Positions 1 through 64,000 of a DNA stretch of 64,000 nucleotides are shown here, in pieces. Made by a program: the position numbers and the translations under genes. Below the pieces are notes generated by a model, which made no database searches, was not told the DNA's origin, and saw only the letters and a list, made by a program, of their open reading frames with translations. The stretch covers positions 1,592,156-1,656,155 of the forward strand of contig NC_022084.1 of NCBI RefSeq assembly GCF_000246985.2, given 5' to 3'. Each line of letters begins with the position of its first letter. The stretch's first letter is position 1. The DNA comes from Thermococcus litoralis DSM 5473 (GTDB lineage Archaea; Methanobacteriota_B; Thermococci; Thermococcales; Thermococcaceae).

Positions 1-237
1 GAGGGCGGCCAGTTCTTTTCCATATTCCTTTACGAGCTCTCTTATTCTCTCAGCAACTCCCCTTGGACCCACAAGACTCTCAACTCTTCCCGCCATATCG
101 GTTGCTTGGGGAACTTCGATGTCTCTTACGGGATCTTTTCCTTGAGCTCTAGCTTGTTTGGCTATTTCATAAGCCTTGTCAATCTCCCTTTGGAGGGATT
201 CGAAGTATTTTTTCATATCCTCACTGTAAAGCTCCAT
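1..237 (-). CDS. polC: DNA polymerase D (Pol II) large subunit DP2, N-terminal part
   Basis: The first 79 codons of the catalytic large subunit of the archaeal heterodimeric family-D replicative polymerase; the rest lies beyond the left edge. The translated start ([14 protein letters not shown]...) followed by a [24 protein letters not shown] segment matches the conserved N-terminus of Thermococcales DP2 as I know it. The ATG lies 11 bases after the stop of the small-subunit gene, with a GGTGAAAT-type ribosome site inside that gap, so the two subunits are clearly co-transcribed with Orc1/Cdc6. The polymerase active site itself is not in this window. Identification is by family recall of the N-terminus, and the gene order supports it strongly. 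Confidence 0.93.
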
Positions 238-248
238 ATTATTTCACC

Positions 249-2255
249 TCAGACGTCACACCACTTACTAAAGTCAACTATCATTCTTAGCTTAGCGGTC
301 TCCACATCTATGATTGGGACTCTAGCGGGAGTTGGGACGATATTGACCATCTTCTGAAACTCCGTTTGGGCTTGCCAAGTTGCCGAGTTTATCAAGAAAA
401 CTCCCCTGTATATCTGATAATCCAAAACGTGAACATGACCCATCTGAACTAAATCTGGGACACTCTCTATGACAAGCAAATCCTCTGGGTCTGGGGCGAT
501 GGGCACTTTTCCTCCAAAAGTTGGGGCCAAGTGCCTTAATTTCAAGAGTTGCACCATGGGCTTCACAGGCTGATGGTGGCTCATATTTGGAACATAACTA
601 ACAACGTCCTCTATTCCTCTTCCGTGAACAATGAGAAACTCTCTTCCGTGTAAATCTATAACGGCAGGGTTGCTTATTATGACAGCATTCTTAAGGTCAT
701 AGAGGGGTTTTGCATATTCTCTATAAAATTCTGGTTGTGGCAAAGCAGTTCTTGCAGCATCGTGGTTTCCTGGGCCTATGAACATAGTTATATGCTCGGG
801 GACGTTGGAGAGTAAATTGGCGAGAGCCTCGTATTGATCAAAAATATCCGGTATGCTTAGTTCGTTGTATTGGCCTGGATATATGCCAATTCCATCAACT
901 ACATCACCGGCTATTATCATGTATTTTATCCTGCTAACTATCTCCTCTTCAGTCTTTGTGTTTACATTGCCGTTTAACCACTCCAAAAACTTCATGAATG
1001 CCTTCTCACAGAACTTGTTGCTTCCTACGTGTATGTCACTTATCAGAACAGCATACACCTTTTCTTCGAGAGGTGGTTTCTCCTTTTTGTACAGCGGGAC
1101 ATCTGGGAGGTAAATGTTTTCCGCAAAAAATATCCCTCTTTTTGAGTACCTCCCCTTGAAAGCCACTACACTGTCGGGCATTATTTCAAAGGCTTTTTTG
1201 TAGTCCTCTTTATCTCTTCCTATGAAGACTTTTATTATCCCGGTTAAGTCCTCAACCTCAAACATGTATCCGTTTCTTGTCTCTCTTTTTGAGTTTACGA
1301 GCCCTATGATCGTTACATCCCCTTCGGGGTTTATGTAGCTGAGTTTCCCTATATCAATAACACCAGAAACTTCGGGATTTTCACGAAGTATTTTTCTCAT
1401 CTTTTTCAGCCTGCTTTTGAAGTAGTTCTCGTAAACCTTAACAATGACCTCTCCTTCCTTAGTTGTTCCGTTTTTAGCCTTTGGTGGCTTGAGCTTAACG
1501 TTTCTCACATCAAATTTAACCTTAAAGTCTGCTTCTATATCTTTGGCAATGAATTCAAATCCCTCTCTCGGAGAAACCTTAAAATCGGCATAAACAGAAT
1601 AAGTTTTCTTTTCTTCTTCAGGTAACTCTTCCTCAGCTACAAGTGGAACACCATACTCATCGAAAATAACCTTTCTTTTAACCTCTCCATTTTCTCCATT
1701 CTCTTCTCCATTGGTCTCAAAAGATTCTTCTGTCTCTTCTTCCCCCGCAAATTCTTCTACAGCTTCTTTATCCTCTTCGAGTGTCTCCACCTCTTCCACA
1801 AGTTCGCTTACGGCTTCTTCACTCGTCTCCTCTATTTCCCCCATTGAGGGCTCTTCGGCAACTTCAGAGGTTAAATGCTGCTCTTGGCTTTCTGGAATTT
1901 CGAGCTTCTCAGCTTCTTTAACCACTTCACTTATAGCTTCACTTACAAAAGTTGGAGCTTCTTCAGCTTCCGAGATTTCTAGCGTTTGCCCTTCTTCAGA
2001 TTCTTCCGGGCTTTGTTCTTCTGGTTTTTTACCTGTCATGAACTTCTCTAAGTGTTTTGGTTTTGTTATAATTTCCTTAGCTTCCAAAAACTCCTCTGCA
2101 ATGATCTCATCTATTATGAAGGTCCCTTTTGCCTTTGCAAATTTTATGAGCTCCGGGAGAGTAAAATCTTTGTTGTAGTGTTCAGACAAAAGAAAATATG
2201 CGGGGGGAGTTATTAGATAGTTGTTTGACATCAAGCCCCTCACGAGCTCATCCAT
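249..2255 (-). CDS. polB: DNA polymerase D (Pol II) small subunit DP1, Mre11-like 3'-5' exonuclease
   Basis: Small (proofreading) subunit of PolD, 668 aa. The C-terminal half is a calcineurin/Mre11-type phosphoesterase: DIH (D407, H409), GDVVD (450-454), GNHD (496-499), HGRG (H544) and GHVH (606-609) are all present, so the exonuclease should be active. An OB-fold lies before it (about 290-390). The N-terminus (about 1-70) resembles the DP1 domain that contacts partners. Residues about 75-200 form a very acidic Glu/Ser-rich linker, longer than in P. furiosus DP1 (about 613 aa) and probably disordered. The ATG overlaps the 3' end of the upstream Orc1/Cdc6 gene by 8 bases, which points to translational coupling. 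Confidence 0.96.
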   Translation of the reverse strand: MDELVRGLMSNNYLITPPAYFLLSEHYNKDFTLPELIKFAKAKGTFIIDEIIAEEFLEAKEIITKPKHLEKFMTGKKPEEQSPEESEEGQTLEISEAEEAPTFVSEAISEVVKEAEKLEIPESQEQHLTSEVAEEPSMGEIEETSEEAVSELVEEVETLEEDKEAVEEFAGEEETEESFETNGEENGENGEVKRKVIFDEYGVPLVAEEELPEEEKKTYSVYADFKVSPREGFEFIAKDIEADFKVKFDVRNVKLKPPKAKNGTTKEGEVIVKVYENYFKSRLKKMRKILRENPEVSGVIDIGKLSYINPEGDVTIIGLVNSKRETRNGYMFEVEDLTGIIKVFIGRDKEDYKKAFEIMPDSVVAFKGRYSKRGIFFAENIYLPDVPLYKKEKPPLEEKVYAVLISDIHVGSNKFCEKAFMKFLEWLNGNVNTKTEEEIVSRIKYMIIAGDVVDGIGIYPGQYNELSIPDIFDQYEALANLLSNVPEHITMFIGPGNHDAARTALPQPEFYREYAKPLYDLKNAVIISNPAVIDLHGREFLIVHGRGIEDVVSYVPNMSHHQPVKPMVQLLKLRHLAPTFGGKVPIAPDPEDLLVIESVPDLVQMGHVHVLDYQIYRGVFLINSATWQAQTEFQKMVNIVPTPARVPIIDVETAKLRMIVDFSKWCDV

Positions 2256-3510
2256 AGAACAACCTCCTCTGCTTAAGCATGCTTACTGATATTAATGGCC
2301 TCAATGTCTCTTCAAAGCGGTAGATGTTTTTAACTTTATAGGGTGTTATGTTGAGCCTTATCTCTTTTGTTCTTCCGTATCTACCCTTGCTGACGACCTT
2401 AGCATTGATGATGCCGAGCATATCCAGCTCGTTTATCAAATCGCTTATTCTCCTTTGAGTTAGAGGTTCAAGGTCGAGGTAATCACAGAGATCTTTATAG
2501 ACGGAGTAGACATCACCCGTATTTGCCGGTAACTCCCCGTTTTCGTCGAGGAGGACTATTGCATAAAGCAGGATCTTTGAATGTAAGGGAAGTGTTTTAA
2601 TTACCTCCTCCATGGTGTCCTGCTCTATCTTTTCTTGGGCCTTCCATACGTGCTTTTCAGTAACCTTTGGTGCCATTTCTCTCTCAGCTATTTCCCCACT
2701 CACTCTCAGCAGATCAAGAGCCCTTCTTGCATCTCCATGTTCCCTCGCTGCCAAAGCAGCACAGAGAGGAACGACTGCCTCATCTAAAACACCGTCATAA
2801 AAAGCTTCTTGAGCTCTCTGCATAAGTATATCCCTTAGTTGATTAGCATCATATGGCGGAAAAACGACTTCCTCTTCGCTTAAACTTGAGAGAACTCTTG
2901 GATCGAGGTACTCCTTGAACCTCAGGTCGTTTGAGATACCTATTATGCTCACCTTTGCTTTTTTAAGCTCCGTGTTTATTCTTGTTAGAGAATATAGAAT
3001 GTCATCGCCGCTTTTCTTGACAAGCTTGTCTATCTCATCTAAGACTATTATCACAAAGCGCTCTCTCATGTCCAGCACTTTTTTTAACTGCGCATAGACC
3101 TCATCAGTAGGCCATCCTACAAGAGGAACCTCTACACCACTTTCTTCCTTGAAATGGTTAACTATGTTCGCTAGAACCCTATACTGGGTATCAACAATCT
3201 CACAGTTGAGATAAATAACATCTACTGGAACATTGTACTTTTGGGATATCCTCATCAAATCCTCAGTTACGTACCTAACGGTGACCGTTTTTCCAGTTCC
3301 GGTCTTCCCATACACAAAGATGTTTGAAGGTGTCTCCCCCCTTAAGACGGGAACCAATATGTGAACGAGAGTTTCTATCTGCTCTCTCCTGTGTGGAAGT
3401 TCTCGGGGGGTGTAACTATGTCTCAAAACATCCTTGTTTTTGAAGATTCGCTGTGTGTGGAGATATTTTTCAAAAAGTGATCTTAGGTTGGTCTGTCCTT
3501 CCTGTAACAT
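2248..3510 (-). CDS. orc1/cdc6: Orc1/Cdc6 replication initiator
   Basis: Origin-binding AAA+ initiator that loads MCM. With the ATG at 3510 the protein has 420 aa, the length of the Pyrococcus protein. Walker A is GKTGTGKT (68-75), Walker B is VLDEID (D158, E159), followed by sensor-type motifs (GISNDL; HGDARRALDLL) and a C-terminal winged helix (about 320-420) ending with QRRLF. The frame stays open to a TTG at 3540, but a GGAGGG site sits before the ATG at 3510 and the protein then aligns end to end with relatives. It is the first gene of a PolD operon reading away from the candidate origin. Confidence 0.96.
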   Translation of the reverse strand: MLQEGQTNLRSLFEKYLHTQRIFKNKDVLRHSYTPRELPHRREQIETLVHILVPVLRGETPSNIFVYGKTGTGKTVTVRYVTEDLMRISQKYNVPVDVIYLNCEIVDTQYRVLANIVNHFKEESGVEVPLVGWPTDEVYAQLKKVLDMRERFVIIVLDEIDKLVKKSGDDILYSLTRINTELKKAKVSIIGISNDLRFKEYLDPRVLSSLSEEEVVFPPYDANQLRDILMQRAQEAFYDGVLDEAVVPLCAALAAREHGDARRALDLLRVSGEIAEREMAPKVTEKHVWKAQEKIEQDTMEEVIKTLPLHSKILLYAIVLLDENGELPANTGDVYSVYKDLCDYLDLEPLTQRRISDLINELDMLGIINAKVVSKGRYGRTKEIRLNITPYKVKNIYRFEETLRPLISVSMLKQRRLFYG

Positions 3511-3801
3511 TCCTCGTCCCTCCATTGGAAATCTATCCAATTCTTGACAATTTGACCAATTTTTTGGTTTTTGTTAGTTATTATAGCACAAAGTTGTGCT
3601 CATTTTTTGCATTCTTCATTTTAATTCAGTATAATTTTAACACCTTTTAAAAGGTTTCCACTGGAAGCAGATGATCCAGAGGAAGGCATTTCATAGGTTG
3701 TAATCAGGGGTATATATGCTTTGTTGAGCAAATTTATGACTAAAATTCACGGGGTCTTTAAAAGCATTTAGACTCAAAATAAGTTTATAAATAAAAAAAG
3801 C
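3511..3801. other. oriC: Candidate replication origin, left part, and orc1/cdc6 promoter region
   Basis: AT-rich interval between the leftward orc1/cdc6 and TIP49-like genes. It contains an ORB-type dyad at 3653-3665 (GTTTCCACTGGAA, reverse complement of the Pyrococcus mini-ORB core) and a weaker relative at 3674-3686 (ATCCAGAGGAAGG). It also holds a perfect 16-base inverted repeat at 3585-3600 (AGCACAA-AG-TTGTGCT) next to a TATA-like CTATAATAAC on the minus strand, and long A/T tracts. The known Pyrococcus origin lies just upstream of orc1/cdc6, which makes the assignment likely. The G-string that follows a full ORB is not evident here, so the box is minimal. Confidence 0.65.
3653..3665 (-). 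promoter_or_regulatory. ORB-like initiator binding box
   Basis: Reads TTCCAGTGGAAAC on the minus strand, matching the core dyad of Pyrococcus origin recognition boxes bound by Orc1/Cdc6. Context next to orc1/cdc6 supports function. No downstream run of G is seen, so it corresponds at most to a mini-ORB. Confidence 0.6.
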
Positions 3802-5127
3802 TTAGCGGAGCATTCCTTCAAGATTTTGGACGTATTCTGTGCTTCTCTTTATATCGGCGAAATATTGTCTTGCTTTCTCAATGTGATCTTTTTCCACCTT
3901 CTTACCACCAGCCAAGATGCTTGCAGGGGCTAAAAGCTGAACTGCATATCTTAAACTTGTCTTTTCTCCGAGTTCTGCCAGATACTCCAGAGCTTCCTCT
4001 GAAATTTCTATGCCTTCTTCTCTGGCTCTTATCTTTACGATTTCCTTGACTTCTTCCTTTTTGTAGGGTTCGGTGTTAATTATCAGCAGTCTGTCGAGCA
4101 TGTCTATTGGTATTCCATGGGGTGACTCCAAGTCAGTTCCCCTTATCTTTGTGATGCCCCTGTTGGTTGCTAGGATTAGGATGGGTGCCAGCTCATTTTC
4201 CATGGCCCTAGCTAAGAAGGAAAATGCCTCTATGTCGAGCATGTGGCATTCGTCTATGAAGAGAACTCCTGGCACTAGAATTGCCTTTCCTTCCTCTATC
4301 CACTGTTTCACGGTTTCATCAACTTTTTCTCTTATCTCGTCTGTAATCTCAAGACCTCCTCCGAAGAAGAGGCTGAATATCCCGCCAGCACGACTGTTTA
4401 CGAGGTCTAAATCGTGGAGAGTTACTGTATACGTGAATTCCTTAATCTTGAGCACAGGCCCGCTCGGCATTTCGGTCTTTTTCTTAAAGAACAGCCCTTC
4501 CTCTTCCTTTGTGGTTCCCAGTTTTGAAATCCTACCAGTTTCGGCATCTATTTGGATGACATCTCCCTCTTCTACTCCCATCTCTAAAAGTTGGTATGCT
4601 ATCTCCCTCCCAGCCCTGATTGTCTTTTCATCGTCTTTGGTTTTTAGGGTAATCACAACGGATTCTGGGATTTCCACATAGGGGTTGAAGGGATGTTTCG
4701 TCTTATTGATCTGTATTTTCTCTACCTTTCCTTCGTAAACCTTTCTCTCCTCGCTTATTCTAACTCCAATTGCCCTTCTCAAAGCCTGCTTTAGGAATTC
4801 GGTCTTTTTAATCTCAGCGGAGTATATCTCGCTTCCAGAGATCTGAACAAAAGGCACATCCTCTCCAAGTTCTCTCGCGATGCCCATTGCAATTGCAGTT
4901 TTTCCACTTCCTGTTGGTCCTGCAAGGAGGATTCCTTTACCTGCTAATTTTCCTTTCTTTATGAGTTTAACGGCAATCCCTGCTGCTTCCCTTGCCCTTG
5001 TTTGTCCCACCATTCCGTCTGCAATGAACTTGGCTTTACCGTTTTCATCTAATCCAAGCCCTTTTATGTGAGAATGGCTGCCGATTCTTTCAAATCTGTG
5101 GGTTGCAACTTCTTCAATAAGAGGCAT
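3802..5127 (-). CDS. RuvB-like AAA+ ATPase, RuvBL/TIP49 family
   Basis: Archaeal homolog of eukaryotic RUVBL1/RUVBL2 (TIP49/Pontin-Reptin), hexameric AAA+ ATPases of chromatin-remodelling and assembly complexes; the archaeal role is not established. The N-terminus RIGSHSHIKGLGLD and Walker A GPTGSGKTA, then KKTEFLKQALRRAIGVRI, LHDLD, Walker B LFIDECHMLDIEAF (DECH where RUVBL has DEVH), ATNRG and SPHGIPIDMLDRLL follow the RUVBL order closely. An OB-like insertion spans about 125-230. The frame is open to TTG 5145, but GGTGAGG lies 6 bases before ATG 5127, giving 441 aa. It lies between the origin-like intervals and reads leftward like orc1/cdc6, but with its own upstream region. Confidence 0.93.
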   Translation of the reverse strand: MPLIEEVATHRFERIGSHSHIKGLGLDENGKAKFIADGMVGQTRAREAAGIAVKLIKKGKLAGKGILLAGPTGSGKTAIAMGIARELGEDVPFVQISGSEIYSAEIKKTEFLKQALRRAIGVRISEERKVYEGKVEKIQINKTKHPFNPYVEIPESVVITLKTKDDEKTIRAGREIAYQLLEMGVEEGDVIQIDAETGRISKLGTTKEEEGLFFKKKTEMPSGPVLKIKEFTYTVTLHDLDLVNSRAGGIFSLFFGGGLEITDEIREKVDETVKQWIEEGKAILVPGVLFIDECHMLDIEAFSFLARAMENELAPILILATNRGITKIRGTDLESPHGIPIDMLDRLLIINTEPYKKEEVKEIVKIRAREEGIEISEEALEYLAELGEKTSLRYAVQLLAPASILAGGKKVEKDHIEKARQYFADIKRSTEYVQNLEGMLR

Positions 5128-5207
5128 CTCCTCCCTCACCCCCAAATTCTTTAGAAACCGTTTGTAGTTAAAATAGTCAAGAATTTAAAAGGTTAACGTT
5201 GCGAAAA

Positions 5208-5220
5208 TTCCAGTGGAAAA
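5208..5220 (+). promoter_or_regulatory. ORB-like initiator binding box
   Basis: TTCCAGTGGAAAA matches the Pyrococcus mini-ORB core, in the orientation opposite to the box at 3653-3665. The two boxes flank the TIP49-like gene and point in opposite directions. It could also serve as a local repressor site for the neighbouring promoters. Confidence 0.55.
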
Positions 5221-5276
5221 ATACCTCATGCTTAAAAACTTTTCTACAAAATCTTACTATTTCCCGTGGTGTTGCG

Positions 5277-5290
5277 AAAAGTTTAAAAAG
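5277..5290 (+). promoter_or_regulatory. BRE/TATA promoter of gar1-tfb
   Basis: A purine-rich GAAAA followed by GTTTAAAAAG fits the Thermococcales BRE/TATA pattern and lies about 50 bases before the gar1 ATG, leaving room for a leader carrying the GGGGTGGGG ribosome site. A second TATA-like ATATACTTAAAAGG at 5301-5314 is an alternative. Confidence 0.45.
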
Positions 5291-5334
5291 GTTAAAAGAA
5301 ATATACTTAAAAGGTTTTCGATTGGGGTGGGGCT

Positions 5335-5652
5335 ATGAAGCGTTTAGGCAAGGTTTCTCATTACGCCAAACAGGGTTTCTTGATACTCCGTTCAACATTT
5401 GCACCTGCACTAAATGACCCTGTAGTAGATAAGAATCTTCAGCTTATTGGTACTGTTAAAGATGTTTTTGGTCCAGTTAATTATCCCTATGTTGCTGTAA
5501 AGCCGCGTGTTAAAGATCCTCAAAGGTATGTTGGGGAAGTTTTATACGTTGATGAGCGCAGAAAAAAGCTCCTTCTAAATCTGGTAAAAAGCATAAGGGG
5601 AAGGTCAAGAAAAAGCGCCCTGCCCCCCAGAAGAGGGGGTGAGAGCTTTTGA
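5335..5652 (+). CDS. gar1: H/ACA RNP protein Gar1, C-terminus probably frameshifted
   Basis: Core protein of archaeal H/ACA RNPs that guide pseudouridylation of rRNA. The N-terminus [20 protein letters not shown] and the conserved [19 protein letters not shown] and [10 protein letters not shown] segments are diagnostic. After residue 82 the annotated frame ends with an unlike tail. A one-base shift at the A6 run at 5561-5566 instead gives a Lys-rich tail ([14 protein letters not shown], later [11 protein letters not shown]) with its stop at 5640-5642, inside the GGTGAGAG ribosome site of tfb. Basic tails are normal for Gar1, so a missing A (real or a sequence error) is likely. The in-frame stop is at 5652 and overlaps the tfb start. 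Confidence 0.9.
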
Positions 5653-6569
5653 CTCAACTTGGAGGTATTAAAAGGTGTCCTATTTGTGGTTCGGAAAGCT
5701 TGATTTATGACCCAAGTAGGGCTGAGATTGTTTGTTCCAACTGCGGATATGTTTTAGCTGAAGAGATTATGGATTTGGGGCCAGAGTGGAGGGCTTTCGA
5801 GCCTGGACAAAGGGAGAAGCGTTCTAGAGTAGGGGCACCAGAAACTGTAATGCTTCATGATAAGGGGCTTTCTACAGATATAGATTGGAGAAACAAAGAC
5901 ATCCACGGGAGCGATATCTCAGGGAGCATTAGAACAAAGATATACCGCCTTAGAATGTGGCAGAGAAGGATGAGAATAAGCGATGCTATAGACAGAAATC
6001 TCGCGTTCGCTTTGAGCGAGCTTGATAGAATGGGTTCCCAGCTGGGACTCCCTAGGAACATAAGAGAAATTGCGGCGGTTTTGTACAGAAAGGCAGTCAT
6101 TAACAAGCTAGTTAGAGGAAGATCCATAGAGGGAATGGTTTCCGCTTGTCTTTACGCAGCGTGTAGGATTGCAAATGCACCGAGAACCCTGGACGAGATA
6201 GAGGATGTGTCAAAAGTTGATAAAAAAGAGATTGGGAGGAGTTACAGGTATCTGGCTAGGGAGCTCAATCTTCGACTAAAACCAACCAGCCCTATTGATT
6301 ACGTTATAAGATTTGGAGATCAGCTCGGGATAAGTGAAAAGACAAAAAGAAGGGCGGTAAAGATACTAAATCAGGCAATTGAAAAAGGGCTTACAAGTGG
6401 GAAAGGTCCGACAGGAATAGCTGCAGCTGCTATTTACATAGCGAGCCTTCTTGAAGGGGAGAAAATGACCCAAAGAGAAGTGGCTGAGGTTGCGAGAGTT
6501 ACAGAAGTTACGGTAAGGAACAGGTATAAAGAACTTGTGGACAAACTTAATATACGCATCCCCACTTAA
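5649..6569 (+). CDS. tfb: Transcription initiation factor TFB
   Basis: Archaeal TFIIB, which joins TBP and BRE DNA to RNA polymerase. The N-terminal zinc ribbon has C10-x2-C13 and C29-x2-C32. The B-reader/linker region (about 45-105, with [17 protein letters not shown]) and two cyclin folds (about 110-200 and 205-300) follow; the second ends in the helix-turn-helix [19 protein letters not shown] that reads BRE. Length of about 306 aa is normal. The start is a TTG at 5649 preceded by GGTGAGAG (5638-5645); no in-frame ATG lies near. It is coupled to gar1. Thermococcales often have two TFBs and only one is seen here. Confidence 0.96.
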
Positions 6570-6579
6570 ACAAGTGGGG
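6560..6579 (+). promoter_or_regulatory. Perfect hairpin across the tfb stop codon
   Basis: CCCCACTT-aaac-AAGTGGGG is a perfect 8-bp stem with a 4-base loop. It includes the tfb stop TAA (6567-6569), and its right arm ends 6 bases before the next ATG, so it contains the GTGGGGG that could serve as that gene's ribosome site. It is not followed by a T run, which argues against a simple terminator and for translational control or transcript stability. Role inferred. Confidence 0.55.
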
Positions 6580-6585
6580 GAAGAA

Positions 6586-7101
6586 ATGAAAATAGGGATA
6601 CTTAGCGATACTCACTACCCCGACAAAACTTCCTATCTTCCCGATTTAATTTTTGATGTTTTTAGGGAAGAAGGGGTGGAGCTAATAATCCACGCTGGGG
6701 ATTTGACATCCCCTGAGCTTTTTGATATTTTTAGAGAAATAGCGCCGGTAGTTATTGTTAGGGGAAACTTAGACAAGCCAATTTTTCCAGAGGAGAAGGT
6801 TTTAGAAATCGAAGGTCTGAAAGTGGGCATCATCCACGGCCATCAATTTCTCAGCTTGGATGAGCAAAGTCTCAAATACAAAGCCCTCGAAATGGGTGTT
6901 AATTTGCTAATTTTTGGTCATACACACAGGTTCTTCTACAAAAGCTATGAGTATATGGGTAAAAAAGTGCATCTCCTTAATCCCGGCTCCCCAACGGTTC
7001 CAAGAATGAGTGATCCAACTTTTCTCGTTGGCAAGATAACGGGTGAACATTTCAAATTTGATATCTACAAGCCGTGGGAAACACAGTGGAAATACCCATA
7101 A
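6586..7101 (+). CDS. YfcE/MJ0936-type metallophosphoesterase
   Basis: Small calcineurin-like phosphodiesterase of 171 aa. All metal ligands are present: D8-x-H10, GD (D39), N61 in RGNLD, H84 and H86 in HGH, and GHTH (H112, H114). MJ0936 and E. coli YfcE hydrolyse phosphodiesters in vitro, while the cellular substrate is unknown. ATG 6586 was chosen because MKIGILSDTH is the usual family start; the open frame upstream overlaps tfb. It lies 16 bases after tfb, with the hairpin at 6560-6579 in between, so it is probably in the same transcript. Confidence 0.9.
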   Translation: MKIGILSDTHYPDKTSYLPDLIFDVFREEGVELIIHAGDLTSPELFDIFREIAPVVIVRGNLDKPIFPEEKVLEIEGLKVGIIHGHQFLSLDEQSLKYKALEMGVNLLIFGHTHRFFYKSYEYMGKKVHLLNPGSPTVPRMSDPTFLVGKITGEHFKFDIYKPWETQWKYP

Positions 7102-7128
7102 TAGAAAAGACAAAAAAGGGAAAGGCTT

Positions 7129-7332
7129 TCAAGCCTTGATTGCAAGCTTAATGTCCTCGGCTTTGACTGTCTTTCTGCCGGCGTGTCTAGCGAATTCAAC
7201 AGCCTTCTTTCCGAGCTCGACTGCGTATTCTTCGAGGTACTCGGCGAGTATCTTGGCGGCCTCTTCACTAACTCTCTCGGCACCAGCCTTTCTAATCAAT
7301 CTGTCAATTGGGGCAATTGGCAACTCAGCCAT
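7129..7332 (-). CDS. Archaeal histone
   Basis: DNA-wrapping histone-fold protein, 67 aa, the standard length for HMf/HPy histones without tails. [46 protein letters not shown] gives the helix-strand-helix order of the fold, with the conserved R-K-A-GA-RVS and [12 protein letters not shown]-contact loops. AAGGAGGTG precedes the ATG by 7 bases, and a strong BRE/TATA lies at 7381-7397, which fits high expression. It converges with the phosphoesterase gene (27 bases between stops). Confidence 0.97.
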
Positions 7333-7380
7333 TCACAACACCTCCTTGGGAAATTCTTCATTCTTATTTTTTGAATTAAA

Positions 7381-7397
7381 GATATATAAACCTTTCG
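7381..7397 (-). promoter_or_regulatory. BRE/TATA promoter of the histone gene
   Basis: On the minus strand CGAAAGG is followed by TTTATATATC, a textbook Thermococcales BRE plus TATA, about 50 bases upstream of the histone ATG. Start of transcription would be near 7358. Confidence 0.65.
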
Positions 7398-7750
7398 ATA
7401 AAAGCGGCCATTTTCGCCCTTTTCATCCCCCATTTTCTTATAAATAAATAGGAACTATTTAAGGAAGAGGTGACATACCCCATCTCTGGAAAATGTTTTC
7501 CTATATAGACAATCAGCGAAATTTAAGGTCTTACCCAGGTAGGGAAAGTTGTGCATAAGAGCACTCACAAAGATTTTTTGCTCACCTATTGGAAGACCTA
7601 ATTTATTTTAATTTCTCGATTGACAAAAGACGTACCTTCACTTTTTGATACACCATCTCTTTGCCACTTATTAATTAGCCCATCCATAAGAAATATAAAG
7701 ACCTAGTACCAAAAAATAACTTAGTCAAGAATGTTTTTGGGGTGAAAAGT
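7398..7750. other. Long non-coding interval with a palindrome and an imperfect stem
   Basis: No credible protein gene is seen. It holds a perfect 14-base palindrome GGAAAATGTTTTCC (7488-7501). It also holds an imperfect inverted repeat at 7526-7599: AGGTCTT/AAGACCT outer arms, CC/GG and AGGT/ACCT inside, and an inner GTGC-ataaga-GCAC hairpin at 7551-7564. An AAATATAAAG TATA-like element near 7689-7699 would serve sepF, which has GGGGTGA before its ATG. The stem could be a structured RNA. I see no C/D boxes, and no ACA at the expected distance for a guide RNA. Confidence 0.4.
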
Positions 7751-8140
7751 ATGGGACTGTTTGACAAGATTATCAAAAAAGAAGAAACAAAGAAGGAACT
7801 TGGAACGGGAAGAAAGAGAGATGTCAGACGTGAAATTGATGTCGTCCCTCTGGAAGAGGATGTTATAGCGAAAACGATTGTTGAGCCGGAGATTAGATAT
7901 GTCAAGAAGATTGTTGTTACCAGTTACAGTGATTTGGAGAAGATTTCTGAAGAAATACAGGCAGGTAACATTATTATCGCCGATTTAACACCGTTGGAAT
8001 CAAAACCTGAAGTGCTTGCAAAGGTTGTTGAACAGATAAAGGGGATTACCCAAGCCCTTGGTGGAGAGACGGCAAAAATAGCAAAGCATGAGATTAAGAT
8101 TCTCATTACTCCTTCAGACATTAAAATATACAAAGGTTGA
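7751..8140 (+). CDS. sepF: Cell division protein SepF (archaeal type)
   Basis: 129 aa. Archaeal SepF anchors FtsZ to the membrane in euryarchaea. The N-terminus MGLFDKIIKK is the expected amphipathic membrane-targeting helix. A charged linker follows (about 11-45), then the SepF/DUF552 core (about 50-129), with VVTSYSDLEKISEEIQAGNIIIADLTPLESKPE and the closing LITPSDIKIY. The frame opens at a GTG at 7742, but GGGGTGA before ATG 7751 and the helix start favour the ATG. It appears to be transcribed alone, from an upstream TATA near 7690. Confidence 0.9.
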   Translation: MGLFDKIIKKEETKKELGTGRKRDVRREIDVVPLEEDVIAKTIVEPEIRYVKKIVVTSYSDLEKISEEIQAGNIIIADLTPLESKPEVLAKVVEQIKGITQALGGETAKIAKHEIKILITPSDIKIYKG

Positions 8141-8196
8141 AAGACTTCTTTAACCTTTATAAACCCTCTATTCTTTTTGATCGTTGGTGAGTTGAA

Positions 8197-8802
8197 ATGA
8201 GCGAAATACATGAGGTTAGGCTTGGCGACTGCCCAATATGTGGGGGAAAGAACACTCTGAAGGCTCTTAATCACATTCATGAAATTCCATATTTTGGTAA
8301 GGTGATGGAGTCTACGATAATATGCGAGAAGTGCGGATATCGAAATGCCGATGTAATGATACTCGAAGAGAAAGAGCCCAAACTTTACAGTATCAAGGTA
8401 GAAGAAGAAAAAGATCTCTTTACAAGGGTTGTAAGGAGCAAAAGTGGGACTATTGAGCTTGAAGAGATCGGGGTTAAAATAGAGCCTGGGCCAGCGAGTC
8501 AGGGGTTTGTAACGAATATAGAAGGTGTCCTCGAGAGGACTAGGGAAACTCTGCTAATGACCAGGAACTTTAAAACCCAGGAAAATGACGAGGAAAGTGT
8601 AAAAAAGATTGATGAACTCCTCTCATATATTGAGGAAGTGAAAGAGGGCAAAAAACCCCTAACAGTAAAAATCATGGATCCCTTTGGGAACAGTGCATTA
8701 ATAGGGGAGAAAGTCAAGAGCAGACTTCTCACAAAAGAAGAAATCAAAAAACTCAGCACAGGGCCTTACGTAGTATATTACCCTGAAGAAGAAACCGAAT
8801 GA
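8197..8802 (+). CDS. ZPR1 zinc-finger domain protein
   Basis: 201 aa, the single-domain archaeal version of ZPR1, which in eukaryotes binds elongation factor 1A; the archaeal role is unknown. Four cysteines form one zinc site: C12-x2-C15 (DCPICGG) and C43-x2-C46 (CEKCGYR). The beta-rich A/B domain then carries RSKSGTIELEEIGVKIEPGPASQGFVTNIEG-type motifs that mark the family. GTTGGTGAG precedes the ATG. It converges with the DUF365 gene, whose stop is 3 bases away. Confidence 0.9.
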   Translation: MSEIHEVRLGDCPICGGKNTLKALNHIHEIPYFGKVMESTIICEKCGYRNADVMILEEKEPKLYSIKVEEEKDLFTRVVRSKSGTIELEEIGVKIEPGPASQGFVTNIEGVLERTRETLLMTRNFKTQENDEESVKKIDELLSYIEEVKEGKKPLTVKIMDPFGNSALIGEKVKSRLLTKEEIKKLSTGPYVVYYPEEETE

Positions 8803-8805
8803 AGG

Positions 8806-9333
8806 CTAGATAAAGTGAACTTCTCTCGCGGTGAGGTCTTCGAGAAGGGTTTTAACCCATGGCTTCCTCGTCCTGCTTGAAAGATGTATTATTCCCTCTA
8901 CGTGAATGCCATAAAGCTCCTTCATTTTTTCTCTTGTAAGGGGTTCCCTAAAAAGAAACGGCTTTTCTATGGTAAAGGCATAGCCGTATTCTTTTATATA
9001 CTGTTTAAGCCATTTTTTGCCCTCTTCTTCGCCATAGACAAAACTAAGCCCACTGGTGTCCTTAGTTAACTCCCACAGTGTCTCAAAATCGGCTTTAATA
9101 ACTTCCCCTACTTCAAACCCTCCAACAATGCTCCCTCTTTTGGTTAAAACCTGTTCCTCAGTAAGGCCGAGCTTTCCCAGAGTTCTTCTTAAGACGCTTA
9201 GGTCTCCTCTTGCGATATAGAGAAAAACAGTATCCCCTTCCCTAAAAACAGGGGCTTTCCTTATTTCATGATACTTAAGTCCCCTGAATATCAGCTCCCC
9301 ATAAACCTGATGGAGGGCTATTACATGCTTCAC
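8806..9333 (-). CDS. DUF365 (ASCH/PUA-like) protein
   Basis: 175 aa. The N-terminal MKHVIALHQVYGELIFRGLKYHEIRKAPVFREGDTVFLYIARG and the later GSIVGGFEVGEVIKADFETLWE are the DUF365 pattern, an ASCH-like beta-barrel family of the PUA superfamily usually linked to RNA binding. No catalytic residues are obvious and no function is assigned. It is a stand-alone leftward gene. The assignment rests on family recall. Confidence 0.75.
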   Translation of the reverse strand: MKHVIALHQVYGELIFRGLKYHEIRKAPVFREGDTVFLYIARGDLSVLRRTLGKLGLTEEQVLTKRGSIVGGFEVGEVIKADFETLWELTKDTSGLSFVYGEEEGKKWLKQYIKEYGYAFTIEKPFLFREPLTREKMKELYGIHVEGIIHLSSRTRKPWVKTLLEDLTAREVHFI

Positions 9334-9365
9334 ACTCTCACCGAGTCAAAAAATCCAGAAGGGAG

Positions 9366-10376
9366 TTATAAATATTTGGTTTTTAAGGATGCTCTTATTA
9401 TGTCGCTCACAACTCCAGAGGCAGTCTCTTTTATCCCTGCCCCGGCTCCCCTAATAACTAACTCCCCTAATAGATCGCTCTCTATCAAAGCAACGTTTGA
9501 AGTACCTTTAACGGCTAGGGGACTGTCCATGGGTAATTCTCTGGGCTTTATCTCCACTTTCCCATCTTCCACAAGGGCAACAAGCCTTGTAACAGATCCT
9601 TTTTTGAAATTCTCCCTGATTTTCTCCTCTGATATTCCCTCTATACCTTCTATGTAAGCTTTTTTGAAATCAAAGGGGTAAAAGGTTATGTTGTGCAGAA
9701 TGACCCCCTTATAACCTGCATCAATTCCTTTGATGTCGTTTGATGGATCTCTTTCTGCTATTCCAAGCTCTTGGGCTTTTTTAAGGGCTTCTTCAAAGCT
9801 CATGCCTTCTTCTACTGCATTTAGGATAAACGTTGTTGTGCCGTTGAGCACTCCCCAAATCCTTTCTATAGAATCAGCGAGTAGAGCACTCCTAAGGAGG
9901 TGTATTATAGGCGTCCCCGCCATTACTGTAGCCTCAAAAAGGTAAGGCACATCTTTTTCAGACGAGACCCTGAGGAGTTCTCTATAACTAAAAACCACAG
10001 GTGGTTTGTTTGAGGTTACAACGGACTTTCCATTCTTTAAAGCCTTCAAATGCCATTTTGTTGCGTTTTTGTCGTTGGTAACGTCAACCACCACATCGCT
10101 GTCGATTTCTTCAACCACTTCATAAGCTCCCAACTCATAAACCTCATACTCATTCCCCCAGAATTTAAGCGAACCAAAACTTTCCTTAGTTTCCAAAGCC
10201 TCTTTTAGGTTTATCCCGTTGGGGTCCCATATTGTGGCGGTAGAATCGGTAATGCTCACTACCTTGATCTCGAGGTTGTATTTCTCTTTGAAATACTGAT
10301 GCTTGTTGAGAAGTACCTCAGCAACCCCTGTTCCCACGTTTCCAAAACCAATAAGAGAAAGGGAAATTTCCTTCAT
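9366..10376 (-). CDS. hom: Homoserine dehydrogenase
   Basis: Reduces aspartate semialdehyde to homoserine for threonine and methionine synthesis. 336 aa, the single-domain form without a fused aspartokinase or ACT domain. The NAD(P) motif is GFGNVGTGVAE (10-20). The catalytic part has VTSNKPPVV, EATVMAGTPII, NGTTTFILNAVEEG and ERDPSNDIKGIDAGYK (the E-x-DP-x-DI-G-D/DA block). The 3' neighbour of the CBS protein, it overlaps that gene's stop by 4 bases (ATGA), so the pair is translationally coupled. Confidence 0.94.
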   Translation of the reverse strand: MKEISLSLIGFGNVGTGVAEVLLNKHQYFKEKYNLEIKVVSITDSTATIWDPNGINLKEALETKESFGSLKFWGNEYEVYELGAYEVVEEIDSDVVVDVTNDKNATKWHLKALKNGKSVVTSNKPPVVFSYRELLRVSSEKDVPYLFEATVMAGTPIIHLLRSALLADSIERIWGVLNGTTTFILNAVEEGMSFEEALKKAQELGIAERDPSNDIKGIDAGYKGVILHNITFYPFDFKKAYIEGIEGISEEKIRENFKKGSVTRLVALVEDGKVEIKPRELPMDSPLAVKGTSNVALIESDLLGELVIRGAGAGIKETASGVVSDIIRASLKTKYL

Positions 10377-11221
10377 GCCTTTTTCACTATTACCCTTATG
10401 AGGTCAATGTCTCTAATCAACCCTATTATTTCTCCTTCCCCTTTGACAACTGGTAGCTGCTCTATGTGTTCCCTTGTCATTATGTTTGCCACTTCATAAA
10501 CACTCATATGGGGGGTTGCAAGTTTTAGTTCGGTTGTCATAATTTCTTCTACTGGCTTTTTGGGAAGCTGAAGTTCTGCCTTCTCAAAGAGAAGCACAGG
10601 GTGGCTCTCCAATATCCACTCCTCCTCGCTGGAAGCTGCTAAGTCTGCACTCTTCATGACTCTCACAATCTCGCTGTCTTTGAGGAGATCTGTCTCGTCG
10701 ATGATGCCTATAAGGTTTCCTTCATCATCTATTACGGGCAAAGCCATGGAGTTTGAAAGCAGCAGTGCCTTTAATGCCGCTTTTAAGGGCGTTCCTCTCC
10801 AGACAACGCTCACATATCTCTGGTAATAGGGTTCAATTTCTATCTCCTTCATTTTTTCGTTCTTGGAGAGGTACCTTCTTATTATATCTCCCACCGTTAG
10901 AATACCCACAACCCGGTTTTGATCATCCACTACAACAACACGCCTGTAGTCGTATTCAAGCATCAACTTAACGGCCTTTTTCAAGGTATCATTGGGATGT
11001 ACGGTAGGAACATCTCTCTTAACGAGCATTGCGAGTTGATCCTCATCAGGGTGCAAAAGAACACTTTTTATGCTAACTATACCAACAAGCTCCTTTGTGC
11101 CTTTTTTAACTACCGGAAAAGACCTAACTCTATGTTTTTTGAAAAGATCGAGTGCGTAATTCCTCGTTGCCGGAAGTTCAATTACCACTGGGTCTGGAGT
11201 CATGAGGCTTTTAACTTTCAT
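10373..11221 (-). CDS. Four-CBS-domain protein
   Basis: 282 aa made of four CBS motifs (about 1-60, 65-125, 130-190 and 220-282), each with the G-I-(V/I)-(S/T)..D..L signature, as in VGIVSIKSVLL, VGILTVGDIIRRYL, IGIIDETDLL and IGLIRDIDLIRVI. Tandem CBS pairs usually bind adenosyl nucleotides and regulate a partner. Coupling to homoserine dehydrogenase (4-base overlap) suggests, but does not show, that it senses AMP, ATP or SAM for that pathway. No enzymatic domain is attached. Confidence 0.88.
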   Translation of the reverse strand: MKVKSLMTPDPVVIELPATRNYALDLFKKHRVRSFPVVKKGTKELVGIVSIKSVLLHPDEDQLAMLVKRDVPTVHPNDTLKKAVKLMLEYDYRRVVVVDDQNRVVGILTVGDIIRRYLSKNEKMKEIEIEPYYQRYVSVVWRGTPLKAALKALLLSNSMALPVIDDEGNLIGIIDETDLLKDSEIVRVMKSADLAASSEEEWILESHPVLLFEKAELQLPKKPVEEIMTTELKLATPHMSVYEVANIMTREHIEQLPVVKGEGEIIGLIRDIDLIRVIVKKA

Positions 11222-11298
11222 TTTTCATCACCGCTTTTATGTAGGAAGCCTTTTCACTATTTAAGTTTTTCACTTGAAGAAGTGTATTTAAACTTTGC

Positions 11299-11315
11299 AT
11301 CTCTGAGGCAGAGAT
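11299..11315. repeat. Perfect inverted repeat upstream of 5S rRNA
   Basis: ATCTCTG-AGG-CAGAGAT, 7-bp arms with a 3-base loop, lies between the leftward CBS gene promoter and the rightward 5S gene. It may be a protein-binding site or the base of a small hairpin. No function is known. Confidence 0.45.
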
Positions 11316-11337
11316 TGTGATTTCTGCGTTACCGCAA

Positions 11338-11348
11338 AATTTATAAAC
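11338..11348 (+). promoter_or_regulatory. TATA element of 5S rRNA-tRNA-Asp
   Basis: AATTTATAAAC lies about 25-30 bases before the 5S 5' end, following a CGCAAA-type BRE. Spacing fits archaeal transcription starting at or just before the rRNA. Confidence 0.55.
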
Positions 11349-11369
11349 CCAATGCCGGGAGTTGTTAGT

Positions 11370-11495
11370 GGTACGGCGGTCATAGCGGCGGGGTCACACC
11401 CGGACTCGTTTCGACCCCGGAAGTTAAGCCCGCCAGCGATCCCGGGTGTACTGCCCTCCGAGAGGGGGCGGGAAACCGGGGACGCCGCCGGCCAC
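11370..11495 (+). rRNA. rrf: 5S ribosomal RNA
   Basis: The GC-rich sequence beginning GTACGGCGGTCATAGCGG and ending GACGCCGCCGGCCACT has complementary ends (ACGGCGG... / ...CCGCCGGC). The internal GAAGTTAAGC and CCCTCCGAGAGGGGGCGGG blocks are typical of Thermococcales 5S. No 16S or 23S gene is nearby, which is normal for this order. tRNA-Asp follows immediately and is probably co-transcribed. Exact ends are uncertain by a few bases. Confidence 0.95.
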
Positions 11496-11502
11496 TCAAA
11501 TT

Positions 11503-11580
11503 GCCCGGGTGGTGTAGCCAGGCCCATCATGCGGGACTGTCACTCCCGCGACTCGGGTTCAAATCCCGACCCGGGCGCCA
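11503..11580 (+). tRNA. tRNA-Asp (GTC)
   Basis: Acceptor arms GCCCGGG/CCCGGGC pair fully. The anticodon arm CGGGA-CTGTCAC-TCCCG gives anticodon GTC. The T arm has GGGTTCAAATCCC, and CCA is encoded (11578-11580). It lies 7 bases after the 5S gene and ends 11 bases before the converging surE stop. Confidence 0.96.
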
Positions 11581-11591
11581 AAATTTCCTTT

Positions 11592-12377
11592 CTATAATTC
11601 TAAAAGTCTTTTAATCTCGTTTAAATTCACTCTTGCTGTCATGTCGATGTTTATTGGAGTCACGCTAACTTTTCTCTCAACTTTAACTACATACATATCC
11701 GTTCCTAGTTCTAATGCCTCCTTAGGGCACTGAGTTCCGACTATCCAGTAGTAGGGATTCCCCTTTGGGTCTATGCGCTCTTCAATAGAAGGCCTATACA
11801 TCCTTCTTGCCAAACGGGTAAAGGCTATCTCTGTTCTTTCATTTGCATCATAAGGGACGTTAACGTTCAGCATATCGACTCCTTTGGGGAGGCCTCTCTT
11901 TAAAACCGCCGTTGCGATTTTTCTTAGGAAATACTTGGCAGCTGAGAAGTCTATCTCCTCCCCCTCACCAAATTTGTGTTTTTCCCTATTAACTTCTAGG
12001 CTTATGGCAATGCTTGGGATCTCCTGGGTTGCAGCCTCTATTGCAGCGCTTGCAGTCCCGGAAACCGTTATCTCGGTGCTCATGTTTTCTCCCAGATTTA
12101 TACCACTTATTGCAAGGTCGAAATCTCCAAATCTGGCCATGGCAAAGATAACGCAATCAACGGGCATTCCATCCAAAGCATAGGCTGCTTTTGCACCGTT
12201 CATACTTATTCTTTTAGCCCTTAGAGGTCTGTGGATGGTCATTGCCCTTCCACTTGCGCTCCTTTGAAACATTGGGGCAACTACGTAGATCTCTCCCAAT
12301 CCTTGAAGTGCCTCTACAGCAGCTTTTATTCCTCGCGAATGAATTCCGTCATCATTTGTTACAAGTATCTTTGCCAT
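11592..12377 (-). CDS. surE: 5'/3'-nucleotidase SurE
   Basis: 261 aa. Metal-dependent nucleoside monophosphatase. The N-terminal ILVTNDDGIHSRGI supplies the DD metal ligands (D8, D9), then SASGRAMTIHRPL, CVIFAMARFGDFDLAISGINLGEN (second metal loop with N) and SGTASAAIEAA mark the SurE fold. Length is normal. It reads leftward just after the DUF996 gene (2 bases between them), so the two form an operon. Confidence 0.95.
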   Translation of the reverse strand: MAKILVTNDDGIHSRGIKAAVEALQGLGEIYVVAPMFQRSASGRAMTIHRPLRAKRISMNGAKAAYALDGMPVDCVIFAMARFGDFDLAISGINLGENMSTEITVSGTASAAIEAATQEIPSIAISLEVNREKHKFGEGEEIDFSAAKYFLRKIATAVLKRGLPKGVDMLNVNVPYDANERTEIAFTRLARRMYRPSIEERIDPKGNPYYWIVGTQCPKEALELGTDMYVVKVERKVSVTPINIDMTARVNLNEIKRLLEL

Positions 12378-12379
12378 CT

Positions 12380-12946
12380 TTACCCCTCTCCATCTTCAAC
12401 CCTTTCTGGAAGGGAAAGGTATGCAACTATTTCCAGTATCTTTCCAGCAAAGATGACAAGTACTCCAAGTCCAAAAACGATTATCAAGATGGCTCCTAGA
12501 AAGTACAGGGAACCGGTTGTTTTAAATACGTCAACACCGCTTTCAGCTGCGATCTCTTCATAGCTCTTTTGAAGGTAGTAAGAGCCGAGAAGGAAGAGGA
12601 TCCATGCCAAGAGTGCTCCCACTAGAAAAGTTGCAATTACATGTCTTAATGCCCAAAAACCCTCCTCCATAGCCCTGAAGGGCATCCCCTTGAACGCTGC
12701 AACCCCGATCCCAAATAAAACAGCGATTATGAGCACTACAAATGCCCCCAAACGGAGGATAAGTGCCACAAGGTAGCTTCTAAAAATGTCCTCCCTTTTG
12801 AATTCGTTGGAGATTTCCTTCACCGCAAATAGTATCATTATCATCCCTGTTATTGTAACTAAAAGCCCTACCCTTGGTATAAGGCCTCCTAAAAGGGAAA
12901 GGATGGCTCCTATACTTCCATAAGTCCTGGCTTCCTTTAAGCTCAT
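12380..12946 (-). CDS. DUF996 membrane protein
   Basis: About 188 aa with four or five hydrophobic helices (about 12-50, 65-90, 105-130, 150-180). The N-terminal LKEARTYGSIGAILSLLGGLIPRVGLL pattern marks DUF996, a family of small archaeal and bacterial membrane proteins of unknown role. A GTG at 12955 is in frame, but GGTGG lies ahead of ATG 12946, which I prefer. It is 2 bases upstream of surE; no functional link is known. Confidence 0.75.
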   Translation of the reverse strand: MSLKEARTYGSIGAILSLLGGLIPRVGLLVTITGMIMILFAVKEISNEFKREDIFRSYLVALILRLGAFVVLIIAVLFGIGVAAFKGMPFRAMEEGFWALRHVIATFLVGALLAWILFLLGSYYLQKSYEEIAAESGVDVFKTTGSLYFLGAILIIVFGLGVLVIFAGKILEIVAYLSLPERVEDGEG

Positions 12947-13039
12947 GATCCCCACCTACTACCTTTTGATTTCATCTTATTATGAGAATTTCCATCAAAC
13001 TTAAAAAGCCCTTCTCTAAGCTTTGGTAGGTGAGAATTG

Positions 13040-14011
13040 ATGACATTTTGGACAAGCGAAGACAATGTTGCAGGAAAAAAGGGCATCGCACTTTATGTTA
13101 TTCTCCCAACTATTGGCTGTTATCGCTATAGAATTGGAGAAGCCTGTTATATGTGCTCTTATCCAGCGGAAGCCCCCAAAGTTCCTTGGAGTCAAGAGGA
13201 GCTTGTGAAATACTTCAAAAAAGCCCTTAAGAAAATTGAGGGTAAAAATGGCCCGATAGCTGTTAGAATTTTCACATCCGGGAGTTTCTTTGACAATGGT
13301 GAGCTAAAGCGGGATACCAGAAGGCAAATCTTCTCTATTCTGGCCGAGATGGATAACGTTGAGGAGATAGTGGTGGAGAGCAGGTCAGAGCTTGTGAGAT
13401 ATGACACAGTGAGAGAGCTTGTTGAAATTATTGGGGGGAAATACTTCGAAGTTGCCATAGGGTTGGAGACCGCAAATGACGATATTGCAGATGTGAGCAT
13501 AAACAAGGGGAATACCTTTGAAGAGTTTGTACGGGCGAGTGAGATAATTAGGGAAGCTGGAGCCAACGTTAAGACATATCTACTCTTTAAGCCGATATTT
13601 TTGAGCGAAAGAGATGCAATTGAGGATGTAAAGGAGAGCATAAAAAAAGCCGCCCCATACACGGACACGTTTTCCATAAACGTGACCAACATACAAAGGG
13701 GAACAACCTATGAGAGGCTGTGGGAAAAAGGAGAGTACAGGACGCCTTGGCTTTGGAGCGTTGTCGAAATTTTGAAGTGGGCCAAAGAGAACTTTCCGGA
13801 GAAGAGGATACTGAGTGACCCGGTGGGAGCTGGCTCAAAAAGAGGGCCTCATAACTGTGGTAAATGCGACAAAGCCGTGGCAAAGGCGATTAGAGAATTC
13901 TCAAACACTCAAAACCTAAAATTCCTTGAGAACATTGAGCATGACTGCTTGAGAGAGTGGGAATACATAGTTTCCAAGGGGTTTCTTGATTGGCAACTCC
14001 AAACTTGGTAA
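13040..14011 (+). CDS. Archaeosine-synthesis radical SAM protein RaSEA-type
   Basis: About 324 aa. It matches the Elp3-like radical SAM family that acts with ArcS in turning preQ0-lysine-tRNA into archaeosine at tRNA position 15. The Fe-S cysteines are C27-x8-C36-x2-C39 (CYRYRIGEACYMC). RIFTSGSFFD, VVESRSELV, VAIGLETANDDI and KTYLLFKPIF follow in barrel order, and a C-terminal HNCGKCD may bind metal. ATG 13040 follows GGTGAG by 6 bases; an in-frame TTG at 13037 is an unlikely start. arcS itself is not in the window. Confidence 0.82.
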   Translation: MTFWTSEDNVAGKKGIALYVILPTIGCYRYRIGEACYMCSYPAEAPKVPWSQEELVKYFKKALKKIEGKNGPIAVRIFTSGSFFDNGELKRDTRRQIFSILAEMDNVEEIVVESRSELVRYDTVRELVEIIGGKYFEVAIGLETANDDIADVSINKGNTFEEFVRASEIIREAGANVKTYLLFKPIFLSERDAIEDVKESIKKAAPYTDTFSINVTNIQRGTTYERLWEKGEYRTPWLWSVVEILKWAKENFPEKRILSDPVGAGSKRGPHNCGKCDKAVAKAIREFSNTQNLKFLENIEHDCLREWEYIVSKGFLDWQLQTW

Positions 14012-14165
14012 TCAACTTTACAAATATAAATCCGAGGTCCAAAAATTTCAAGCTAGAGAAGGCTGTTTGATGGCTATTTCTGTACAATGTGGATGTTTTT
14101 GTTAGGCATTTGCTCAAAAAAAGCAACCTAGAGTCTGAACTTATTCATAGATGAGAAAATTTTCG

Positions 14166-14178
14166 AAAACTTTAAATG
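14166..14178 (+). promoter_or_regulatory. TATA promoter of the KOR operon
   Basis: AAAACTTTAAATG fits a BRE/TATA about 45-55 bases before the korD ATG. The preceding 150 bases after RaSEA contain no gene. Confidence 0.45.
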
Positions 14179-14221
14179 CTTTACATACGTAAAAACACTT
14201 AGCAAATCGTAGGTGATGGTT

Positions 14222-14479
14222 ATGGCAAATGTCGAAGTCAAAAAAGATAACTATCTGGCTGTTGGAAGAACCGAAGCTGTAGAGATAAGCGTTGACACTT
14301 TCCTCTGCAAGGGATGCGGCATTTGTGTTGAGCTGTGCCCAAGAAAGGTTTTCGAGTGGAGCCAAGAGCTCAGTGAAAAAGGTGTCCATTACCCGATTCC
14401 AGTGCATGCCGACAAGTGCGTGAAGTGTAAGCTCTGTGAGCTCCTCTGTCCGGACTTTGCAATAGCTGTTAAGTGGTGA
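14222..14479 (+). CDS. korD: 2-oxoglutarate:ferredoxin oxidoreductase delta subunit (ferredoxin)
   Basis: 85 aa with two [4Fe-4S] clusters: C29-x2-C32-x2-C35-x3-C39 and C66-x2-C69-x2-C72-x3-C76. It passes electrons from the KOR catalytic subunits to free ferredoxin during peptide fermentation. Start codons GTG 14213 and ATG 14216 are in frame but lie in the AGGTGATGG ribosome site; ATG 14222 is preferred. It is the first gene of a seven-gene operon and lies 4 bases from korA. Confidence 0.92.
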   Translation: MANVEVKKDNYLAVGRTEAVEISVDTFLCKGCGICVELCPRKVFEWSQELSEKGVHYPIPVHADKCVKCKLCELLCPDFAIAVKW

Positions 14480-14483
14480 TAAG

Positions 14484-15701
14484 ATGATAATCCGAGGAGA
14501 CGAGCCCGAACAAATAGGGCTCCTAAAAAGGCTTTATCCCAAGGGAAACTACTTCATGCAGGGCGATGAGGCTATAGCTTATGGAGCTCTTTTTGCCGGG
14601 TGCAGGTTTTATGCCGGCTATCCAATAACCCCCGCAAGCGAAATTGCCGAAACAATGGCAAGGGAGCTTCCGAAGCTTAAGGGCTACTACATCCAGATGG
14701 AGGATGAGATAGGGAGCATAGCTGCTGTTGTTGGAGCATCTTGGACGGGACTTAAGAGCATGACTGCAACTTCTGGTCCGGGCTTTAGCTTAATGCAGGA
14801 AAACCTTGGCTATGCTGTATTCACGGAGACTCCCTTGGTTTTAGTTGACGTTCAAAGGAGCGGCCCTTCGACAGGTCAGGCAACAAAAGGTGCCCAGGGA
14901 GATTTCTTCCAGGCAAGGTGGGGAACTCATGGAGATCATCCAATAATTGCAGTCTCTCCAACTAGTGTGGAGGACAGCTTCTGGGAGACAATAAGGGCGT
15001 TTAACTTGAGTGAAAAATTCAGAATACCCGTGATTCTTCTTGCTGACGGGATAATAGGACACACGAGAGAGCAGATAAGGATTCCTGATCCGGAGGAAGT
15101 TGAAATAGTCTATAGAAAGCTTCCCGCTAATGAAGAAGAGGCAAAGTATCCGTTTGGAGATGTTCATGGCGACTTAATTCCTCCAATGCCCCTCTTTGGC
15201 AACGGCTACTTTACTCACGTTACAGGCTCTACACACAAGGAAAATGGCTTGAGGGATGTTTATACGCCAGAGGTTCACGATCGCTTGGTGAGAAGGCTTC
15301 ACAAGAAGATAGAAGCTCACGAGAAGGAGATCCAAAAGTGGGAAGAATACTACACCGACGATGCAGAGATTCTGCTCGTGAGCTGGGGCGTAAGCGCGAG
15401 ACCATCGCTTGGAGCGGTAATAGAGGCGAGAAAGAAGGGAATAAGGGCTGGACTCATTGTCCCTAAGACCGTTCATCCGTTTCCGGGGAAGAGAATTAAA
15501 GAGCTCTCTAAGAAAGCTCACACGATTCTTGTGCCCGAGATGAACCTTGGGCAGATGATACTCGAGGTGCAGCGCTTTATAAGGGAAGAAGTTCCGGTTA
15601 TTGGTGTGAACAAGATAGGAGGAGTTCCACTGACGGTAGAGGAGATTTTAAAAGAAATAGAAAGCTCAGCCGAGCGTTCTCGTCACCGTTCGGCGGATTA
15701 G
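14484..15701 (+). CDS. korA: 2-oxoglutarate:ferredoxin oxidoreductase alpha subunit
   Basis: 405 aa. Alpha subunit (domains I and II) of the TPP-dependent enzyme that converts 2-oxoglutarate to succinyl-CoA with reduction of ferredoxin. FMQGDEAIAYGALFAGCRFYAGYPITPASEIAE, IQMEDEIGSIAAVVGASWTG and TATSGPGFSLMQE are the diagnostic pyrimidine-binding blocks. Domain II ends near VPEMNLGQMILEVQR. It is a close paralog of the gene at 17117. The last ten residues (SAERSRHRSAD) are not shared with the paralog. Confidence 0.92.
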   Translation: MIIRGDEPEQIGLLKRLYPKGNYFMQGDEAIAYGALFAGCRFYAGYPITPASEIAETMARELPKLKGYYIQMEDEIGSIAAVVGASWTGLKSMTATSGPGFSLMQENLGYAVFTETPLVLVDVQRSGPSTGQATKGAQGDFFQARWGTHGDHPIIAVSPTSVEDSFWETIRAFNLSEKFRIPVILLADGIIGHTREQIRIPDPEEVEIVYRKLPANEEEAKYPFGDVHGDLIPPMPLFGNGYFTHVTGSTHKENGLRDVYTPEVHDRLVRRLHKKIEAHEKEIQKWEEYYTDDAEILLVSWGVSARPSLGAVIEARKKGIRAGLIVPKTVHPFPGKRIKELSKKAHTILVPEMNLGQMILEVQRFIREEVPVIGVNKIGGVPLTVEEILKEIESSAERSRHRSAD

Positions 15702-15754
15702 ATATTCATCATCGCTGAATAAAGTTGGTGTTTGGATATTTAAAGGTGATGCGT

Positions 15755-16618
15755 ATGGCAAAACAAATTTACACAAAGTATGAAATGGCCAAATATCTTA
15801 GGAAGGAAGCCCTTCCAACTGCACTTTGTCCCGGATGTGGTGGCGGGACTGTGTTGAATGCTTTTGCAAACGCCATAGATCAGCTAAAAATCGACCCGCG
15901 TGACTTAGTTGTCGTGAGTGGAATAGGGTGCTCGGCTTGGATAGCCTCACCGTACTTTCTTGCTGACACTCTGCACACTACACATGGAAGGGCCATAGCA
16001 TTTGCAACGGGTGTTAAGGTTGGTTTGCCCGATAAGAAAGTTGTTGTCATAAGCGGTGATGGGGACTTAGCTGGAATTGGAGGGAATCACCTCATTCACG
16101 CAGCAAGGAGGAACATTGACATAACTGTAATCCTTGTGAACAACTTCATATATGGGATGACTGGTGGGCAAGTGGCTCCAACAACCCCCTTTGGAGCAAT
16201 TACCACCACAACACCCTATAGGAACATTGAGCATCCACTAAAGATAGCCGAAACCGTAGCCTCCGCTGGGGCATCTTATGTGGCAAGGTGGACCACTTTT
16301 CACGTTTACCAGCTGATAGAGAGTATAAAGAAGGCATTGACCGTTAAGGGATTCTCGCTAGTAGAGGTAGTTTCTCAATGTCCCGTGCAGTTCGGAAGGA
16401 GAAACAGAATGAAGACTCCAGCCGAGATGCTCCGCTGGTTCTCAAAGAATTCCATACCCATAAGTAAGGCCAAGAACATGTCTCCGGAGGAGCTTGAGGG
16501 AAAAATTATCATTGGAGAGTTTGTAAGCAGAGAAAAGCCCGAGTTTACGGAAGAACTTAACAAGCTTATTGATGAGGTTGCCCAATATCACAGTCTGGGT
16601 GGTGAAGATGCAGATTAG
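15755..16618 (+). CDS. korB: 2-oxoglutarate:ferredoxin oxidoreductase beta subunit
   Basis: About 287 aa. TPP-binding beta subunit. LCPGCGGGTVLNAF carries a CxxC, and GDGDLAGIGGNHLIHAARRN...VNNFIYGMTGGQ is the GDG-NN TPP/Mg motif. Of the in-frame starts, ATG 15755 (MAKQIYTK) sits 6 bases after GGTGAT and is preferred. It lies 53 bases after korA and overlaps korG by 11 bases. It gives succinyl-CoA together with KorA, KorG and KorD. Confidence 0.92.
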   Translation: MAKQIYTKYEMAKYLRKEALPTALCPGCGGGTVLNAFANAIDQLKIDPRDLVVVSGIGCSAWIASPYFLADTLHTTHGRAIAFATGVKVGLPDKKVVVISGDGDLAGIGGNHLIHAARRNIDITVILVNNFIYGMTGGQVAPTTPFGAITTTTPYRNIEHPLKIAETVASAGASYVARWTTFHVYQLIESIKKALTVKGFSLVEVVSQCPVQFGRRNRMKTPAEMLRWFSKNSIPISKAKNMSPEELEGKIIIGEFVSREKPEFTEELNKLIDEVAQYHSLGGEDAD

Positions 16619-17120
16619 GTTAGCGGGTATTGGAGGGCAGGGAGTCGTTCTTGCGGGGATAATCCTAGGAGAGGCTGCCGCCATAGAGGGACTTAACGTT
16701 ATCCAAACTCAAGATTATGGTTCTCAAAGCAGGGGCGGTCACTCTATAGCTGATCTGATAATCTCAAAGGAGCCGATTTACGATTTAATGGTCACAAAAG
16801 CCGATATTCTTGTTGCTCTTGCCCAACTAGGCTATAATTCCACAAAGAACTCTCTCCGCGAAGGTGGGCTTTTAGTAATTGACACCGACCTTGTAAAGCC
16901 CGATAGGGAGTATATAGGTGCACCATTCACAAGACTTGCTGAGGAAAAAACGGGCTTGGCTTTAACCGTCAACATGGTTGCACTTGGATATTTGGTTGCA
17001 AAAATAAACATTGTGAAGAAAGAGAGTGTTGAAAAGGCCATAAGGAGGAGGGTTCCCAAGGGAACGGAGGAAATAAACTTAAAGGCATTTAGGATAGGCT
17101 ACGAGGAGGGATTGAGATGA
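16608..17120 (+). CDS. korG: 2-oxoglutarate:ferredoxin oxidoreductase gamma subunit
   Basis: 170 aa. Gamma (CoA-domain) subunit, marked by MQIRLAGIGGQGVVLAGIILGEAA, QTQDYGSQSRGGHSIADLIIS and the closing VPKGTEEINLKAFRIGYEEG. ATG 16608 follows GGTGGTGAAG. It overlaps korB at its 5' end and the next alpha gene at its 3' end (4 bases), so the KOR and second set form one continuous transcript. Confidence 0.92.
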   Translation: MQIRLAGIGGQGVVLAGIILGEAAAIEGLNVIQTQDYGSQSRGGHSIADLIISKEPIYDLMVTKADILVALAQLGYNSTKNSLREGGLLVIDTDLVKPDREYIGAPFTRLAEEKTGLALTVNMVALGYLVAKINIVKKESVEKAIRRRVPKGTEEINLKAFRIGYEEGLR

Positions 17121-18274
17121 GATATCCGTTTCCTGTAGGTGCTGCGGATTTTATTCAAGGAGATGAAGCCATAGCAAGGGCTGCCATTTTAGCCGGGTGT
17201 AGATTTTACGCTGGTTATCCAATAACCCCAGCAAGCGAAATTTTTGAGGCAATGTCCCTTTACATGCCCCTTGTTGATGGAGTAAGCATTCAGATGGAGG
17301 ATGAGATAGGGAGCATAGCCGCTGTAATAGGTGCTTCTTGGGCTGGGGCCAAGGCTATGACCGCAACTTCCGGCCCAGGTTTTAGCTTGATGATGGAGAA
17401 CCTTGGCTATGCCATAATGACAGAGACCCCCTTGGTTTTGGTAAATGTCCAAAGGAGTGGCCCCTCAACAGGTCAGCCCACTTTGGCAGCTCAAGGCGAT
17501 TTAATGCAGGCTATATGGGGGACTCATGGAGATCACAGCTTGATAGTTCTAACACCAGCAACGGTTCAAGAGGCCTTTGACATGACAATAAGGGCTTTCA
17601 ACCTTGCGGAGAAATATAGGACCCCTGTTATACTACTCACAGATGCAGAAGTTGGACACATGAGGGAGAGGGTTTATGCCCCACATCCGGACGAGCTTGA
17701 ACTCATTTACAGAAAGCTTCCCGCTAATGAAGAAGAGGCAAAGTATCCATTTGGAGACGTTCATGGCGACTTAGTTCCTCCAATGCCTATCTTTGGGAAA
17801 GGGTACAGAACTTATGTAACCGGACTGACACACGACGAAAAGGGAAGACCCAAAACAGTTGAGGCAGAGGTTCATGAAAAGCTCATAAAGCGCATTGTTG
17901 CCAAGATAGAGAACAACAAGGAGGACATCGTTGATTATGAAGCCTATGAACTGGACGATGCCGATATAGTGCTGGTAAGCTTTGGGATTGTTGCGAGGTC
18001 GGCTATGAGAGCCGTTAAGGAACTTCGCAAGGAGGGCGTAAAGGCTGGATTGCTCAAACTTAATGTAGTCTGGCCTTTTGACTTTGAACTGATAGAGAAA
18101 ATAGCCGAAAATGCAGAAAGGATGTATGTGGCAGAGATGAACCTTGGTCAGCTCTATCACTTGGTTAGAGAGGGAGCCAACGGAAAGGCCGATGTCGAGC
18201 TCATAAGCAAGATAGGCGGGGAGGTTCACACTCCCGGAGAGATAGTAGAGAGAATTAAGAAGGATTTGAGGTGA
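17117..18274 (+). CDS. Second 2-oxoacid:ferredoxin oxidoreductase alpha subunit
   Basis: 385 aa, closely similar to KorA, with FIQGDEAIARAAILAGCRFYAGYPITPASEIFE, IQMEDEIGSIAAVIGASWAG and ATSGPGFSLMMENLGYA. In Pyrococcus the same position is held by the 'XOR' alpha gene of unknown 2-oxoacid preference. Start ATG overlaps korG (ATGA). One internal stretch is almost identical in DNA to korA (see findings). Substrate is unknown; branched or longer 2-oxoacids are possible. Confidence 0.9.
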   Translation: MRYPFPVGAADFIQGDEAIARAAILAGCRFYAGYPITPASEIFEAMSLYMPLVDGVSIQMEDEIGSIAAVIGASWAGAKAMTATSGPGFSLMMENLGYAIMTETPLVLVNVQRSGPSTGQPTLAAQGDLMQAIWGTHGDHSLIVLTPATVQEAFDMTIRAFNLAEKYRTPVILLTDAEVGHMRERVYAPHPDELELIYRKLPANEEEAKYPFGDVHGDLVPPMPIFGKGYRTYVTGLTHDEKGRPKTVEAEVHEKLIKRIVAKIENNKEDIVDYEAYELDDADIVLVSFGIVARSAMRAVKELRKEGVKAGLLKLNVVWPFDFELIEKIAENAERMYVAEMNLGQLYHLVREGANGKADVELISKIGGEVHTPGEIVERIKKDLR

Positions 18275-18279
18275 GGAAG

Positions 18280-19125
18280 ATGTATCTAAAATCCAGCTAT
18301 GAGATTAGGGGCAAATACCTTAGAAAAGACATGCTTCCCACGATATTCTGCCCGGGATGTGGTATTGGGGCTGTTCTGCAGTATACCCTCAGAGCTATCG
18401 ATGATCTCGGTCTAAACCAAGACGAAATAGTGTGGGTAAGCGGTATAGGCTGTTCCTCTAGAGTCCCCGGCTATGTGAACTTTGATGGTCTCCACACAAC
18501 CCATGGAAGGGCATTGGCTTTTGCGACTGGAATCAAATTAGCAAATCCAGACCTCAAAGTGATAGCCTTTATGGGCGATGGTGATGCTGCCGCTATAGGT
18601 GGAAATCACTTAATCCACGCCATAAGAAGAAACCTTGATGTTACCGTTATTCTCATTAACAACTTCACGTACGGAATGACTGGTGGGCAAGTGGCACCAA
18701 CAACTCCGAAGGGCCTTAGGGGAACGACTGCCCCATATGGGAGCTTTGAGAACCCCTTTGACATTGCCGAGCTGGCAGTTGCCGCAGGGGCAAACTATGT
18801 TGCAAGGTGGAGCGTTTTCAACTACCTTCAAGGCATAAACAGCATAAAGAAGGCTCTGCAAAAGAGGGGGTTCACGTTGGTGGAGTTCTTATCCCAGTGC
18901 CCGATAAGCTTTGGGAGAAGGAACAGGCTTAAAACGGGTCCGGAGCTTATAAAGTGGTATCAGAAGATAACGGTTCCCATAAGTAAAGCCAAGAACATGT
19001 CTCCAGAGGAGCTTGAGGGCAAAATCGTCATCGGAGAGTTCGTAGACAGAGACAGACCGAGTTTAATAGAGGAATACGAGGCATACAAGAGAAGGGCAAA
19101 GAAAATAATGGGGTGGGAAGAATGA
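18280..19125 (+). CDS. Second 2-oxoacid:ferredoxin oxidoreductase beta subunit
   Basis: About 281 aa. TPP-binding subunit with FCPGCGIGAVLQ (CxxC) and GDGDAAAIGGNHLIHAIRRN...INNFTYGMTGGQ. A GTG at 18271 overlaps the alpha stop, but GAGGTGAGGAAG precedes ATG 18280, which I prefer. The 3' part (ISKAKNMSPEELEGKIVIGEF) is also nearly the same as in KorB. Stop overlaps the gamma start (ATGA). Confidence 0.9.
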   Translation: MYLKSSYEIRGKYLRKDMLPTIFCPGCGIGAVLQYTLRAIDDLGLNQDEIVWVSGIGCSSRVPGYVNFDGLHTTHGRALAFATGIKLANPDLKVIAFMGDGDAAAIGGNHLIHAIRRNLDVTVILINNFTYGMTGGQVAPTTPKGLRGTTAPYGSFENPFDIAELAVAAGANYVARWSVFNYLQGINSIKKALQKRGFTLVEFLSQCPISFGRRNRLKTGPELIKWYQKITVPISKAKNMSPEELEGKIVIGEFVDRDRPSLIEEYEAYKRRAKKIMGWEE

Positions 19126-19682
19126 GGAAGGAAGTCCTTATAGGCGGCTTTGGTGGGCAGGGAGTTATCTTAGCGAGTGTTATCCTTGGAAGGGCAGCGG
19201 CAGTCTATGAGGGTCTTTACGCAGTTCAAACCCAGGCTTATGGGCCGGAATCAAGAGGGGGAGCAAGCAGAGCTGAAGTTGTAATAAGTGACGAGCCAAT
19301 AGACTATCCAAAAGCACTGGCTCCGGATTATGCGGTTTTGCTTTCCCAGCAGGCTTATGAGAAATACCTTCCCCTTGTAAAGAAAGGAGGCATCGTGATA
19401 GTCGAGAAGGACTTGGTTCCCAATAGAAATGAAGAGCTTGAGAAAAACTTCAAGGTTTTTGCAATTCCTTTAACAGAAATAGCCGAAGAAACGACAGGGC
19501 TTAGCCTAACAATGAACATTCTAACCCTCGGACTCTTAGTTAAGCTTGCCGGTATTGTGAGTGAAGACTCCATAGAAAAAGCCGTTCTTGATTCAGTTCC
19601 CAAGGGGACCGAAAACATAAATCTAAGGGCCCTCAAAAAGGGCTTTGAACTCGGTGAAAAAGCCCTTAAAGGGGAGATTTGA
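19122..19682 (+). CDS. Second 2-oxoacid:ferredoxin oxidoreductase gamma subunit
   Basis: 186 aa, with MRKEVLIGGFGGQGVILASVILGRAA, QTQAYGPESRGGASRAEVVIS and VPKGTENINLRALKKG. No second delta ferredoxin gene follows, so this set must share KorD or use none. It is the last gene of the operon, followed by T-rich DNA. Confidence 0.9.
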   Translation: MRKEVLIGGFGGQGVILASVILGRAAAVYEGLYAVQTQAYGPESRGGASRAEVVISDEPIDYPKALAPDYAVLLSQQAYEKYLPLVKKGGIVIVEKDLVPNRNEELEKNFKVFAIPLTEIAEETTGLSLTMNILTLGLLVKLAGIVSEDSIEKAVLDSVPKGTENINLRALKKGFELGEKALKGEI

Positions 19683-19721
19683 CTTTATATTTTTTATTTT
19701 ACCAAAAATAAAGTTAAAAAG
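19683..19721. terminator. Bidirectional T-rich terminator
   Basis: The 39 bases between the converging xor-type gamma gene and nfnL hold TATTTTTTATTTT on the plus strand and, on the minus strand, TTTTTAACTTTATTTTTGG. AACTTTATTTTT / AAAAATAAAGTT symmetry is partial. Oligo-T stretches are the usual archaeal stop signals. Confidence 0.45.
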
Positions 19722-21164
<1,443 letters not shown>

Positions 21165-22013
21165 TTAGATCACCCCCTTCTCTCTCAACTTTGCAATATA
21201 GCGCTCTCTTGCAAGCTTTTCTTGCTCTGCAAAGCGGGCGTTTCTCTTTATGGCATCGTCCCAGTCTATCTTGTGGGCATCTAACATAGGCCCATCTCTG
21301 CACGCAAACTTTATTTCTCCATCGTAGAGAATTCTGCATGAGCCGCACATACCTGTCCCATCGACCATTATCTGCCTCACCGTGACGATGGTTGGGATTC
21401 CGTAAGGTCTAGTTAGTTCGGCAAGCTTCTTAAGGCTGCCCAACTTTCCACCAGCAAAAACAATATCGACTTTATCCTGCTCAATGAGTTCCTTTAGAAC
21501 GTCCAGATAGTGGCCCTTTCTCCCAACACTGCCGTCTTCTGTTGTGATGTAAAACTCATCGGCAACCGGCTTCGCAAGGTATTCTTCCGGATACGTGTTG
21601 TCCTTGTTCTCAAAACTGTGGATGGCTATTGTGTAATTGCCCGCTTCTTTCATAGCTTTGAGTGTAGCATAAGCTTCCGCCTGTGCACATACCGCATCAG
21701 CCGCAAAGACTACGTTTCCATAGTGCTTAACTTCAATTGGCTTTCCAAGAGGGCCAGTTATGCTTAGAATTTCGTCCCCAACATGAAATTCGTGCCACAG
21801 CTTGAGGGTTGTGACGCCGTGCCTTCTTATGAACATCCCTATCTTGCCGTCTTTTGCGTAGTACACGGACATTGGGACTCTTTCTCCTTTCTCGTCTGGA
21901 ATCAAAACGACGAACTGCCCGGGCTTCCAGGATTTTGCTATATGAGGGGCCTCAACTTCCATAAAAAAGTCAATTGCACTCAGGTTTTCCTTTTTTGTTA
22001 TCTTATACCCCAC
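21165..22013 (-). CDS. nfnS: NfnS / SudB-type FAD/[2Fe-2S] small subunit
   Basis: 282 aa, ferredoxin-NADP reductase fold. FAD-binding barrel (about 1-100, with RVPMSVYYAKDGKIGMFIRRHGVTTLKLW), NAD domain (about 100-220), then the [2Fe-2S] cysteines in GTGMCGSCRILYDGEIKFACRDGPMLDAHKIDWDDA. Start is GTG 22013 after AGGTGGTG; no earlier ATG is in frame. It is the partner of the adjacent NfnL. Thermococcales usually have two Nfn pairs, and which one this is cannot be told here. Confidence 0.88.
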   Translation of the reverse strand: MGYKITKKENLSAIDFFMEVEAPHIAKSWKPGQFVVLIPDEKGERVPMSVYYAKDGKIGMFIRRHGVTTLKLWHEFHVGDEILSITGPLGKPIEVKHYGNVVFAADAVCAQAEAYATLKAMKEAGNYTIAIHSFENKDNTYPEEYLAKPVADEFYITTEDGSVGRKGHYLDVLKELIEQDKVDIVFAGGKLGSLKKLAELTRPYGIPTIVTVRQIMVDGTGMCGSCRILYDGEIKFACRDGPMLDAHKIDWDDAIKRNARFAEQEKLARERYIAKLREKGVI

Positions 22014-22170
22014 AATGCACCACCTTGTACATATGTTTTGGTTTGTATACTATAGTTGCTTTTAGTTTATAACTGTTTTTTAAACCGAAGGTTAATAACT
22101 GAAGGTATTTTCAAGTGTTGGGCATCATGTCGCAACGCTTATTTAGATGGTACCTTATCCTACATTTGAC

Positions 22171-22635
22171 ATGCTGATAAACAAAACAAAGGGCAAAATC
22201 TGGAGTGGAAAGGTCAAAGTTGCGGATACGTTCTTTGGGAGATTTAGGGGGTTAATGCTAAAACCTAACATAGACTATGCCCTCGTGTTTATCTTGCCAG
22301 CGGAGACAAGGATAAATGCCTCGATTCATATGTTCTTCATGCTCCAGAGTATAGATGTTATCTTCTTGAACTCTTCCCGGGAAGTTGTTGATCTGAAAAG
22401 GGCTCGCCCTTGGAGAATTTATGTGCCGAGGGAAAGCGCTAAATACATAATTGAGGCTCCTGTGGGAGTTATTGAATATTTAAACGCCGAAATTGGGGAT
22501 GAAATTGACTGGAAAGTTGAGGAGGAAAGAAAAGCCGTTCCCTCTCCCGTTGGAGCTTTAAACAAAATAGACATAAAGAGCTCAAACAGCGCGATAAGCC
22601 TTGCAGAGCCCAAACCCAAGCTTAAGGGGAAATGA
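22171..22635 (+). CDS. DUF192 protein
   Basis: 155 aa from ATG 22171 (162 aa from ATG 22147). DUF192 pattern: [20 protein letters not shown]-like segment, [24 protein letters not shown] and [13 protein letters not shown]. This is a small compact beta fold of unknown function. A TATA-like GCTTATTTAG at 22137-22146 would place transcription start just before 22171, which favours the later start. A 25-residue Lys/Pro-rich tail follows the domain. Confidence 0.8.
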
Positions 22636-22752
22636 TATGGAAGCTCTCATTGTAAACTGCATATCTCAACAAAAGAAGCATGCCGTTTGATGAGGAATTT
22701 TTGAGAAACTTCATTGTCACAAGGTGCAACGAAATTTTGAGAAAAGCTAATC

Positions 22753-23751
22753 TCAAAACACGGCAAAATCAATCGCGATGTTGAACTGATACGGAGCATA
22801 TGGCCTTACTTTCCTTTTTTCGAGAATCTTCACGCTTTTTCCAAGCTCCTCTGCAGCCATCTCTATCATCTCTATGTGCTCGTCAAAGAGGTTATCCTCA
22901 TGTGAAAATCCATAGTAGTGAACCACTCCACCTTTTTTGACGCTTATCATCGCTTCCTTTAGGAATTCGTGGGCAAACTTGGGGAGGTTCATTATCACGC
23001 GATCGGCTTTTATCTGTCCCGCTACTTTTCTCACGTCTCCGAGAATCGGGACAACGTTTTCAACCTTGTTCAGCTTTTTGTTTTCTTCTAAATATTTTAT
23101 TGCCCAGGGGTTTATGTCACACGCAAAGACTATCTTTGCTTTCTTTGCGAGGAGGATCGAATAAGGGCCAATTCCTGCAAACATGTCAAAAATGATCTCT
23201 CCCTCTTTAGTCTTTTCAAAAATTCTCATTCTCTCCGTTGCAAGCCTTGGGGAAAAATAAACCTTTGCAACATCGAGCTTCAGCCTTATTCCGTTTTCCC
23301 TATGGATTGTCTCAGTTCTCTTCTCTCCCGCAAGATGAATGAGCTCCCTCACCCTGTATTCTCCTAAAACTTTGCTCCCTTTTGCAAAGACTGCCTTTAT
23401 GTGCTTGTGTGCTCTCAATATTGCTCTTCCAATGTTTTCCCCATACGGGATGAGCTCCTCTGGAAGTTCTATTATGGCGATGTCCCCTATTATGTCGAAG
23501 GATGAGGGGAGAAGATGTCCGAGTTCGGAAGGAATTTCTACAACCTCTCTGTAGCTATGAAACCGCTTTTTGGCTCTTTCAAAAGTTTCTTCCACGATTT
23601 CAAAGCCCTCTATCTTTTCTTTTACGGGGAATATCACGAATTCTCCCTCATGCTTGACCTTAAAATTAGTATCCAATAGGCCGAGTTCAATGAGCTTTTT
23701 TCTAACCTTTTCGGCATCTTGTTTTGGCACCTTTATCCCCAGCATTTTCAT
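22753..23751 (-). CDS. trm5: tRNA (guanine37-N1)-methyltransferase Trm5
   Basis: 332 aa. Makes m1G37 in tRNAs, which prevents frameshifting. D1 domain (about 1-70), D2 with FSPRLATERMR (the Met10+ signature), SAM site DMFAGIGPYSILLAKKA, acidic loop VFACDINPWAIKYLEEN, the NLPKFAHEF motif (NLP catalytic/SAM loop), and RKVRPYAPYQFNIAIDF at the end. Size and D1 domain suit the Trm5b class. Archaea can have several Trm5 paralogs (some making wyosine intermediates). The ATG is 80 bases from tRNA-Glu. Confidence 0.9.
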   Translation of the reverse strand: MKMLGIKVPKQDAEKVRKKLIELGLLDTNFKVKHEGEFVIFPVKEKIEGFEIVEETFERAKKRFHSYREVVEIPSELGHLLPSSFDIIGDIAIIELPEELIPYGENIGRAILRAHKHIKAVFAKGSKVLGEYRVRELIHLAGEKRTETIHRENGIRLKLDVAKVYFSPRLATERMRIFEKTKEGEIIFDMFAGIGPYSILLAKKAKIVFACDINPWAIKYLEENKKLNKVENVVPILGDVRKVAGQIKADRVIMNLPKFAHEFLKEAMISVKKGGVVHYYGFSHEDNLFDEHIEMIEMAAEELGKSVKILEKRKVRPYAPYQFNIAIDFAVF

Positions 23752-23831
23752 AACTAAACTCCTTCACAAGCCCTTTAAAAGGGTTTTGAGCGAAAAGTTT
23801 TTAAATGCATCTCAACGTTAGGATATTGGAC

Positions 23832-23909
23832 GCCCCGGTGGTGTAGCCCGGTCAAACATGCGGGCCTTTCGAGCCCGCGCCCCGGGTTCAAATCCCGGCC
23901 GGGGCACCA
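23832..23909 (+). tRNA. tRNA-Glu (TTC)
   Basis: Acceptor GCCCCGG/CCGGGGC with encoded CCA (23907-23909). The anticodon arm GCGGGC-CTTTCGA-GCCCGC gives anticodon TTC, and the T arm is CGGGTTCAAATCCCG. TTTTTAAATGC at about 23800-23810 is a plausible TATA box. Confidence 0.95.
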
Positions 23910-24028
23910 TAAAAAACTTTTCTGGGAAAATTTCATCAAAGCCAGCATGCATTTATACTTTCTTGAGTTGGGGTTGATCAAGGATAACTTTTTATACACT
24001 AGGTTTGGATAAATAATCCAGTGAGAAC

Positions 24029-25027
24029 ATGAAGAAAATTGCACCACTATTAGTATCATCAGTAGCCCTTATCCTTTTGGGGATAGTTGTTGGGCCAGTA
24101 AAGATACCTTTCCGAGATATTCTAGCAGCTTTTAGTTTTGATAATTTAAGGAGGGCGTTTTTAGATCCAAACTCGCTTAGTGGGAACAGCTACATTGTCC
24201 TCCAGATAAGATTGCCTAGAGTTCTACTGGCATATCTTGTTGGGGTAAGCTTGGCTTCAGCTGGTACCGCCTCCCAAGCTCTCTTTAAAAATCCGCTTGC
24301 AGATCCGTATATAATCGGAATAAGTGGGGGAGCTGCAGTTGGAGCATCAATAGCGGCCTTGTATTTTCCCCAATACATGGGTGTTCTTGCATTGGTAGGT
24401 GCTTCCTTGGCGGTTGTTGTAGTGTATAGGATTGCAAGGGTTAATGGTCATATTCCGGTGGATACGTTGCTTTTAGCAGGAATTGCCTTGGGATTTTTTA
24501 CAAGTGCTCTAACATCTTATCTCCTCTACGTAGGCAGGGAGAGAATCCACAACGCAATCTTTTGGCTTATGGGAACATTTAACGGAGCCGATTGGGGAGA
24601 CGTTAAGATGGTTTTGTTTTCATCTGTAGTAGGGGTTAGTATTTTGCTTTTCAGCTGGAGGGAGCTAAATCTGCTCCTTTTGGGGGAGGAGAGCATTTCA
24701 ATGGGCCTTGATATAAATCGCTACAGAAAAATAGTAATTGGTGTTATCTCTCTTTTGACGTCATTTGCCGTGGCTACCAGCGGAATAATAGGGTTTGTGG
24801 GTCTGATAAGCCCGCACGCCATGAGGATAATATTTGGCCCAAATCATAAGAGACTTTTGCCTGCTTCAGCCCTTTTTGGAGGAACTTTAATGGTTTTTGC
24901 CGACATACTTGCCAGAATACTCCTAAAGCCGGCAGAAGTTCCGGTGGGAATTATTACAGCTCTCTTTGGAGCTCCGTTTTTCCTCTACCTTCTCATAAAG
25001 AAAAAGAGGGGTGAGCTGTTTGGATAA
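24029..25027 (+). CDS. FecCD/BtuC-type ABC transporter permease
   Basis: 332 aa, about ten membrane helices. The family blocks are ISGGAAVGASIAAL, DTLLLAGIALGFFTSAL, WLMGTFNGADWGDV and FVGLISPHAMRIIFGPNHKRLLPASALFGG, the latter being the loop that docks the ATPase. It imports cobalamin, haem or siderophore iron in relatives. It overlaps the ATPase gene. No periplasmic binding protein lies next to it, so substrate cannot be guessed. Confidence 0.9.
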   Translation: MKKIAPLLVSSVALILLGIVVGPVKIPFRDILAAFSFDNLRRAFLDPNSLSGNSYIVLQIRLPRVLLAYLVGVSLASAGTASQALFKNPLADPYIIGISGGAAVGASIAALYFPQYMGVLALVGASLAVVVVYRIARVNGHIPVDTLLLAGIALGFFTSALTSYLLYVGRERIHNAIFWLMGTFNGADWGDVKMVLFSSVVGVSILLFSWRELNLLLLGEESISMGLDINRYRKIVIGVISLLTSFAVATSGIIGFVGLISPHAMRIIFGPNHKRLLPASALFGGTLMVFADILARILLKPAEVPVGIITALFGAPFFLYLLIKKKRGELFG

Positions 25028-25742
25028 GCTTGAGGTCAATGTGTCGTTCTCCTATGGCGAGAAGCAGATTTTAAAGGATGTGGAGTTTTCAGCTAGAAAG
25101 GGAGAGCTTTTAGCAATTGTGGGGCCCAATGGCGCTGGAAAATCAACCCTTCTGAAGTGCTTAGTTGGGATTTTAAAGCCCTCTGGATACGTTAGGCTAA
25201 ACGGTCTAGATTTGTTGGGTTTAAAGCCCAAAGAACGGGCAAAGTACATCTCATACGTTCCGCAAAGTTCGTTTCCAGAGTTCGCGTTTACGGTTGAAGA
25301 GTTTGTTGAGCTTGGCACGTATGCAACTAGGGGCAACGTGGAGGAAGCATTGAGAAAGGTGGGAATGTGGGAAAGAAGAAAGGAGCTTGTAACAAAGCTG
25401 AGCGGGGGAGAATACCAGCTGGTGCTGATAGCGAGGGCTTTGGCTCAAGGAAGCGATGTTATGCTGCTTGATGAACCAACTTCCCACCTTGATATCAATC
25501 ACGCTCTCCAGATAATGGATCTTTTAAAGAGCATCAAAGACGAGAAAATTCTTGTGGCCGTTATGCACGACCTAAACCTCGCTTTGAACTATGCAGATAG
25601 GGTGATAGTCCTAAAGAAAGGGCAGATACAATGGAGCGGCAAATCTTCCGCCCTAACCCCAGAGGTTCTGGAGGAGGTCTATGGGATAAAAGCGAAGATA
25701 GTTGATGTGGAAGGGCAAAGGATTGTTGTGGCTTGGGAATGA
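25020..25742 (+). CDS. ABC transporter ATPase (BtuD/FecE type)
   Basis: About 240 aa. Walker A VGPNGAGKST, Q-loop in YVPQSSF, signature LSGGEYQLVLIARAL, Walker B VMLLDEPTSHLD and H-loop MHDLN are all intact. The start is probably TTG 25020, 6 bases after GGGGTGAG inside the permease gene; an in-frame GTG at 25011 is part of that ribosome site. It pairs with the overlapping permease. Confidence 0.9.
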   Translation: MDKLEVNVSFSYGEKQILKDVEFSARKGELLAIVGPNGAGKSTLLKCLVGILKPSGYVRLNGLDLLGLKPKERAKYISYVPQSSFPEFAFTVEEFVELGTYATRGNVEEALRKVGMWERRKELVTKLSGGEYQLVLIARALAQGSDVMLLDEPTSHLDINHALQIMDLLKSIKDEKILVAVMHDLNLALNYADRVIVLKKGQIQWSGKSSALTPEVLEEVYGIKAKIVDVEGQRIVVAWE

Positions 25743-25747
25743 AAAAT

Positions 25748-26263
25748 TTAAGGTTTTAGAATTGCCTTCAAGTTGTGAATGATTTCCTGTCTTATGTATT
25801 CTCTGTTTTCTGGGGTTAAAACATAGAGCTTTCCATAATCCTTGAATCGCTTTGCATAATTTCTGTGAACCGTCGCTAAAAGTGGTTTTTCGCTCTTAAC
25901 AGCTTTTTCCACAGCTTCTGCAAACTCCCTGCTTTTGTATTCCATTGCCCCGATTTCGTCAATAATTATGAGGTCCGCATCCTCAAGAGCCCTTATTATT
26001 GCCAAAACTCCAATGCGGTTTAAGTCCTCAAGATTGACAACGTACTTCCCCACTCTTGGATACCCTTCTCCAACCCAGGCTAAGATGCCTTCTTCTCCAG
26101 TGTCAAGGGCTTTGATTTTGAATCCAACTCTTCTACCCTTTTCTCTTACCTCCTGTGTTATAAAGCCTCCAATTTTTAAGTTGTAAGTTTTCAGCTCTTC
26201 GGTAACTTTTAGTGCGAGAGTTGTCTTGCCCACTCCCGGTAAGCCGGTGATAAAGATTTTCAT
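25748..26263 (-). CDS. Nucleoside-triphosphatase THEP1
   Basis: 171 aa. P-loop NTPase family first described in Aquifex; hydrolyses NTPs slowly, and a tie to RNA or nucleotide metabolism is only proposed. Walker A GLPGVGKTT, LKIGGFITQEVREKGRRVGFK, Walker B LIIIDEIGAMEYKS and ATVHR are the family blocks. TTTGGTGA lies 5 bases before ATG 26263, better than the upstream in-frame start at 26275. It converges with the ABC ATPase (5 bases between stops). Confidence 0.9.
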   Translation of the reverse strand: MKIFITGLPGVGKTTLALKVTEELKTYNLKIGGFITQEVREKGRRVGFKIKALDTGEEGILAWVGEGYPRVGKYVVNLEDLNRIGVLAIIRALEDADLIIIDEIGAMEYKSREFAEAVEKAVKSEKPLLATVHRNYAKRFKDYGKLYVLTPENREYIRQEIIHNLKAILKP

Positions 26264-26318
26264 AAGGTTCACCAAATTATAAAAAGAAAAGTGGGGTTTA
26301 ATAATTTGGTGCCATATG

Positions 26319-27497
26319 CTATGGTCTGTTCATCTTCGGGACTTCTCTCTTCTTCCTTTCTTTCCATTTCTCTCTGATCGTTAGTTTTTCTTCATGGAAT
26401 TTTTCCTTAAGCATATTTCTTAGCTGTTCGATCAGCTGTTCAGCCTCTTTGTAGCTTCCTTTTTCATATGCCTCTTTTGCCTTCTCTAACAAGCCTTTTT
26501 CCTCTGTCACATTAAGCCCAATGCTCTCGAACCTCTCTATGATGCCGCCTAGCTTTTCTATTCTGATTTTAATTCTTAGAGTTTGGTTGGTTTTCATCAT
26601 TATCTGTATTTTTTCACTTGCCATTCTAATCACGGCCTCTGCGTGCGCTTTTGCAGCTATTGCCTGTCCATAAGCTTCTCCATATTTTCCACTCTCATAG
26701 GCTTCTTTGGCTTTCTCGATTTCTTTATTAGCAAGTTCTAAAAGTTTCTCTGCAGCTGGAAGCTTTGTAGTGCTGTTCTCTAACAATGCCGTGGCTAGGG
26801 ATGTTTTGTTTTCCGCAATCTCTATAGCCTCCCATGCTGTCTCTGCGCTTATATTTGCTTGCTCCTCAGTAATGCTTGCCCTAACTCTGTTTCTTATTTC
26901 ATTTCTAACCCTCTCGGTTATGTTTTCTGAATATGGTGTTTTTATGATTACCACTGATGTTACTTTGATTGTTGCCAATATCTGAGTTTGGTTTTCAGTT
27001 CTGTTGATATCTACATATATCGGAAATGCCTTTTCAAGCTCGACCTTCTTAATAGCCCCTATGTCCCTTCCGTGGGCGATGGCAATCTTAACGTTTTCTA
27101 GGAGCTCTGGATAGTTCTTCAAAACGTACTGAAGCACCTGAATATTTGTTTCATATCTGTCTTTGCCCCATATTCTAACCCAACTTATTCCCATCTCATT
27201 CAAATCATCTTCATAGGTCTTTGGAACTGCCGCTGGTCCACCAATGATCAACACCTTGTCCGGAGCTGCACTTATTACCTCTGCTGTAACGTCTGGATCG
27301 TATACTCCCCATGGAGCTACGATAACTGACACGTTCATGCTTTCCCCAAGTTTTTGGGCTAAGGTCAAATCTGCCTCGTTGTTACTCACAAGTATTACTA
27401 TGCCAACGCTGGTTTCATTCGCTGCAGTGACTGTTGGTATCATGCTTACTAAAAGCAAAGCACTAAAAAGCCACACTAATACTTTTTTCGCTACCAT
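26319..27497 (-). CDS. Secreted cell-wall-binding-repeat protein with helical C-terminal half
   Basis: 392 aa. N-terminal signal peptide (VLVWLFSALLLVSMIPTVTA, cleavage near 25). Residues about 30-160 match the cell wall binding repeat 2 pattern (VIVAPWGV...IIGGPAAVPKTYEDDL...RIWGKDRYETN). Residues 200-392 are highly charged, Ala/Glu/Lys-rich helices with repeats of the LLEKAKEAYEKGSYKEAEQL type, likely a coiled coil, and a very basic end. Several NxT/S sites suggest glycosylation. No transmembrane anchor is visible. Probably an S-layer-associated surface protein. Confidence 0.75.
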   Translation of the reverse strand: MVAKKVLVWLFSALLLVSMIPTVTAANETSVGIVILVSNNEADLTLAQKLGESMNVSVIVAPWGVYDPDVTAEVISAAPDKVLIIGGPAAVPKTYEDDLNEMGISWVRIWGKDRYETNIQVLQYVLKNYPELLENVKIAIAHGRDIGAIKKVELEKAFPIYVDINRTENQTQILATIKVTSVVIIKTPYSENITERVRNEIRNRVRASITEEQANISAETAWEAIEIAENKTSLATALLENSTTKLPAAEKLLELANKEIEKAKEAYESGKYGEAYGQAIAAKAHAEAVIRMASEKIQIMMKTNQTLRIKIRIEKLGGIIERFESIGLNVTEEKGLLEKAKEAYEKGSYKEAEQLIEQLRNMLKEKFHEEKLTIREKWKERKKREVPKMNRP

Positions 27498-27792
27498 GGC
27501 TTATCACCTCACTTTATTATAGTGAAAAACTCCTATTTAAGCTTTTTTCATGAAATAGTTTTGTTTCGTTTTTGTTTGTTCAAAAAAGAGCCCTGTTATT
27601 GGAAATTTATCGAGTTATCGTTAAACACCGTTTGTGAGTGTTTATTATTGTTTAATAAGTCCTGATAGGGGTTTGTGTGCAACTTACGTCACTTATAATA
27701 GATTTTTGACGATGACCATTACTAGCTATTTTGTCTTGTTGCATAAAGCAAACTTTAAATCATTCTACTGAAAAGAACTAAAGGTGATGAGC
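27498..27792. other. Divergent non-coding interval upstream of mtnA
   Basis: Holds the promoter regions of the leftward surface-protein gene and rightward mtnA (AAACTTTAAATC at 27749-27760 is a good TATA for mtnA). An inverted repeat TAAACAC-n9-GTGTTTA lies at 27622-27644, and TTATTATTGTTTAATAA next to it is also partly symmetric. No gene is seen. Confidence 0.4.
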
Positions 27793-28857
27793 ATGGAGAT
27801 AAAATACAAGCCCGAAGAACTTACAAAGCTCCCAAGAAGTGTAGAGTTCAGGGAGGGAAAGGTCTACATTATTGACCAGCTTCTGCTTCCGAGGGAGTTT
27901 AAGGTAATCCCTTTGAGCACTGTTGAAGAAGTTGCTAGGGCAATAAAAACCCTCCAAGTCCGCGGGGCTCCGGCAATAGGGGCAACAGCAGCCTATGGGT
28001 TAGCTTTACTTGCAGAGAACAGCAAAGCAAAAACTAAAGAAGAGTTCTTTGATGAATTTTACAAGGCATTCGAAATCCTTAGAAACACCCGTCCGACAGC
28101 GGTAAATCTCTTCTGGGCACTCAACAGGATTAAAAACCTTGTGGAGGAGCACAGAGAGGAAAGTCTTGGTGAAATAAAAAGGCTGATAGTTGAGGAGGCT
28201 CACAAGATAGCGGATGAAGACGTGGAAGCAAACCTTAGGATGGGTCACTATGCGGCTGAGATTCTTCCGGAGGGAAATATTCTAACCCACTGCAATGCTG
28301 GGAGCTTAGCTACAGTTCATCTTGGCACTGTTGGTGCTGCACTTAGAGTTATGCACAAAGAGGGCAAGCTCAAGCTTTTATGGGTTGATGAGACTAGGCC
28401 GGTTCTCCAAGGCGCAAGGCTCTCCGCTTGGGAGTACCACTATGATGGGATTCCACTAAAGCTGATAAGCGACAACATGGCTGGCTTTGTGATGCAGCAG
28501 GGAATGGTGGATGCGATAATAGTTGGTGCTGATAGGATAGTTGCCAACGGAGACTTTGCCAACAAAATTGGAACTTACTCTCTGGCAGTGCTTGCGAAGG
28601 AGCACAAAATACCCTTCTTCACCATAGCACCCCTCTCAACCATTGACATGAGCCTCAAGAGCGGCGAGGAGATTCCAATAGAAGAAAGGCCTAAAGAAGA
28701 AGTCCTGACCTGTGGGGGATGCAAAATAGCGCCCGATGTTGACGTCTACAACCCAGCTTTTGATGTAACGCCCCACAAATACCTCACGGCAATAATCACG
28801 GACAGAGGAGTTGTTTATCCACCTTTTGAGAAGAACTTGAAGAAGCTCTTTGAATAG
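27793..28857 (+). CDS. mtnA: S-methyl-5-thioribose-1-phosphate isomerase (MtnA-type)
   Basis: 354 aa. Isomerises methylthioribose-1-phosphate in methionine salvage; archaeal relatives of the eIF2B-like fold may instead isomerise ribose-1,5-bisphosphate. VRGAPAIGATAAYG, NILTHCNAGSLATV (catalytic Cys), RPVLQGARLSAWE and VGADRIVANGDFANKIGTY (catalytic Asp) are in order and match the MtnA branch. ATG 27793 follows AGGTGATG. The next gene is an alcohol dehydrogenase; whether it takes part in the salvage route is unknown. Confidence 0.9.
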   Translation: MEIKYKPEELTKLPRSVEFREGKVYIIDQLLLPREFKVIPLSTVEEVARAIKTLQVRGAPAIGATAAYGLALLAENSKAKTKEEFFDEFYKAFEILRNTRPTAVNLFWALNRIKNLVEEHREESLGEIKRLIVEEAHKIADEDVEANLRMGHYAAEILPEGNILTHCNAGSLATVHLGTVGAALRVMHKEGKLKLLWVDETRPVLQGARLSAWEYHYDGIPLKLISDNMAGFVMQQGMVDAIIVGADRIVANGDFANKIGTYSLAVLAKEHKIPFFTIAPLSTIDMSLKSGEEIPIEERPKEEVLTCGGCKIAPDVDVYNPAFDVTPHKYLTAIITDRGVVYPPFEKNLKKLFE

Positions 28858-28904
28858 CGTTGGGGTTTAAATATTCCTCCTCAATATTATTTTTGGTGAT
28901 GGGT

Positions 28905-30047
28905 ATGAAGTTCTTCAGCTTAAAAACTAGGATAGCAATTGGAGAAGGGAGCCTTAAGTATGTGGAGAGCATTGCTAGGAACCATGAGAGGGTCTTGATC
29001 TTATCTAGTAAGTCAATGCGCATTCATGGGTTCTTAAACGAGGTCATGAACTATGTGGAGGAAGCGGGGGCTGAAGTTGATGTTATAGAGGGCTTACCTG
29101 CAGAGCCAAGCTATGAGGACGTTGAGGAGCTGATGCCAAGAGTTAGGGAATTTTCTCCGGATTTGCTCATAGCCCTCGGAGGCGGAAGCGTAATAGACAT
29201 CACAAAGGCGATAAAGGTGTTTTACGATGCTCCAGAACTGAGCTTTGAGGAAATCGCATTTCTCGACAGGTTTACAAAGCCTCCCAAGGTTATTCCCAAG
29301 CTCAAGACTCCTTTGGTGGCAATACCCTCTACAAGCGGTGCTGGGAGTGAAGTTTCAGCTGCAAGCGTTCTCAAGAAAGATGGCATAAAATACAACTTCG
29401 TGTCATTTGAAATTGCTCCAGAATACGCTATTTTGGATCCAAGGCTGCCTAGAACAATGCCGAGAGAAGTTGCAAGAAACAGCGGGCTTGACGTTCTTGT
29501 CCATGGAATTGAGGCTTATACTACGACAGCAGCCACGCCCTTCAGCGATGCAATGGCAATACAAGCTGTAAAAACCGTCTTCAAGTGGCTCCCATTGTCC
29601 GTTAATGGCGATGAAACCGCAAGAGAGAAAATCCACTATGCGGCAACAATGGCGGGGATAGCTTTCTTGAATGCACGTCTCGGAATATGCCACAGCCTAA
29701 GTCACAAAGCCGCATGGATCGGTCCCCATGGGTTGCTCAATGCTATCTTCTTACCCTATGTGATTGAGTTCAACATGAAAAGCGACTACGCAAGGAAGAA
29801 ATACACTGAGATAGCAAAGGAAATAGGGTTCAACACCGCTGAAGAGCTGGTCGAAGTTATCAAAGAGTTTAACGAAATGCTTGGAGTGCCTAAGCTTAAT
29901 GAGCTCGTAGATGAGGAGGTTTTCATGGCAAAGCTGGATGAGATGGCGAAAAAGGCTTATGCAGACCCTCTGGTCAACTTCAATCCCGTGGAGCCCAGCG
30001 TTGAAGATATGAAAGAACTCTATAAAAAAGCCTACTATGCCGAGTAA
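28905..30047 (+). CDS. Iron-containing (type III) alcohol dehydrogenase
   Basis: About 380 aa. NAD(P) loop ALGGGSVIDITKAIK, PSTSGAGSEVSAAS, SGLDVLVHGIEAYTTTAATPFSD (D and H metal ligands), and GICHSLSHKAAWIGPHGLLNAIFLPYVIEFN (two further His ligands). Thermococcales use such enzymes to reduce aldehydes from amino-acid fermentation. ATG 28905 follows GGTGATGG and gives the normal family start. It lies 47 bases after mtnA, probably with its own TATA (TTTAAATATT near 28866). Confidence 0.88.
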   Translation: MKFFSLKTRIAIGEGSLKYVESIARNHERVLILSSKSMRIHGFLNEVMNYVEEAGAEVDVIEGLPAEPSYEDVEELMPRVREFSPDLLIALGGGSVIDITKAIKVFYDAPELSFEEIAFLDRFTKPPKVIPKLKTPLVAIPSTSGAGSEVSAASVLKKDGIKYNFVSFEIAPEYAILDPRLPRTMPREVARNSGLDVLVHGIEAYTTTAATPFSDAMAIQAVKTVFKWLPLSVNGDETAREKIHYAATMAGIAFLNARLGICHSLSHKAAWIGPHGLLNAIFLPYVIEFNMKSDYARKKYTEIAKEIGFNTAEELVEVIKEFNEMLGVPKLNELVDEEVFMAKLDEMAKKAYADPLVNFNPVEPSVEDMKELYKKAYYAE

Positions 30048-30076
30048 TTTTTAAACCCTCTTTCGCTCTTTTTATC

Positions 30077-32827
30077 ATGCATCCACTTTTAAAAAGGGCT
30101 ATAGAGGAGAAGTTCGGGAGCCTTAATGAGCTCCAGATGAGGGCTTTTGATGAGGTTAGCTCCGGGAAGAGTGTTTTAATTGTAGCACCCACCGGAAGCG
30201 GAAAAACCGAGGCTGCTGTGCTTCCTGTTTTTAACGCAATTTTAGAAAAAAGGCTAGACCCTATCTCCGTCATCTATATAGCTCCTTTAAAGGCCCTTAA
30301 CAGAGATTTGTTGGATAGATTGCTGTGGTGGGGGGAAAAGCTTGGGCTTAATGTGGAAGTGAGGCACGGCGACACTTCAGCCTATAGAAAAGCCCAGCAG
30401 GTGAAAAAGCCTCCCCACATGCTAATCATAACCCCCGAAACCCTTGGAGTAATCCTCACGATGAAGTCTTTTCGAAAAGCCCTCAAAAACGTTAAGTTTG
30501 TGATAGTAGATGAAATAGTGGAGCTTGTCGATAACAAGAGGGGCGCTCAGCTTAGCTTAGCCCTTGAGAGGCTTGCTGAGGTTGCAGATTTTCGGAGGAT
30601 TGGTCTTTCAGCGACTGTTGGGAACGAAGAGGAAATTAAGGCATGGCTCAAGGCAGAGAGCATTGTTAAACCACCAATTGAAAAGGGCTACAAAATCAAA
30701 GTTCTCTTTCCGCAGCCCGATAAGAAGGATCTTGAGCTCTCCACCAGCTTAAGCATTTCTCTCGATGTTGCCACGAGGCTAAGGGTTCTTTGGGAGATAA
30801 TAGAAAAGCACGAGAGGGCGTTGGTATTTACGAACACACGGCAATTCGCTGAGATTCTTGCTCACCGATTAAAAGCGTGGGGCAAGCCGGTAGAAGTCCA
30901 TCACGGCAGCCTTTCACGAGAAGCGAGGATAAGTGCGGAGAGGGCTTTAAAAGAAGGCAAGATAAAAGCCCTTGTGTGCACATCTTCCATGGAGCTTGGA
31001 ATTGATATCGGAGATGTGGACGTTGTAATCCAATATATGAGCCCGAGACAAGTAAACAGGCTTATCCAGAGAATAGGAAGAGCTAAGCACAGGGCGGGGG
31101 AAGTTAGTGAGGGCTATATAATCGCCACAAACATTGAGGATTACCTCGAAAGCCTGGTAATAGCCCAGAGGGCACTTGAAGGGAAGCTCGAAGCGGTGGA
31201 ACCATATGAAAACGCCCTTGATGTTCTCGGGCATTTTATTGTGGGCCTTTTAATAGAACATAGAAGATTACCAAAGGAAGTTCCCTTTGAGATCGCAAAG
31301 AGGGCTTATCCCTACAGAAATCTGAGGTGGGAGGAATACGGCGAAGTTTTAAACATGCTGAGCGAGGCACGTTTAATCGGTTATGACGAGGAAAGCGGCC
31401 TTCTCTATCTGAGGAGGGGGGCTTATCAGTATTATTACGAGAACCTTTCCACGATTCCCGATGAAATCAGCTACAGGGTTTTTGACATAAAAAGCGGGAG
31501 GATAATTGGCCGCTTGGATGAGAGCTTCGTGATGGATCTTGAGGAAGGAGTAGAGTTTATAATGCATGGCAGAAGCTGGATTTTGCTGGGCATTGATGAG
31601 GAGTCAAGGCTGTTGAAGGTAAGGGAGAGCAAGAGTCTGGAAAGCGCTGTACCGAGCTGGGAGGGGGAGATGATACCCGTCCCCTTTGAAGTGGCTCAAG
31701 ACGTTGGAAGGCTAAAAAGGGAGCTTCTTTTCGATTTTAACTCCGGCAAGGTTCTTATCTCGAAGGTGGATTTCAATGATGAGGAACTCGACCTTGCCCT
31801 TTCAATTCTAAAGAAGCAGGAACCTTTGGGAACTGACAGGGACATTGGGATAGAATCCCTCCCGAAGGCGTTAGTTATCCACGCAGATTTTGGAAACAAA
31901 GCTAACGAAGCCATCGGAAGGTTTCTTTTGGCTTTCTTGGCGGCAAAATACGGGAAAGTATTCTCCATGAAGGCGCAGGCTCATGCAATAGTCATTAACT
32001 CTCCTTTCCAGCTCAATCCGGGTGAGGTTAAGGAGTATCTTCTCCAAGATGCGAGGGCACTTCCATTTGTTCTTTCTAAGGCAGTAAGAGACAGCCCGGC
32101 TTACAGGTGGAGAATGCTGAATGTAGCGAAAAGAATTGGAGCATTGAGGAGAGAGGCGAGGATAAGAAAAATCGAACGGCTCTTTGAGGGAACTATAATT
32201 GAAAAAGAAACATTAAATGAACTTTTCCATGATAAGCTCGACGTGAAGAGAGCTGAGGAAGTTCTGAAAGCAGTTAAGGATGGAAAAATCCGGATAAAGG
32301 GTGTCTTAAGAAGAGAACCCTCACCTCTCGGCAGTATTAACCTGAGCGTTGGCGGGGAGTTTTTGGTCAGTGGAGAGCTTGAGAAAGACGAAATACTGAT
32401 GCTGTTTAAGGAAAGGCTTCTAAACACGGAAGTTGCACTAATATGCACCAACTGCGGGTGGAAGAGCACCACAAAAGTTCTGCGCTTAAAGAACCGTTTG
32501 GATTATCTCCAGTGTCCCAAGTGCTCTTCCAGGATGATTGCTGTTGCACATCCAATAGATGCTGAGCTGTTTGTCTCTGCACTGAAGAAGCTCAAGAAAG
32601 GGGAGAAACTTGAAAAAGAAGAGGAGAGCGCCTATAGAAGGTTAATAAAGGCAAGCGACTTAATAAAAGCTTATGGGTTTGATGCGGTTTTGGCACTGGC
32701 AAGCTATGGCGTCGGTGCAGACACTGCCGCCAGACTTTTGAGCCAGTATAGAGGAGAAGCACTCCTGGTAGCTCTTTTGGAAGCTGAGAGGAGGTATATA
32801 AGAACAAGAAAATTTTGGAAGGATTGA
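30077..32827 (+). CDS. lhr: Lhr-type superfamily 2 helicase (aLhr)
   Basis: 916 aa. Ring-shaped DNA/RNA helicase implicated in archaeal repair and RNA handling. Walker A APTGSGKTEAA (about 39), Ia YIAPLKALNRD, motif III GLSATVG, IV FTNTRQFAE, V CTSSMELGIDIGDVD, VI QRIGRAKHR, then winged helix and Lhr-core domain, and a C-terminal zinc pair (CTNC...CPKC). Motif II reads VDEIVEL where relatives have DEIHEL, so the His is replaced by Val (see findings). Length and zinc pair suggest the aLhr2 group. It converges with the M20 gene (1 base between stops). Confidence 0.9.
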   Translation: MHPLLKRAIEEKFGSLNELQMRAFDEVSSGKSVLIVAPTGSGKTEAAVLPVFNAILEKRLDPISVIYIAPLKALNRDLLDRLLWWGEKLGLNVEVRHGDTSAYRKAQQVKKPPHMLIITPETLGVILTMKSFRKALKNVKFVIVDEIVELVDNKRGAQLSLALERLAEVADFRRIGLSATVGNEEEIKAWLKAESIVKPPIEKGYKIKVLFPQPDKKDLELSTSLSISLDVATRLRVLWEIIEKHERALVFTNTRQFAEILAHRLKAWGKPVEVHHGSLSREARISAERALKEGKIKALVCTSSMELGIDIGDVDVVIQYMSPRQVNRLIQRIGRAKHRAGEVSEGYIIATNIEDYLESLVIAQRALEGKLEAVEPYENALDVLGHFIVGLLIEHRRLPKEVPFEIAKRAYPYRNLRWEEYGEVLNMLSEARLIGYDEESGLLYLRRGAYQYYYENLSTIPDEISYRVFDIKSGRIIGRLDESFVMDLEEGVEFIMHGRSWILLGIDEESRLLKVRESKSLESAVPSWEGEMIPVPFEVAQDVGRLKRELLFDFNSGKVLISKVDFNDEELDLALSILKKQEPLGTDRDIGIESLPKALVIHADFGNKANEAIGRFLLAFLAAKYGKVFSMKAQAHAIVINSPFQLNPGEVKEYLLQDARALPFVLSKAVRDSPAYRWRMLNVAKRIGALRREARIRKIERLFEGTIIEKETLNELFHDKLDVKRAEEVLKAVKDGKIRIKGVLRREPSPLGSINLSVGGEFLVSGELEKDEILMLFKERLLNTEVALICTNCGWKSTTKVLRLKNRLDYLQCPKCSSRMIAVAHPIDAELFVSALKKLKKGEKLEKEEESAYRRLIKASDLIKAYGFDAVLALASYGVGADTAARLLSQYRGEALLVALLEAERRYIRTRKFWKD

Positions 32828-32828
32828 T

Positions 32829-33881
32829 CTAACTCCTCCCGTAGATCTCGTTAACCTTCCTCAAAAACTCGCTTGCCTTGACCACGTCTCTTACATCTAT
32901 TCTTTCGCCCTTTGTGTGGGAGATGTCGAGGTTCCCGGGGCCGAAAACAATAGTCTTTGTTCCGTTGTACATGAAGTTAATTGCATCCGTCCAGCTCCTC
33001 ATTCCTCCGAAGTCTTCCAGATCAACTTCTTCCATGGCTTTCTTTGCCAGCTGCACTATCTCTTCACTCTCGTCAAGCTCATAGCCATCCCATATTTCCG
33101 TGTACTCATAGCGGAGGGTGTATTCATCCAATATGGGCTCCATTAAGTCCAGAACGTCCTCAACTTCTTGGTTAGGTAAGAGCCTCGCTTCAAACCTTCC
33201 CTTGCAGAGAGCTGGAATTAGGTAGTAGGGGTTCTCACATATCAGCTCTTGCAGTCCTATGTAGGCATCGAAGTACTTCCCCTTCTGCTTGAAGGGTTCA
33301 AGAGCCTTAAGCTCCTCTATCATCTTGTAAGCCTGGTCTATGGCGTTTATCCCGCTCTCGGGGCATGCTCCGTGAGCTTCTTTCCCGTCAACTTCGAAGT
33401 AAGCTTCTATGTTTCCTGCATGGGCTATATGAACTTCAAGGTCGGTTGGCTCTATTACTATTGCCATCTTTGGTTTGTAGCGCTCCATAAACAGAGCAGA
33501 CCCCATTCCTTCTTTTTCTTCGTCGCTCACAAATACAACTCCGACGTTGAGGTCTTGCTTATCCTTCTTGAGGCTCTCAAGCATTAGGAGAACGCTTGCC
33601 AGTCCGCCTTTAACATCACTAGCTCCCGTACCGTAGACGATATTTCCCCTGACAAAAGGCTCGGCTCTTACGTCTATCGTGTCCATGTGAACTTCAAAGA
33701 AGAGCTCAGCCTCGGGGTTTACAACGAGGTCGATTACCTTTCCATCGCTCTCTATGTGGACATCATAGTCCAATCTGTGGAGGAACTCCATTATGTGCAA
33801 GGCAAGACGGTCTTCCTGTCCTGATGGTGATGGAATCTTCAAAAGCTCGACCAAAATTTCCTTTGCTCTCTCAGCTTTCAT
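32829..33881 (-). CDS. M20 family metallopeptidase (ArgE/DapE type)
   Basis: About 350 aa. Two-metal amidohydrolase of the acetylornithine deacetylase/DapE group. Metal ligands: EVHMDTIDV, YGTGASDVKGG, VSDEEKEGMGS (catalytic Glu), VIEPTDL, and a final HTKGERI. GGTGAG precedes ATG 33881; the GTG at 33890 belongs to the ribosome site. CAAACCTTTATAAGC (33912-33926, minus) is a good promoter. Substrate (N-acyl amino acid or peptide) is not shown. Confidence 0.85.
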   Translation of the reverse strand: MKAERAKEILVELLKIPSPSGQEDRLALHIMEFLHRLDYDVHIESDGKVIDLVVNPEAELFFEVHMDTIDVRAEPFVRGNIVYGTGASDVKGGLASVLLMLESLKKDKQDLNVGVVFVSDEEKEGMGSALFMERYKPKMAIVIEPTDLEVHIAHAGNIEAYFEVDGKEAHGACPESGINAIDQAYKMIEELKALEPFKQKGKYFDAYIGLQELICENPYYLIPALCKGRFEARLLPNQEVEDVLDLMEPILDEYTLRYEYTEIWDGYELDESEEIVQLAKKAMEEVDLEDFGGMRSWTDAINFMYNGTKTIVFGPGNLDISHTKGERIDVRDVVKASEFLRKVNEIYGRS

Positions 33882-33943
33882 TTGGCTCACCTAATTTGTT
33901 TGGGTTAAGAAGCTTATAAAGGTTTGTTGGTCTTCGGGTTTGA

Positions 33944-33961
33944 GGATTTTTGTCAAAATCC
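33944..33961. repeat. Hairpin downstream of the amidohydrolase pseudogene
   Basis: GGATTTT-tgtc-AAAATCC, a perfect 7-bp stem with a 4-base loop, between the leftward pseudogene end and the M20 promoter. It may be a termination or processing signal for the leftward transcript. Confidence 0.4.
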
Positions 33962-34029
33962 CCGAGTAGCAGAGTGAAGCATTTTTATGTATTGATTATG
34001 AAGATTTTAAGCTCTCGTAACAGATAGCA

Positions 34030-35208
34030 TTATTCACTGTACACTATCCTGCCATTTATCACTACAAGCTCGATCTTATTTCGAATGTCTAATGGATCTC
34101 CATTAAACACAAGAAGATCTGCATCCTTTCCTTTTTCTATGCTTCCAACTTTGTCATTAATTCCCAGAATCTTGGCAGGTGTTATCGTTATACTCCTAAG
34201 AGCAATATTTGGATCAAGTCCTTCTCTTACTGAAAGTGATGCCATAATCGGTAGTTCAAAAATAATTTGTCCTAGAGCGTCAGTTGTTAATGCAAATTCT
34301 ACACCTGCGTTAGCTAGTAACACTGGAGATTTAATAGTTAGATTTCTGAGTTCTGGCTTATGGCGGGGGAGGAGAAGGGGGCCATGAACTATAGGCACCT
34401 TTTTTTCTGCGATTATCTCTGCAACTTTGTATGCTTCTGTTCCATGCTCTATCACGATGTTAACTCCAAATTCTTCTGCAATTCTTATTGCAGTCAGTAT
34501 GTCACTGAATCTATGAGCATGAGCCCTAATTGGAATCTCTTTCTTTAGCACCAGTTCCAAGGCCTCTAGCTTTATGTCAAAATCTGGAGCGTTATCAGAA
34601 TTATCTTTTGTTTTTTCTTTTTTGGTCATATATGTCTTGGCTTTGTAAAGCCATTCTCTTATCAAGCCTGAAGTTGCCATTCTAGTTTGTGGACTTCGTT
34701 TCTGGTTGATTCCGTATACATTCATTGGATTTTCTCCAAATGCCATTTTCATCCCGATAGTTTATTAGCATCTCCTCTACAGTCTTACCATAAGTCTTTA
34801 TAGCTGCTCCCATCCCACCAATAGGATTTGCACTTCCAGGTAGTATTCCTACAGTAGTTATTCCAAATTTTCTTGCCATTTCAAAGGCCGTGTCATCAGT
34901 TTAATTCCATCTATAACTCTCAAATGTGGAGTTATTGGGTCTGTCATTTCATTACCGTCGTTCCCTTCCCATCTTAAACCTTCTTCAAAAAGTCCGATAT
35001 GTGCATGAGCGTCTATGAATCCAGGGGTTATGACTTTCTCTTTTACGTCTATAATTTCATATTCTTTAGGAATTTTAGTGTTTTTTCCACCTATTTTTTC
35101 AATTTTTCCATTTTTTATTAGGACAACTCCTTCTTTAATAGTTCCTAAATTAGACATCGTTAATATTGTAGCTCCGCTCAATGCAAATTGGGAGAGCTCT
35201 TTTTTCAT
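34030..35208 (-). pseudogene. Imidazolonepropionase-like amidohydrolase, broken by two frameshifts
   Basis: Three reading-frame pieces together make about 390 aa of a metal-dependent amidohydrolase of the Xaa-Pro dipeptidase/imidazolonepropionase type. The N-terminal piece holds PGFIDAHAHIG. The middle piece continues with DTAFEMARKFGITTVGILPGSANPIGGMG. The last piece has MKMAFGENPMNVYG, IRAHAHRFSDI, VIEHGTEA, LTTDAL and the closing KDADLLVFNGDPLD. Frame changes lie near 34890 (after VIDGIK) and 34755 (after EEMLIN). Metal ligands are all encoded, so decay is recent or the breaks are sequence errors. It is the last gene of a leftward unit with dipeptide permeases. Confidence 0.82.
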
Positions 35209-35242
35209 TTTCTATCACCCTCTAAATTCTTACTACCAAGGC

Positions 35243-36133
35243 CTACATTTGTTTAAGCCTCGGATTTATGTATTCCTCTATTGCATACCCTATTTGCGTA
35301 AATCCAAGAACTGTTATTGTAATCATTATCCCTGGGGCCGTTATCCACCACCAAAGGCCGCTAGAGATAGCTCCTGAATTCCTTGCCCAGTAAATAATGG
35401 CTCCCCATGATTTTTTAGATGGGTCTCCTAGTCCAAGGAAACTAAGCGATGCTTCAGCGATCATAGCTCCACCGACTCTCATTAAAGTAAATGCCACAAG
35501 GAGAGGGAGTAACTGGGGTAGTATATGCTTAAACATTATTCTTTTGTTGCTGGCTCCGAGAGCTCTTGCTGCTTCTACGTAATCTCTTTCTTTTAGTGAC
35601 AGTACTTGGGCTCTAACCATTCTTGCAATCCCAGGCCAACTAAATATTGCGATTGTTATCACTATATTCATGTACCCCTGGCCAAGAATAGATGCGAGAA
35701 GTATCATAAAGGGCAATATTGGAATGAGTAGCATAACATCCGTTACTGCCATTAGAGCTTCATCAATTATCTTCCCATAATATCCTGCGAGTAAACCTAC
35801 AAGGGTTCCTATGACTACTGTTGAAACTGCTGCAGTAATTCCTACGAACAAAGAAATTCTTGCTCCATAAACTAGTTCACTAAATACATCTTGACCTATA
35901 TCGTTTGTCCCCAGTAAGTGGTCCCAAGAGGGAGGCAGGAATGGAGCATCCACAATTTTCCAAGGATCATAAGGAGCAATATATTGGGGAGCAATAGCCA
36001 TTGCGAATGGCAAAGCCAATAACATTAAGCCAATTTTCCCTCTTCTGCTTTTTAATATTGTTTTAGCAATCTCCAAAAATGAAAATATTTTATCAAACAA
36101 AGATTCAAACAATCTTTGGTTCTTTCTGTTCAT
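35243..36133 (-). CDS. Dipeptide/oligopeptide ABC permease (DppC type)
   Basis: 296 aa, about six helices after a cytosolic N-terminus (about 1-30). HLLGTNDIGQDVFSELVYGARISL is the OppC-N signature. The EAA loop is YVEAARALGASNKRIMFKHILPQLLPLLV, and the closing SFLGLGDPSKKSWGAIIYWA is typical of DppC. Overlaps the DppB gene by 4 bases. The unit has no ATPase genes, so it would need NBDs from elsewhere, possibly those at 59516-61439. Confidence 0.9.
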   Translation of the reverse strand: MNRKNQRLFESLFDKIFSFLEIAKTILKSRRGKIGLMLLALPFAMAIAPQYIAPYDPWKIVDAPFLPPSWDHLLGTNDIGQDVFSELVYGARISLFVGITAAVSTVVIGTLVGLLAGYYGKIIDEALMAVTDVMLLIPILPFMILLASILGQGYMNIVITIAIFSWPGIARMVRAQVLSLKERDYVEAARALGASNKRIMFKHILPQLLPLLVAFTLMRVGGAMIAEASLSFLGLGDPSKKSWGAIIYWARNSGAISSGLWWWITAPGIMITITVLGFTQIGYAIEEYINPRLKQM

Positions 36134-37113
36134 TGCTCACTCACCCTTGGATCTATTATTGGATACATGAATTCGACTATTGTAACTAACACTAATGTCA
36201 ACAGAGAGGTGTACACTACTATACCCAAAAGTAGTGGATAGTCTGTCATATATACTGCATCATAGAGTAATTTACCAACACCAGGTAATGAAAAAACAAC
36301 TTCAATAAGCATTGCTCCACTTACTGACCAACCTAGATCCAATGCAAGGGCAGTAACTACGGGTAAACTAGCAGGCCTTAGAGCATGCTTGAAAAGAATT
36401 GTCCTATCTGGCATCCCTTTTGCTTTAGCCACTAAAATAAAATCTTCCCCAAGGATATCTATCATTGTATTTCGCATGAGCATGAAATATCCTGCAAAGC
36501 CCAGAATAACTAAGGTTATAAATGGAAGCCACAAATGTGATATTACATCTTTTAAAAACTCTAGACGACTGGTATACTCCATTCCATATGAATACGCTCC
36601 ATAGAGCGGAGCTAGTCCAAAATAATATCCAAATATTATTAATAATACAATTCCAAGCCAAAAACTTGGCATTGACCTAATAAACATAACAAGAGACACT
36701 AAAAAGGAATCAAATGCTGATCCTCTCTTGTAAGCTGCCATGGCACCGAGAAATATACCAACTAACGCTGAAACAATAATGGATGTCGTAACAAGAACAA
36801 TAGTCCATGGCAGAGCTTCCTTAATAACTTCAGATACTGGCTCAAGCCGGCTAAAGGAGATTCCGAGATTACCATGAAGGAAAAACTCTTTTATAAAGGT
36901 TTTATACTGTTCCCACAAAGGTTGATCTAATTTAAACTCTTTAATAAGAGCTTCTCTTAATTCTGGTGAAATATTTGGATTTTCTGCTAAATAAGCAAAT
37001 GCACCTCCAGGTAATAATCTTGGGATTACAAAGGTAATGCTTACTATTATGTAAAAAACTATTCCTCTTATTATTATTTTTCGTAGGACTCTATATATCC
37101 AGCCTTTATCCAT
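36130..37113 (-). CDS. Dipeptide/oligopeptide ABC permease (DppB type)
   Basis: 327 aa with about six helices. SITFVIPRLLPGGAFAYLAENP and the ELREALIKEFKLDQPLWEQYKTFIKEFFLHGNLGISF block mark DppB. The EAA loop is DFILVAKAKGMPDRTILFKHALRPASLPVVTALAL and the end is VVEFMYPIIDPRV. It is intact, lies between the binding-protein pseudogene and dppC, and shares their leftward transcript. Confidence 0.9.
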   Translation of the reverse strand: MDKGWIYRVLRKIIIRGIVFYIIVSITFVIPRLLPGGAFAYLAENPNISPELREALIKEFKLDQPLWEQYKTFIKEFFLHGNLGISFSRLEPVSEVIKEALPWTIVLVTTSIIVSALVGIFLGAMAAYKRGSAFDSFLVSLVMFIRSMPSFWLGIVLLIIFGYYFGLAPLYGAYSYGMEYTSRLEFLKDVISHLWLPFITLVILGFAGYFMLMRNTMIDILGEDFILVAKAKGMPDRTILFKHALRPASLPVVTALALDLGWSVSGAMLIEVVFSLPGVGKLLYDAVYMTDYPLLLGIVVYTSLLTLVLVTIVEFMYPIIDPRVSEQ

Positions 37114-37188
37114 TTTATGCCCTCCTTATTATTTGAAAAATCTTCCAAACATTACTTAGAGCAAAAATAAAGCTAAAAATTAGTTCAT

Positions 37189-39004
37189 TCACTTTCTCTT
37201 TCTGAGTATTATTGGTAGTAGTGCTAATCCAATTAGTGATGCTGGTCCACATATGCCTCCCTTACTCTCACTTGGAGTTTGGGATTTTGTGGATGTTGAG
37301 GAGCTTACACTTTGTTTTACTTCGCTTGTTTGGATGGATTGTTGTTTGTTTATCTCTTTGTTATAAAGATTCATGAGACTGAACCAGTTATCTGGGCCCA
37401 TTATGTCTGAAAGCACCCATCCTTCCCAGTTTTTAGTACTATATGCGAATATAAACTGTTGATGAACCATGTTAAGAAGTGGAACATTCTCCGTGAGTAT
37501 TTCCTGAATTTTATATACTATTTTCTTTCTTTTTTCATAGTCCACAGTGTATCTTTGCTTATCAAGTAGTTCATCTAATCCCGGGATAACACAATGACCT
37601 TCATTCCATCCACCTTGTGAGTGGAACAACATTCTTAGAATATCTGGGTCAAGTGAGCCAATTCCACCTATTATTAGCATGTCAAAGTTCCCTGAATCAA
37701 GGTAATTTGAAAGAGTTGTCCATTCCAATGGTTGATATTTAACGTTAACTCCAATTTTTTTCAAGTTTTCAGCTATCATCTGTCCCCATCTAACTCTTAA
37801 TGGATCGTAGGAAGGTGAGTATATGGTTAAAGTAATATCTGACCCATCTGGGGTTTCTCTCCATCCATCTCCGTCTACATCTTTGAATCCAATTTCGTCT
37901 AATAATTGAGCAGCTTTTTGTAAGTTAAATGGATATTTCTCTTCTTTTGAAGGTAAGTTTGGATTGTACCATTCTTTTAGGGTTGGTGGAATCCTGCCGA
38001 GGGAACCCGGTAATGCATGCCCTTGATACACCACTTTTACGACTTCAGTTTGGTTAATAGCATGATGAACTGCTTGCCTGAACTTTACTTCACTCATTGG
38101 CCATCTCTGACAGTTAAAATACATGAATCTAGCTCCAAATTCGGTTACTGCATGCAAATGGGCATCAGGAATCTTTTCAACTTGGGGAATTGAACTATAT
38201 GGAATACTCCAAGTCATTACGTCGACTTCTCCTTTTTTAAATGCCATAAGCATTGCATCAGGATTGGATATTATTGGCATTACAATTTCATCTATAAGAG
38301 GCCTTCCGAGATGATAATTAGGATTGGCTTTAAGTTTATAATATTGTTGTGGCTTGTGTTCAACAAAAATAAAGGGTCCTGATCCTATTGGCTTTTCATT
38401 TTTATACTGGAGAATGGAGTTCTTGTCTACATTCTCCCAGAGATGTTTGGGGACTATATAAATTGAAGAAGCTATCATATATAAGAAGGGTGCATAAGGT
38501 TCTTTTAAGTAAATCTTTACAGTATTACGTATCTACGGCTTCAGCTTTGTCAATTACTGCAGCAACATCTGCAAACCTTGTTTGATTACCAATCTCTGCA
38601 AGTAAGTTATATGTAAATGCAACATCTTCTGCTGTTACTGGTTTTCCATCATGCCATGTAGCATTCTTAAAGATCTTGAAAGTCCACACTTTACCATCTT
38701 CAGAAACACTCCAATCTTCAGCTAGTCTTCCAGCATATTTCATGTCGGGAGTCATTATTGTTAATGTATCATACACATTATCTAAAATCATTGCCTCCCA
38801 TGAGGAGGTGTAGGTAAATGGATTCAGAGTATTTGCCTCACCCATCATGGGCCATTTGAAAGTTCCTCCTGGTTTTATTCCTGATTCTCTATGAATATAA
38901 TTGAATATGTTCGCCTTGTTTGTGTCTGCACTACTTACTGGCAACAATATTGAAAATAATGTCATACCAACTAAAATCAAACTTAAGAGTCGATTTCTTT
39001 TCAT
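37189..39004 (-). pseudogene. Dipeptide-binding protein with CGP-CTERM tail, broken by one frameshift
   Basis: ABC solute-binding protein (SBP_bac_5), about 605 aa if repaired. From ATG 39004 (AGGAGG six bases before it): signal peptide, [18 protein letters not shown] and [17 protein letters not shown]. The frame ends at 38525 just after AEAVDT. Another frame resumes with VKIYLKEPYAPFLYMIASS and continues to the end, implying one extra base near 38525. The C-terminus has a Ser/Thr-rich spacer, then GGICGPASLIGLALLPIILRKRK-type CGP-CTERM, a Thermococcales surface-sorting signal. The shift would destroy export-linked function unless it is a sequence error. Confidence 0.85.
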
Positions 39005-39355
39005 GTTCATACCTCCTGTACTAGCATTGTGGAGTAACATGTCAAAATGTTAAAGGAATATTACCAATATAAATAATTTTCCAATTAAAGTTTTTCATAA
39101 ATTGTCGTATAATTTAAAAAGTATCAAAAAAGTTTTATTAAACTTTAACCTTTAATTGGGGTTTAAATCTTAAGCAATAAAAATAATAGGATAAAATAAT
39201 TAAGGCTTCAGGTTTTAACTTCTTGAACGATAACTTAGAAAGAGAACATAATATACTGAAAACTAATGTTAATTATCAGGATAACTTAAGCTTTAAGGTT
39301 CTTTTACTACAATCTGTTTGGCATTGAAATCTTGCTCTTTTATTATGAGATCAAC
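39005..39355. other. AT-rich non-coding interval
   Basis: No gene seen. It contains the binding-protein promoter (TTATTTATATTGG on the minus strand near 39069-39081), the 3' end of the Lrp gene's transcript and several A/T blocks. CTTTAACCTTTAA-type repeats near 39140-39155 are weak. Its AT richness exceeds that of the first half of the window. Confidence 0.35.
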
Positions 39356-39835
39356 CTAAAGTTCACTCAATGCATCCTTAAAAGGAACTTCGAGACCTTT
39401 CAGTGTCTTCACACCAAATAGGATTCTGTAGTCATGTATGCAACTTTCTCCTTGTATAACCTCTTCAACGCTCTTTCTAAGATCTGAGACATCTTCCCCA
39501 AACATCCCTATTAAGAGGTCATAGCCACCCCATATTTCATATACTTCAAATGTGTTTTCATTCTCCATGAGCTTTTTCTTAAAGGCTATAATTTGGTTCT
39601 TTGGAGTTTCAGGCTTCAGCTTGATAAGTACGAACGCATAGCTATATCCAAGTTTGTCAAATCTTAAATAAGCTGATATAAAGAGACATCCTTTCTTTTG
39701 TAAATTTATTCTTCTCCACCTAACGGCGGATTTTGAGAGGCCTATTCGTCTTCCAATTTCCGCATCACTCATTCTAGCGTTTTCTTTTAAAAGCCTTATA
39801 ATTTGCCAATCTGTTTTTGATAACCTTTTCTTCAT
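39356..39835 (-). CDS. Lrp/AsnC family transcriptional regulator
   Basis: 159 aa. N-terminal winged helix: LSKTDWQIIRLLKENARMSDAEIGRRIGLSKSAVRWRRINLQKKG (about 5-50). The C-terminal RAM ligand domain (about 65-150) has VYEIWGGYDLLIGMFGEDVSDL. It sits between the leftward dipeptide unit and the rightward racemase-DUF917 operon, so it is well placed to regulate either. It differs from the two other regulators in the island, which resemble each other more. Ligand unknown, probably an amino acid. Confidence 0.88.
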   Translation of the reverse strand: MKKRLSKTDWQIIRLLKENARMSDAEIGRRIGLSKSAVRWRRINLQKKGCLFISAYLRFDKLGYSYAFVLIKLKPETPKNQIIAFKKKLMENENTFEVYEIWGGYDLLIGMFGEDVSDLRKSVEEVIQGESCIHDYRILFGVKTLKGLEVPFKDALSEL

Positions 39836-39957
39836 TTTGATACCCCCATTTTTGTTTATTGTATTTTAACTTATTAAATTTTTAGTCCCTTGGCTAATAA
39901 TCATGCCAAATTATTGTTCAATAGGATAAGCATTTCTCCATATTTTTGGTTCAACAA

Positions 39958-39970
39958 CAGATATATACTG
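39958..39970 (+). promoter_or_regulatory. TATA promoter of the racemase-DUF917 operon
   Basis: CAGATATATACTG lies about 35-45 bases before the racemase ATG, in a 165-base divergent region shared with the leftward Lrp gene. Transcription would begin near 39988. Confidence 0.45.
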
Positions 39971-40000
39971 GTAGTCGTCCTCACTTTCTGGGTGTAATGA

Positions 40001-40687
40001 ATGAAAAAATACACGATTGGACTAATTAGAGTGCTAACAATTCAAGATGAAGAACTCCTTAACCGTCACGGGAAAATTATTGAGAAAGCCTTCCCAGAGC
40101 TAAAAGTAATCAGCAGGTGCATTGAAAACCAACCTAAAGGGATATACGATGAAAAAACTGAGGAAGAAGCAAAACCAAAAATTTTGCGCTTGGTAAAAGA
40201 GTTTGAAAGTGATGGTGTTGATGCGATCATCATAAGTTGTGCAGCTGACCCTGCTGTTGAAGAAGCCAGAAAATTAGTTTCAATTCCAGTCATTGGGGCT
40301 GGATCTGCTGCTTCAGCATTGGCCTTGGCATATGGCAGAAAAATTGGGGTTCTTAACTTAACTGAAGAAACTCCAAGGGTAATAAAGGAAATTCTCGGTA
40401 AGAACTTAGTTGCAGAAGATCATCCTAATGAAGTCACCAATACCCTCGACTTAATGACAGACTGGGGAAGAGAAGAAGCAATACGAGCTGCAAAGAGATT
40501 AAAAGAAAAGGGTACTGAAGTAATAGTTCTTGGATGCACCGGAATGTCAACGATTATGATTGCTCCTATTCTTGAAGAAGAGGTTGGGATCTCAGTTATT
40601 GATCCGGTAATTGCTGCGGGAGCAGTGGCTTTACACTCCCTTAGAAGAGTGGAGGCATGGGGTGATCTTAATGAGAATAAGGGTTGA
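40001..40687 (+). CDS. Asp/Glu/hydantoin racemase family protein
   Basis: 228 aa. The fold uses two cysteines as acid/base pair; both are present: C80 in IIISCAADPAVEEAR and C179 in VIVLGCTGMSTI, with PVIGAGSAASALALAYG and an IDPVIAAGAVALHSL end. It looks most like the HyuE hydantoin racemase group, which racemises 5-substituted hydantoins. Substrate unproven. First gene of the rightward operon; its 3' end overlaps the DUF917 gene by 17 bases. Two relatives are at 61441 and 63245. Confidence 0.85.
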   Translation: MKKYTIGLIRVLTIQDEELLNRHGKIIEKAFPELKVISRCIENQPKGIYDEKTEEEAKPKILRLVKEFESDGVDAIIISCAADPAVEEARKLVSIPVIGAGSAASALALAYGRKIGVLNLTEETPRVIKEILGKNLVAEDHPNEVTNTLDLMTDWGREEAIRAAKRLKEKGTEVIVLGCTGMSTIMIAPILEEEVGISVIDPVIAAGAVALHSLRRVEAWGDLNENKG

Positions 40688-41747
40688 TGAAAAACTAGCT
40701 GAAGCGGCTGTTCTTGGTGGAGCTTTTTTTGGAGGTGGGGGAGGAGGCGATTTAAGATTGGGATTAAAGCATGCTAAACTCGCTATTGAGATGGGTGAAG
40801 TGGTAATAGTAGATGTGGATAGTATTCCTGAAGACAAATACATAGCTACAGCTTCTATGGTAGGAGCTCCTGCAGCAAAAGAGAGATATCTCCTCCCGGT
40901 TCACGCAATAAAATCTACAGAACTCTTTATGAACGTGGCCAGAGTTCCGCTCGGAGGCCTAATTTCCTCAGAAAATGGAGGTTATTCAACTATAAATGGC
41001 TGGATACAATCCGCAGTATTGGGGATTCCAATTGTAGATGCTCCAACAGATGGAAGGGCACATCCTGCGGCGGTTATGGGCTCTATGGGCTTGCATAAGC
41101 TTCCAAATTATCTCTCAATTCAAACTGCTGTTGGAGGAAACAAAGAGAAGGGAAAATACATCGAAGTTATTGTAAAAGGGTCTTTAGAAAGAGCAGCAAA
41201 GATGATCAGAGAAGCAGCAGTTCAGGCAGGAGGATTAGTTGCAGTAACGAGGAATCCTGTAGCTCCAGATTACGTAAAAGAGAATGCCGCAGTAGGGGCA
41301 ATTTCACAGGCAATAGAAGTTGGTAAAATAATGCAGGAGAATATCTCCAATCCCGAGCAAATGGTTGAAAGAATAGTACAATATCTTGGAGGCGGGGAAG
41401 TTATAGACAAGGGCGAAGTTAAGCAGGTAGCCTTGGAAACAAAAGGGGGCTTTGACATCGGAAGGATTATCGTGAAGGGAAGCACAGTCGAAAAATACGA
41501 AATAACCTTCTGGAATGAATTTATGACTCTCGAAGATGCCGAAGGAAGGAGATATGGAACTTTTCCAGACTTGATAGTTATGGTGGATCTCCAGACAGGA
41601 CTTCCCCTAACCTCTGCAGAGGTAAAACGAGGGGATAAAGTTCTCTTAGTTACAATACCCAAAGAACACATTATCTTGGGGACTGGAGTTAAGGACCCCG
41701 ATGTTTTGAAGCTGGTGGAACAAGTTATTGGAAAGAAGATTGTTTAA
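40671..41747 (+). CDS. DUF917 family protein (S-methyl-thiohydantoin desulfurase-like)
   Basis: 358 aa. Gly-rich N-terminus (LGGAFFGGGGGGDLRLGLKHA), then SMVGAPAAKE, SENGGYSTINGWIQSAVLGIPIVDAPTDGRAHPAA and a C-terminal domain with PDLIVMVDLQTGLPLTSAEVKRGDKVLLVTIPKEHIILGTGV. The family (DUF917) is linked in databases, as I recall, to S-methyl-thiohydantoin desulfurase, a hydantoin-ring enzyme. ATG 40671 follows GGTGATCTTA and overlaps the racemase. A paralog lies at 62123. A ring-directed activity on a cyclic amide is the best guess. Confidence 0.82.
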   Translation: MRIRVDEKLAEAAVLGGAFFGGGGGGDLRLGLKHAKLAIEMGEVVIVDVDSIPEDKYIATASMVGAPAAKERYLLPVHAIKSTELFMNVARVPLGGLISSENGGYSTINGWIQSAVLGIPIVDAPTDGRAHPAAVMGSMGLHKLPNYLSIQTAVGGNKEKGKYIEVIVKGSLERAAKMIREAAVQAGGLVAVTRNPVAPDYVKENAAVGAISQAIEVGKIMQENISNPEQMVERIVQYLGGGEVIDKGEVKQVALETKGGFDIGRIIVKGSTVEKYEITFWNEFMTLEDAEGRRYGTFPDLIVMVDLQTGLPLTSAEVKRGDKVLLVTIPKEHIILGTGVKDPDVLKLVEQVIGKKIV

Positions 41748-41758
41748 AGGTGATTAGG

Positions 41759-42694
41759 ATGCTAAAGCAAGTGATAGAGGCTTACGAACTGCTGGACAGT
41801 GCATATGTGGATGGAGAGAAAGTTGCCCAAATTCTAAAGGAAAGAGGTCTCGATAGAGTTGAAGTTCGCAGGATAGAAGGAGAAAAAGGTTATACAGACT
41901 TCATTAAAATAATAGTGCCTGGAAAAAATGGAAAGCTTTCTGGTGGCAACGCTCCAACACTTGGAATAATCGGCAGGCTTGGGGGAATTGGGGCAAGGCC
42001 TGAAATGATTGGCTTAGTTTCAGACGCAGATGGTGCAATAACTGCAATAGCCGTTGCCCTAAAGCTTGCAGACATGATAAAAAATGGGGATATGCTAGAT
42101 GGGGATGTTATAATTGCCACCCATATATGCCCAAATGCACCAACCCAGCCCCACGACCCCGTTCCCTTCATGGGCTCCCCTGTTGACATGGCAACAATGA
42201 ACAAGTACGAAGTTGACCCAATGATGGATGCAATTCTCTCAGTGGACACTACAAGAGGGAACAGGATAATAAACGTTAAGGGGTTCGCAATAACCCCAAC
42301 AGTAAAAGAGGGATGGATACTAAAAGTAAGTGATGATTTGTTGGATATAATGCAGTATGTAACTGGAAAAATGCCTGCGGTTGTTCCTATAACTATGCAA
42401 GATATAACCCCATATGGAAATGGTGTCCACCACATCAACAGCATTTTACAACCAGCAACAGCTACAAACGCGCCAGTAGTTGGTGTTGCCATAACAGCCG
42501 AGGTTCCAGTTCCCGGATGTGCAACGGGCGCAAGTCATGAAGTTGACATAGAACAAGCTGCAAGATTCTGTATTGAAGTTGCAAAAGGATTTGGTAAGGG
42601 TAAGGTGAGGTTCTACGATGAAGAAGAGTTCAAACACTTAGTTAAGCTCTATGGGCCAATGAATCACCTTCAGACACTAGGGAGGAGGAAGTAA
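41759..42694 (+). CDS. DUF1177 family protein
   Basis: About 311 aa. Matches DUF1177, a family of unknown function found with AroM and peptidases in several prokaryotes. Conserved blocks include TLGIIGRLGGIGARPEMIGLVSDADGAI, IATHICPNAPTQPHDPVPFMGSPVD, DTTRGNRI and PGCATGASHEVDIEQAARFCIEVAKGFGKG. The His- and Asp-rich motif around THICPNAPTQPHDP looks like a metal site. AGGTGATTAGG precedes ATG 41759; GTG 41750 is an unlikely start. Overlaps aroM by 1 base. Confidence 0.8.
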   Translation: MLKQVIEAYELLDSAYVDGEKVAQILKERGLDRVEVRRIEGEKGYTDFIKIIVPGKNGKLSGGNAPTLGIIGRLGGIGARPEMIGLVSDADGAITAIAVALKLADMIKNGDMLDGDVIIATHICPNAPTQPHDPVPFMGSPVDMATMNKYEVDPMMDAILSVDTTRGNRIINVKGFAITPTVKEGWILKVSDDLLDIMQYVTGKMPAVVPITMQDITPYGNGVHHINSILQPATATNAPVVGVAITAEVPVPGCATGASHEVDIEQAARFCIEVAKGFGKGKVRFYDEEEFKHLVKLYGPMNHLQTLGRRK

Positions 42695-43350
42695 TGAAAG
42701 TTGGGTTCATAACAATAGGACAATCACCTAGAGTAGATGTTGTTCCAGAGATAGAACCCTATCTAGGTGACATAGAGATTATTGAATGTGGAGCTTTGGA
42801 CGGATTAACATTAGAGGAGATCAAAGAATTGGCTCCAAAAGAGGGAGAATACGTTCTGGTAAGCAGACTTAGGGACGGCACTCAAGTAAGACTCAGCAGG
42901 GAAAAGATAGTTAAAAGACTTCAAGAGTGTATCAAGAAACTGGAAAAGGAGGTTGACATCATTGGGGTTCTCTGTACTGGAGAATTTCCGGAATTGACTT
43001 CAAAAAAACTGCTTGTTGAACCTTCTTTACTTCTTTTAAAAACAGTGGAATCGCTAGGAGTTTCAAAGCTTGGGGTTGTGGTTCCCGATCCAGATCAAAT
43101 AGAGATGACCAAAAGAAAGTGGAGCAATATTGCAGACACAATCAAAGTTCAAAGCGTTTCTCCTTACCTTGGAGAAAAAGATGAACTCATAAGAGCCGCA
43201 CAAGAGCTAAAAGATTGCGACCTTATTGTACTGGACTGCATTGGATATAATTTTAATGCCAAGAAACTCGTAAAAAAGATTACAAAAACACCCGTTGTTC
43301 TACCAAGAACCCTAATGGCTCGGGTTATTGGAGAACTTTTGGAGGAATGA
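42694..43350 (+). CDS. aroM: AroM family protein
   Basis: 218 aa. Starts MKVGFITIGQSPRVDVVPEIEPYL, the AroM hallmark, with ECGALDGLTLEEI. The family's function is unknown; the name comes from the E. coli aroLM locus. Two cysteines at 94 (VLCTGEFPE) and 182 (LDCIGYN) are spaced much like the C80/C179 pair of the racemase at 40001, suggesting a related two-cysteine fold (inference). It overlaps the M29 upstream reading frame and is closely coupled to DUF1177. Confidence 0.82.
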   Translation: MKVGFITIGQSPRVDVVPEIEPYLGDIEIIECGALDGLTLEEIKELAPKEGEYVLVSRLRDGTQVRLSREKIVKRLQECIKKLEKEVDIIGVLCTGEFPELTSKKLLVEPSLLLLKTVESLGVSKLGVVVPDPDQIEMTKRKWSNIADTIKVQSVSPYLGEKDELIRAAQELKDCDLIVLDCIGYNFNAKKLVKKITKTPVVLPRTLMARVIGELLEE

Positions 43351-43354
43351 GCTT

Positions 43355-44341
43355 ATGGCACTTTTTGATATTAATCCTGAGCTCTACAAGGCATGTGAAA
43401 TCGCATTAAAACAGTGTCTTGGAGTTCGAGAAGGCGAATCAGTAGTTGTAATTGCAGATGAACCAGAGCGCAAAATTGGATACCATCTCTGGATGAAAGC
43501 TAAGGAATTAAACGCGGAGGCAGTTTACATAGAAATTATCCCTAGGAAAATGCATGGAGAAGAACCACCAAAGCCTGTTGCCGAAGCTATGAAAGCAGCG
43601 AACGTTGTAATTGCTCCAACCTCAAAGTCAATAACTCATACACTAGCAAAAAAGGAAGCATGCGAAAAAGGAACAAGAGTGGCGACTCTACCTGGCATCA
43701 CCGAAGAGATTTTTATCAGAACAATGAGCGCTGATTATGAGGAGATACTAGAACTCACAAATAGAATAGCCGATATTTTGGATCATGGAAGAATTGTACG
43801 TATCACGACTAGCCTTGGTACAGATTTGGAGTTCTCAATAGAGGGTAGAAAAGCTAAAAGAAGCACAGGGATTTACAGGAACCCGGGTGAATGTGGGAAT
43901 CTCCCTGGAGCCGAAGCGTACATAGCTCCTGTAGAAGGAACGGCAAATGGTGTTGCAGTTATTGATGGCTCTATGGCTGGAATTGGAATTTTGAATAGTC
44001 CAATCAAGCTCACAATTCGTGAAGGTTTAGTTGAAAAAATTGAAGGAGGTGATGAAGCAAGAAAGCTGGAGGAAATTTTGTCAAAATACGGAAAGGAAGC
44101 AAGAAACATAGCAGAATTCGGAATAGGGACGAATCCCAATGCAAGAATAAGTGGGAATATTTTGGAAGATGAGAAAGTCTTTGGAACAGTACACATTGCA
44201 TTAGGAAGCAACTACGATTTTGGAGGACGTGTAAAAGCTCCCATCCATTTGGATGGGATTATTAAAACCCCAACAGTTTTGATTGATGGGAAATATTTGT
44301 TTAGAGATGGAGCGTTACAAGGTGGCAAAAATGAAGAGTAA
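43355..44341 (+). CDS. M29-like aminopeptidase (aminopeptidase T family)
   Basis: 328 aa, shorter than bacterial M29 enzymes (about 370-410), as in other archaeal members. The C-terminal block EFGIGTNPNARISGNILEDEKVFGTVHIALGSNYDFGG...HLDGI carries the Glu, His and Asp residues that bind metals in M29. The N-terminal half has CLGVREGESVVVIAD. ATG 43355 follows GGAGGAATGAG, and the end overlaps the M20 gene's 5' end by 11 bases. It would release N-terminal amino acids from imported peptides. Confidence 0.82.
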   Translation: MALFDINPELYKACEIALKQCLGVREGESVVVIADEPERKIGYHLWMKAKELNAEAVYIEIIPRKMHGEEPPKPVAEAMKAANVVIAPTSKSITHTLAKKEACEKGTRVATLPGITEEIFIRTMSADYEEILELTNRIADILDHGRIVRITTSLGTDLEFSIEGRKAKRSTGIYRNPGECGNLPGAEAYIAPVEGTANGVAVIDGSMAGIGILNSPIKLTIREGLVEKIEGGDEARKLEEILSKYGKEARNIAEFGIGTNPNARISGNILEDEKVFGTVHIALGSNYDFGGRVKAPIHLDGIIKTPTVLIDGKYLFRDGALQGGKNEE

Positions 44342-45725
44342 AATCAAAGAAGAAATAGTTTCCTTCTTGGAAAACAACAAAAAAAGATTTGTAGAGATAG
44401 CTCAGTACATTTGGGAGAATCCGGAACTCGCTTTTGAAGAATTTAAATCATCAAAAATACTCGCAGATACTCTAAAAGAATTTGGCTTTGAAGTTGAAAG
44501 AGGTATAGCCGACTTGCCAACAGCCTTTGTAGGCACATGGGGAGAGGGAAAACCGGTATTAGGTCTTTTAGCCGAGTATGATGCCCTACCAGGTTTGGCT
44601 GCTGATGGTTCTGGTAAACCAGGCCATGGCTGTGGGCACAATTTACTTGGAACTGCAAGCGTTGCTGCGGGGATAGCAGTCAAACGAGCAATGGAAAAAT
44701 ATGGATTAAAGGGTACAATAAAGGTCTTTGGATGCCCTGCCGAAGAAGTGGTGCTAGGAAAAGTTATAATGGCAGCAAGAGGGGTATTTAACGGTTTAGA
44801 CGCAGTAATTCAGTGGCACCCTTACTGGGAAAATGCAATCCGCTATGACAGTTCAAACGCCGCAGAGATAAAAGTTTACAGATTCTACGGGAAATCAGCT
44901 CACGCCGGAGGCACCCCTTGGGAAGGAAAAAGTGCTCTCGATGCCGCACTCTTGTTCTTAAATTCAATAGAGTTCCTGAGAGAGCACATTTGGGAGAAGG
45001 ATAGGATTCATTACATAATCACCAAAGGAGGTGATGCTCCAAATATAGTTCCAGACTTTGCCGAAGTCGCGGTTGGTATCAGATCATACGACATGAAACA
45101 CTTTGTAGAGCTATCAGAAAGAATTGACAAGTGCGCAATTGGATCAACTCTCAGCACTGGGACAAAAGTAGAGATATTTAGCAAAGGTGCCTGTTATCCC
45201 ATACTCCCCAACAAGGTGTTGTCTTCGGTAGTGTATGAAAATTTGAGGATTGTAGGTCCTCCGAAATTTACAAAAGACATTCTAAAAAGAGAAAAGCTCC
45301 ATACAAATATCAGTAAGTTTGAAGGTTGGGAAATAGGGGAAGAATGGAGAGGAATGACAGCGTCAACAGATGTTGGAGATGTTAGCTGGCTAGTCCCAAC
45401 TTCAGGCCAGCTTACAACAGCATGTGCTCCTATTGGGACTCCAACTCACAGTATAGAGTTTACCAAGTATTCCGGTAGGTCTGTGGGATATGAGGGCATG
45501 ATAACAGCAGCTAAGGTAATGGCGCTTTCGCTAGTAGATATCCTCCTGAACCCAGATGTTGTAGCTAGGGCATGGGAAGAATTCAAAATGAGAAAAAAAA
45601 GTTTAGAGTGGGAATACAAGCCACTACTACCGGCAAAAATAGAATCTCGGCTTGATTTAGAGATAAAAAGAGAAGAACTCAAAATAGAGAATCCTACGAG
45701 AATAAAAAACTTGTTTAATACCTAA
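44331..45725 (+). CDS. M20 family amidohydrolase (AbgB-like)
   Basis: About 464 aa. Metal ligands in LLAEYDALPGLA (75-92 area), GHGCGHNLLGTASVAAG and GCPAEEVVLGKV, then the lid domain with HAGGTPWEGKSALDAALLFLN. This resembles AbgB/aminobenzoyl-glutamate or amino-acid amidohydrolases in the M20D group. ATG 44331 follows AAGGTGG. It ends the first catabolic block; the ECF transporter genes follow 33 bases later. Confidence 0.85.
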   Translation: MKSKIKEEIVSFLENNKKRFVEIAQYIWENPELAFEEFKSSKILADTLKEFGFEVERGIADLPTAFVGTWGEGKPVLGLLAEYDALPGLAADGSGKPGHGCGHNLLGTASVAAGIAVKRAMEKYGLKGTIKVFGCPAEEVVLGKVIMAARGVFNGLDAVIQWHPYWENAIRYDSSNAAEIKVYRFYGKSAHAGGTPWEGKSALDAALLFLNSIEFLREHIWEKDRIHYIITKGGDAPNIVPDFAEVAVGIRSYDMKHFVELSERIDKCAIGSTLSTGTKVEIFSKGACYPILPNKVLSSVVYENLRIVGPPKFTKDILKREKLHTNISKFEGWEIGEEWRGMTASTDVGDVSWLVPTSGQLTTACAPIGTPTHSIEFTKYSGRSVGYEGMITAAKVMALSLVDILLNPDVVARAWEEFKMRKKSLEWEYKPLLPAKIESRLDLEIKREELKIENPTRIKNLFNT

Positions 45726-45757
45726 GCTTCATACAATAAAAGAGGAGGTGTTGTGAA

Positions 45758-45958
45758 ATGGAAGACGATACGAAAAAAATGGGTGTTATAATAGCAGTAA
45801 TGTTTGTCGTGTTTGTGTTATTTAGAGTATACTACCAAAAGGGTAGAAAACTATTAGCAAACTACCATCCGTGGGACTGGATCGGATTAGTAGTATTGTT
45901 TAGTCTCTTGGGTTATGCGATGTATAAGTTACAAAAGAAAGGATCCGAAGAGGCCTAA
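45758..45958 (+). CDS. Small two-helix membrane protein
   Basis: 66 aa: helix 1 VGIIAVMFVVFVLF-like segment (about 10-25), a basic loop with YYQKGRKLLANYHPWDW, and helix 2 IGLVVLFSLLGYAMYKL (about 42-59). GGAGGTGTTG lies ahead of the ATG. Not recognised as a known family. Position before an ECF transporter suggests an accessory or second membrane part. Confidence 0.65.
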   Translation: MEDDTKKMGVIIAVMFVVFVLFRVYYQKGRKLLANYHPWDWIGLVVLFSLLGYAMYKLQKKGSEEA

Positions 45959-46030
45959 ATTATTAAAGCAAGCCTAAGATGAAACCTTGAAGCAACCTAG
46001 CATAGTTAAAAAAATCAGGGTGGAGTTAAA

Positions 46031-47788
46031 ATGTCGGAATACATAATAGAATTGGAAAATGTGTCATACAAGTATCCCGGAAGTTCAGAGTATGCTATCA
46101 AAAATATAAACTTAAGAATCAAGAAAGGCGAAAGGGTACTAATAACTGGACCTTCTGGAGCAGGTAAGACTACACTCTGTAGTATATTTAACGGCCTAGT
46201 TCCCCATCACTATGGAGGAGAATTAGAGGGGAGAGCTATAGTAAGTGGAAGAGATATAACAGAAGCGACTATTGGCGAACTAGCATTTATAGCAGGTTTA
46301 CTATTTCAAGACCCCTCCTCCCAATTAATCTCCCCAACAGTAGAAGATGAAGTAGCATTTGGACTAGAGAATAAAGGAGTGTCCCCTGAAGAGATAGAGA
46401 AACTCGTAGACTATTATCTTAGGTACCTAGGAATTGAGCACTTAAAGGGAAGAACACCTCAACACCTTTCTGGGGGACAACAACAATTGGTAGCTCTAGC
46501 TGCAGTTCTTGCTATGGAACCCGAAATCTATGTACTCGATGAACCAACCTCGAATTTAGACCCTATAAATTCAGAAATGGTATTTAAAGTAATACATAGG
46601 ATCGCCAAAGAAAGAGCTAAGACCTTAATTTTAGTAGAACATAAACTAGAAAAGGTAATTGATATCGTCGACCGTCTAATCGTAATGAATAAAGGAGAAA
46701 TAGTCTACAATGGTCCATTTGAAGGCATTCTAGATGACATCAATAAGTACGAAGAAATAATAAATCTTGGAGTACCGATTCCACAAGTTACACAACTATA
46801 CGCATTGTTCAAGAAGAGCAATAAAATAAACTCGTCAAAGATTCCTCTAAAAGTTCCTGAAGCAAGAGACGTCTTTGCAAGATATATTGATTTACAAAAC
46901 CAAGAAAGAATAAAAGATGCATGCCTAAAATATACTTTCCAGGACAAATACACTCAAAACAGAAAAGAACCTATTATCAAAGTTGAAGATGTGCATTTTG
47001 TATATCCTAATGGGGTAAAAGCACTAAATGGAATATCTCTAGAAATATACAGAGGAGAATTTGTGTCAATTCTTGGACAGAATGGCTCTGGAAAAACAAC
47101 CTTAGTAAAGCACTTTAATGGTCTTTTAAAACCAACTTCGGGAAGAGTAATAGTTGATGGAATGGATACCAAAGAAGTAAAAATGATTCAATTAGTAAAG
47201 AAAGTTGCATATTGTTTTCAGAACCCAGATGAACAGATATTCGCATCTAGAGTCAGGGATGAGCTGGCTTATGGCCCTAAGAACTTAGGGTATCCTCCTG
47301 AGAAGATTGAGGAGTTAGTAACCAAAGTTTCCAAAGAACTTGGACTATATGAGTTACTTGATAAAAATCCATTTGAACTGAGCATGGGGCAAAGACAAAT
47401 TCTTGCAGTAGCCTCAGTTCTAGTAATGGAACCAGAAATTCTAATAGTAGATGAACCAACTACTGGACAAGATCCAAAAGGCGCGCGAAAAATCATGGAT
47501 CTTATGAAATCATTAAACCAGCAAGGAAAAACAATAATTGTAATTACACACGATATGAATCTTGCAGCAGAGTATTCCGACAGAATAATTGTGATTAATA
47601 ATGGAAAGAAACTCACAGAGGGCACTCCCAGAGAAGTATTCTCTAATCTAAATCTTCTGAAAAAAGCCCATCTAGAACCTCCCCAAGTTACTCAGCTTGC
47701 TCTTGAACTTGGACTCCCTTGTATCCCACTTAATGTTCAGGAATGTTTTGAAATTTTTTCCCAACTATGGAGGGAGAAAGATGAATAA
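46031..47788 (+). CDS. ecfA: ECF transporter ATPase, two EcfA domains fused
   Basis: 585 aa with two ABC domains. Domain 1: Walker A GPSGAGKTT (40-48), Q-loop LLFQDPSSQL, signature LSGGQQQLVALAAVLAME, Walker B VLDEPTSNLDP. Domain 2 (about 312-560): Walker A GQNGSGKTT, YCFQNPDEQIF, signature variant LSMGQRQILAVAS, VDEPTTGQDP. The LSMGQ signature is usual for EcfA2. A fused EcfA1-EcfA2 occurs in several archaea. It overlaps ecfT by 8 bases. It energises vitamin-like uptake together with EcfT and the S component. Confidence 0.92.
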   Translation: MSEYIIELENVSYKYPGSSEYAIKNINLRIKKGERVLITGPSGAGKTTLCSIFNGLVPHHYGGELEGRAIVSGRDITEATIGELAFIAGLLFQDPSSQLISPTVEDEVAFGLENKGVSPEEIEKLVDYYLRYLGIEHLKGRTPQHLSGGQQQLVALAAVLAMEPEIYVLDEPTSNLDPINSEMVFKVIHRIAKERAKTLILVEHKLEKVIDIVDRLIVMNKGEIVYNGPFEGILDDINKYEEIINLGVPIPQVTQLYALFKKSNKINSSKIPLKVPEARDVFARYIDLQNQERIKDACLKYTFQDKYTQNRKEPIIKVEDVHFVYPNGVKALNGISLEIYRGEFVSILGQNGSGKTTLVKHFNGLLKPTSGRVIVDGMDTKEVKMIQLVKKVAYCFQNPDEQIFASRVRDELAYGPKNLGYPPEKIEELVTKVSKELGLYELLDKNPFELSMGQRQILAVASVLVMEPEILIVDEPTTGQDPKGARKIMDLMKSLNQQGKTIIVITHDMNLAAEYSDRIIVINNGKKLTEGTPREVFSNLNLLKKAHLEPPQVTQLALELGLPCIPLNVQECFEIFSQLWREKDE

Positions 47789-48596
47789 CAGCAATAAAAG
47801 CTTGCTGTATAAGCTAGACCCTAGAACGAAAATGCTAATGTTACTAGGATTTATAATCGGAGGCGTGCTTATTCAGGATCCGATAATAGTACTAGTACTA
47901 CTGCTTGGGGTTATTGCAATTTATGTAAAAATTGGTCTTACAGAGAGACTGAAAAAGCTGATGGGAACTATTTGGATAGCTATGATACTCCTATTCCTAC
48001 TAAACTTCCCATTTGTAAAACCAAAACCTGGAGAAGAGATACTCCTTTATCTTATACCTCCAGATCATGTTCCAGTGGCTATCTCCAATCTTGCTCAAGG
48101 AATTGCTAATGCATTAAGATTCGCATTTTTCATCTTAGTAGCAACCCTACTTACTGAGACTACTCCAACCGCAGACTTAGTCCGTGCTCTAGTAAAACTC
48201 AAAATGCCGCCAGAAATAGCCATATCTATTGGGATAGCATTTTCATACATCCCTGTACTTGTCAAGGAATTCGAGACAATCATCGAAGCTCAACGGTCAA
48301 GGGGTGCGAATTTTGAAACAAAGAATCCACTCAAAAAGATCTACCTGCTAATTCCCGTAATAGTCCCCGCAATGTTCATTTCAATAATTAGAGGTAGAGA
48401 AATAGCGAAAGTAATAGAAGCAAGGGGTTTCATGTACGATCCTAGGAATAGAACATATAGACGTGAACTAAAGCTAAAAATGGAAGATAAAGGGATGATA
48501 ATATTAACTTTTGTTTTTGTAATTTGTATAGCTATCTTGAAAAGTAAAGGATATTTGGAGTATACTTCCACTTTAGAATACCTAATTAGGAGGTGA
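47781..48596 (+). CDS. ecfT: ECF transporter transmembrane protein EcfT
   Basis: 271 aa, about six helices. LLYKLDPRTKMLMLLGFIIG is the EcfT start. The two coupling helices show EAQRSRGANFE and VIEARGFMYDPR, the paired x-R-G motifs that dock to the ATPases. ATG 47781 overlaps ecfA. Substrate is set by the S component that follows 6 bases later. Confidence 0.92.
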   Translation: MNNSNKSLLYKLDPRTKMLMLLGFIIGGVLIQDPIIVLVLLLGVIAIYVKIGLTERLKKLMGTIWIAMILLFLLNFPFVKPKPGEEILLYLIPPDHVPVAISNLAQGIANALRFAFFILVATLLTETTPTADLVRALVKLKMPPEIAISIGIAFSYIPVLVKEFETIIEAQRSRGANFETKNPLKKIYLLIPVIVPAMFISIIRGREIAKVIEARGFMYDPRNRTYRRELKLKMEDKGMIILTFVFVICIAILKSKGYLEYTSTLEYLIRR

Positions 48597-48602
48597 TAAG
48601 AT

Positions 48603-49166
48603 ATGGAAAAAGGAAGTGAAAGTAAGAAAAAACCTCTCTTAACATCTAGACAAATGGGACTAATAGCAGCATTTGGTGGAGCAGCATTTGCATTTAGAGC
48701 ACTAGGAATAGCCATTCCATTAGTACCTCCATTAGTAATGGATCCTGGAGCACTAATGCCATGTCTAGCAGGTATGGCAGGAGGCCCATTAGTCGGTGCA
48801 ATTGTAGGAATAGCTAGAGGTATTCCCTCTGGATTGCCTGCCGTAGATTTGTGGGCCCAACCAATTAAGGGAATATATTGGGCATACGTCTGGAAGTATA
48901 TCATACTAAGAGTCAAGGATACAAAGAAAAGGTGGTTATTCTTCGCATTTATGACATGGTTCCTGCAATTCTTTGTGGAGGCCCCAATGTTCATTGCAGC
49001 AAACGCCTTTATCTACAAGATTTACCCATTTTATCCAACATGGCCGTTTACATTGGGATGGTATAGTGGGATAGTATATCCATTGTTCCAGTTTGCAGTA
49101 TTTGCAGCTATGGTAAAGGCATTCCCAGGCTTGTTTGGATGGGATACTGGGAAGGCACCATGGTGA
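48603..49166 (+). CDS. ECF transporter substrate-binding (S) component, unknown substrate
   Basis: 187 aa with five or six helices. The basic N-terminus before LTSRQMGLIAAFGGAAFAFRALGIAIPLVPPLVMDPGALMPCLAGMAGGPLVGAIVGI looks like an S component, including a helix-1 region that contacts EcfT. I do not recognise the vitamin-specific motifs of RibU, ThiT, BioY or CbiM. Linkage to hydrolase and racemase genes suggests a cyclic amide or peptide-derived compound. It is the last gene of the ECF unit. Confidence 0.75.
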   Translation: MEKGSESKKKPLLTSRQMGLIAAFGGAAFAFRALGIAIPLVPPLVMDPGALMPCLAGMAGGPLVGAIVGIARGIPSGLPAVDLWAQPIKGIYWAYVWKYIILRVKDTKKRWLFFAFMTWFLQFFVEAPMFIAANAFIYKIYPFYPTWPFTLGWYSGIVYPLFQFAVFAAMVKAFPGLFGWDTGKAPW

Positions 49167-49290
49167 TTTTGCTTTGAACTTTTATTTTTTCTTCTTTTTT
49201 GTAGTTGAAATTGTAAATCTTATGATAGTAGGGATGTTTTAACAATGAGAGAGCATATAGAAATACCAAACTTCAAAAGTGGTGATAAGA

Positions 49291-49815
49291 ATGGAAGTAA
49301 TGAAAGCAGTTAAGGGTCGTAGGGCTGTGAGAAAGTTCAAAGACAAGAAGATTCCAAAAGAACACCTCCTTAAAATCCTTGAAGCAGGAATCTGGGCCCC
49401 AAGCGGAAGTAACATCCAACCTTGGGAATTCATACTAATAACTCAAGAACCAACAATAGAGAAGATAAAACTAATATCCCCAGGCCTCTTCGGAAACCCT
49501 ACAGCCTTAATAATATGCTGCATCAACAAAAAAAGAGCAGAAAAAGGAGGCAGAGCAGGAGAAAACACAGCACTAATGGATGTTTCGATGGCTGCTCAAA
49601 ACATGATGTTAATGGCTTACTCACTTGGAATAGGTTCCTGCCCAATAGTTTCATTTAACAAGATTGCACTAAAAGAACTTTTGAATATTCCCAAAGATGT
49701 GGAGCCGATACTTATGATAAGTTTCGGCTATCCCGAATTCTGGCCCAAACCGCCGAAAAGACGGCCGTTAAAGGAGGTGGTGTACGTTGAAGAGTACGGA
49801 AAGCATCTTGAATGA
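49291..49815 (+). CDS. Nitroreductase family FMN oxidoreductase
   Basis: About 174 aa. VKGRRAVRKFKDKKIPKEHLLKILEAGIWAPSGSNIQPWEFILI is the FMN-binding start. MDVSMAAQNMMLMAYSLGIGSCPIVSFN and LMISFGYPEFWPKPPKRRPLKEVV complete the fold. ATG 49291 follows GGTGATAAG. The natural substrate is unknown; it may reduce an activated double bond. It overlaps the DUF6092 gene by 29 bases, which is tight coupling. Confidence 0.85.
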   Translation: MEVMKAVKGRRAVRKFKDKKIPKEHLLKILEAGIWAPSGSNIQPWEFILITQEPTIEKIKLISPGLFGNPTALIICCINKKRAEKGGRAGENTALMDVSMAAQNMMLMAYSLGIGSCPIVSFNKIALKELLNIPKDVEPILMISFGYPEFWPKPPKRRPLKEVVYVEEYGKHLE

Positions 49816-50083
49816 TGATCACTTCAAACTTTTAGCCTTTTTAATAACAAGCGCTAGGGGCTGCGTTGGTGAACCTCCCTTGTACGGCCCGTTAAGATTG
49901 GTAGACGCTGCGGCAAGACTTGTTGAGATAATGAAGAAAGAAGGAAAAGCAATTCCCGAGATAATAGAACTGCAAAAGCTGATTGAAGAAAAGAAGGACT
50001 TGGTAATGTACGACGAGGAAGAGTTCATCAAATTTTTGGATGATCTTTCAAAAAAACTAGCAGAGATAATTAAAAAACAATAA
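49787..50083 (+). CDS. DUF6092 family protein
   Basis: 98 aa from TTG 49787, preceded by GGAGGTGGTG. The pattern HFKLLAFLITSARGCVGEPPLYGPLRLVDAAARLVEIM is the DUF6092 core, a small helical family of unknown function. It overlaps the nitroreductase gene by 29 bases, a link that suggests a shared task. The C-terminal third is Lys/Glu-rich helix. Confidence 0.72.
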   Translation: MKSTESILNDDHFKLLAFLITSARGCVGEPPLYGPLRLVDAAARLVEIMKKEGKAIPEIIELQKLIEEKKDLVMYDEEEFIKFLDDLSKKLAEIIKKQ

Positions 50084-50104
50084 AAAACTGAGGAGGACTC
50101 AAAA

Positions 50105-50626
50105 ATGGAGGAAAATGACACGGAAATAGCAGTTTTAAAGAAGATTTTCAAAGGAAGACTAGACGATTTAGATATCAAAATTTATCAACTATTACGAGAA
50201 GATGGTCGGATGAGTGACACAAAAATAGCTGAAAAACTAGGTGTTTCAGTTACCACTATTAGACGTCGTCGTCTAAAGCTTCAAGAAGAAGGAATTTTAC
50301 AAATAGTTGGTCTGTTACTTTTGAAAGCAGCAAATGTTGTATATGCTGATGTATTAGTCAAATTAGATAAAGAAGCTCGAATCGAAGAGATTAATGAATT
50401 TATCAATGAAGCTCTTAGCAATCCAAGAATATATGAAGTAACCGAATACATTGGAGGGGATTATGATATCTTACTAAGATTCTTTGAAACAAATCTTGAA
50501 AGACTTAGATATCACATTGACAAGTTTCTCAGAAATAGACAAAAAAGAATCATAGAAAAGTACCAAGTGTATCCTGCAATAGGGAGCCCCAAGGCATGGT
50601 ATAAATCATTTAAACTGAAATTTTGA
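50105..50626 (+). CDS. Lrp/AsnC family transcriptional regulator
   Basis: 173 aa. Winged helix at about 20-70 (LDDLDIKIYQLLREDGRMSDTKIAEKLGVSVTTIRRRRLKLQEEG) and RAM domain (about 85-165, EVTEYIGGDYDILLRFFE). A 15-residue acidic N-terminal extension is unusual. It resembles the regulator at 55056 rather than the one at 39356 (shared LREDGR-SDT, GVSV-T-RRRRL, GLLL). The likely target is the symporter unit that follows. Confidence 0.88.
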   Translation: MEENDTEIAVLKKIFKGRLDDLDIKIYQLLREDGRMSDTKIAEKLGVSVTTIRRRRLKLQEEGILQIVGLLLLKAANVVYADVLVKLDKEARIEEINEFINEALSNPRIYEVTEYIGGDYDILLRFFETNLERLRYHIDKFLRNRQKRIIEKYQVYPAIGSPKAWYKSFKLKF

Positions 50627-50905
50627 TTATGTTATCTCTCACTTTTTAAGTTTATGTTAATTTTTTAGAGTTAGTGGTATCTTCTCTGTTTGACAAGCCA
50701 AGATTGATACTATTCGTCACTATACTTCAGATTCTTTAAATACAATAGATAAAAGTAATGTGATAAAGTTTGGAAGTTCTATAGATTACAGTATAAAGAT
50801 GAACAAATTTGTCTTAGTATGATGTAAGATTTTAAACAAAAAGGTATAAATATTACATTTTTTATCTACTTTATGATTATGTTTTCAATTAGGAGGTGCT
50901 ACCTT
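50627..50905 (+). promoter_or_regulatory. Regulatory interval before the DUF3311-symporter operon
   Basis: No gene is seen. CTTTTTAAG and AATTTTTTAG T-rich stretches after the regulator can end its transcript. AAAAAGGTATAAATATTAC (about 50838-50856) is a good BRE/TATA, placing transcription start near 50875-50880. The gene start has AGGAGGTGC ahead of ATG 50906. Confidence 0.5.
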
Positions 50906-51118
50906 ATGGAAAAAACAAAAGCATATACTTATGCAATATTGTTGGGAACAATACCCTGGATAGCATATGTCGTTATCTCGCCATTTTTCAACAAAGCAGA
51001 GCCACTGATCCTAGGAATGCCTCCACTGATGTTTTGGAACACCCTATGGTTGATATTGACATCTTTATGTCTATATGGGGCGTACAAATTTGAGCTAGGA
51101 GGTGGATTACTTGAGTAG
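50906..51118 (+). CDS. DUF3311 small membrane protein
   Basis: 70 aa with two helices (about 8-26 and 45-64) and PLILGMPPLMFWNTLWLILTSLCLYGAYK, the DUF3311 pattern. Such proteins commonly precede sodium/solute symporters and probably form part of the transporter. ATG 50906 follows AGGAGGTGC. It overlaps the symporter start by 8 bases. Confidence 0.78.
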   Translation: MEKTKAYTYAILLGTIPWIAYVVISPFFNKAEPLILGMPPLMFWNTLWLILTSLCLYGAYKFELGGGLLE

Positions 51119-52562
51119 TGCAACAGTCCCATTGCTATTAGTGTTAGGGTGGGTTCTGTTAAGCCTCATAGTGGGTGTAATGGCAGGAATCAAAAGGAAG
51201 TTTACTCTTGAAGGATATCTAGTTTCAGGAAGAGGTCTCGGATTGATCTTTTTATATGTACTTATGGCCGGTGAAATTTACAGTGCATACGCATTCCTAG
51301 GAACTGGAGGCTGGGCATATTCGTATGGTATGCCAATAATGTATGCAATTGGGTATGGAGCCCTAGCTTATTCATTCGGCTACTTTTATGCAAGATATGT
51401 ATGGAAAGCAGGTAAGGCATTTGGGTGTGTAACTCAAGCGGACTATTTCCAGGTAAGATACAACAGCAAAACTCTTGCAGTAATAGTTGCATTGATTGGA
51501 ATTATATTTAATATTCCATATCTCCAGTTACAGCTACAAGGACTGGGTTATATTGTTAATGTAGGATCTCTTGGGAGTATTTCTACAAGGGCAGGGATAA
51601 TAATTGGAATGGTCATTATGATGATCTACGTATATACAAGTGGATTAAGGGGAATTTCTTGGACAAACCTGCTTCAAGCGACTCTCATGTTCATAGTTGC
51701 ATGGGCAGTTCTATTTGCAATTCCTTTCAAACAGTTTGGAGGAATTAGTGAGCTGTTCAAAACTCTAGCACAAACAAAACCCGATCATTTAATTCTTCAT
51801 CCTCCAATGGGGATAGCGTGGTATGTTTCTACGCTAATTCTTAGTGGCCTAGGCTTCTTTATGTACCCCCAAATGTATCCGTCCATATACGGAGCAAGAG
51901 ACCTTAAGACTCTAAAAAGAAATTATGTCCTTTTGCCGATCTATTCAATATTCATGATTCCTGTAATTTTAGCAGGCTTTACAGTAGCTGCTTTAGGTCT
52001 AAAACTTGGGGCTCCTGATGAAGCCGTTTTAAAAGCTGTCGAAATTACGTATCCATCGTGGGTATTGGGGATAGTAGGTGCTGCTGGATTTGCAGCAGCA
52101 GCATCGACAGCAAGTGCAATACTCCTTTCATTGGCAGGACTGTTGTCCAAGAACTTGTACACGATTGTAAAGCCTAATGCATCAGATAAGGAGCTTGTTA
52201 TAGCAAGTAGAGCCTCAGTTGTTATTCTTGGTACTTTAGCAATGCTTTTGGCCTTGTATACCCCTGGGAGGCTCGTTTCATTGTTGCTCTTGGCATATGC
52301 AGGAATGACACAAATGTTTCCAGCTGCGGTGTTTGGACTATTTTGGAAGAGAATGAACAAATATGCCGCTGGGGCAGGGATGATTGCAGGGTTGATAACA
52401 ATTACATACTTACGTCTTGTACTAAAAACAAATCCATTAGGAATTCACTTTGGTCTTTGGGGTGTACTTGTAAATGTCATTGTGACTGTAGTAGTGGCAT
52501 TAGTTACAAAACCAGAGGAAGAAATTTTCCAGAAATTCAAGGAAGCTGTAGTTTCTTTATGA
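51111..52562 (+). CDS. Sodium:solute symporter (SSS family)
   Basis: About 483 aa, twelve or thirteen helices, with FTLEGYLVSGRGLG near the start, LMAGEIYSAYAFLGTGGWAYSYG and GLRGISWTNLLQATLMFIVAW, and AAASTASAILLSLAGLLSKNLY (the sodium-binding helix). Start is TTG 51111 with AGGAGGTGG ahead; a GTG at 51102 is the alternative. Substrate may be an amino acid, hydantoin-like compound or short-chain acid; neighbouring hydrolases suggest an N-acyl amino acid. It works with DUF3311. Confidence 0.88.
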   Translation: MSSATVPLLLVLGWVLLSLIVGVMAGIKRKFTLEGYLVSGRGLGLIFLYVLMAGEIYSAYAFLGTGGWAYSYGMPIMYAIGYGALAYSFGYFYARYVWKAGKAFGCVTQADYFQVRYNSKTLAVIVALIGIIFNIPYLQLQLQGLGYIVNVGSLGSISTRAGIIIGMVIMMIYVYTSGLRGISWTNLLQATLMFIVAWAVLFAIPFKQFGGISELFKTLAQTKPDHLILHPPMGIAWYVSTLILSGLGFFMYPQMYPSIYGARDLKTLKRNYVLLPIYSIFMIPVILAGFTVAALGLKLGAPDEAVLKAVEITYPSWVLGIVGAAGFAAAASTASAILLSLAGLLSKNLYTIVKPNASDKELVIASRASVVILGTLAMLLALYTPGRLVSLLLLAYAGMTQMFPAAVFGLFWKRMNKYAAGAGMIAGLITITYLRLVLKTNPLGIHFGLWGVLVNVIVTVVVALVTKPEEEIFQKFKEAVVSL

Positions 52563-52619
52563 CTCATACAGTTTTTATTTTTCGATTATTTTGAATTTAA
52601 TATTTTTGGAGGTGAAGGC

Positions 52620-53789
52620 ATGAAAGAGGAAATAATAAAGAAAGCTAAGGAATTGGAGAATTACATTATCGAAAAACGTCGTGATTTCCATATGTATCCT
52701 GAACTTAAATATGAAGAAGAGAGAACATCTCAGATAGTTACTGAAGAACTTAAAAAACTTGGTTATGAGGTTATTAGAACTGCCAAAACTGGTGTCATAG
52801 GGATTCTAAGGGGAAGTAAAGAGGGAAAAACTGTGGCTTTGAGGGCTGATATGGATGCTTTGCCTGTTCAGGAGGAGAATGACGTTCCCTATAAGTCCAG
52901 AATTCTGGGAAAAATGCACGCTTGTGGACACGATGCTCATGTAGCAATGCTCCTCGGAGCAGCAAGAATATTGGCTGAAATAAAAGATAACTTGAATGGA
53001 ACTGTAAAACTCATTTTCCAACCCGCTGAGGAAGGTGGTCTTGGAGCTAAAAAAATTGTAGAGGAGGGACACTTAGATGATGTAGATGCAGTATTTGGTA
53101 TTCATGTATGGGCGGAACTACCTTCGGGAGCAATAGGCATAAAGAGTGGTCCACTTTTAGCATCGGCAGATGCTTTTAGAGTGATAATAAAGGGAAAAGG
53201 AGGCCATGGTGCTGTTCCCCATCTCTCAATTGACCCTATTGCAGCTTCAGTTGATTTAGTAAACGCTTACCAAAAGATTATATCTAGAGAAATTGACCCT
53301 CTTCAGCCTGCAGTTATTAGTGTTACTAGCATAAAAGCTGGGACTACTTTTAATGTAATTCCAGAAACTGCGGAGCTTTTGGGAACTATACGAACATTTA
53401 GTGAAGAAGTAAGAAATTATATAATTGAAAGGATGGAACAGATAACAGAGGAATACTCAAAAGGTATGAGAACTGAAGGAAAATTTGAATTGACTATGGA
53501 GTATATCCCTCCCACTATAAATGATGAAAACCTTGCTAAATTTGCAAAAGATGTGCTTTCCGACATTGGAAAAGTGGTAGAACCTAGGCCAACTATGGGG
53601 GCTGAAGATTTTGCCTTTTATACCACAAAAAGTCCAGGACTCTTCATCCTTTTAGGAATACGAAATGAAGAGAAAGGAATAATTTATCCTCACCATCATC
53701 CGAAATTCAATGTTGACGAAGATGTCCTTTGGATAGGAAGTGCAATATATTCGCTTTTGGCATACAAGTACTTGGAGGGCAGAATATGA
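52620..53789 (+). CDS. M20D amidohydrolase (amino acid amidase/carboxypeptidase type)
   Basis: 389 aa. Metal ligands: RADMDALPVQEEN (75-87), MHACGHDAH (99-107, including C102 as ligand), and PAEEGGLGAKK (E137/E138), with HHHPKFNVDE near the end. Resembles the hyperthermophile carboxypeptidase/IAA-amino-acid hydrolase group. GGAGGTGAAG precedes the ATG. It sits between the symporter and Pcp genes, consistent with hydrolysing imported N-acyl amino acids. Overlaps pcp by 4 bases. Confidence 0.9.
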   Translation: MKEEIIKKAKELENYIIEKRRDFHMYPELKYEEERTSQIVTEELKKLGYEVIRTAKTGVIGILRGSKEGKTVALRADMDALPVQEENDVPYKSRILGKMHACGHDAHVAMLLGAARILAEIKDNLNGTVKLIFQPAEEGGLGAKKIVEEGHLDDVDAVFGIHVWAELPSGAIGIKSGPLLASADAFRVIIKGKGGHGAVPHLSIDPIAASVDLVNAYQKIISREIDPLQPAVISVTSIKAGTTFNVIPETAELLGTIRTFSEEVRNYIIERMEQITEEYSKGMRTEGKFELTMEYIPPTINDENLAKFAKDVLSDIGKVVEPRPTMGAEDFAFYTTKSPGLFILLGIRNEEKGIIYPHHHPKFNVDEDVLWIGSAIYSLLAYKYLEGRI

Positions 53790-54448
53790 AAAAAGTATTG
53801 ATAACAGGATTTGAACCATTTGGTGGGGATAGCAAAAACCCAACCGAACAAATTGCTAAATATTTTGACAGAAAACAAATCGGCAATGCAATGGTTTATG
53901 GAAGAGTTTTGCCAGTATCTGTAAAACGGGCCACTATTGAGCTAAAGAGATATTTAGAAGAAATAAAACCGGAAATAGTGATTAATTTAGGATTGGCCCC
54001 AACATATAGCAATATTACAGTAGAAAGAATAGCTGTAAACATCATTGATGCTCGAATCCCAGATAATGATGGGTATCAGCCTATAGATGAGAAAATTGAA
54101 GAAGACGCACCTCTTGCATATATGGCCACACTTCCAGTTAGAGCCATTACAAAGACACTCAGGGATAATGGTATTCCAGCTACAATTTCATATAGTGCCG
54201 GCACGTATCTTTGCAATTACGTGATGTTCAAGACATTACACTTCTCAAAAATTGAAGGATATCCACTTAAAGCAGGATTCATTCATGTCCCATACACTCC
54301 AGATCAGGTTGTTAATAAATTTTTCCTTTTAGGAAAAAATACCCCCAGTATGTGTCTAGAAGCTGAAATAAAGGCAATAGAACTGGCGGTGAAAGTTAGT
54401 CTAGACTATTTAGAGAAAGATAGAGATGATATAAAGATTCCATTATGA
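53786..54448 (+). CDS. pcp: Pyrrolidone-carboxylate (pyroglutamyl) peptidase
   Basis: 220 aa. Removes N-terminal pyroglutamate from peptides. The catalytic triad is E80 (SNITVERIAVNIIDARIPDN), C143 (SAGTYLCNYVMF) and H167 (AGFIHVPYTPDQV), and the start ITGFEPFGGDSKNPTE is the family signature. Cys/Glu/His spacing is normal, so it should be active. ATG 53786 overlaps the M20D stop by 4 bases. Presence of this enzyme in the island is the clearest tie to cyclic-amide (5-oxoproline) chemistry. Confidence 0.94.
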   Translation: MKKVLITGFEPFGGDSKNPTEQIAKYFDRKQIGNAMVYGRVLPVSVKRATIELKRYLEEIKPEIVINLGLAPTYSNITVERIAVNIIDARIPDNDGYQPIDEKIEEDAPLAYMATLPVRAITKTLRDNGIPATISYSAGTYLCNYVMFKTLHFSKIEGYPLKAGFIHVPYTPDQVVNKFFLLGKNTPSMCLEAEIKAIELAVKVSLDYLEKDRDDIKIPL

Positions 54449-54490
54449 CTTCCCCTTTATTTGTTTATTTTTATTGAGGAGGAGCAACGC

Positions 54491-54964
54491 ATGGAAATAA
54501 AAGAAAAGACTCAAATTGGTTTAATTGTTAATGGTCCTAACATTTTAGTTAGAAGGTTTAATCTTAGTCTAGAGGAAATTTTAGAAATCTTAAGAAAAGA
54601 GGGTAGAATTGCCATAGGAAAAGTTATTCTTAATCACAATGCAACTCCAAAACTTATTGAAGCTGTTGTTAATTATGGCTTAGAGCCAGTTATTGTTAAT
54701 GGGCGAGTCGATGTTGCTGTTGCTGTTGAGTCTATGAAACTCCTCTACAATTCGGGAATAGACGTCATAGCACTGGGTGTCAGGGATACTCACTTCATGC
54801 CGATTCTTTTTGAAGCAAAAAAAGTTGGAAAAAAGGTTATAGTCATAGCACCAGAAGAGGGGTTAAGTGAAGCTATTCAAAATACTGCGGATAAAGTTAT
54901 AAAGATTACCTCATCTTCTAGATATGATTATCTGACAACTAACTTTACTACTATTCGAGTTTAA
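54491..54964 (+). CDS. NYN-domain protein (LabA/DUF88-like), catalytic residues altered
   Basis: 157 aa. Follows the archaeal NYN (PIN-like nuclease) pattern: IGLIVNGPNILVRRF, NHNATPKLIEAVVNYGLEPVIVNGRVDVAVAVESMKLLYNSGIDVIALGVRDTHFMPILFEAKKVGKKVIVI. In active relatives the first motif is usually VDGPN and the last is RDADF. Here N14 replaces the Asp, and H101 replaces the final Asp, while D74 and D99 remain. It may lack nuclease activity. GGAGGAGCAAC precedes ATG 54491. No link to peptide metabolism is obvious. Confidence 0.72.
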   Translation: MEIKEKTQIGLIVNGPNILVRRFNLSLEEILEILRKEGRIAIGKVILNHNATPKLIEAVVNYGLEPVIVNGRVDVAVAVESMKLLYNSGIDVIALGVRDTHFMPILFEAKKVGKKVIVIAPEEGLSEAIQNTADKVIKITSSSRYDYLTTNFTTIRV

Positions 54965-55055
54965 AAAAGGAAAGAGCAGTATGAATGCATAATATTTTAA
55001 AATATTTCTATAGCAAAACAAATTCAATAACAAGAAAATATTTTGGGTGAACATT

Positions 55056-55604
55056 ATGGGAAAGAACAGAGAAAGAAGTATAAACTTGGATGAAGAGGAA
55101 ATAAAATTTTGGAAAGAGATCAGTGGGGGTAAACTTGATACTATTGACGTGAAAATCTATCTCGCATTAAGAGAAGACGGTAGATTATCAGATACTGACC
55201 TAGCAAATATTGTTGGGGTTTCAGTTCCAACTGCAAGGAGAAGACGTTTGGCATTACAGGAAAAAGGTCTCCAGATAATAGGGCTGTTGCTTTTTGAGGA
55301 GTTTGATATGGCGTCGGCTGATGTTATAATAAAATTTCAGAAAAACATCAAGAAAGAGAACATAACCCTTTTTATAAAAGAAGCGTGTGAAAATCCAAAA
55401 GTGTTCGAAGTGGATGAATATATTGGAGAATACGACTTGGTGATAAAGTTTTTTGACAAAAATTTCAAAGAACTCAAGCATACAATAGACTCGTTTTTGA
55501 CAAGTAGAGAGATAATAGAGAAATACATAATTCTTCCAGTTGTTGCGAGTCCAAAGTTATTCTCAAAGAAAATGACATATAAACACGGTAGTAAACAAAA
55601 ATAG
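55056..55604 (+). CDS. Lrp/AsnC family transcriptional regulator
   Basis: About 182 aa. Winged helix (LDTIDVKIYLALREDGRLSDTDLANIVGVSVPTARRRRLALQEKG, about 25-70) and RAM domain (VDEYIGEYDLVIKFFD). An acidic, basic N-terminal extension is similar to that of the regulator at 50105, its nearest relative here. ATG 55056 follows GGGTGAACATT; upstream GTG 55047 is weaker. It probably controls the dipeptide importer that follows, whose upstream region carries a palindrome at 55708-55725. Confidence 0.88.
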   Translation: MGKNRERSINLDEEEIKFWKEISGGKLDTIDVKIYLALREDGRLSDTDLANIVGVSVPTARRRRLALQEKGLQIIGLLLFEEFDMASADVIIKFQKNIKKENITLFIKEACENPKVFEVDEYIGEYDLVIKFFDKNFKELKHTIDSFLTSREIIEKYIILPVVASPKLFSKKMTYKHGSKQK

Positions 55605-55962
55605 AGCCTCTTACTAAGTTTGGTCGATTAATGTCTTTATTTATTCAGTGATGAAAAAATTTGAAACATAACCTCATTTGAAGAAGGTGCATGGTATCTC
55701 TCTTTTACAATATTTTTCAATATTGTTTGATAAATTTTAATAATAAACTTTATATATTTTAAAAATCAATAAGCCTAATTGATAAAGAACTACATAATAT
55801 CTCAGTGAATTGACAAAAAGGCAAAATAACAACAAACTTGCGCGGTATTTTGGATAAAATGGCACGACCATTCCTAAGTCTCTGTAATTCAGGCAAAAAC
55901 AATTAGTCTGTCACTTAAAAACTCCAACTTAACATAAATAAATATATGGGAGGAAATATAAG
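55605..55962. other. Regulatory interval before the dipeptide importer
   Basis: 358 bases without a gene. Contains the palindrome CAATATT-tttc-AATATTG (55708-55725), 20-odd bases before a TATA-like CTTTATATATTTT (55747-55759). If that promoter is used, the leader is about 180 bases. A second AACATAAATAAATATAT near 55933-55949 is too close to the ATG to be a promoter, while GGGAGGAAATAT is the ribosome site. I see no riboswitch. Confidence 0.45.
55708..55725. repeat. Perfect palindrome, possible Lrp-type operator
   Basis: CAATATT and AATATTG arms (7 bp) with a 4-base centre lie between the Lrp gene's 3' end and the TATA of the importer operon, a normal place for a repressor or activator site. 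Which protein binds is unknown. Confidence 0.45.
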
Positions 55963-57585
55963 ATGAAAAAAGTTGCTATTAGTATATTTTTAATGAGTCT
56001 GGTAATATTAGGAGTTATTGCCAGTGGATGTATTGGGGGAGAAACAACTTCCACTGTTCAATCCTCCAAAGAGACCCCATCCTCTACAGAAACTGAATCT
56101 CAAGTTTCCAACGTTGTGATATATGGCTACGAGTCTGAAATGATCACGTTAGATCCCAGTATTGAGTTTTCTAATTCAATAATAATGTTAGCTAACTTAT
56201 ACGAATGCCTTGTGAAGTATACTGATAAGGGATTAGAACCTTGGCTTGCAACTTCATGGGAACACAATGAAAATGGTACCGAGTGGGTATTTCACCTGAG
56301 GAAGGGAGTGAAATTCCATAGTGGTAATGAGATGACAGCAAAAGATGTAAAATGGAGCATAGAACGAACAATTAGAATGGGCATGGGCCCAGCTTTTATT
56401 TGGGATCCAATTGAGAGTATAGAGATCATAGATGATTATACAGTTAAATTCAAACTCAAGTATCCAGCGAATCTTCCTTTGATTGCTTCCTCTGCATATG
56501 GGGCATATATCATGGACAGTGCCTTTCTTTCAAAGATTGGAGACGATAAAGCTATCACAGAATATCTTAATCAAGGACATGATGCAGGAACAGGCCCATA
56601 TGCAATAGTGAAGTATGATCCAAAAACAGAGGTAGTTTTCAAAAAATTTGATGAGTATTGGGGTGGATGGGAAAAAGATCAGTTTGACACGGCGATAATA
56701 AAAATAGTCCCTGACCCAGCTCTTAGGGAACAGATGGTAACAAGTGGAGAAGTACATATAGCCAAAAACCTTCCACTTGATGATATACCTCAGCTACAAC
56801 AGAATCCAAATATAGTGCTACATGAAGAGCCTTCTTTCCGTGTTCTTTATGGAATGCTAAATACAAAAAAAGAACCATTGAACAATAAGCTCGTTAGAAA
56901 AGCTCTAAGTTATGCAGTCCCATACAAGGATATTGTAGACTACGTTCTTGGCGGTCATGGATACATAGCGAAGGGTCCAATTCCAAAGGGAATAATGGGA
57001 TACTTTGAAGATCTCCCAACTTATACTTATGATATTGAAAAAGCAAAACAGCTTCTTACTGAAGCAGGATATCCTAATGGAGGATTTAAATTACTCCTTA
57101 CATACACGCAAGGTGATGAAGCAGAAGGAAAAGTTGCTGAAGTTCTTAAGGCTGAGTGGCAGAAGCTTGGAATAGAGGTAGAAATCCGTCCAATGAACTG
57201 GGAACAGCAGTGGGCACTAGCTAGGAGCGATCCACAAAATGCTCAAGACATCCTCTTATTCTATTGGTGGCCCACATATCCCACACCATACGATTATCTC
57301 TTTAACATGTTCCATTGCGAAAATGAGACCCTGTTCAACTTGTGCTACTATTGTAACCCTGAATTCGACAACCTTATTGATCAAGCTGTAGTCTTAGAAG
57401 CTTCTAATCCGCAAAAAGCTGAACAGTTATACAAACAAGCAATAGAGCTCCTAATTGACGATGCTCCAGCGATTTTCTTCTATTCGCCAAACTATATCTA
57501 CGCCGTCCATAAAAGTATCAAAGGATTCAAAGCATATCCTGCATATCCGGAAGTAGTTTTCTTTTATGAACTAAGAAAGATATGA
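55963..57585 (+). CDS. Dipeptide/oligopeptide-binding lipoprotein
   Basis: 540 aa, SBP_bac_5 family. Signal peptide ends in a lipobox with C23 (VIASGCIGG), then a Ser/Thr linker (about 28-50) and SYGYE-like start; LRKGVKFHSGNEMTAKDVKWSIERT and GTGPYAIVKYDPKTEVVFKKFDEYWGG are the family signatures. It is intact, unlike the leftward homolog at 37189-39004, and anchors by lipid rather than CGP-CTERM. Starts a complete importer operon (55963-61439). Confidence 0.9.
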   Translation: MKKVAISIFLMSLVILGVIASGCIGGETTSTVQSSKETPSSTETESQVSNVVIYGYESEMITLDPSIEFSNSIIMLANLYECLVKYTDKGLEPWLATSWEHNENGTEWVFHLRKGVKFHSGNEMTAKDVKWSIERTIRMGMGPAFIWDPIESIEIIDDYTVKFKLKYPANLPLIASSAYGAYIMDSAFLSKIGDDKAITEYLNQGHDAGTGPYAIVKYDPKTEVVFKKFDEYWGGWEKDQFDTAIIKIVPDPALREQMVTSGEVHIAKNLPLDDIPQLQQNPNIVLHEEPSFRVLYGMLNTKKEPLNNKLVRKALSYAVPYKDIVDYVLGGHGYIAKGPIPKGIMGYFEDLPTYTYDIEKAKQLLTEAGYPNGGFKLLLTYTQGDEAEGKVAEVLKAEWQKLGIEVEIRPMNWEQQWALARSDPQNAQDILLFYWWPTYPTPYDYLFNMFHCENETLFNLCYYCNPEFDNLIDQAVVLEASNPQKAEQLYKQAIELLIDDAPAIFFYSPNYIYAVHKSIKGFKAYPAYPEVVFFYELRKI

Positions 57586-57629
57586 TTTGTCTTTCTTTTT
57601 CTATTTATTACAGAAAGGGGGCGAGTAAA

Positions 57630-58655
57630 GTGGCTAGGAAATTCGGAGAGTACATTGCATACAGAGTTGTATTGGCAATATTCGTTATTTTGGGAGTTAT
57701 CACAGTTGTGTTTTTTGTGTCAAGGATAATTCCCTCCGATCCAGCAGCTTTATGGGTTGGGGCTCACCCTACTAAAGAGGCTATTGAGAAAGCCAGGGAA
57801 GAATTGCATTTAAATGAACCAGTAATAAAACAATATTTTTATTATTTGTCCTCGCTTCTCCATGGGGATTTGGGAGTATCCATAAGGACTCATAATCCCG
57901 TCACACAAGACCTAAAATCAGCATTCACCGCTACTTTTGAATTAATACTTGTCTCTGAATTTATTGCAATAATAATTGGCATTATTTTGGGGGTCTACTC
58001 TGCAGTTAAAAAAGATTCTTGGTTGGACAATTTAAGTAGAATACTCGCAATAAGCGGTGTGTCTTTACCAACTTTCTGGTTTGGAATGATTTTGCAGCTG
58101 ATATTCTTTAAATACCTAGAAATTTTGCCCTTAGCAGGTAGGGTAGATAGTGTTGTCATCTTGGAGCATCCCCTAAGAACGATAACAGGATTCTATCTAT
58201 TAGACTCATTAATTACTGGCAACTTTGTGGTTTTTGTAGATGCACTAAAACATATTATTCTGCCAGCTATCACGCTTGCAATGTATCCAATTGGGCTTAT
58301 AACAAGGCAAGTTCGCTCAATGATGATAGAGGTCCTTCAAGAAAATTATATAAGAACCGCTTGGGCTTATGGAATCCCGCCCAAGAAGATTTATTTTAAA
58401 TATGCCTTAAAAAATGCCATAGCTCCCGCCTTAATAACTGTTGGTCTATCATTTGCGTACACTCTAATTGGAGCATTTTTAGTTGAGTTAATCTTCAATT
58501 GGCCAGGTCTTGGTAGGTATGCTGCATACTCTATCCTTAGTATGGATTATCCTGCAATCTTGGGGGTCACAATAATTGCAGCAATTGCATATGTCTTCAT
58601 TAACCTCATTGTTGATTTAATTCAAGTATATCTTGATCCGAGAATAGAATTGTGA
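57630..58655 (+). CDS. Dipeptide/oligopeptide ABC permease (DppB type)
   Basis: About 341 aa. GVITVVFFVSRIIPSDPAALWVGAHPTKEAIEKAREELHLNEPVIKQYFYYLSSLLHGDLGVSI is the DppB start. The EAA loop is YIRTAWAYGIPPKKIYFKYALKNAIAPALITVGL, and VDLIQVYLDPRIEL ends it. Start is GTG 57630 following AAAGGGGGCGAG; the frame is open upstream, overlapping the binding-protein gene. It lies 10 bases before the DppC gene. Confidence 0.9.
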   Translation: MARKFGEYIAYRVVLAIFVILGVITVVFFVSRIIPSDPAALWVGAHPTKEAIEKAREELHLNEPVIKQYFYYLSSLLHGDLGVSIRTHNPVTQDLKSAFTATFELILVSEFIAIIIGIILGVYSAVKKDSWLDNLSRILAISGVSLPTFWFGMILQLIFFKYLEILPLAGRVDSVVILEHPLRTITGFYLLDSLITGNFVVFVDALKHIILPAITLAMYPIGLITRQVRSMMIEVLQENYIRTAWAYGIPPKKIYFKYALKNAIAPALITVGLSFAYTLIGAFLVELIFNWPGLGRYAAYSILSMDYPAILGVTIIAAIAYVFINLIVDLIQVYLDPRIEL

Positions 58656-58665
58656 GGTGGGTTAA

Positions 58666-59519
58666 ATGCGAAAAGAAGAATACATAAGAATTCTGTTCAG
58701 GAATAAACTTTCTGTAATAGGTATGATGATAATATTGTTACTCGTTATAACTGCAATTTTTGCACCATTTTTAGCTCCTTATCCCGAGCAGGCTAAGGGA
58801 GAACCAAATCTTAAAGAAAGACTACAGCCTCCAAGTCTGAAACATCCTTTTGGAACAGACCACATGGGAAGGGACATTCTTAGTAGAGTAATTTATGGAG
58901 CTAGAACCTCTCTTATCATCGGGTTTTCAGTAGTCACTATCGCTGTTATTATAGGCCTTTTCTTAGGTCTAATAGCAGGATATCTTGGAGGGAAGTTTGA
59001 TATAGTGATTATGAGGATTACTGACGTATTTCTAGCATTTCCGCCTCTGCTTTTAGCGTTATTAATTGCAAGTACCTTAGGAAGAGGAATGTTAAATGCA
59101 ATTCTAGCTTTAGCTATAAGCTGGTGGCCATGGTATACACGACTAGCAAGAGGAATGGCAATTTCAGTGAAAAACAGACCATATGTAGAGGCTGCAAAAG
59201 CAATGGGAATAGCAGATTGGAAAATAATGCTAAGACATATTCTTCCAAATTCTATCTCCCCCTTAATTGTCCAAGCAACGATGGATATTGGCTCTGCCAT
59301 ATTGGAAGCAGCAGCCCTAAGTTTTCTTGGTCTGGGTGTTCAACCTCCAACACCAGACTGGGGCTAATGATTAGTGAAGGGAAAAATTACTTTCTAAATT
59401 ACTGGTGGTACCCAGTATTTCCAGGCCTTGCAATATTTGTTACAGTTATTGCGTTCAACTTAGTTGGAGACGCTGTGAGAGAGGTTATTGATCCAAGACT
59501 CAGGAGGAGGTTGCTATGA
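58666..59519 (+). pseudogene. Dipeptide ABC permease (DppC type), broken by one frameshift
   Basis: Frame 1 runs to TAA at 59365-59367: HPFGTDHMGRDILSRVIYGARTSLIIG, the EAA loop YVEAAKAMGIADWKIMLRHILPNSI and SFLGLGVQPPTPDWG. The family's next residues continue in another frame directly: LMISEGKNYFLNYWW...VEVIDPRLRRRL-type end, with stop at 59519. One extra G in the GGGG run at 59359-59362 would join the two. The joined protein has about 284 aa, the normal length. Since the following ATPase genes are intact, this may be a sequence error rather than decay. Confidence 0.85.
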
Positions 59520-60487
59520 AAAATCTCCTCGAGATAAGGGAGTTATATGTAAATTTCAGAACATTATGGGGAATCGCAAAGGTTCTAAATGGGGTAAACT
59601 TTACAATTAGAAAAGGAGAAATTTTTGGGCTCGTTGGAGAAACAGGTTGCGGAAAGAGTGTAACTGCCAGCACTATACTCAGGCTTTTACCCCCAAATTC
59701 GGAAGTTTCTGGCGAAGTATTATTTAAAGGAGAAAACCTTCTTGAAAAATCCGAGGAAGAAATGAGAAAAATTAGAGGAAGGGAAATTTCAATAATCTTC
59801 CAAGATCCAATGACATCTTTAAACCCTCTCTTTAAAATAAGAGATCAAATGCTCGATATAATCACTCTTCACAATAATCTCTCAAAAGAAGAGGCCGAGA
59901 AACATGCAAAGGAACTCCTAAAAAGTGTGGGACTTCCAGATCCAGAGAGAATTCTCAATTCTTACCCACATGAACTCAGCGGAGGGATGCGACAAAGAGT
60001 TATGATTGCAATGGCTTTATCTTCTAATCCTTCACTCCTTATAGCAGATGAACCAACAACAGCTCTTGATGTTACCATTCAGAAACAAATACTCGAATTA
60101 ATACTCGAGCTAAAGGATCAATACGAATTTTCAGTTCTGTTTATAACTCATGATCTGGGGGTTGTTGCAGAAATATGTGATCGGGTTGGTGTTATGTATG
60201 CAGGGAACATTGTTGAAATAGCAACAACTGAAGAGTTATTTGAAACCCCCTTACACCCATATACCCAAGGGCTACTTTCCGTAGTTCCAGATCCCAGATA
60301 CAGGAAAAAGCTCGAACCCCTCAAAGGAAGTGTACCAAGTTTGTTGAATCCACCTACTGGTTGTAGGTTTCATCCAAGATGTAACTATGCTAGTGAGATT
60401 TGCAAACAAAAAAAGCCTATACTATGTGAGTATTCTCCAAATCACTTTGTAGCCTGTCATCTCTATGGGGGGAATTCCGATGATTAG
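59516..60487 (+). CDS. Oligopeptide ABC transporter ATPase (OppD type)
   Basis: 323 aa. Walker [24 protein letters not shown], signature [15 protein letters not shown], Walker [16 protein letters not shown]-loop THDLG, and the OppD C-terminal [19 protein letters not shown], a Cys-rich element. ATG 59516 overlaps the DppC end by 4 bases. It drives the DppB/DppC pair before it and could also serve the leftward pair at 35243-37113, which has no ATPases. Confidence 0.92.
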
Positions 60488-61439
60488 AGTAGAACATTTA
60501 AAGAAATATTTCGCAATAAAACAAGGATTCTTACGAAAAAGGACTATGTGGCTAAAAGCAGTTGATGATGTTTCATTTGAAATAAAAAAAGGAGAAACAT
60601 TCGGATTAGTGGGAGAGAGTGGAAGTGGAAAATCTACACTAGGAAGAACGATCTTAAGACTTTATGAACCAACCTCTGGTAAGGTGTATTTTGGAGAAAC
60701 TGAGATAACAGCACTTCCAAAAGAGGAATTAAAAAAGATACGACCAAAGATGCAGATGATATACCAAGACCCTTATTCTTCTTTGAATCCTAGGCTGACG
60801 GTATTTGATATTATCGCAGAACCGCTAAAGGAGCATGGTTATGAGCATGTTAGGGATAGAATCTTAGAGCTATTAGAAGCGGTTGGACTAAGTGAAGAAC
60901 ATGCCAACAAGTATCCGGACGAACTTAGCGGAGGTCAGTGTCAAAGAGTTGCAATAGCTAGGGCTCTTGCATTAGATCCTGAATTTATAGTTCTAGATGA
61001 GCCAACTTCTGCATTAGACGTTTCTGTTCAAGCTCAAGTATTAAATCTCTTGGAAGATCTTAAAAAAGACCTTAGACTCACATATTTGTTTATTTCTCAC
61101 GACTTGGGAGTAGTTAGGTATCTGGCAGACAAAGTAGGAGTCATGTACCTCGGGAAAATAGTTGAGAGCGGAGATATTAATCAAGTTTTTGATCATCCAA
61201 AACACCCCTATACAAAAATGTTACTTGAGTCAATACCTATCCCTGATCCAAAAGTTCGTTCTATAAGAAGACATAAAATTGTCCGTGGAGAGATTCCAAG
61301 CCCATTAACCCCACCATCGGGTTGCAGATTCCACCCAAGATGTCCATATGCAAAAGATATTTGCAAGAAAGAGGAACCTGAAATGATCGAACTCGAAAGA
61401 GGCCATTTTGTTAGGTGCCATTTTGCGGAGGAGATGTGA
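60480..61439 (+). CDS. Oligopeptide ABC transporter ATPase (OppF type)
   Basis: About 319 aa. Walker A GESGSGKST, MIYQDPYSSLNPRLTV, signature LSGGQCQRVAIARAL, Walker B IVLDEPTSALDVS, SHDLG, and CRFHPRCPYAKDICKKEEPE at the end. ATG 60480 overlaps oppD by 8 bases. Second ATPase of the importer; the racemase gene begins 1 base after its stop. Confidence 0.92.
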   Translation: MIRVEHLKKYFAIKQGFLRKRTMWLKAVDDVSFEIKKGETFGLVGESGSGKSTLGRTILRLYEPTSGKVYFGETEITALPKEELKKIRPKMQMIYQDPYSSLNPRLTVFDIIAEPLKEHGYEHVRDRILELLEAVGLSEEHANKYPDELSGGQCQRVAIARALALDPEFIVLDEPTSALDVSVQAQVLNLLEDLKKDLRLTYLFISHDLGVVRYLADKVGVMYLGKIVESGDINQVFDHPKHPYTKMLLESIPIPDPKVRSIRRHKIVRGEIPSPLTPPSGCRFHPRCPYAKDICKKEEPEMIELERGHFVRCHFAEEM

Positions 61440-61440
61440 G

Positions 61441-62139
61441 ATGATATTAATTGTTGATCCTATAAAAGGAGGACTAGACAAAGCAACAAAAGAGTACATC
61501 TCTAAATATTTCCCAAATGATGAATTTTCAGTATTATCTCTAAAAGAGGGGCCAAAAACAATAGAAAGCTTTACTGACAAAACACTAGCGTGTTCTAGGC
61601 TTCTTGAAAATCTGGACATGCTAAAGAACGCTAACGCGATAGTAATAAACTGCTTTGCCGATCCTTGTCTCTTTGAGCTTAGGGAAAATCTAAACGTTCC
61701 GATTTTCGGGGTAGGAGAAACCACTATGCATATAGCGGCTATGCTCGGAGAGTTTTCAGTTATTGGTCCAGGAGATAACATGATTTCTTGGACTAGAATT
61801 CAAGCAAGGGAGTATGGAATATTTGATAAGCTAGTCTCGGTTCACAAAATTAAATTTTCAGTAGACGATATCTTAGAGGCTGATGAAAGGCTGTACAAGG
61901 CTACAAAGGATGCATGCCTCGAAGCAATAGACAAAGGTGCGGATGTTATTGTTTTGGGATGTACAGGCTTCATGACAATAGCCAAAAGGCTAAGAGAAGA
62001 AATATGGGAAGAGTTTCAAATTCCAGTTTTGGAACCATTGTTAGTTACTTATTCCGTTGCACGCTCTTTGTCTTTAGTTTTTAGGCATGGAAAAAGAGGG
62101 TTGTTTTCAGGGAGGGTTGAAGATGAAAGTATTGAATGA
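61441..62139 (+). CDS. Asp/Glu/hydantoin racemase family protein
   Basis: 232 aa. Two catalytic-type cysteines: C71 (IVINCFADPCLF) and C174 (VIVLGCTGFMTI), with PIFGVGETTMHIAAMLG. It is less like the protein at 40001 than the one at 63245. ATG 61441 is 1 base after the oppF stop and 5 bases after GGAGATG. Its 3' end overlaps the DUF917 gene by 17 bases, the same arrangement as at 40687/40671. Racemisation of a hydantoin or cyclic derivative is inferred. Confidence 0.82.
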   Translation: MILIVDPIKGGLDKATKEYISKYFPNDEFSVLSLKEGPKTIESFTDKTLACSRLLENLDMLKNANAIVINCFADPCLFELRENLNVPIFGVGETTMHIAAMLGEFSVIGPGDNMISWTRIQAREYGIFDKLVSVHKIKFSVDDILEADERLYKATKDACLEAIDKGADVIVLGCTGFMTIAKRLREEIWEEFQIPVLEPLLVTYSVARSLSLVFRHGKRGLFSGRVEDESIE

Positions 62140-63208
62140 AGTCGAACTTAGGGACATTGTAGAGGGTTGCACAGTTTTAGGAACCGGAGGCGGAGGAAAC
62201 CCTGAAGAAGGATGGGAAATGATAGAAAAGGCGTTAAAAGAAGGAAGAGAGTTCAAACTAGTAAAGCTTGAAGATATACATCCTGACGGTATCGTACCGA
62301 TGCCATATTTTGTGGGTTCAGTTTCTGGGAAAAAAGTTGAATCCGCATATCCGCATGGAGAGGCCGCACGTTCATATGAAGTTCTTGAGGAGTACATGGG
62401 TAAGAAATTCGAGGGTGTCATCTCAACTGAGCTTGGTGGAGCAAATACTGCTGCAGCCCTTGTAACAGCCGCTATGTTAGGGAGACCTATTGTTGATGGA
62501 GATCCCGCTGGAAGGTCAGTGCCGGAGTTACAACATACTACCTACTATATCCTTGGAATTCAAATGACGCCATTTTCTGTAGTTACACCTTTTGGAGATG
62601 AAATTATTATCCCTAAGGTAAAAGACGATGTACAAGCTGAAAAGATAGTGAGGGGCATTGTTGCCGCTACGGGAACCAACGTAGGAGTAACATCCCATCC
62701 CATCGATGGAAAGACACTCAAGAGTTCTGTAGTCCCAGATGCAATAACTTATGCTCTCAAATTAGGAAGAGCTCTAAGGACTGCAAGAGAGAATGGAGGA
62801 GATCCAATACAGTCACTTATAAAGACAGGAAACGGATTCTTGCTCTTTAAAGGAGTTGTAACAAGATCCACTTGGAGAGATGAAAGTGGATTTACAATTG
62901 GGGAATTCGAGCTTGAAGGTGTTGACGAATTCAAAGGCCAAGTTTACAAAGTCTTTTTCAAAAATGAGAACCTTATTTCATGGAAAAACGGAAAGGTGGA
63001 CGTAACAATCCCCGATTTAATCTCTGTATTAACACTAGATGGATATCCAGTTACTAACCCAAACGTAAAGGAAGGAAAAGAATACGCAGTCGTTGGGTTT
63101 CCAGCACCAGAAATATGGAGAACACCAAAAGGGCTTGAAATTTTCGGCCCAAAATATCTTGGTTTGGATATAGAGTACACACCAATTGAGAAGAAATATT
63201 CCAGGTAG
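62123..63208 (+). CDS. DUF917 family protein (S-methyl-thiohydantoin desulfurase-like)
   Basis: 361 aa. VEGCTVLGTGGGGNPEEGW is the DUF917 start, then VGSVSGKKVESAYPHGEAARSYEVLEEYMGKKFEGVISTELGGANTAAALVTAAMLGRPIVDGDPAGRSVPELQHTTYY and the C-terminal domain with PDLISVLTLDGYPVTNPNVKEGKEYAVVGFPAPEIWRTPKGLEIFGP. This is the longer subtype, different from the one at 40671. ATG 62123 follows GGAGGGTTGAAG. Shares the racemase-overlap arrangement and probably acts on a ring compound. Confidence 0.82.
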   Translation: MKVLNEVELRDIVEGCTVLGTGGGGNPEEGWEMIEKALKEGREFKLVKLEDIHPDGIVPMPYFVGSVSGKKVESAYPHGEAARSYEVLEEYMGKKFEGVISTELGGANTAAALVTAAMLGRPIVDGDPAGRSVPELQHTTYYILGIQMTPFSVVTPFGDEIIIPKVKDDVQAEKIVRGIVAATGTNVGVTSHPIDGKTLKSSVVPDAITYALKLGRALRTARENGGDPIQSLIKTGNGFLLFKGVVTRSTWRDESGFTIGEFELEGVDEFKGQVYKVFFKNENLISWKNGKVDVTIPDLISVLTLDGYPVTNPNVKEGKEYAVVGFPAPEIWRTPKGLEIFGPKYLGLDIEYTPIEKKYSR

Positions 63209-63244
63209 GTACTTTTACTTTTTCTTGTTTTGGAGGTGAAAATT

Positions 63245-63922
63245 ATGAAAATTCTTGTAATAAACCCTGTTGGAACTTCGAGATGGGATGAAACAGACAA
63301 AAAAATATACCAGAGCTTTGCTTCTCTAGAGACAGAGATAGAGGTAATTAGTTTAGGGGAGGGCCCAATTTCAATCGAAACTAGAAAAACTGAAGCCGAT
63401 GCTATACCAAGAATCGTGGAAACAGCGCTAAAGAATCATGAGAGTTATGATGCTATAATAGTAAACTGCTGCGCAGATCCAGGAGTTGATATTATAAGGT
63501 CACTCCTTGACAAACCTGTCGTTGGCCCTTGCGAAGCGTCGTTAGCTCTAGCTTCTGTTCTTGGTAAGAAAATTGGAATTGTAACTGTTTCTAAGACGGG
63601 AATTCCAATATTCGAAGAGCTAGTAAAAAAACTAAACTTCGAGGAGTTCGTAGTATCGATACGAGCTATAGGCATTTCTGTGCCAGAAATTGAAAAAAAT
63701 TTGCAAAAAACAGTTAATCTGCTCTTAGAAGAGTGTAAAAAAGCAGAGAAAGACGGGGCGGAAGTAATAGTACTCGGGTGTACAGGGTTTGCAGGCTTAG
63801 CAGAAAGGCTTCAAAAACATATGGCTATACCTATTATTGACCCTGCTGGAGCTGCAGTAAAAATAGCGGAGAATTTGGTATCCCTTAAATTAAGCCATAG
63901 CAAAAAACGGTATTTTTCTTAA
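63245..63922 (+). CDS. Asp/Glu/hydantoin racemase family protein
   Basis: 225 aa. C75/C76 (IIVNCCADPGVD) and C179 (VIVLGCTGFAG) are the two reactive-cysteine sites, with VISLGEGPISIETRKTEADAIPRIVETALKN and VVGPCEASLALASVLGKKIGIVTVS. It is the third racemase-like protein of the island. ATG 63245 follows GGAGGTGAAAATT. A further gene starts 14 bases after its stop. Confidence 0.83.
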   Translation: MKILVINPVGTSRWDETDKKIYQSFASLETEIEVISLGEGPISIETRKTEADAIPRIVETALKNHESYDAIIVNCCADPGVDIIRSLLDKPVVGPCEASLALASVLGKKIGIVTVSKTGIPIFEELVKKLNFEEFVVSIRAIGISVPEIEKNLQKTVNLLLEECKKAEKDGAEVIVLGCTGFAGLAERLQKHMAIPIIDPAGAAVKIAENLVSLKLSHSKKRYFS

Positions 63923-63936
63923 AAGGGGGGATTTTT

Positions 63937-64000
63937 ATGTTAGGCTATTTGTCAATTGAAGTCTTGGAAAGTGCTCATAAGTTGTTAAACAAAATAATGA
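63937..64000 (+). CDS. Start of an unidentified gene, cut by window edge
   Basis: An ATG preceded by AAAAGGGGGG begins an open frame reading MLGYLSIEVLESAHKLLNKIM and continuing past the edge. Only 21 codons are visible; family not recognised. It probably belongs to the racemase-DUF917 unit. Confidence 0.45.
   Translation, partial: MLGYLSIEVLESAHKLLNKIM

Follow-up and report, generated by a model that had tools for sequence, protein, structure and literature searches.

Two racemase-like genes in a 64-kb stretch of Thermococcus litoralis DNA (the window, part of a genome that is a single contig of 2,215,172 bases) each run into a following gene of the DUF917 family, and both junctions overlap by the same 17 bases. 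An earlier note on this DNA took the equal overlap, in copies of different subtypes, as an argument that the two proteins act together, possibly as a complex. Does the overlap carry this message, and what are the two pairs part of?

The basic observations are sound. Both 17-base overlaps lie where they had been placed (see the table), and the copies are indeed diverged. All three racemases match PF01177 and both DUF917 proteins match PF06032 and PF20906; identity is 27% between the DUF917 proteins, which fall in two well-separated clades (types A and B), and 28% between the upstream racemases. The second copy does have an extra racemase. Each pair is embedded in a longer operon. Operon A (copy 1) runs from the racemase through type-A DUF917, DUF1177, AroM and an M29-like hydrolase to an M20 amidohydrolase, and an Lrp/AsnC-type regulator is oriented divergently from it. 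Operon B (copy 2), about 21 kb away, consists of an Lrp/AsnC-type regulator, a dipeptide/oligopeptide ABC importer, a racemase, type-B DUF917, another racemase and an M29-like gene. Two importer genes appear to have frame breaks: the second permease of operon B (58666-59519, + strand) is left with a 233-aa ORF as compared to 284-288 aa in Thermococcales orthologs, by real loss or sequence error, and a solute-binding protein beside operon A (37189-39040, - strand) is apparently divided between two ORFs that do not share a frame. Import here may be impaired unless these are sequence errors.

Table. Features of the two operons and of the region between them (SD, Shine-Dalgarno-like site; M29-like, M20, M17 and M28 are peptidase families)
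Feature	Coordinates	Strand	Evidence
Lrp/AsnC-type regulator, divergent from operon A	39356..39835	-	PF13404 1e-11; retained beside orthologous operons
Asp/Glu/hydantoin racemase-family protein (P0001)	40001..40687	+	PF01177 2.3e-31; 2EQ5 8.8e-112; invariant C80, C179
Copy 1 overlap, 17 bases	40671..40687	+	SD GGTGATC within racemase frame
DUF917 type A (P0002), thiohydantoin desulfurase kin	40671..41747	+	PF06032/PF20906; NF058529 303 bits (cut-off 440), NF058532 273 bits (cut-off 450); tree
DUF1177, predicted zinc-aminopeptidase-like fold	41759..42694	+	PF06675 1.3e-143; AF2 pLDDT 76; Foldseek M17/M28/M20 matches E 2e-9, TM ~0.5
AroM family (racemase superfamily, two Cys)	42694..43350	+	PF07302 1.9e-80
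M29-like hydrolase	43355..44341	+	PF02073 1.4e-13
M20 amidohydrolase/peptidase	44331..45725	+	TIGR01891 1.7e-70
Cyclodipeptide-oxidase-like subunit A (nitroreductase fold)	49279..49815	+	PF00881 4.1e-35; best PDB match 8UC3 albonoursin synthase 3.7e-27
Cyclodipeptide-oxidase subunit B family	49805..50083	+	PF19585 3.7e-29; sole copy in genome
Lrp/AsnC-type regulator ahead of operon B	55047..55604	+	PF13404 1.1e-9
Dipeptide/oligopeptide ABC importer (binding protein, two permeases, two ATPases)	55963..61439	+	named from sequence; collinear in relatives
Racemase-family protein, upstream (P0003)	61441..62139	+	PF01177 9.6e-33
Copy 2 overlap, 17 bases	62123..62139	+	SD GGAGG within racemase frame
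DUF917 type B (P0004)	62123..63208	+	PF06032 2.5e-45 / PF20906 3.9e-60; tree
Second racemase-family protein (P0005)	63245..63922	+	PF01177 2.2e-45
M29-like gene, start only, continues beyond window (L053:10093-11136)	63937..64000	+	M29-like profile match; without Pfam match of its own

Both DUF917 genes start with ATG, and their Shine-Dalgarno-like sites lie upstream, inside the racemase gene; start codons are inferred, and junctions in orthologs were scored from the best Shine-Dalgarno-supported starts. The baseline is given by the same-strand neighbour pairs of the window, 17 of which, out of 52, overlap, by 4 (seven pairs), 8 (three), 11 (two), 17 (two), 1, 23 and 44 bases, with 4, 8 and 11 dominating. 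The racemase/DUF917 overlap as such is ordinary for the window. Among Thermococcales orthologs, the type-A junction measures 17, 17, 14, 11, 11, 4, 4 and -5 bases, and the type-B junction 17, 17, -4 (four times) and -14 (three times); the two genes are about 1.6 kb apart in several Bacillota. Since spacing differs among orthologous junctions, the equal length of the two in the window is a coincidence, and the exact overlap is ruled out as a conserved signal. Only one other genome, G008, shows 17 bases at both junctions; its two operons lie within about 13 kb of DNA and are syntenic with the window at 72-76% DNA identity, so that the shared 17/17 state is explained by descent or transfer. Close spacing or overlap is common in the operon and is compatible with translational coupling. 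No racemase-DUF917 fusion is found among 121 DUF917 genes, as judged by protein length (268-438 aa).

We searched for DUF917 genes with PF06032 in Thermococcaceae, Synergistota, Bacillota and other groups (the chosen phyla are a sample of prokaryotes), read the neighbourhoods in 112 loci, and collapsed the genes at 75% identity, which left 33 clusters of type A and 42 of type B. A gene counted as a neighbour if it lay on the same strand and no more than 6 kb away, racemase and AroM were told apart by best profile, and the labels OPT, HyuA, NCS1 and PucR were given by eye after inspection of representative sequences, with no profile search. Type-A genes have DUF1177 nearby in 26 clusters (25 adjacent), AroM in 27, racemase in 22 (18 adjacent), an M29-like gene in 19 and, by eye, OPT in 22; linkage to DUF1177 and AroM is at least as strong as linkage to the racemase. 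Type-B genes have a racemase nearby in 10 clusters (5 adjacent) and, again by eye, HyuA-type genes in 18 and an NCS1-type permease in 14. Operon A is a widespread operon of racemase, DUF917, DUF1177, AroM and M29-like hydrolase, often with an OPT transporter, and its racemase linkage spans Thermococcales, Synergistota and Bacillota. All eight Thermococcaceae genomes with type-A DUF917 have an ortholog of P0001. In a ninth with the racemase, G078, DUF917 is reduced to its first part: an operon A remnant (L231 8243-9681) keeps the regulator and an intact racemase (86% identical), and DUF917 aligns over the first ~130 bases only. The linkage survey proposed in the earlier note thus gives a divided answer. 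Type A is mostly linked, which fits the claim that the two proteins act together, in the sense of one pathway; type B is mostly unlinked, however, and one-to-one linkage is not conserved.

In the DUF917 tree, a single fully supported branch separates types A and B. The racemases associated with them split correspondingly, with moderate support, and the nearer relative of P0003 is P0005, not P0001. Type-A operons of archaea and bacteria are intermixed in both trees, where a Synergistota sample (L170) and bacterium GBS-1 (L071) sit inside the Thermococcales group with starred support, which suggests that operon A may have crossed between the two domains as a cassette. Two catalytic cysteines are invariant in the racemases and in AroM. 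P0001 and P0003 score higher against hydantoin-type racemase structures than against aspartate/glutamate racemases, although the annotations of these structures are putative. The only match in a fold search with DUF917 is 2O3I, itself uncharacterised, and no mechanism follows from structure.

A hint of DUF917 chemistry comes from desulfurases. P0002 is similar to the profiles of thiohydantoin (NF058529, 2.6e-90) and S-methyl-thiohydantoin (NF058532, 3.7e-81) desulfurases, P0004 reaches 79.5 and 72.5 bits, respectively, and both proteins miss the equivalog cut-offs; that of NF058529 is passed in none of 50 genomes having related genes. Reference desulfurases from Agrobacterium and a Thalassospira plasmid pass the cut-offs, and stand beside urocanate-hydratase-type genes without a racemase. 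In the tree, desulfurases passing these cut-offs nest inside the type-A clade, and the AU test rejects operon-A DUF917 proteins as a clade without them, the Agrobacterium row being long-branched. This placement suggests hydantoin-type ring chemistry for type A, P0002 itself scoring under both cut-offs. Our literature search returned no paper containing the phrase thiohydantoin desulfurase.

For DUF1177, which has homologs at L054-L079, a structural model built from 12 sequences, of moderate confidence by its pLDDT, is predicted to resemble zinc aminopeptidases of the M17, M28 and M20 families. A literature search for a functional study of this family found none.

Between operons A and B lies a cyclodipeptide-oxidase (CDO)-like gene pair, which in G008 comes immediately after the M29-like gene of operon B. 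It is near only a minority of the surveyed DUF917 clusters; A/B pairs near DUF917 genes, some with HyuA-type genes, are seen at L201, L206, L219 and L192, in Thermoplasmata and Bacillota. The cyclodipeptide synthase profile PF16715 has no match in the genome, nor in the control genomes. The region also holds further genes of peptide catabolism: at 52620-54448 (+ strand) a gene for a carboxypeptidase of CpsA-type M20 overlaps one for a pyroglutamyl-peptidase, and a sodium:solute symporter is encoded beside them (51102-52562).

We think it rather probable, at about 60%, that each pair is a segment of a larger catabolic operon, the two operons being different but related and handling cyclic or D-configured peptide derivatives, with the racemase and DUF917 working on successive intermediates. 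The gene content, its conservation and the separation of two DUF917 clades are directly observed. The catabolic reading draws on the recurrence of the operon A gene set across phyla, the invariant cysteines, the desulfurases nested in type A, the DUF1177 model, the CDO-like pair, the gene set of published clusters (see below) and the variable junction spacing. An importer (ABC here, often OPT in relatives) would take up small peptide-derived compounds, either cyclic (hydantoin-, imidazolone- or diketopiperazine-like) or D-configured, and the CDO-like enzyme may dehydrogenate them. Hydrolysis of the ring, at a hydantoin-type carbon, could then fall to DUF917, the two-cysteine racemases, AroM included, would interconvert stereoisomers so that both forms are processed, and the DUF1177, M29-like and M20 hydrolases would release amino acids. 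Overlap of the genes would serve translational coupling and balanced expression, and is not evidence for a complex.

What would a complex predict? If racemase and DUF917 formed a stable, functionally obligate assembly, with the overlap reflecting co-translational assembly, one would point to their adjacency in more than half of the type-A clusters, to the overlap or near-overlap in Thermococcales with a Shine-Dalgarno site inside the racemase, and to the overlapping genes of CDO enzymes, which do encode a true complex (PMC11055893). Yet junction spacing is not conserved, an insert of about 1.6 kb separates the genes in some Bacillota, 11 of the 33 clusters of type A and 32 of the 42 of type B have no racemase nearby, G078 has the racemase alone, the desulfurase kin do without one, and the structure entries of the relatives 2EQ5 and 2O3I list single molecules. 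The step from identical overlap to complex thus finds no support, two junctions of equal overlap length do not show a protein complex, and we regard an obligate one as improbable; judging from these gene arrangements, the two proteins most likely share a pathway instead. It is scarcely credible that both pairs descend by duplication from one ancestral racemase-DUF917 unit whose 17-base junction persisted while the copies diverged. The corresponding A/B split of racemases and DUF917 proteins would fit, but junctions vary inside each ortholog set, type-B genes mostly lack a racemase, P0003 is closer to P0005, and the synteny of G008 at both operons indicates common inheritance of its two junctions; the trees and the DUF917 genes without a racemase disfavour such a unit.

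Two further alternatives concern chemistry. Degradation of ergothioneine or a thiohydantoin by operon A, with P0002 a true thiohydantoin desulfurase, would agree with its strong profile matches and with the nesting of true desulfurases in type A, but is very unlikely: the scores of P0002 stay under both cut-offs, that of NF058529 is reached in none of the 50 genomes with related genes, and the thiourocanate (urocanate-type) hydratase and carbamoylase genes found beside the Agrobacterium reference are missing from the genes identified in operon A. We rejected the ergothioneine pathway for operon A on these scores and partner genes. Somewhat unlikely, though a more serious competitor, is the view that the racemases are of the ordinary Asp/Glu type and convert D-amino acids released by the operon peptidases, with DUF917 catalysing a separate step and no intermediate in common. 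PF01177 covers racemases of amino acids as well as of hydantoins, there is similarity to aspartate racemase 1JFL, and both operons have peptidase-like genes; against this, P0001 and P0003 favour the hydantoin-type structures, putative as their annotations are.

Returning to the two related catabolic operons, a bolder version, which we hold tentatively and at somewhat less than even odds, is that racemase, type-A DUF917, DUF1177, AroM and M29-like hydrolase make up an uncharacterised pathway, exchanged as a cassette between archaea and bacteria, for opening and dismantling a cyclic peptide-derived metabolite, that the thiohydantoin desulfurases of ergothioneine breakdown evolved from within its DUF917 family, and that DUF1177 represents a new family akin to zinc peptidases. 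The shared, conserved operon, in which racemases, peptidases and peptide transporters also occur, together with the branching of the desulfurases from inside type A, restricts the chemistry to cyclic derivatives of amino acids, and offers concrete enzymes for assay that, coming from a thermophile, are probably stable.

The association of racemase and DUF917 is already known. CDO clusters without a cyclodipeptide synthase (CDPS) are enriched for hydantoin racemases (PF01177), DUF917 (PF06032), AroM (PF07302), dipeptide ABC and OPT transporters and peptidases, Thermococcus is named among them, and the DUF917 and AroM proteins are called experimentally uncharacterised (Nat Commun 2024, PMC11055893). 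The window likewise has a CDOA (PF00881, closest to AlbA) and CDOB (PF19585) pair together with PF01177, PF06032, PF07302, a dipeptide ABC importer and peptidases. Its CDO pair, however, lies between two operons and not inside one (the corresponding pair of G008 is joined to operon B), and DUF1177 goes unmentioned in the cluster section of that paper. Thiohydantoin and S-methyl-thiohydantoin desulfurases share the type-A clade with P0002 at 33-35% identity, but at their loci urocanate-hydratase-type genes are present, whereas racemase, DUF1177 and AroM are absent. In Bacillota loci that combine a HyuA-type hydantoinase/oxoprolinase, DUF917 and an NCS1 permease, type-B DUF917 is common with the window, and the HyuA-like and NCS1-like genes, named by eye from sequence, replace the racemase and M29-like genes. 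The solved structure 2EQ5, "228aa long hypothetical hydantoin racemase", is an ortholog-level match of P0001 and its own function is hypothetical. To these known systems our analysis adds the overlap, the split into two clades, the core membership and fold prediction of DUF1177, and the position of the desulfurases within the clade of copy 1.
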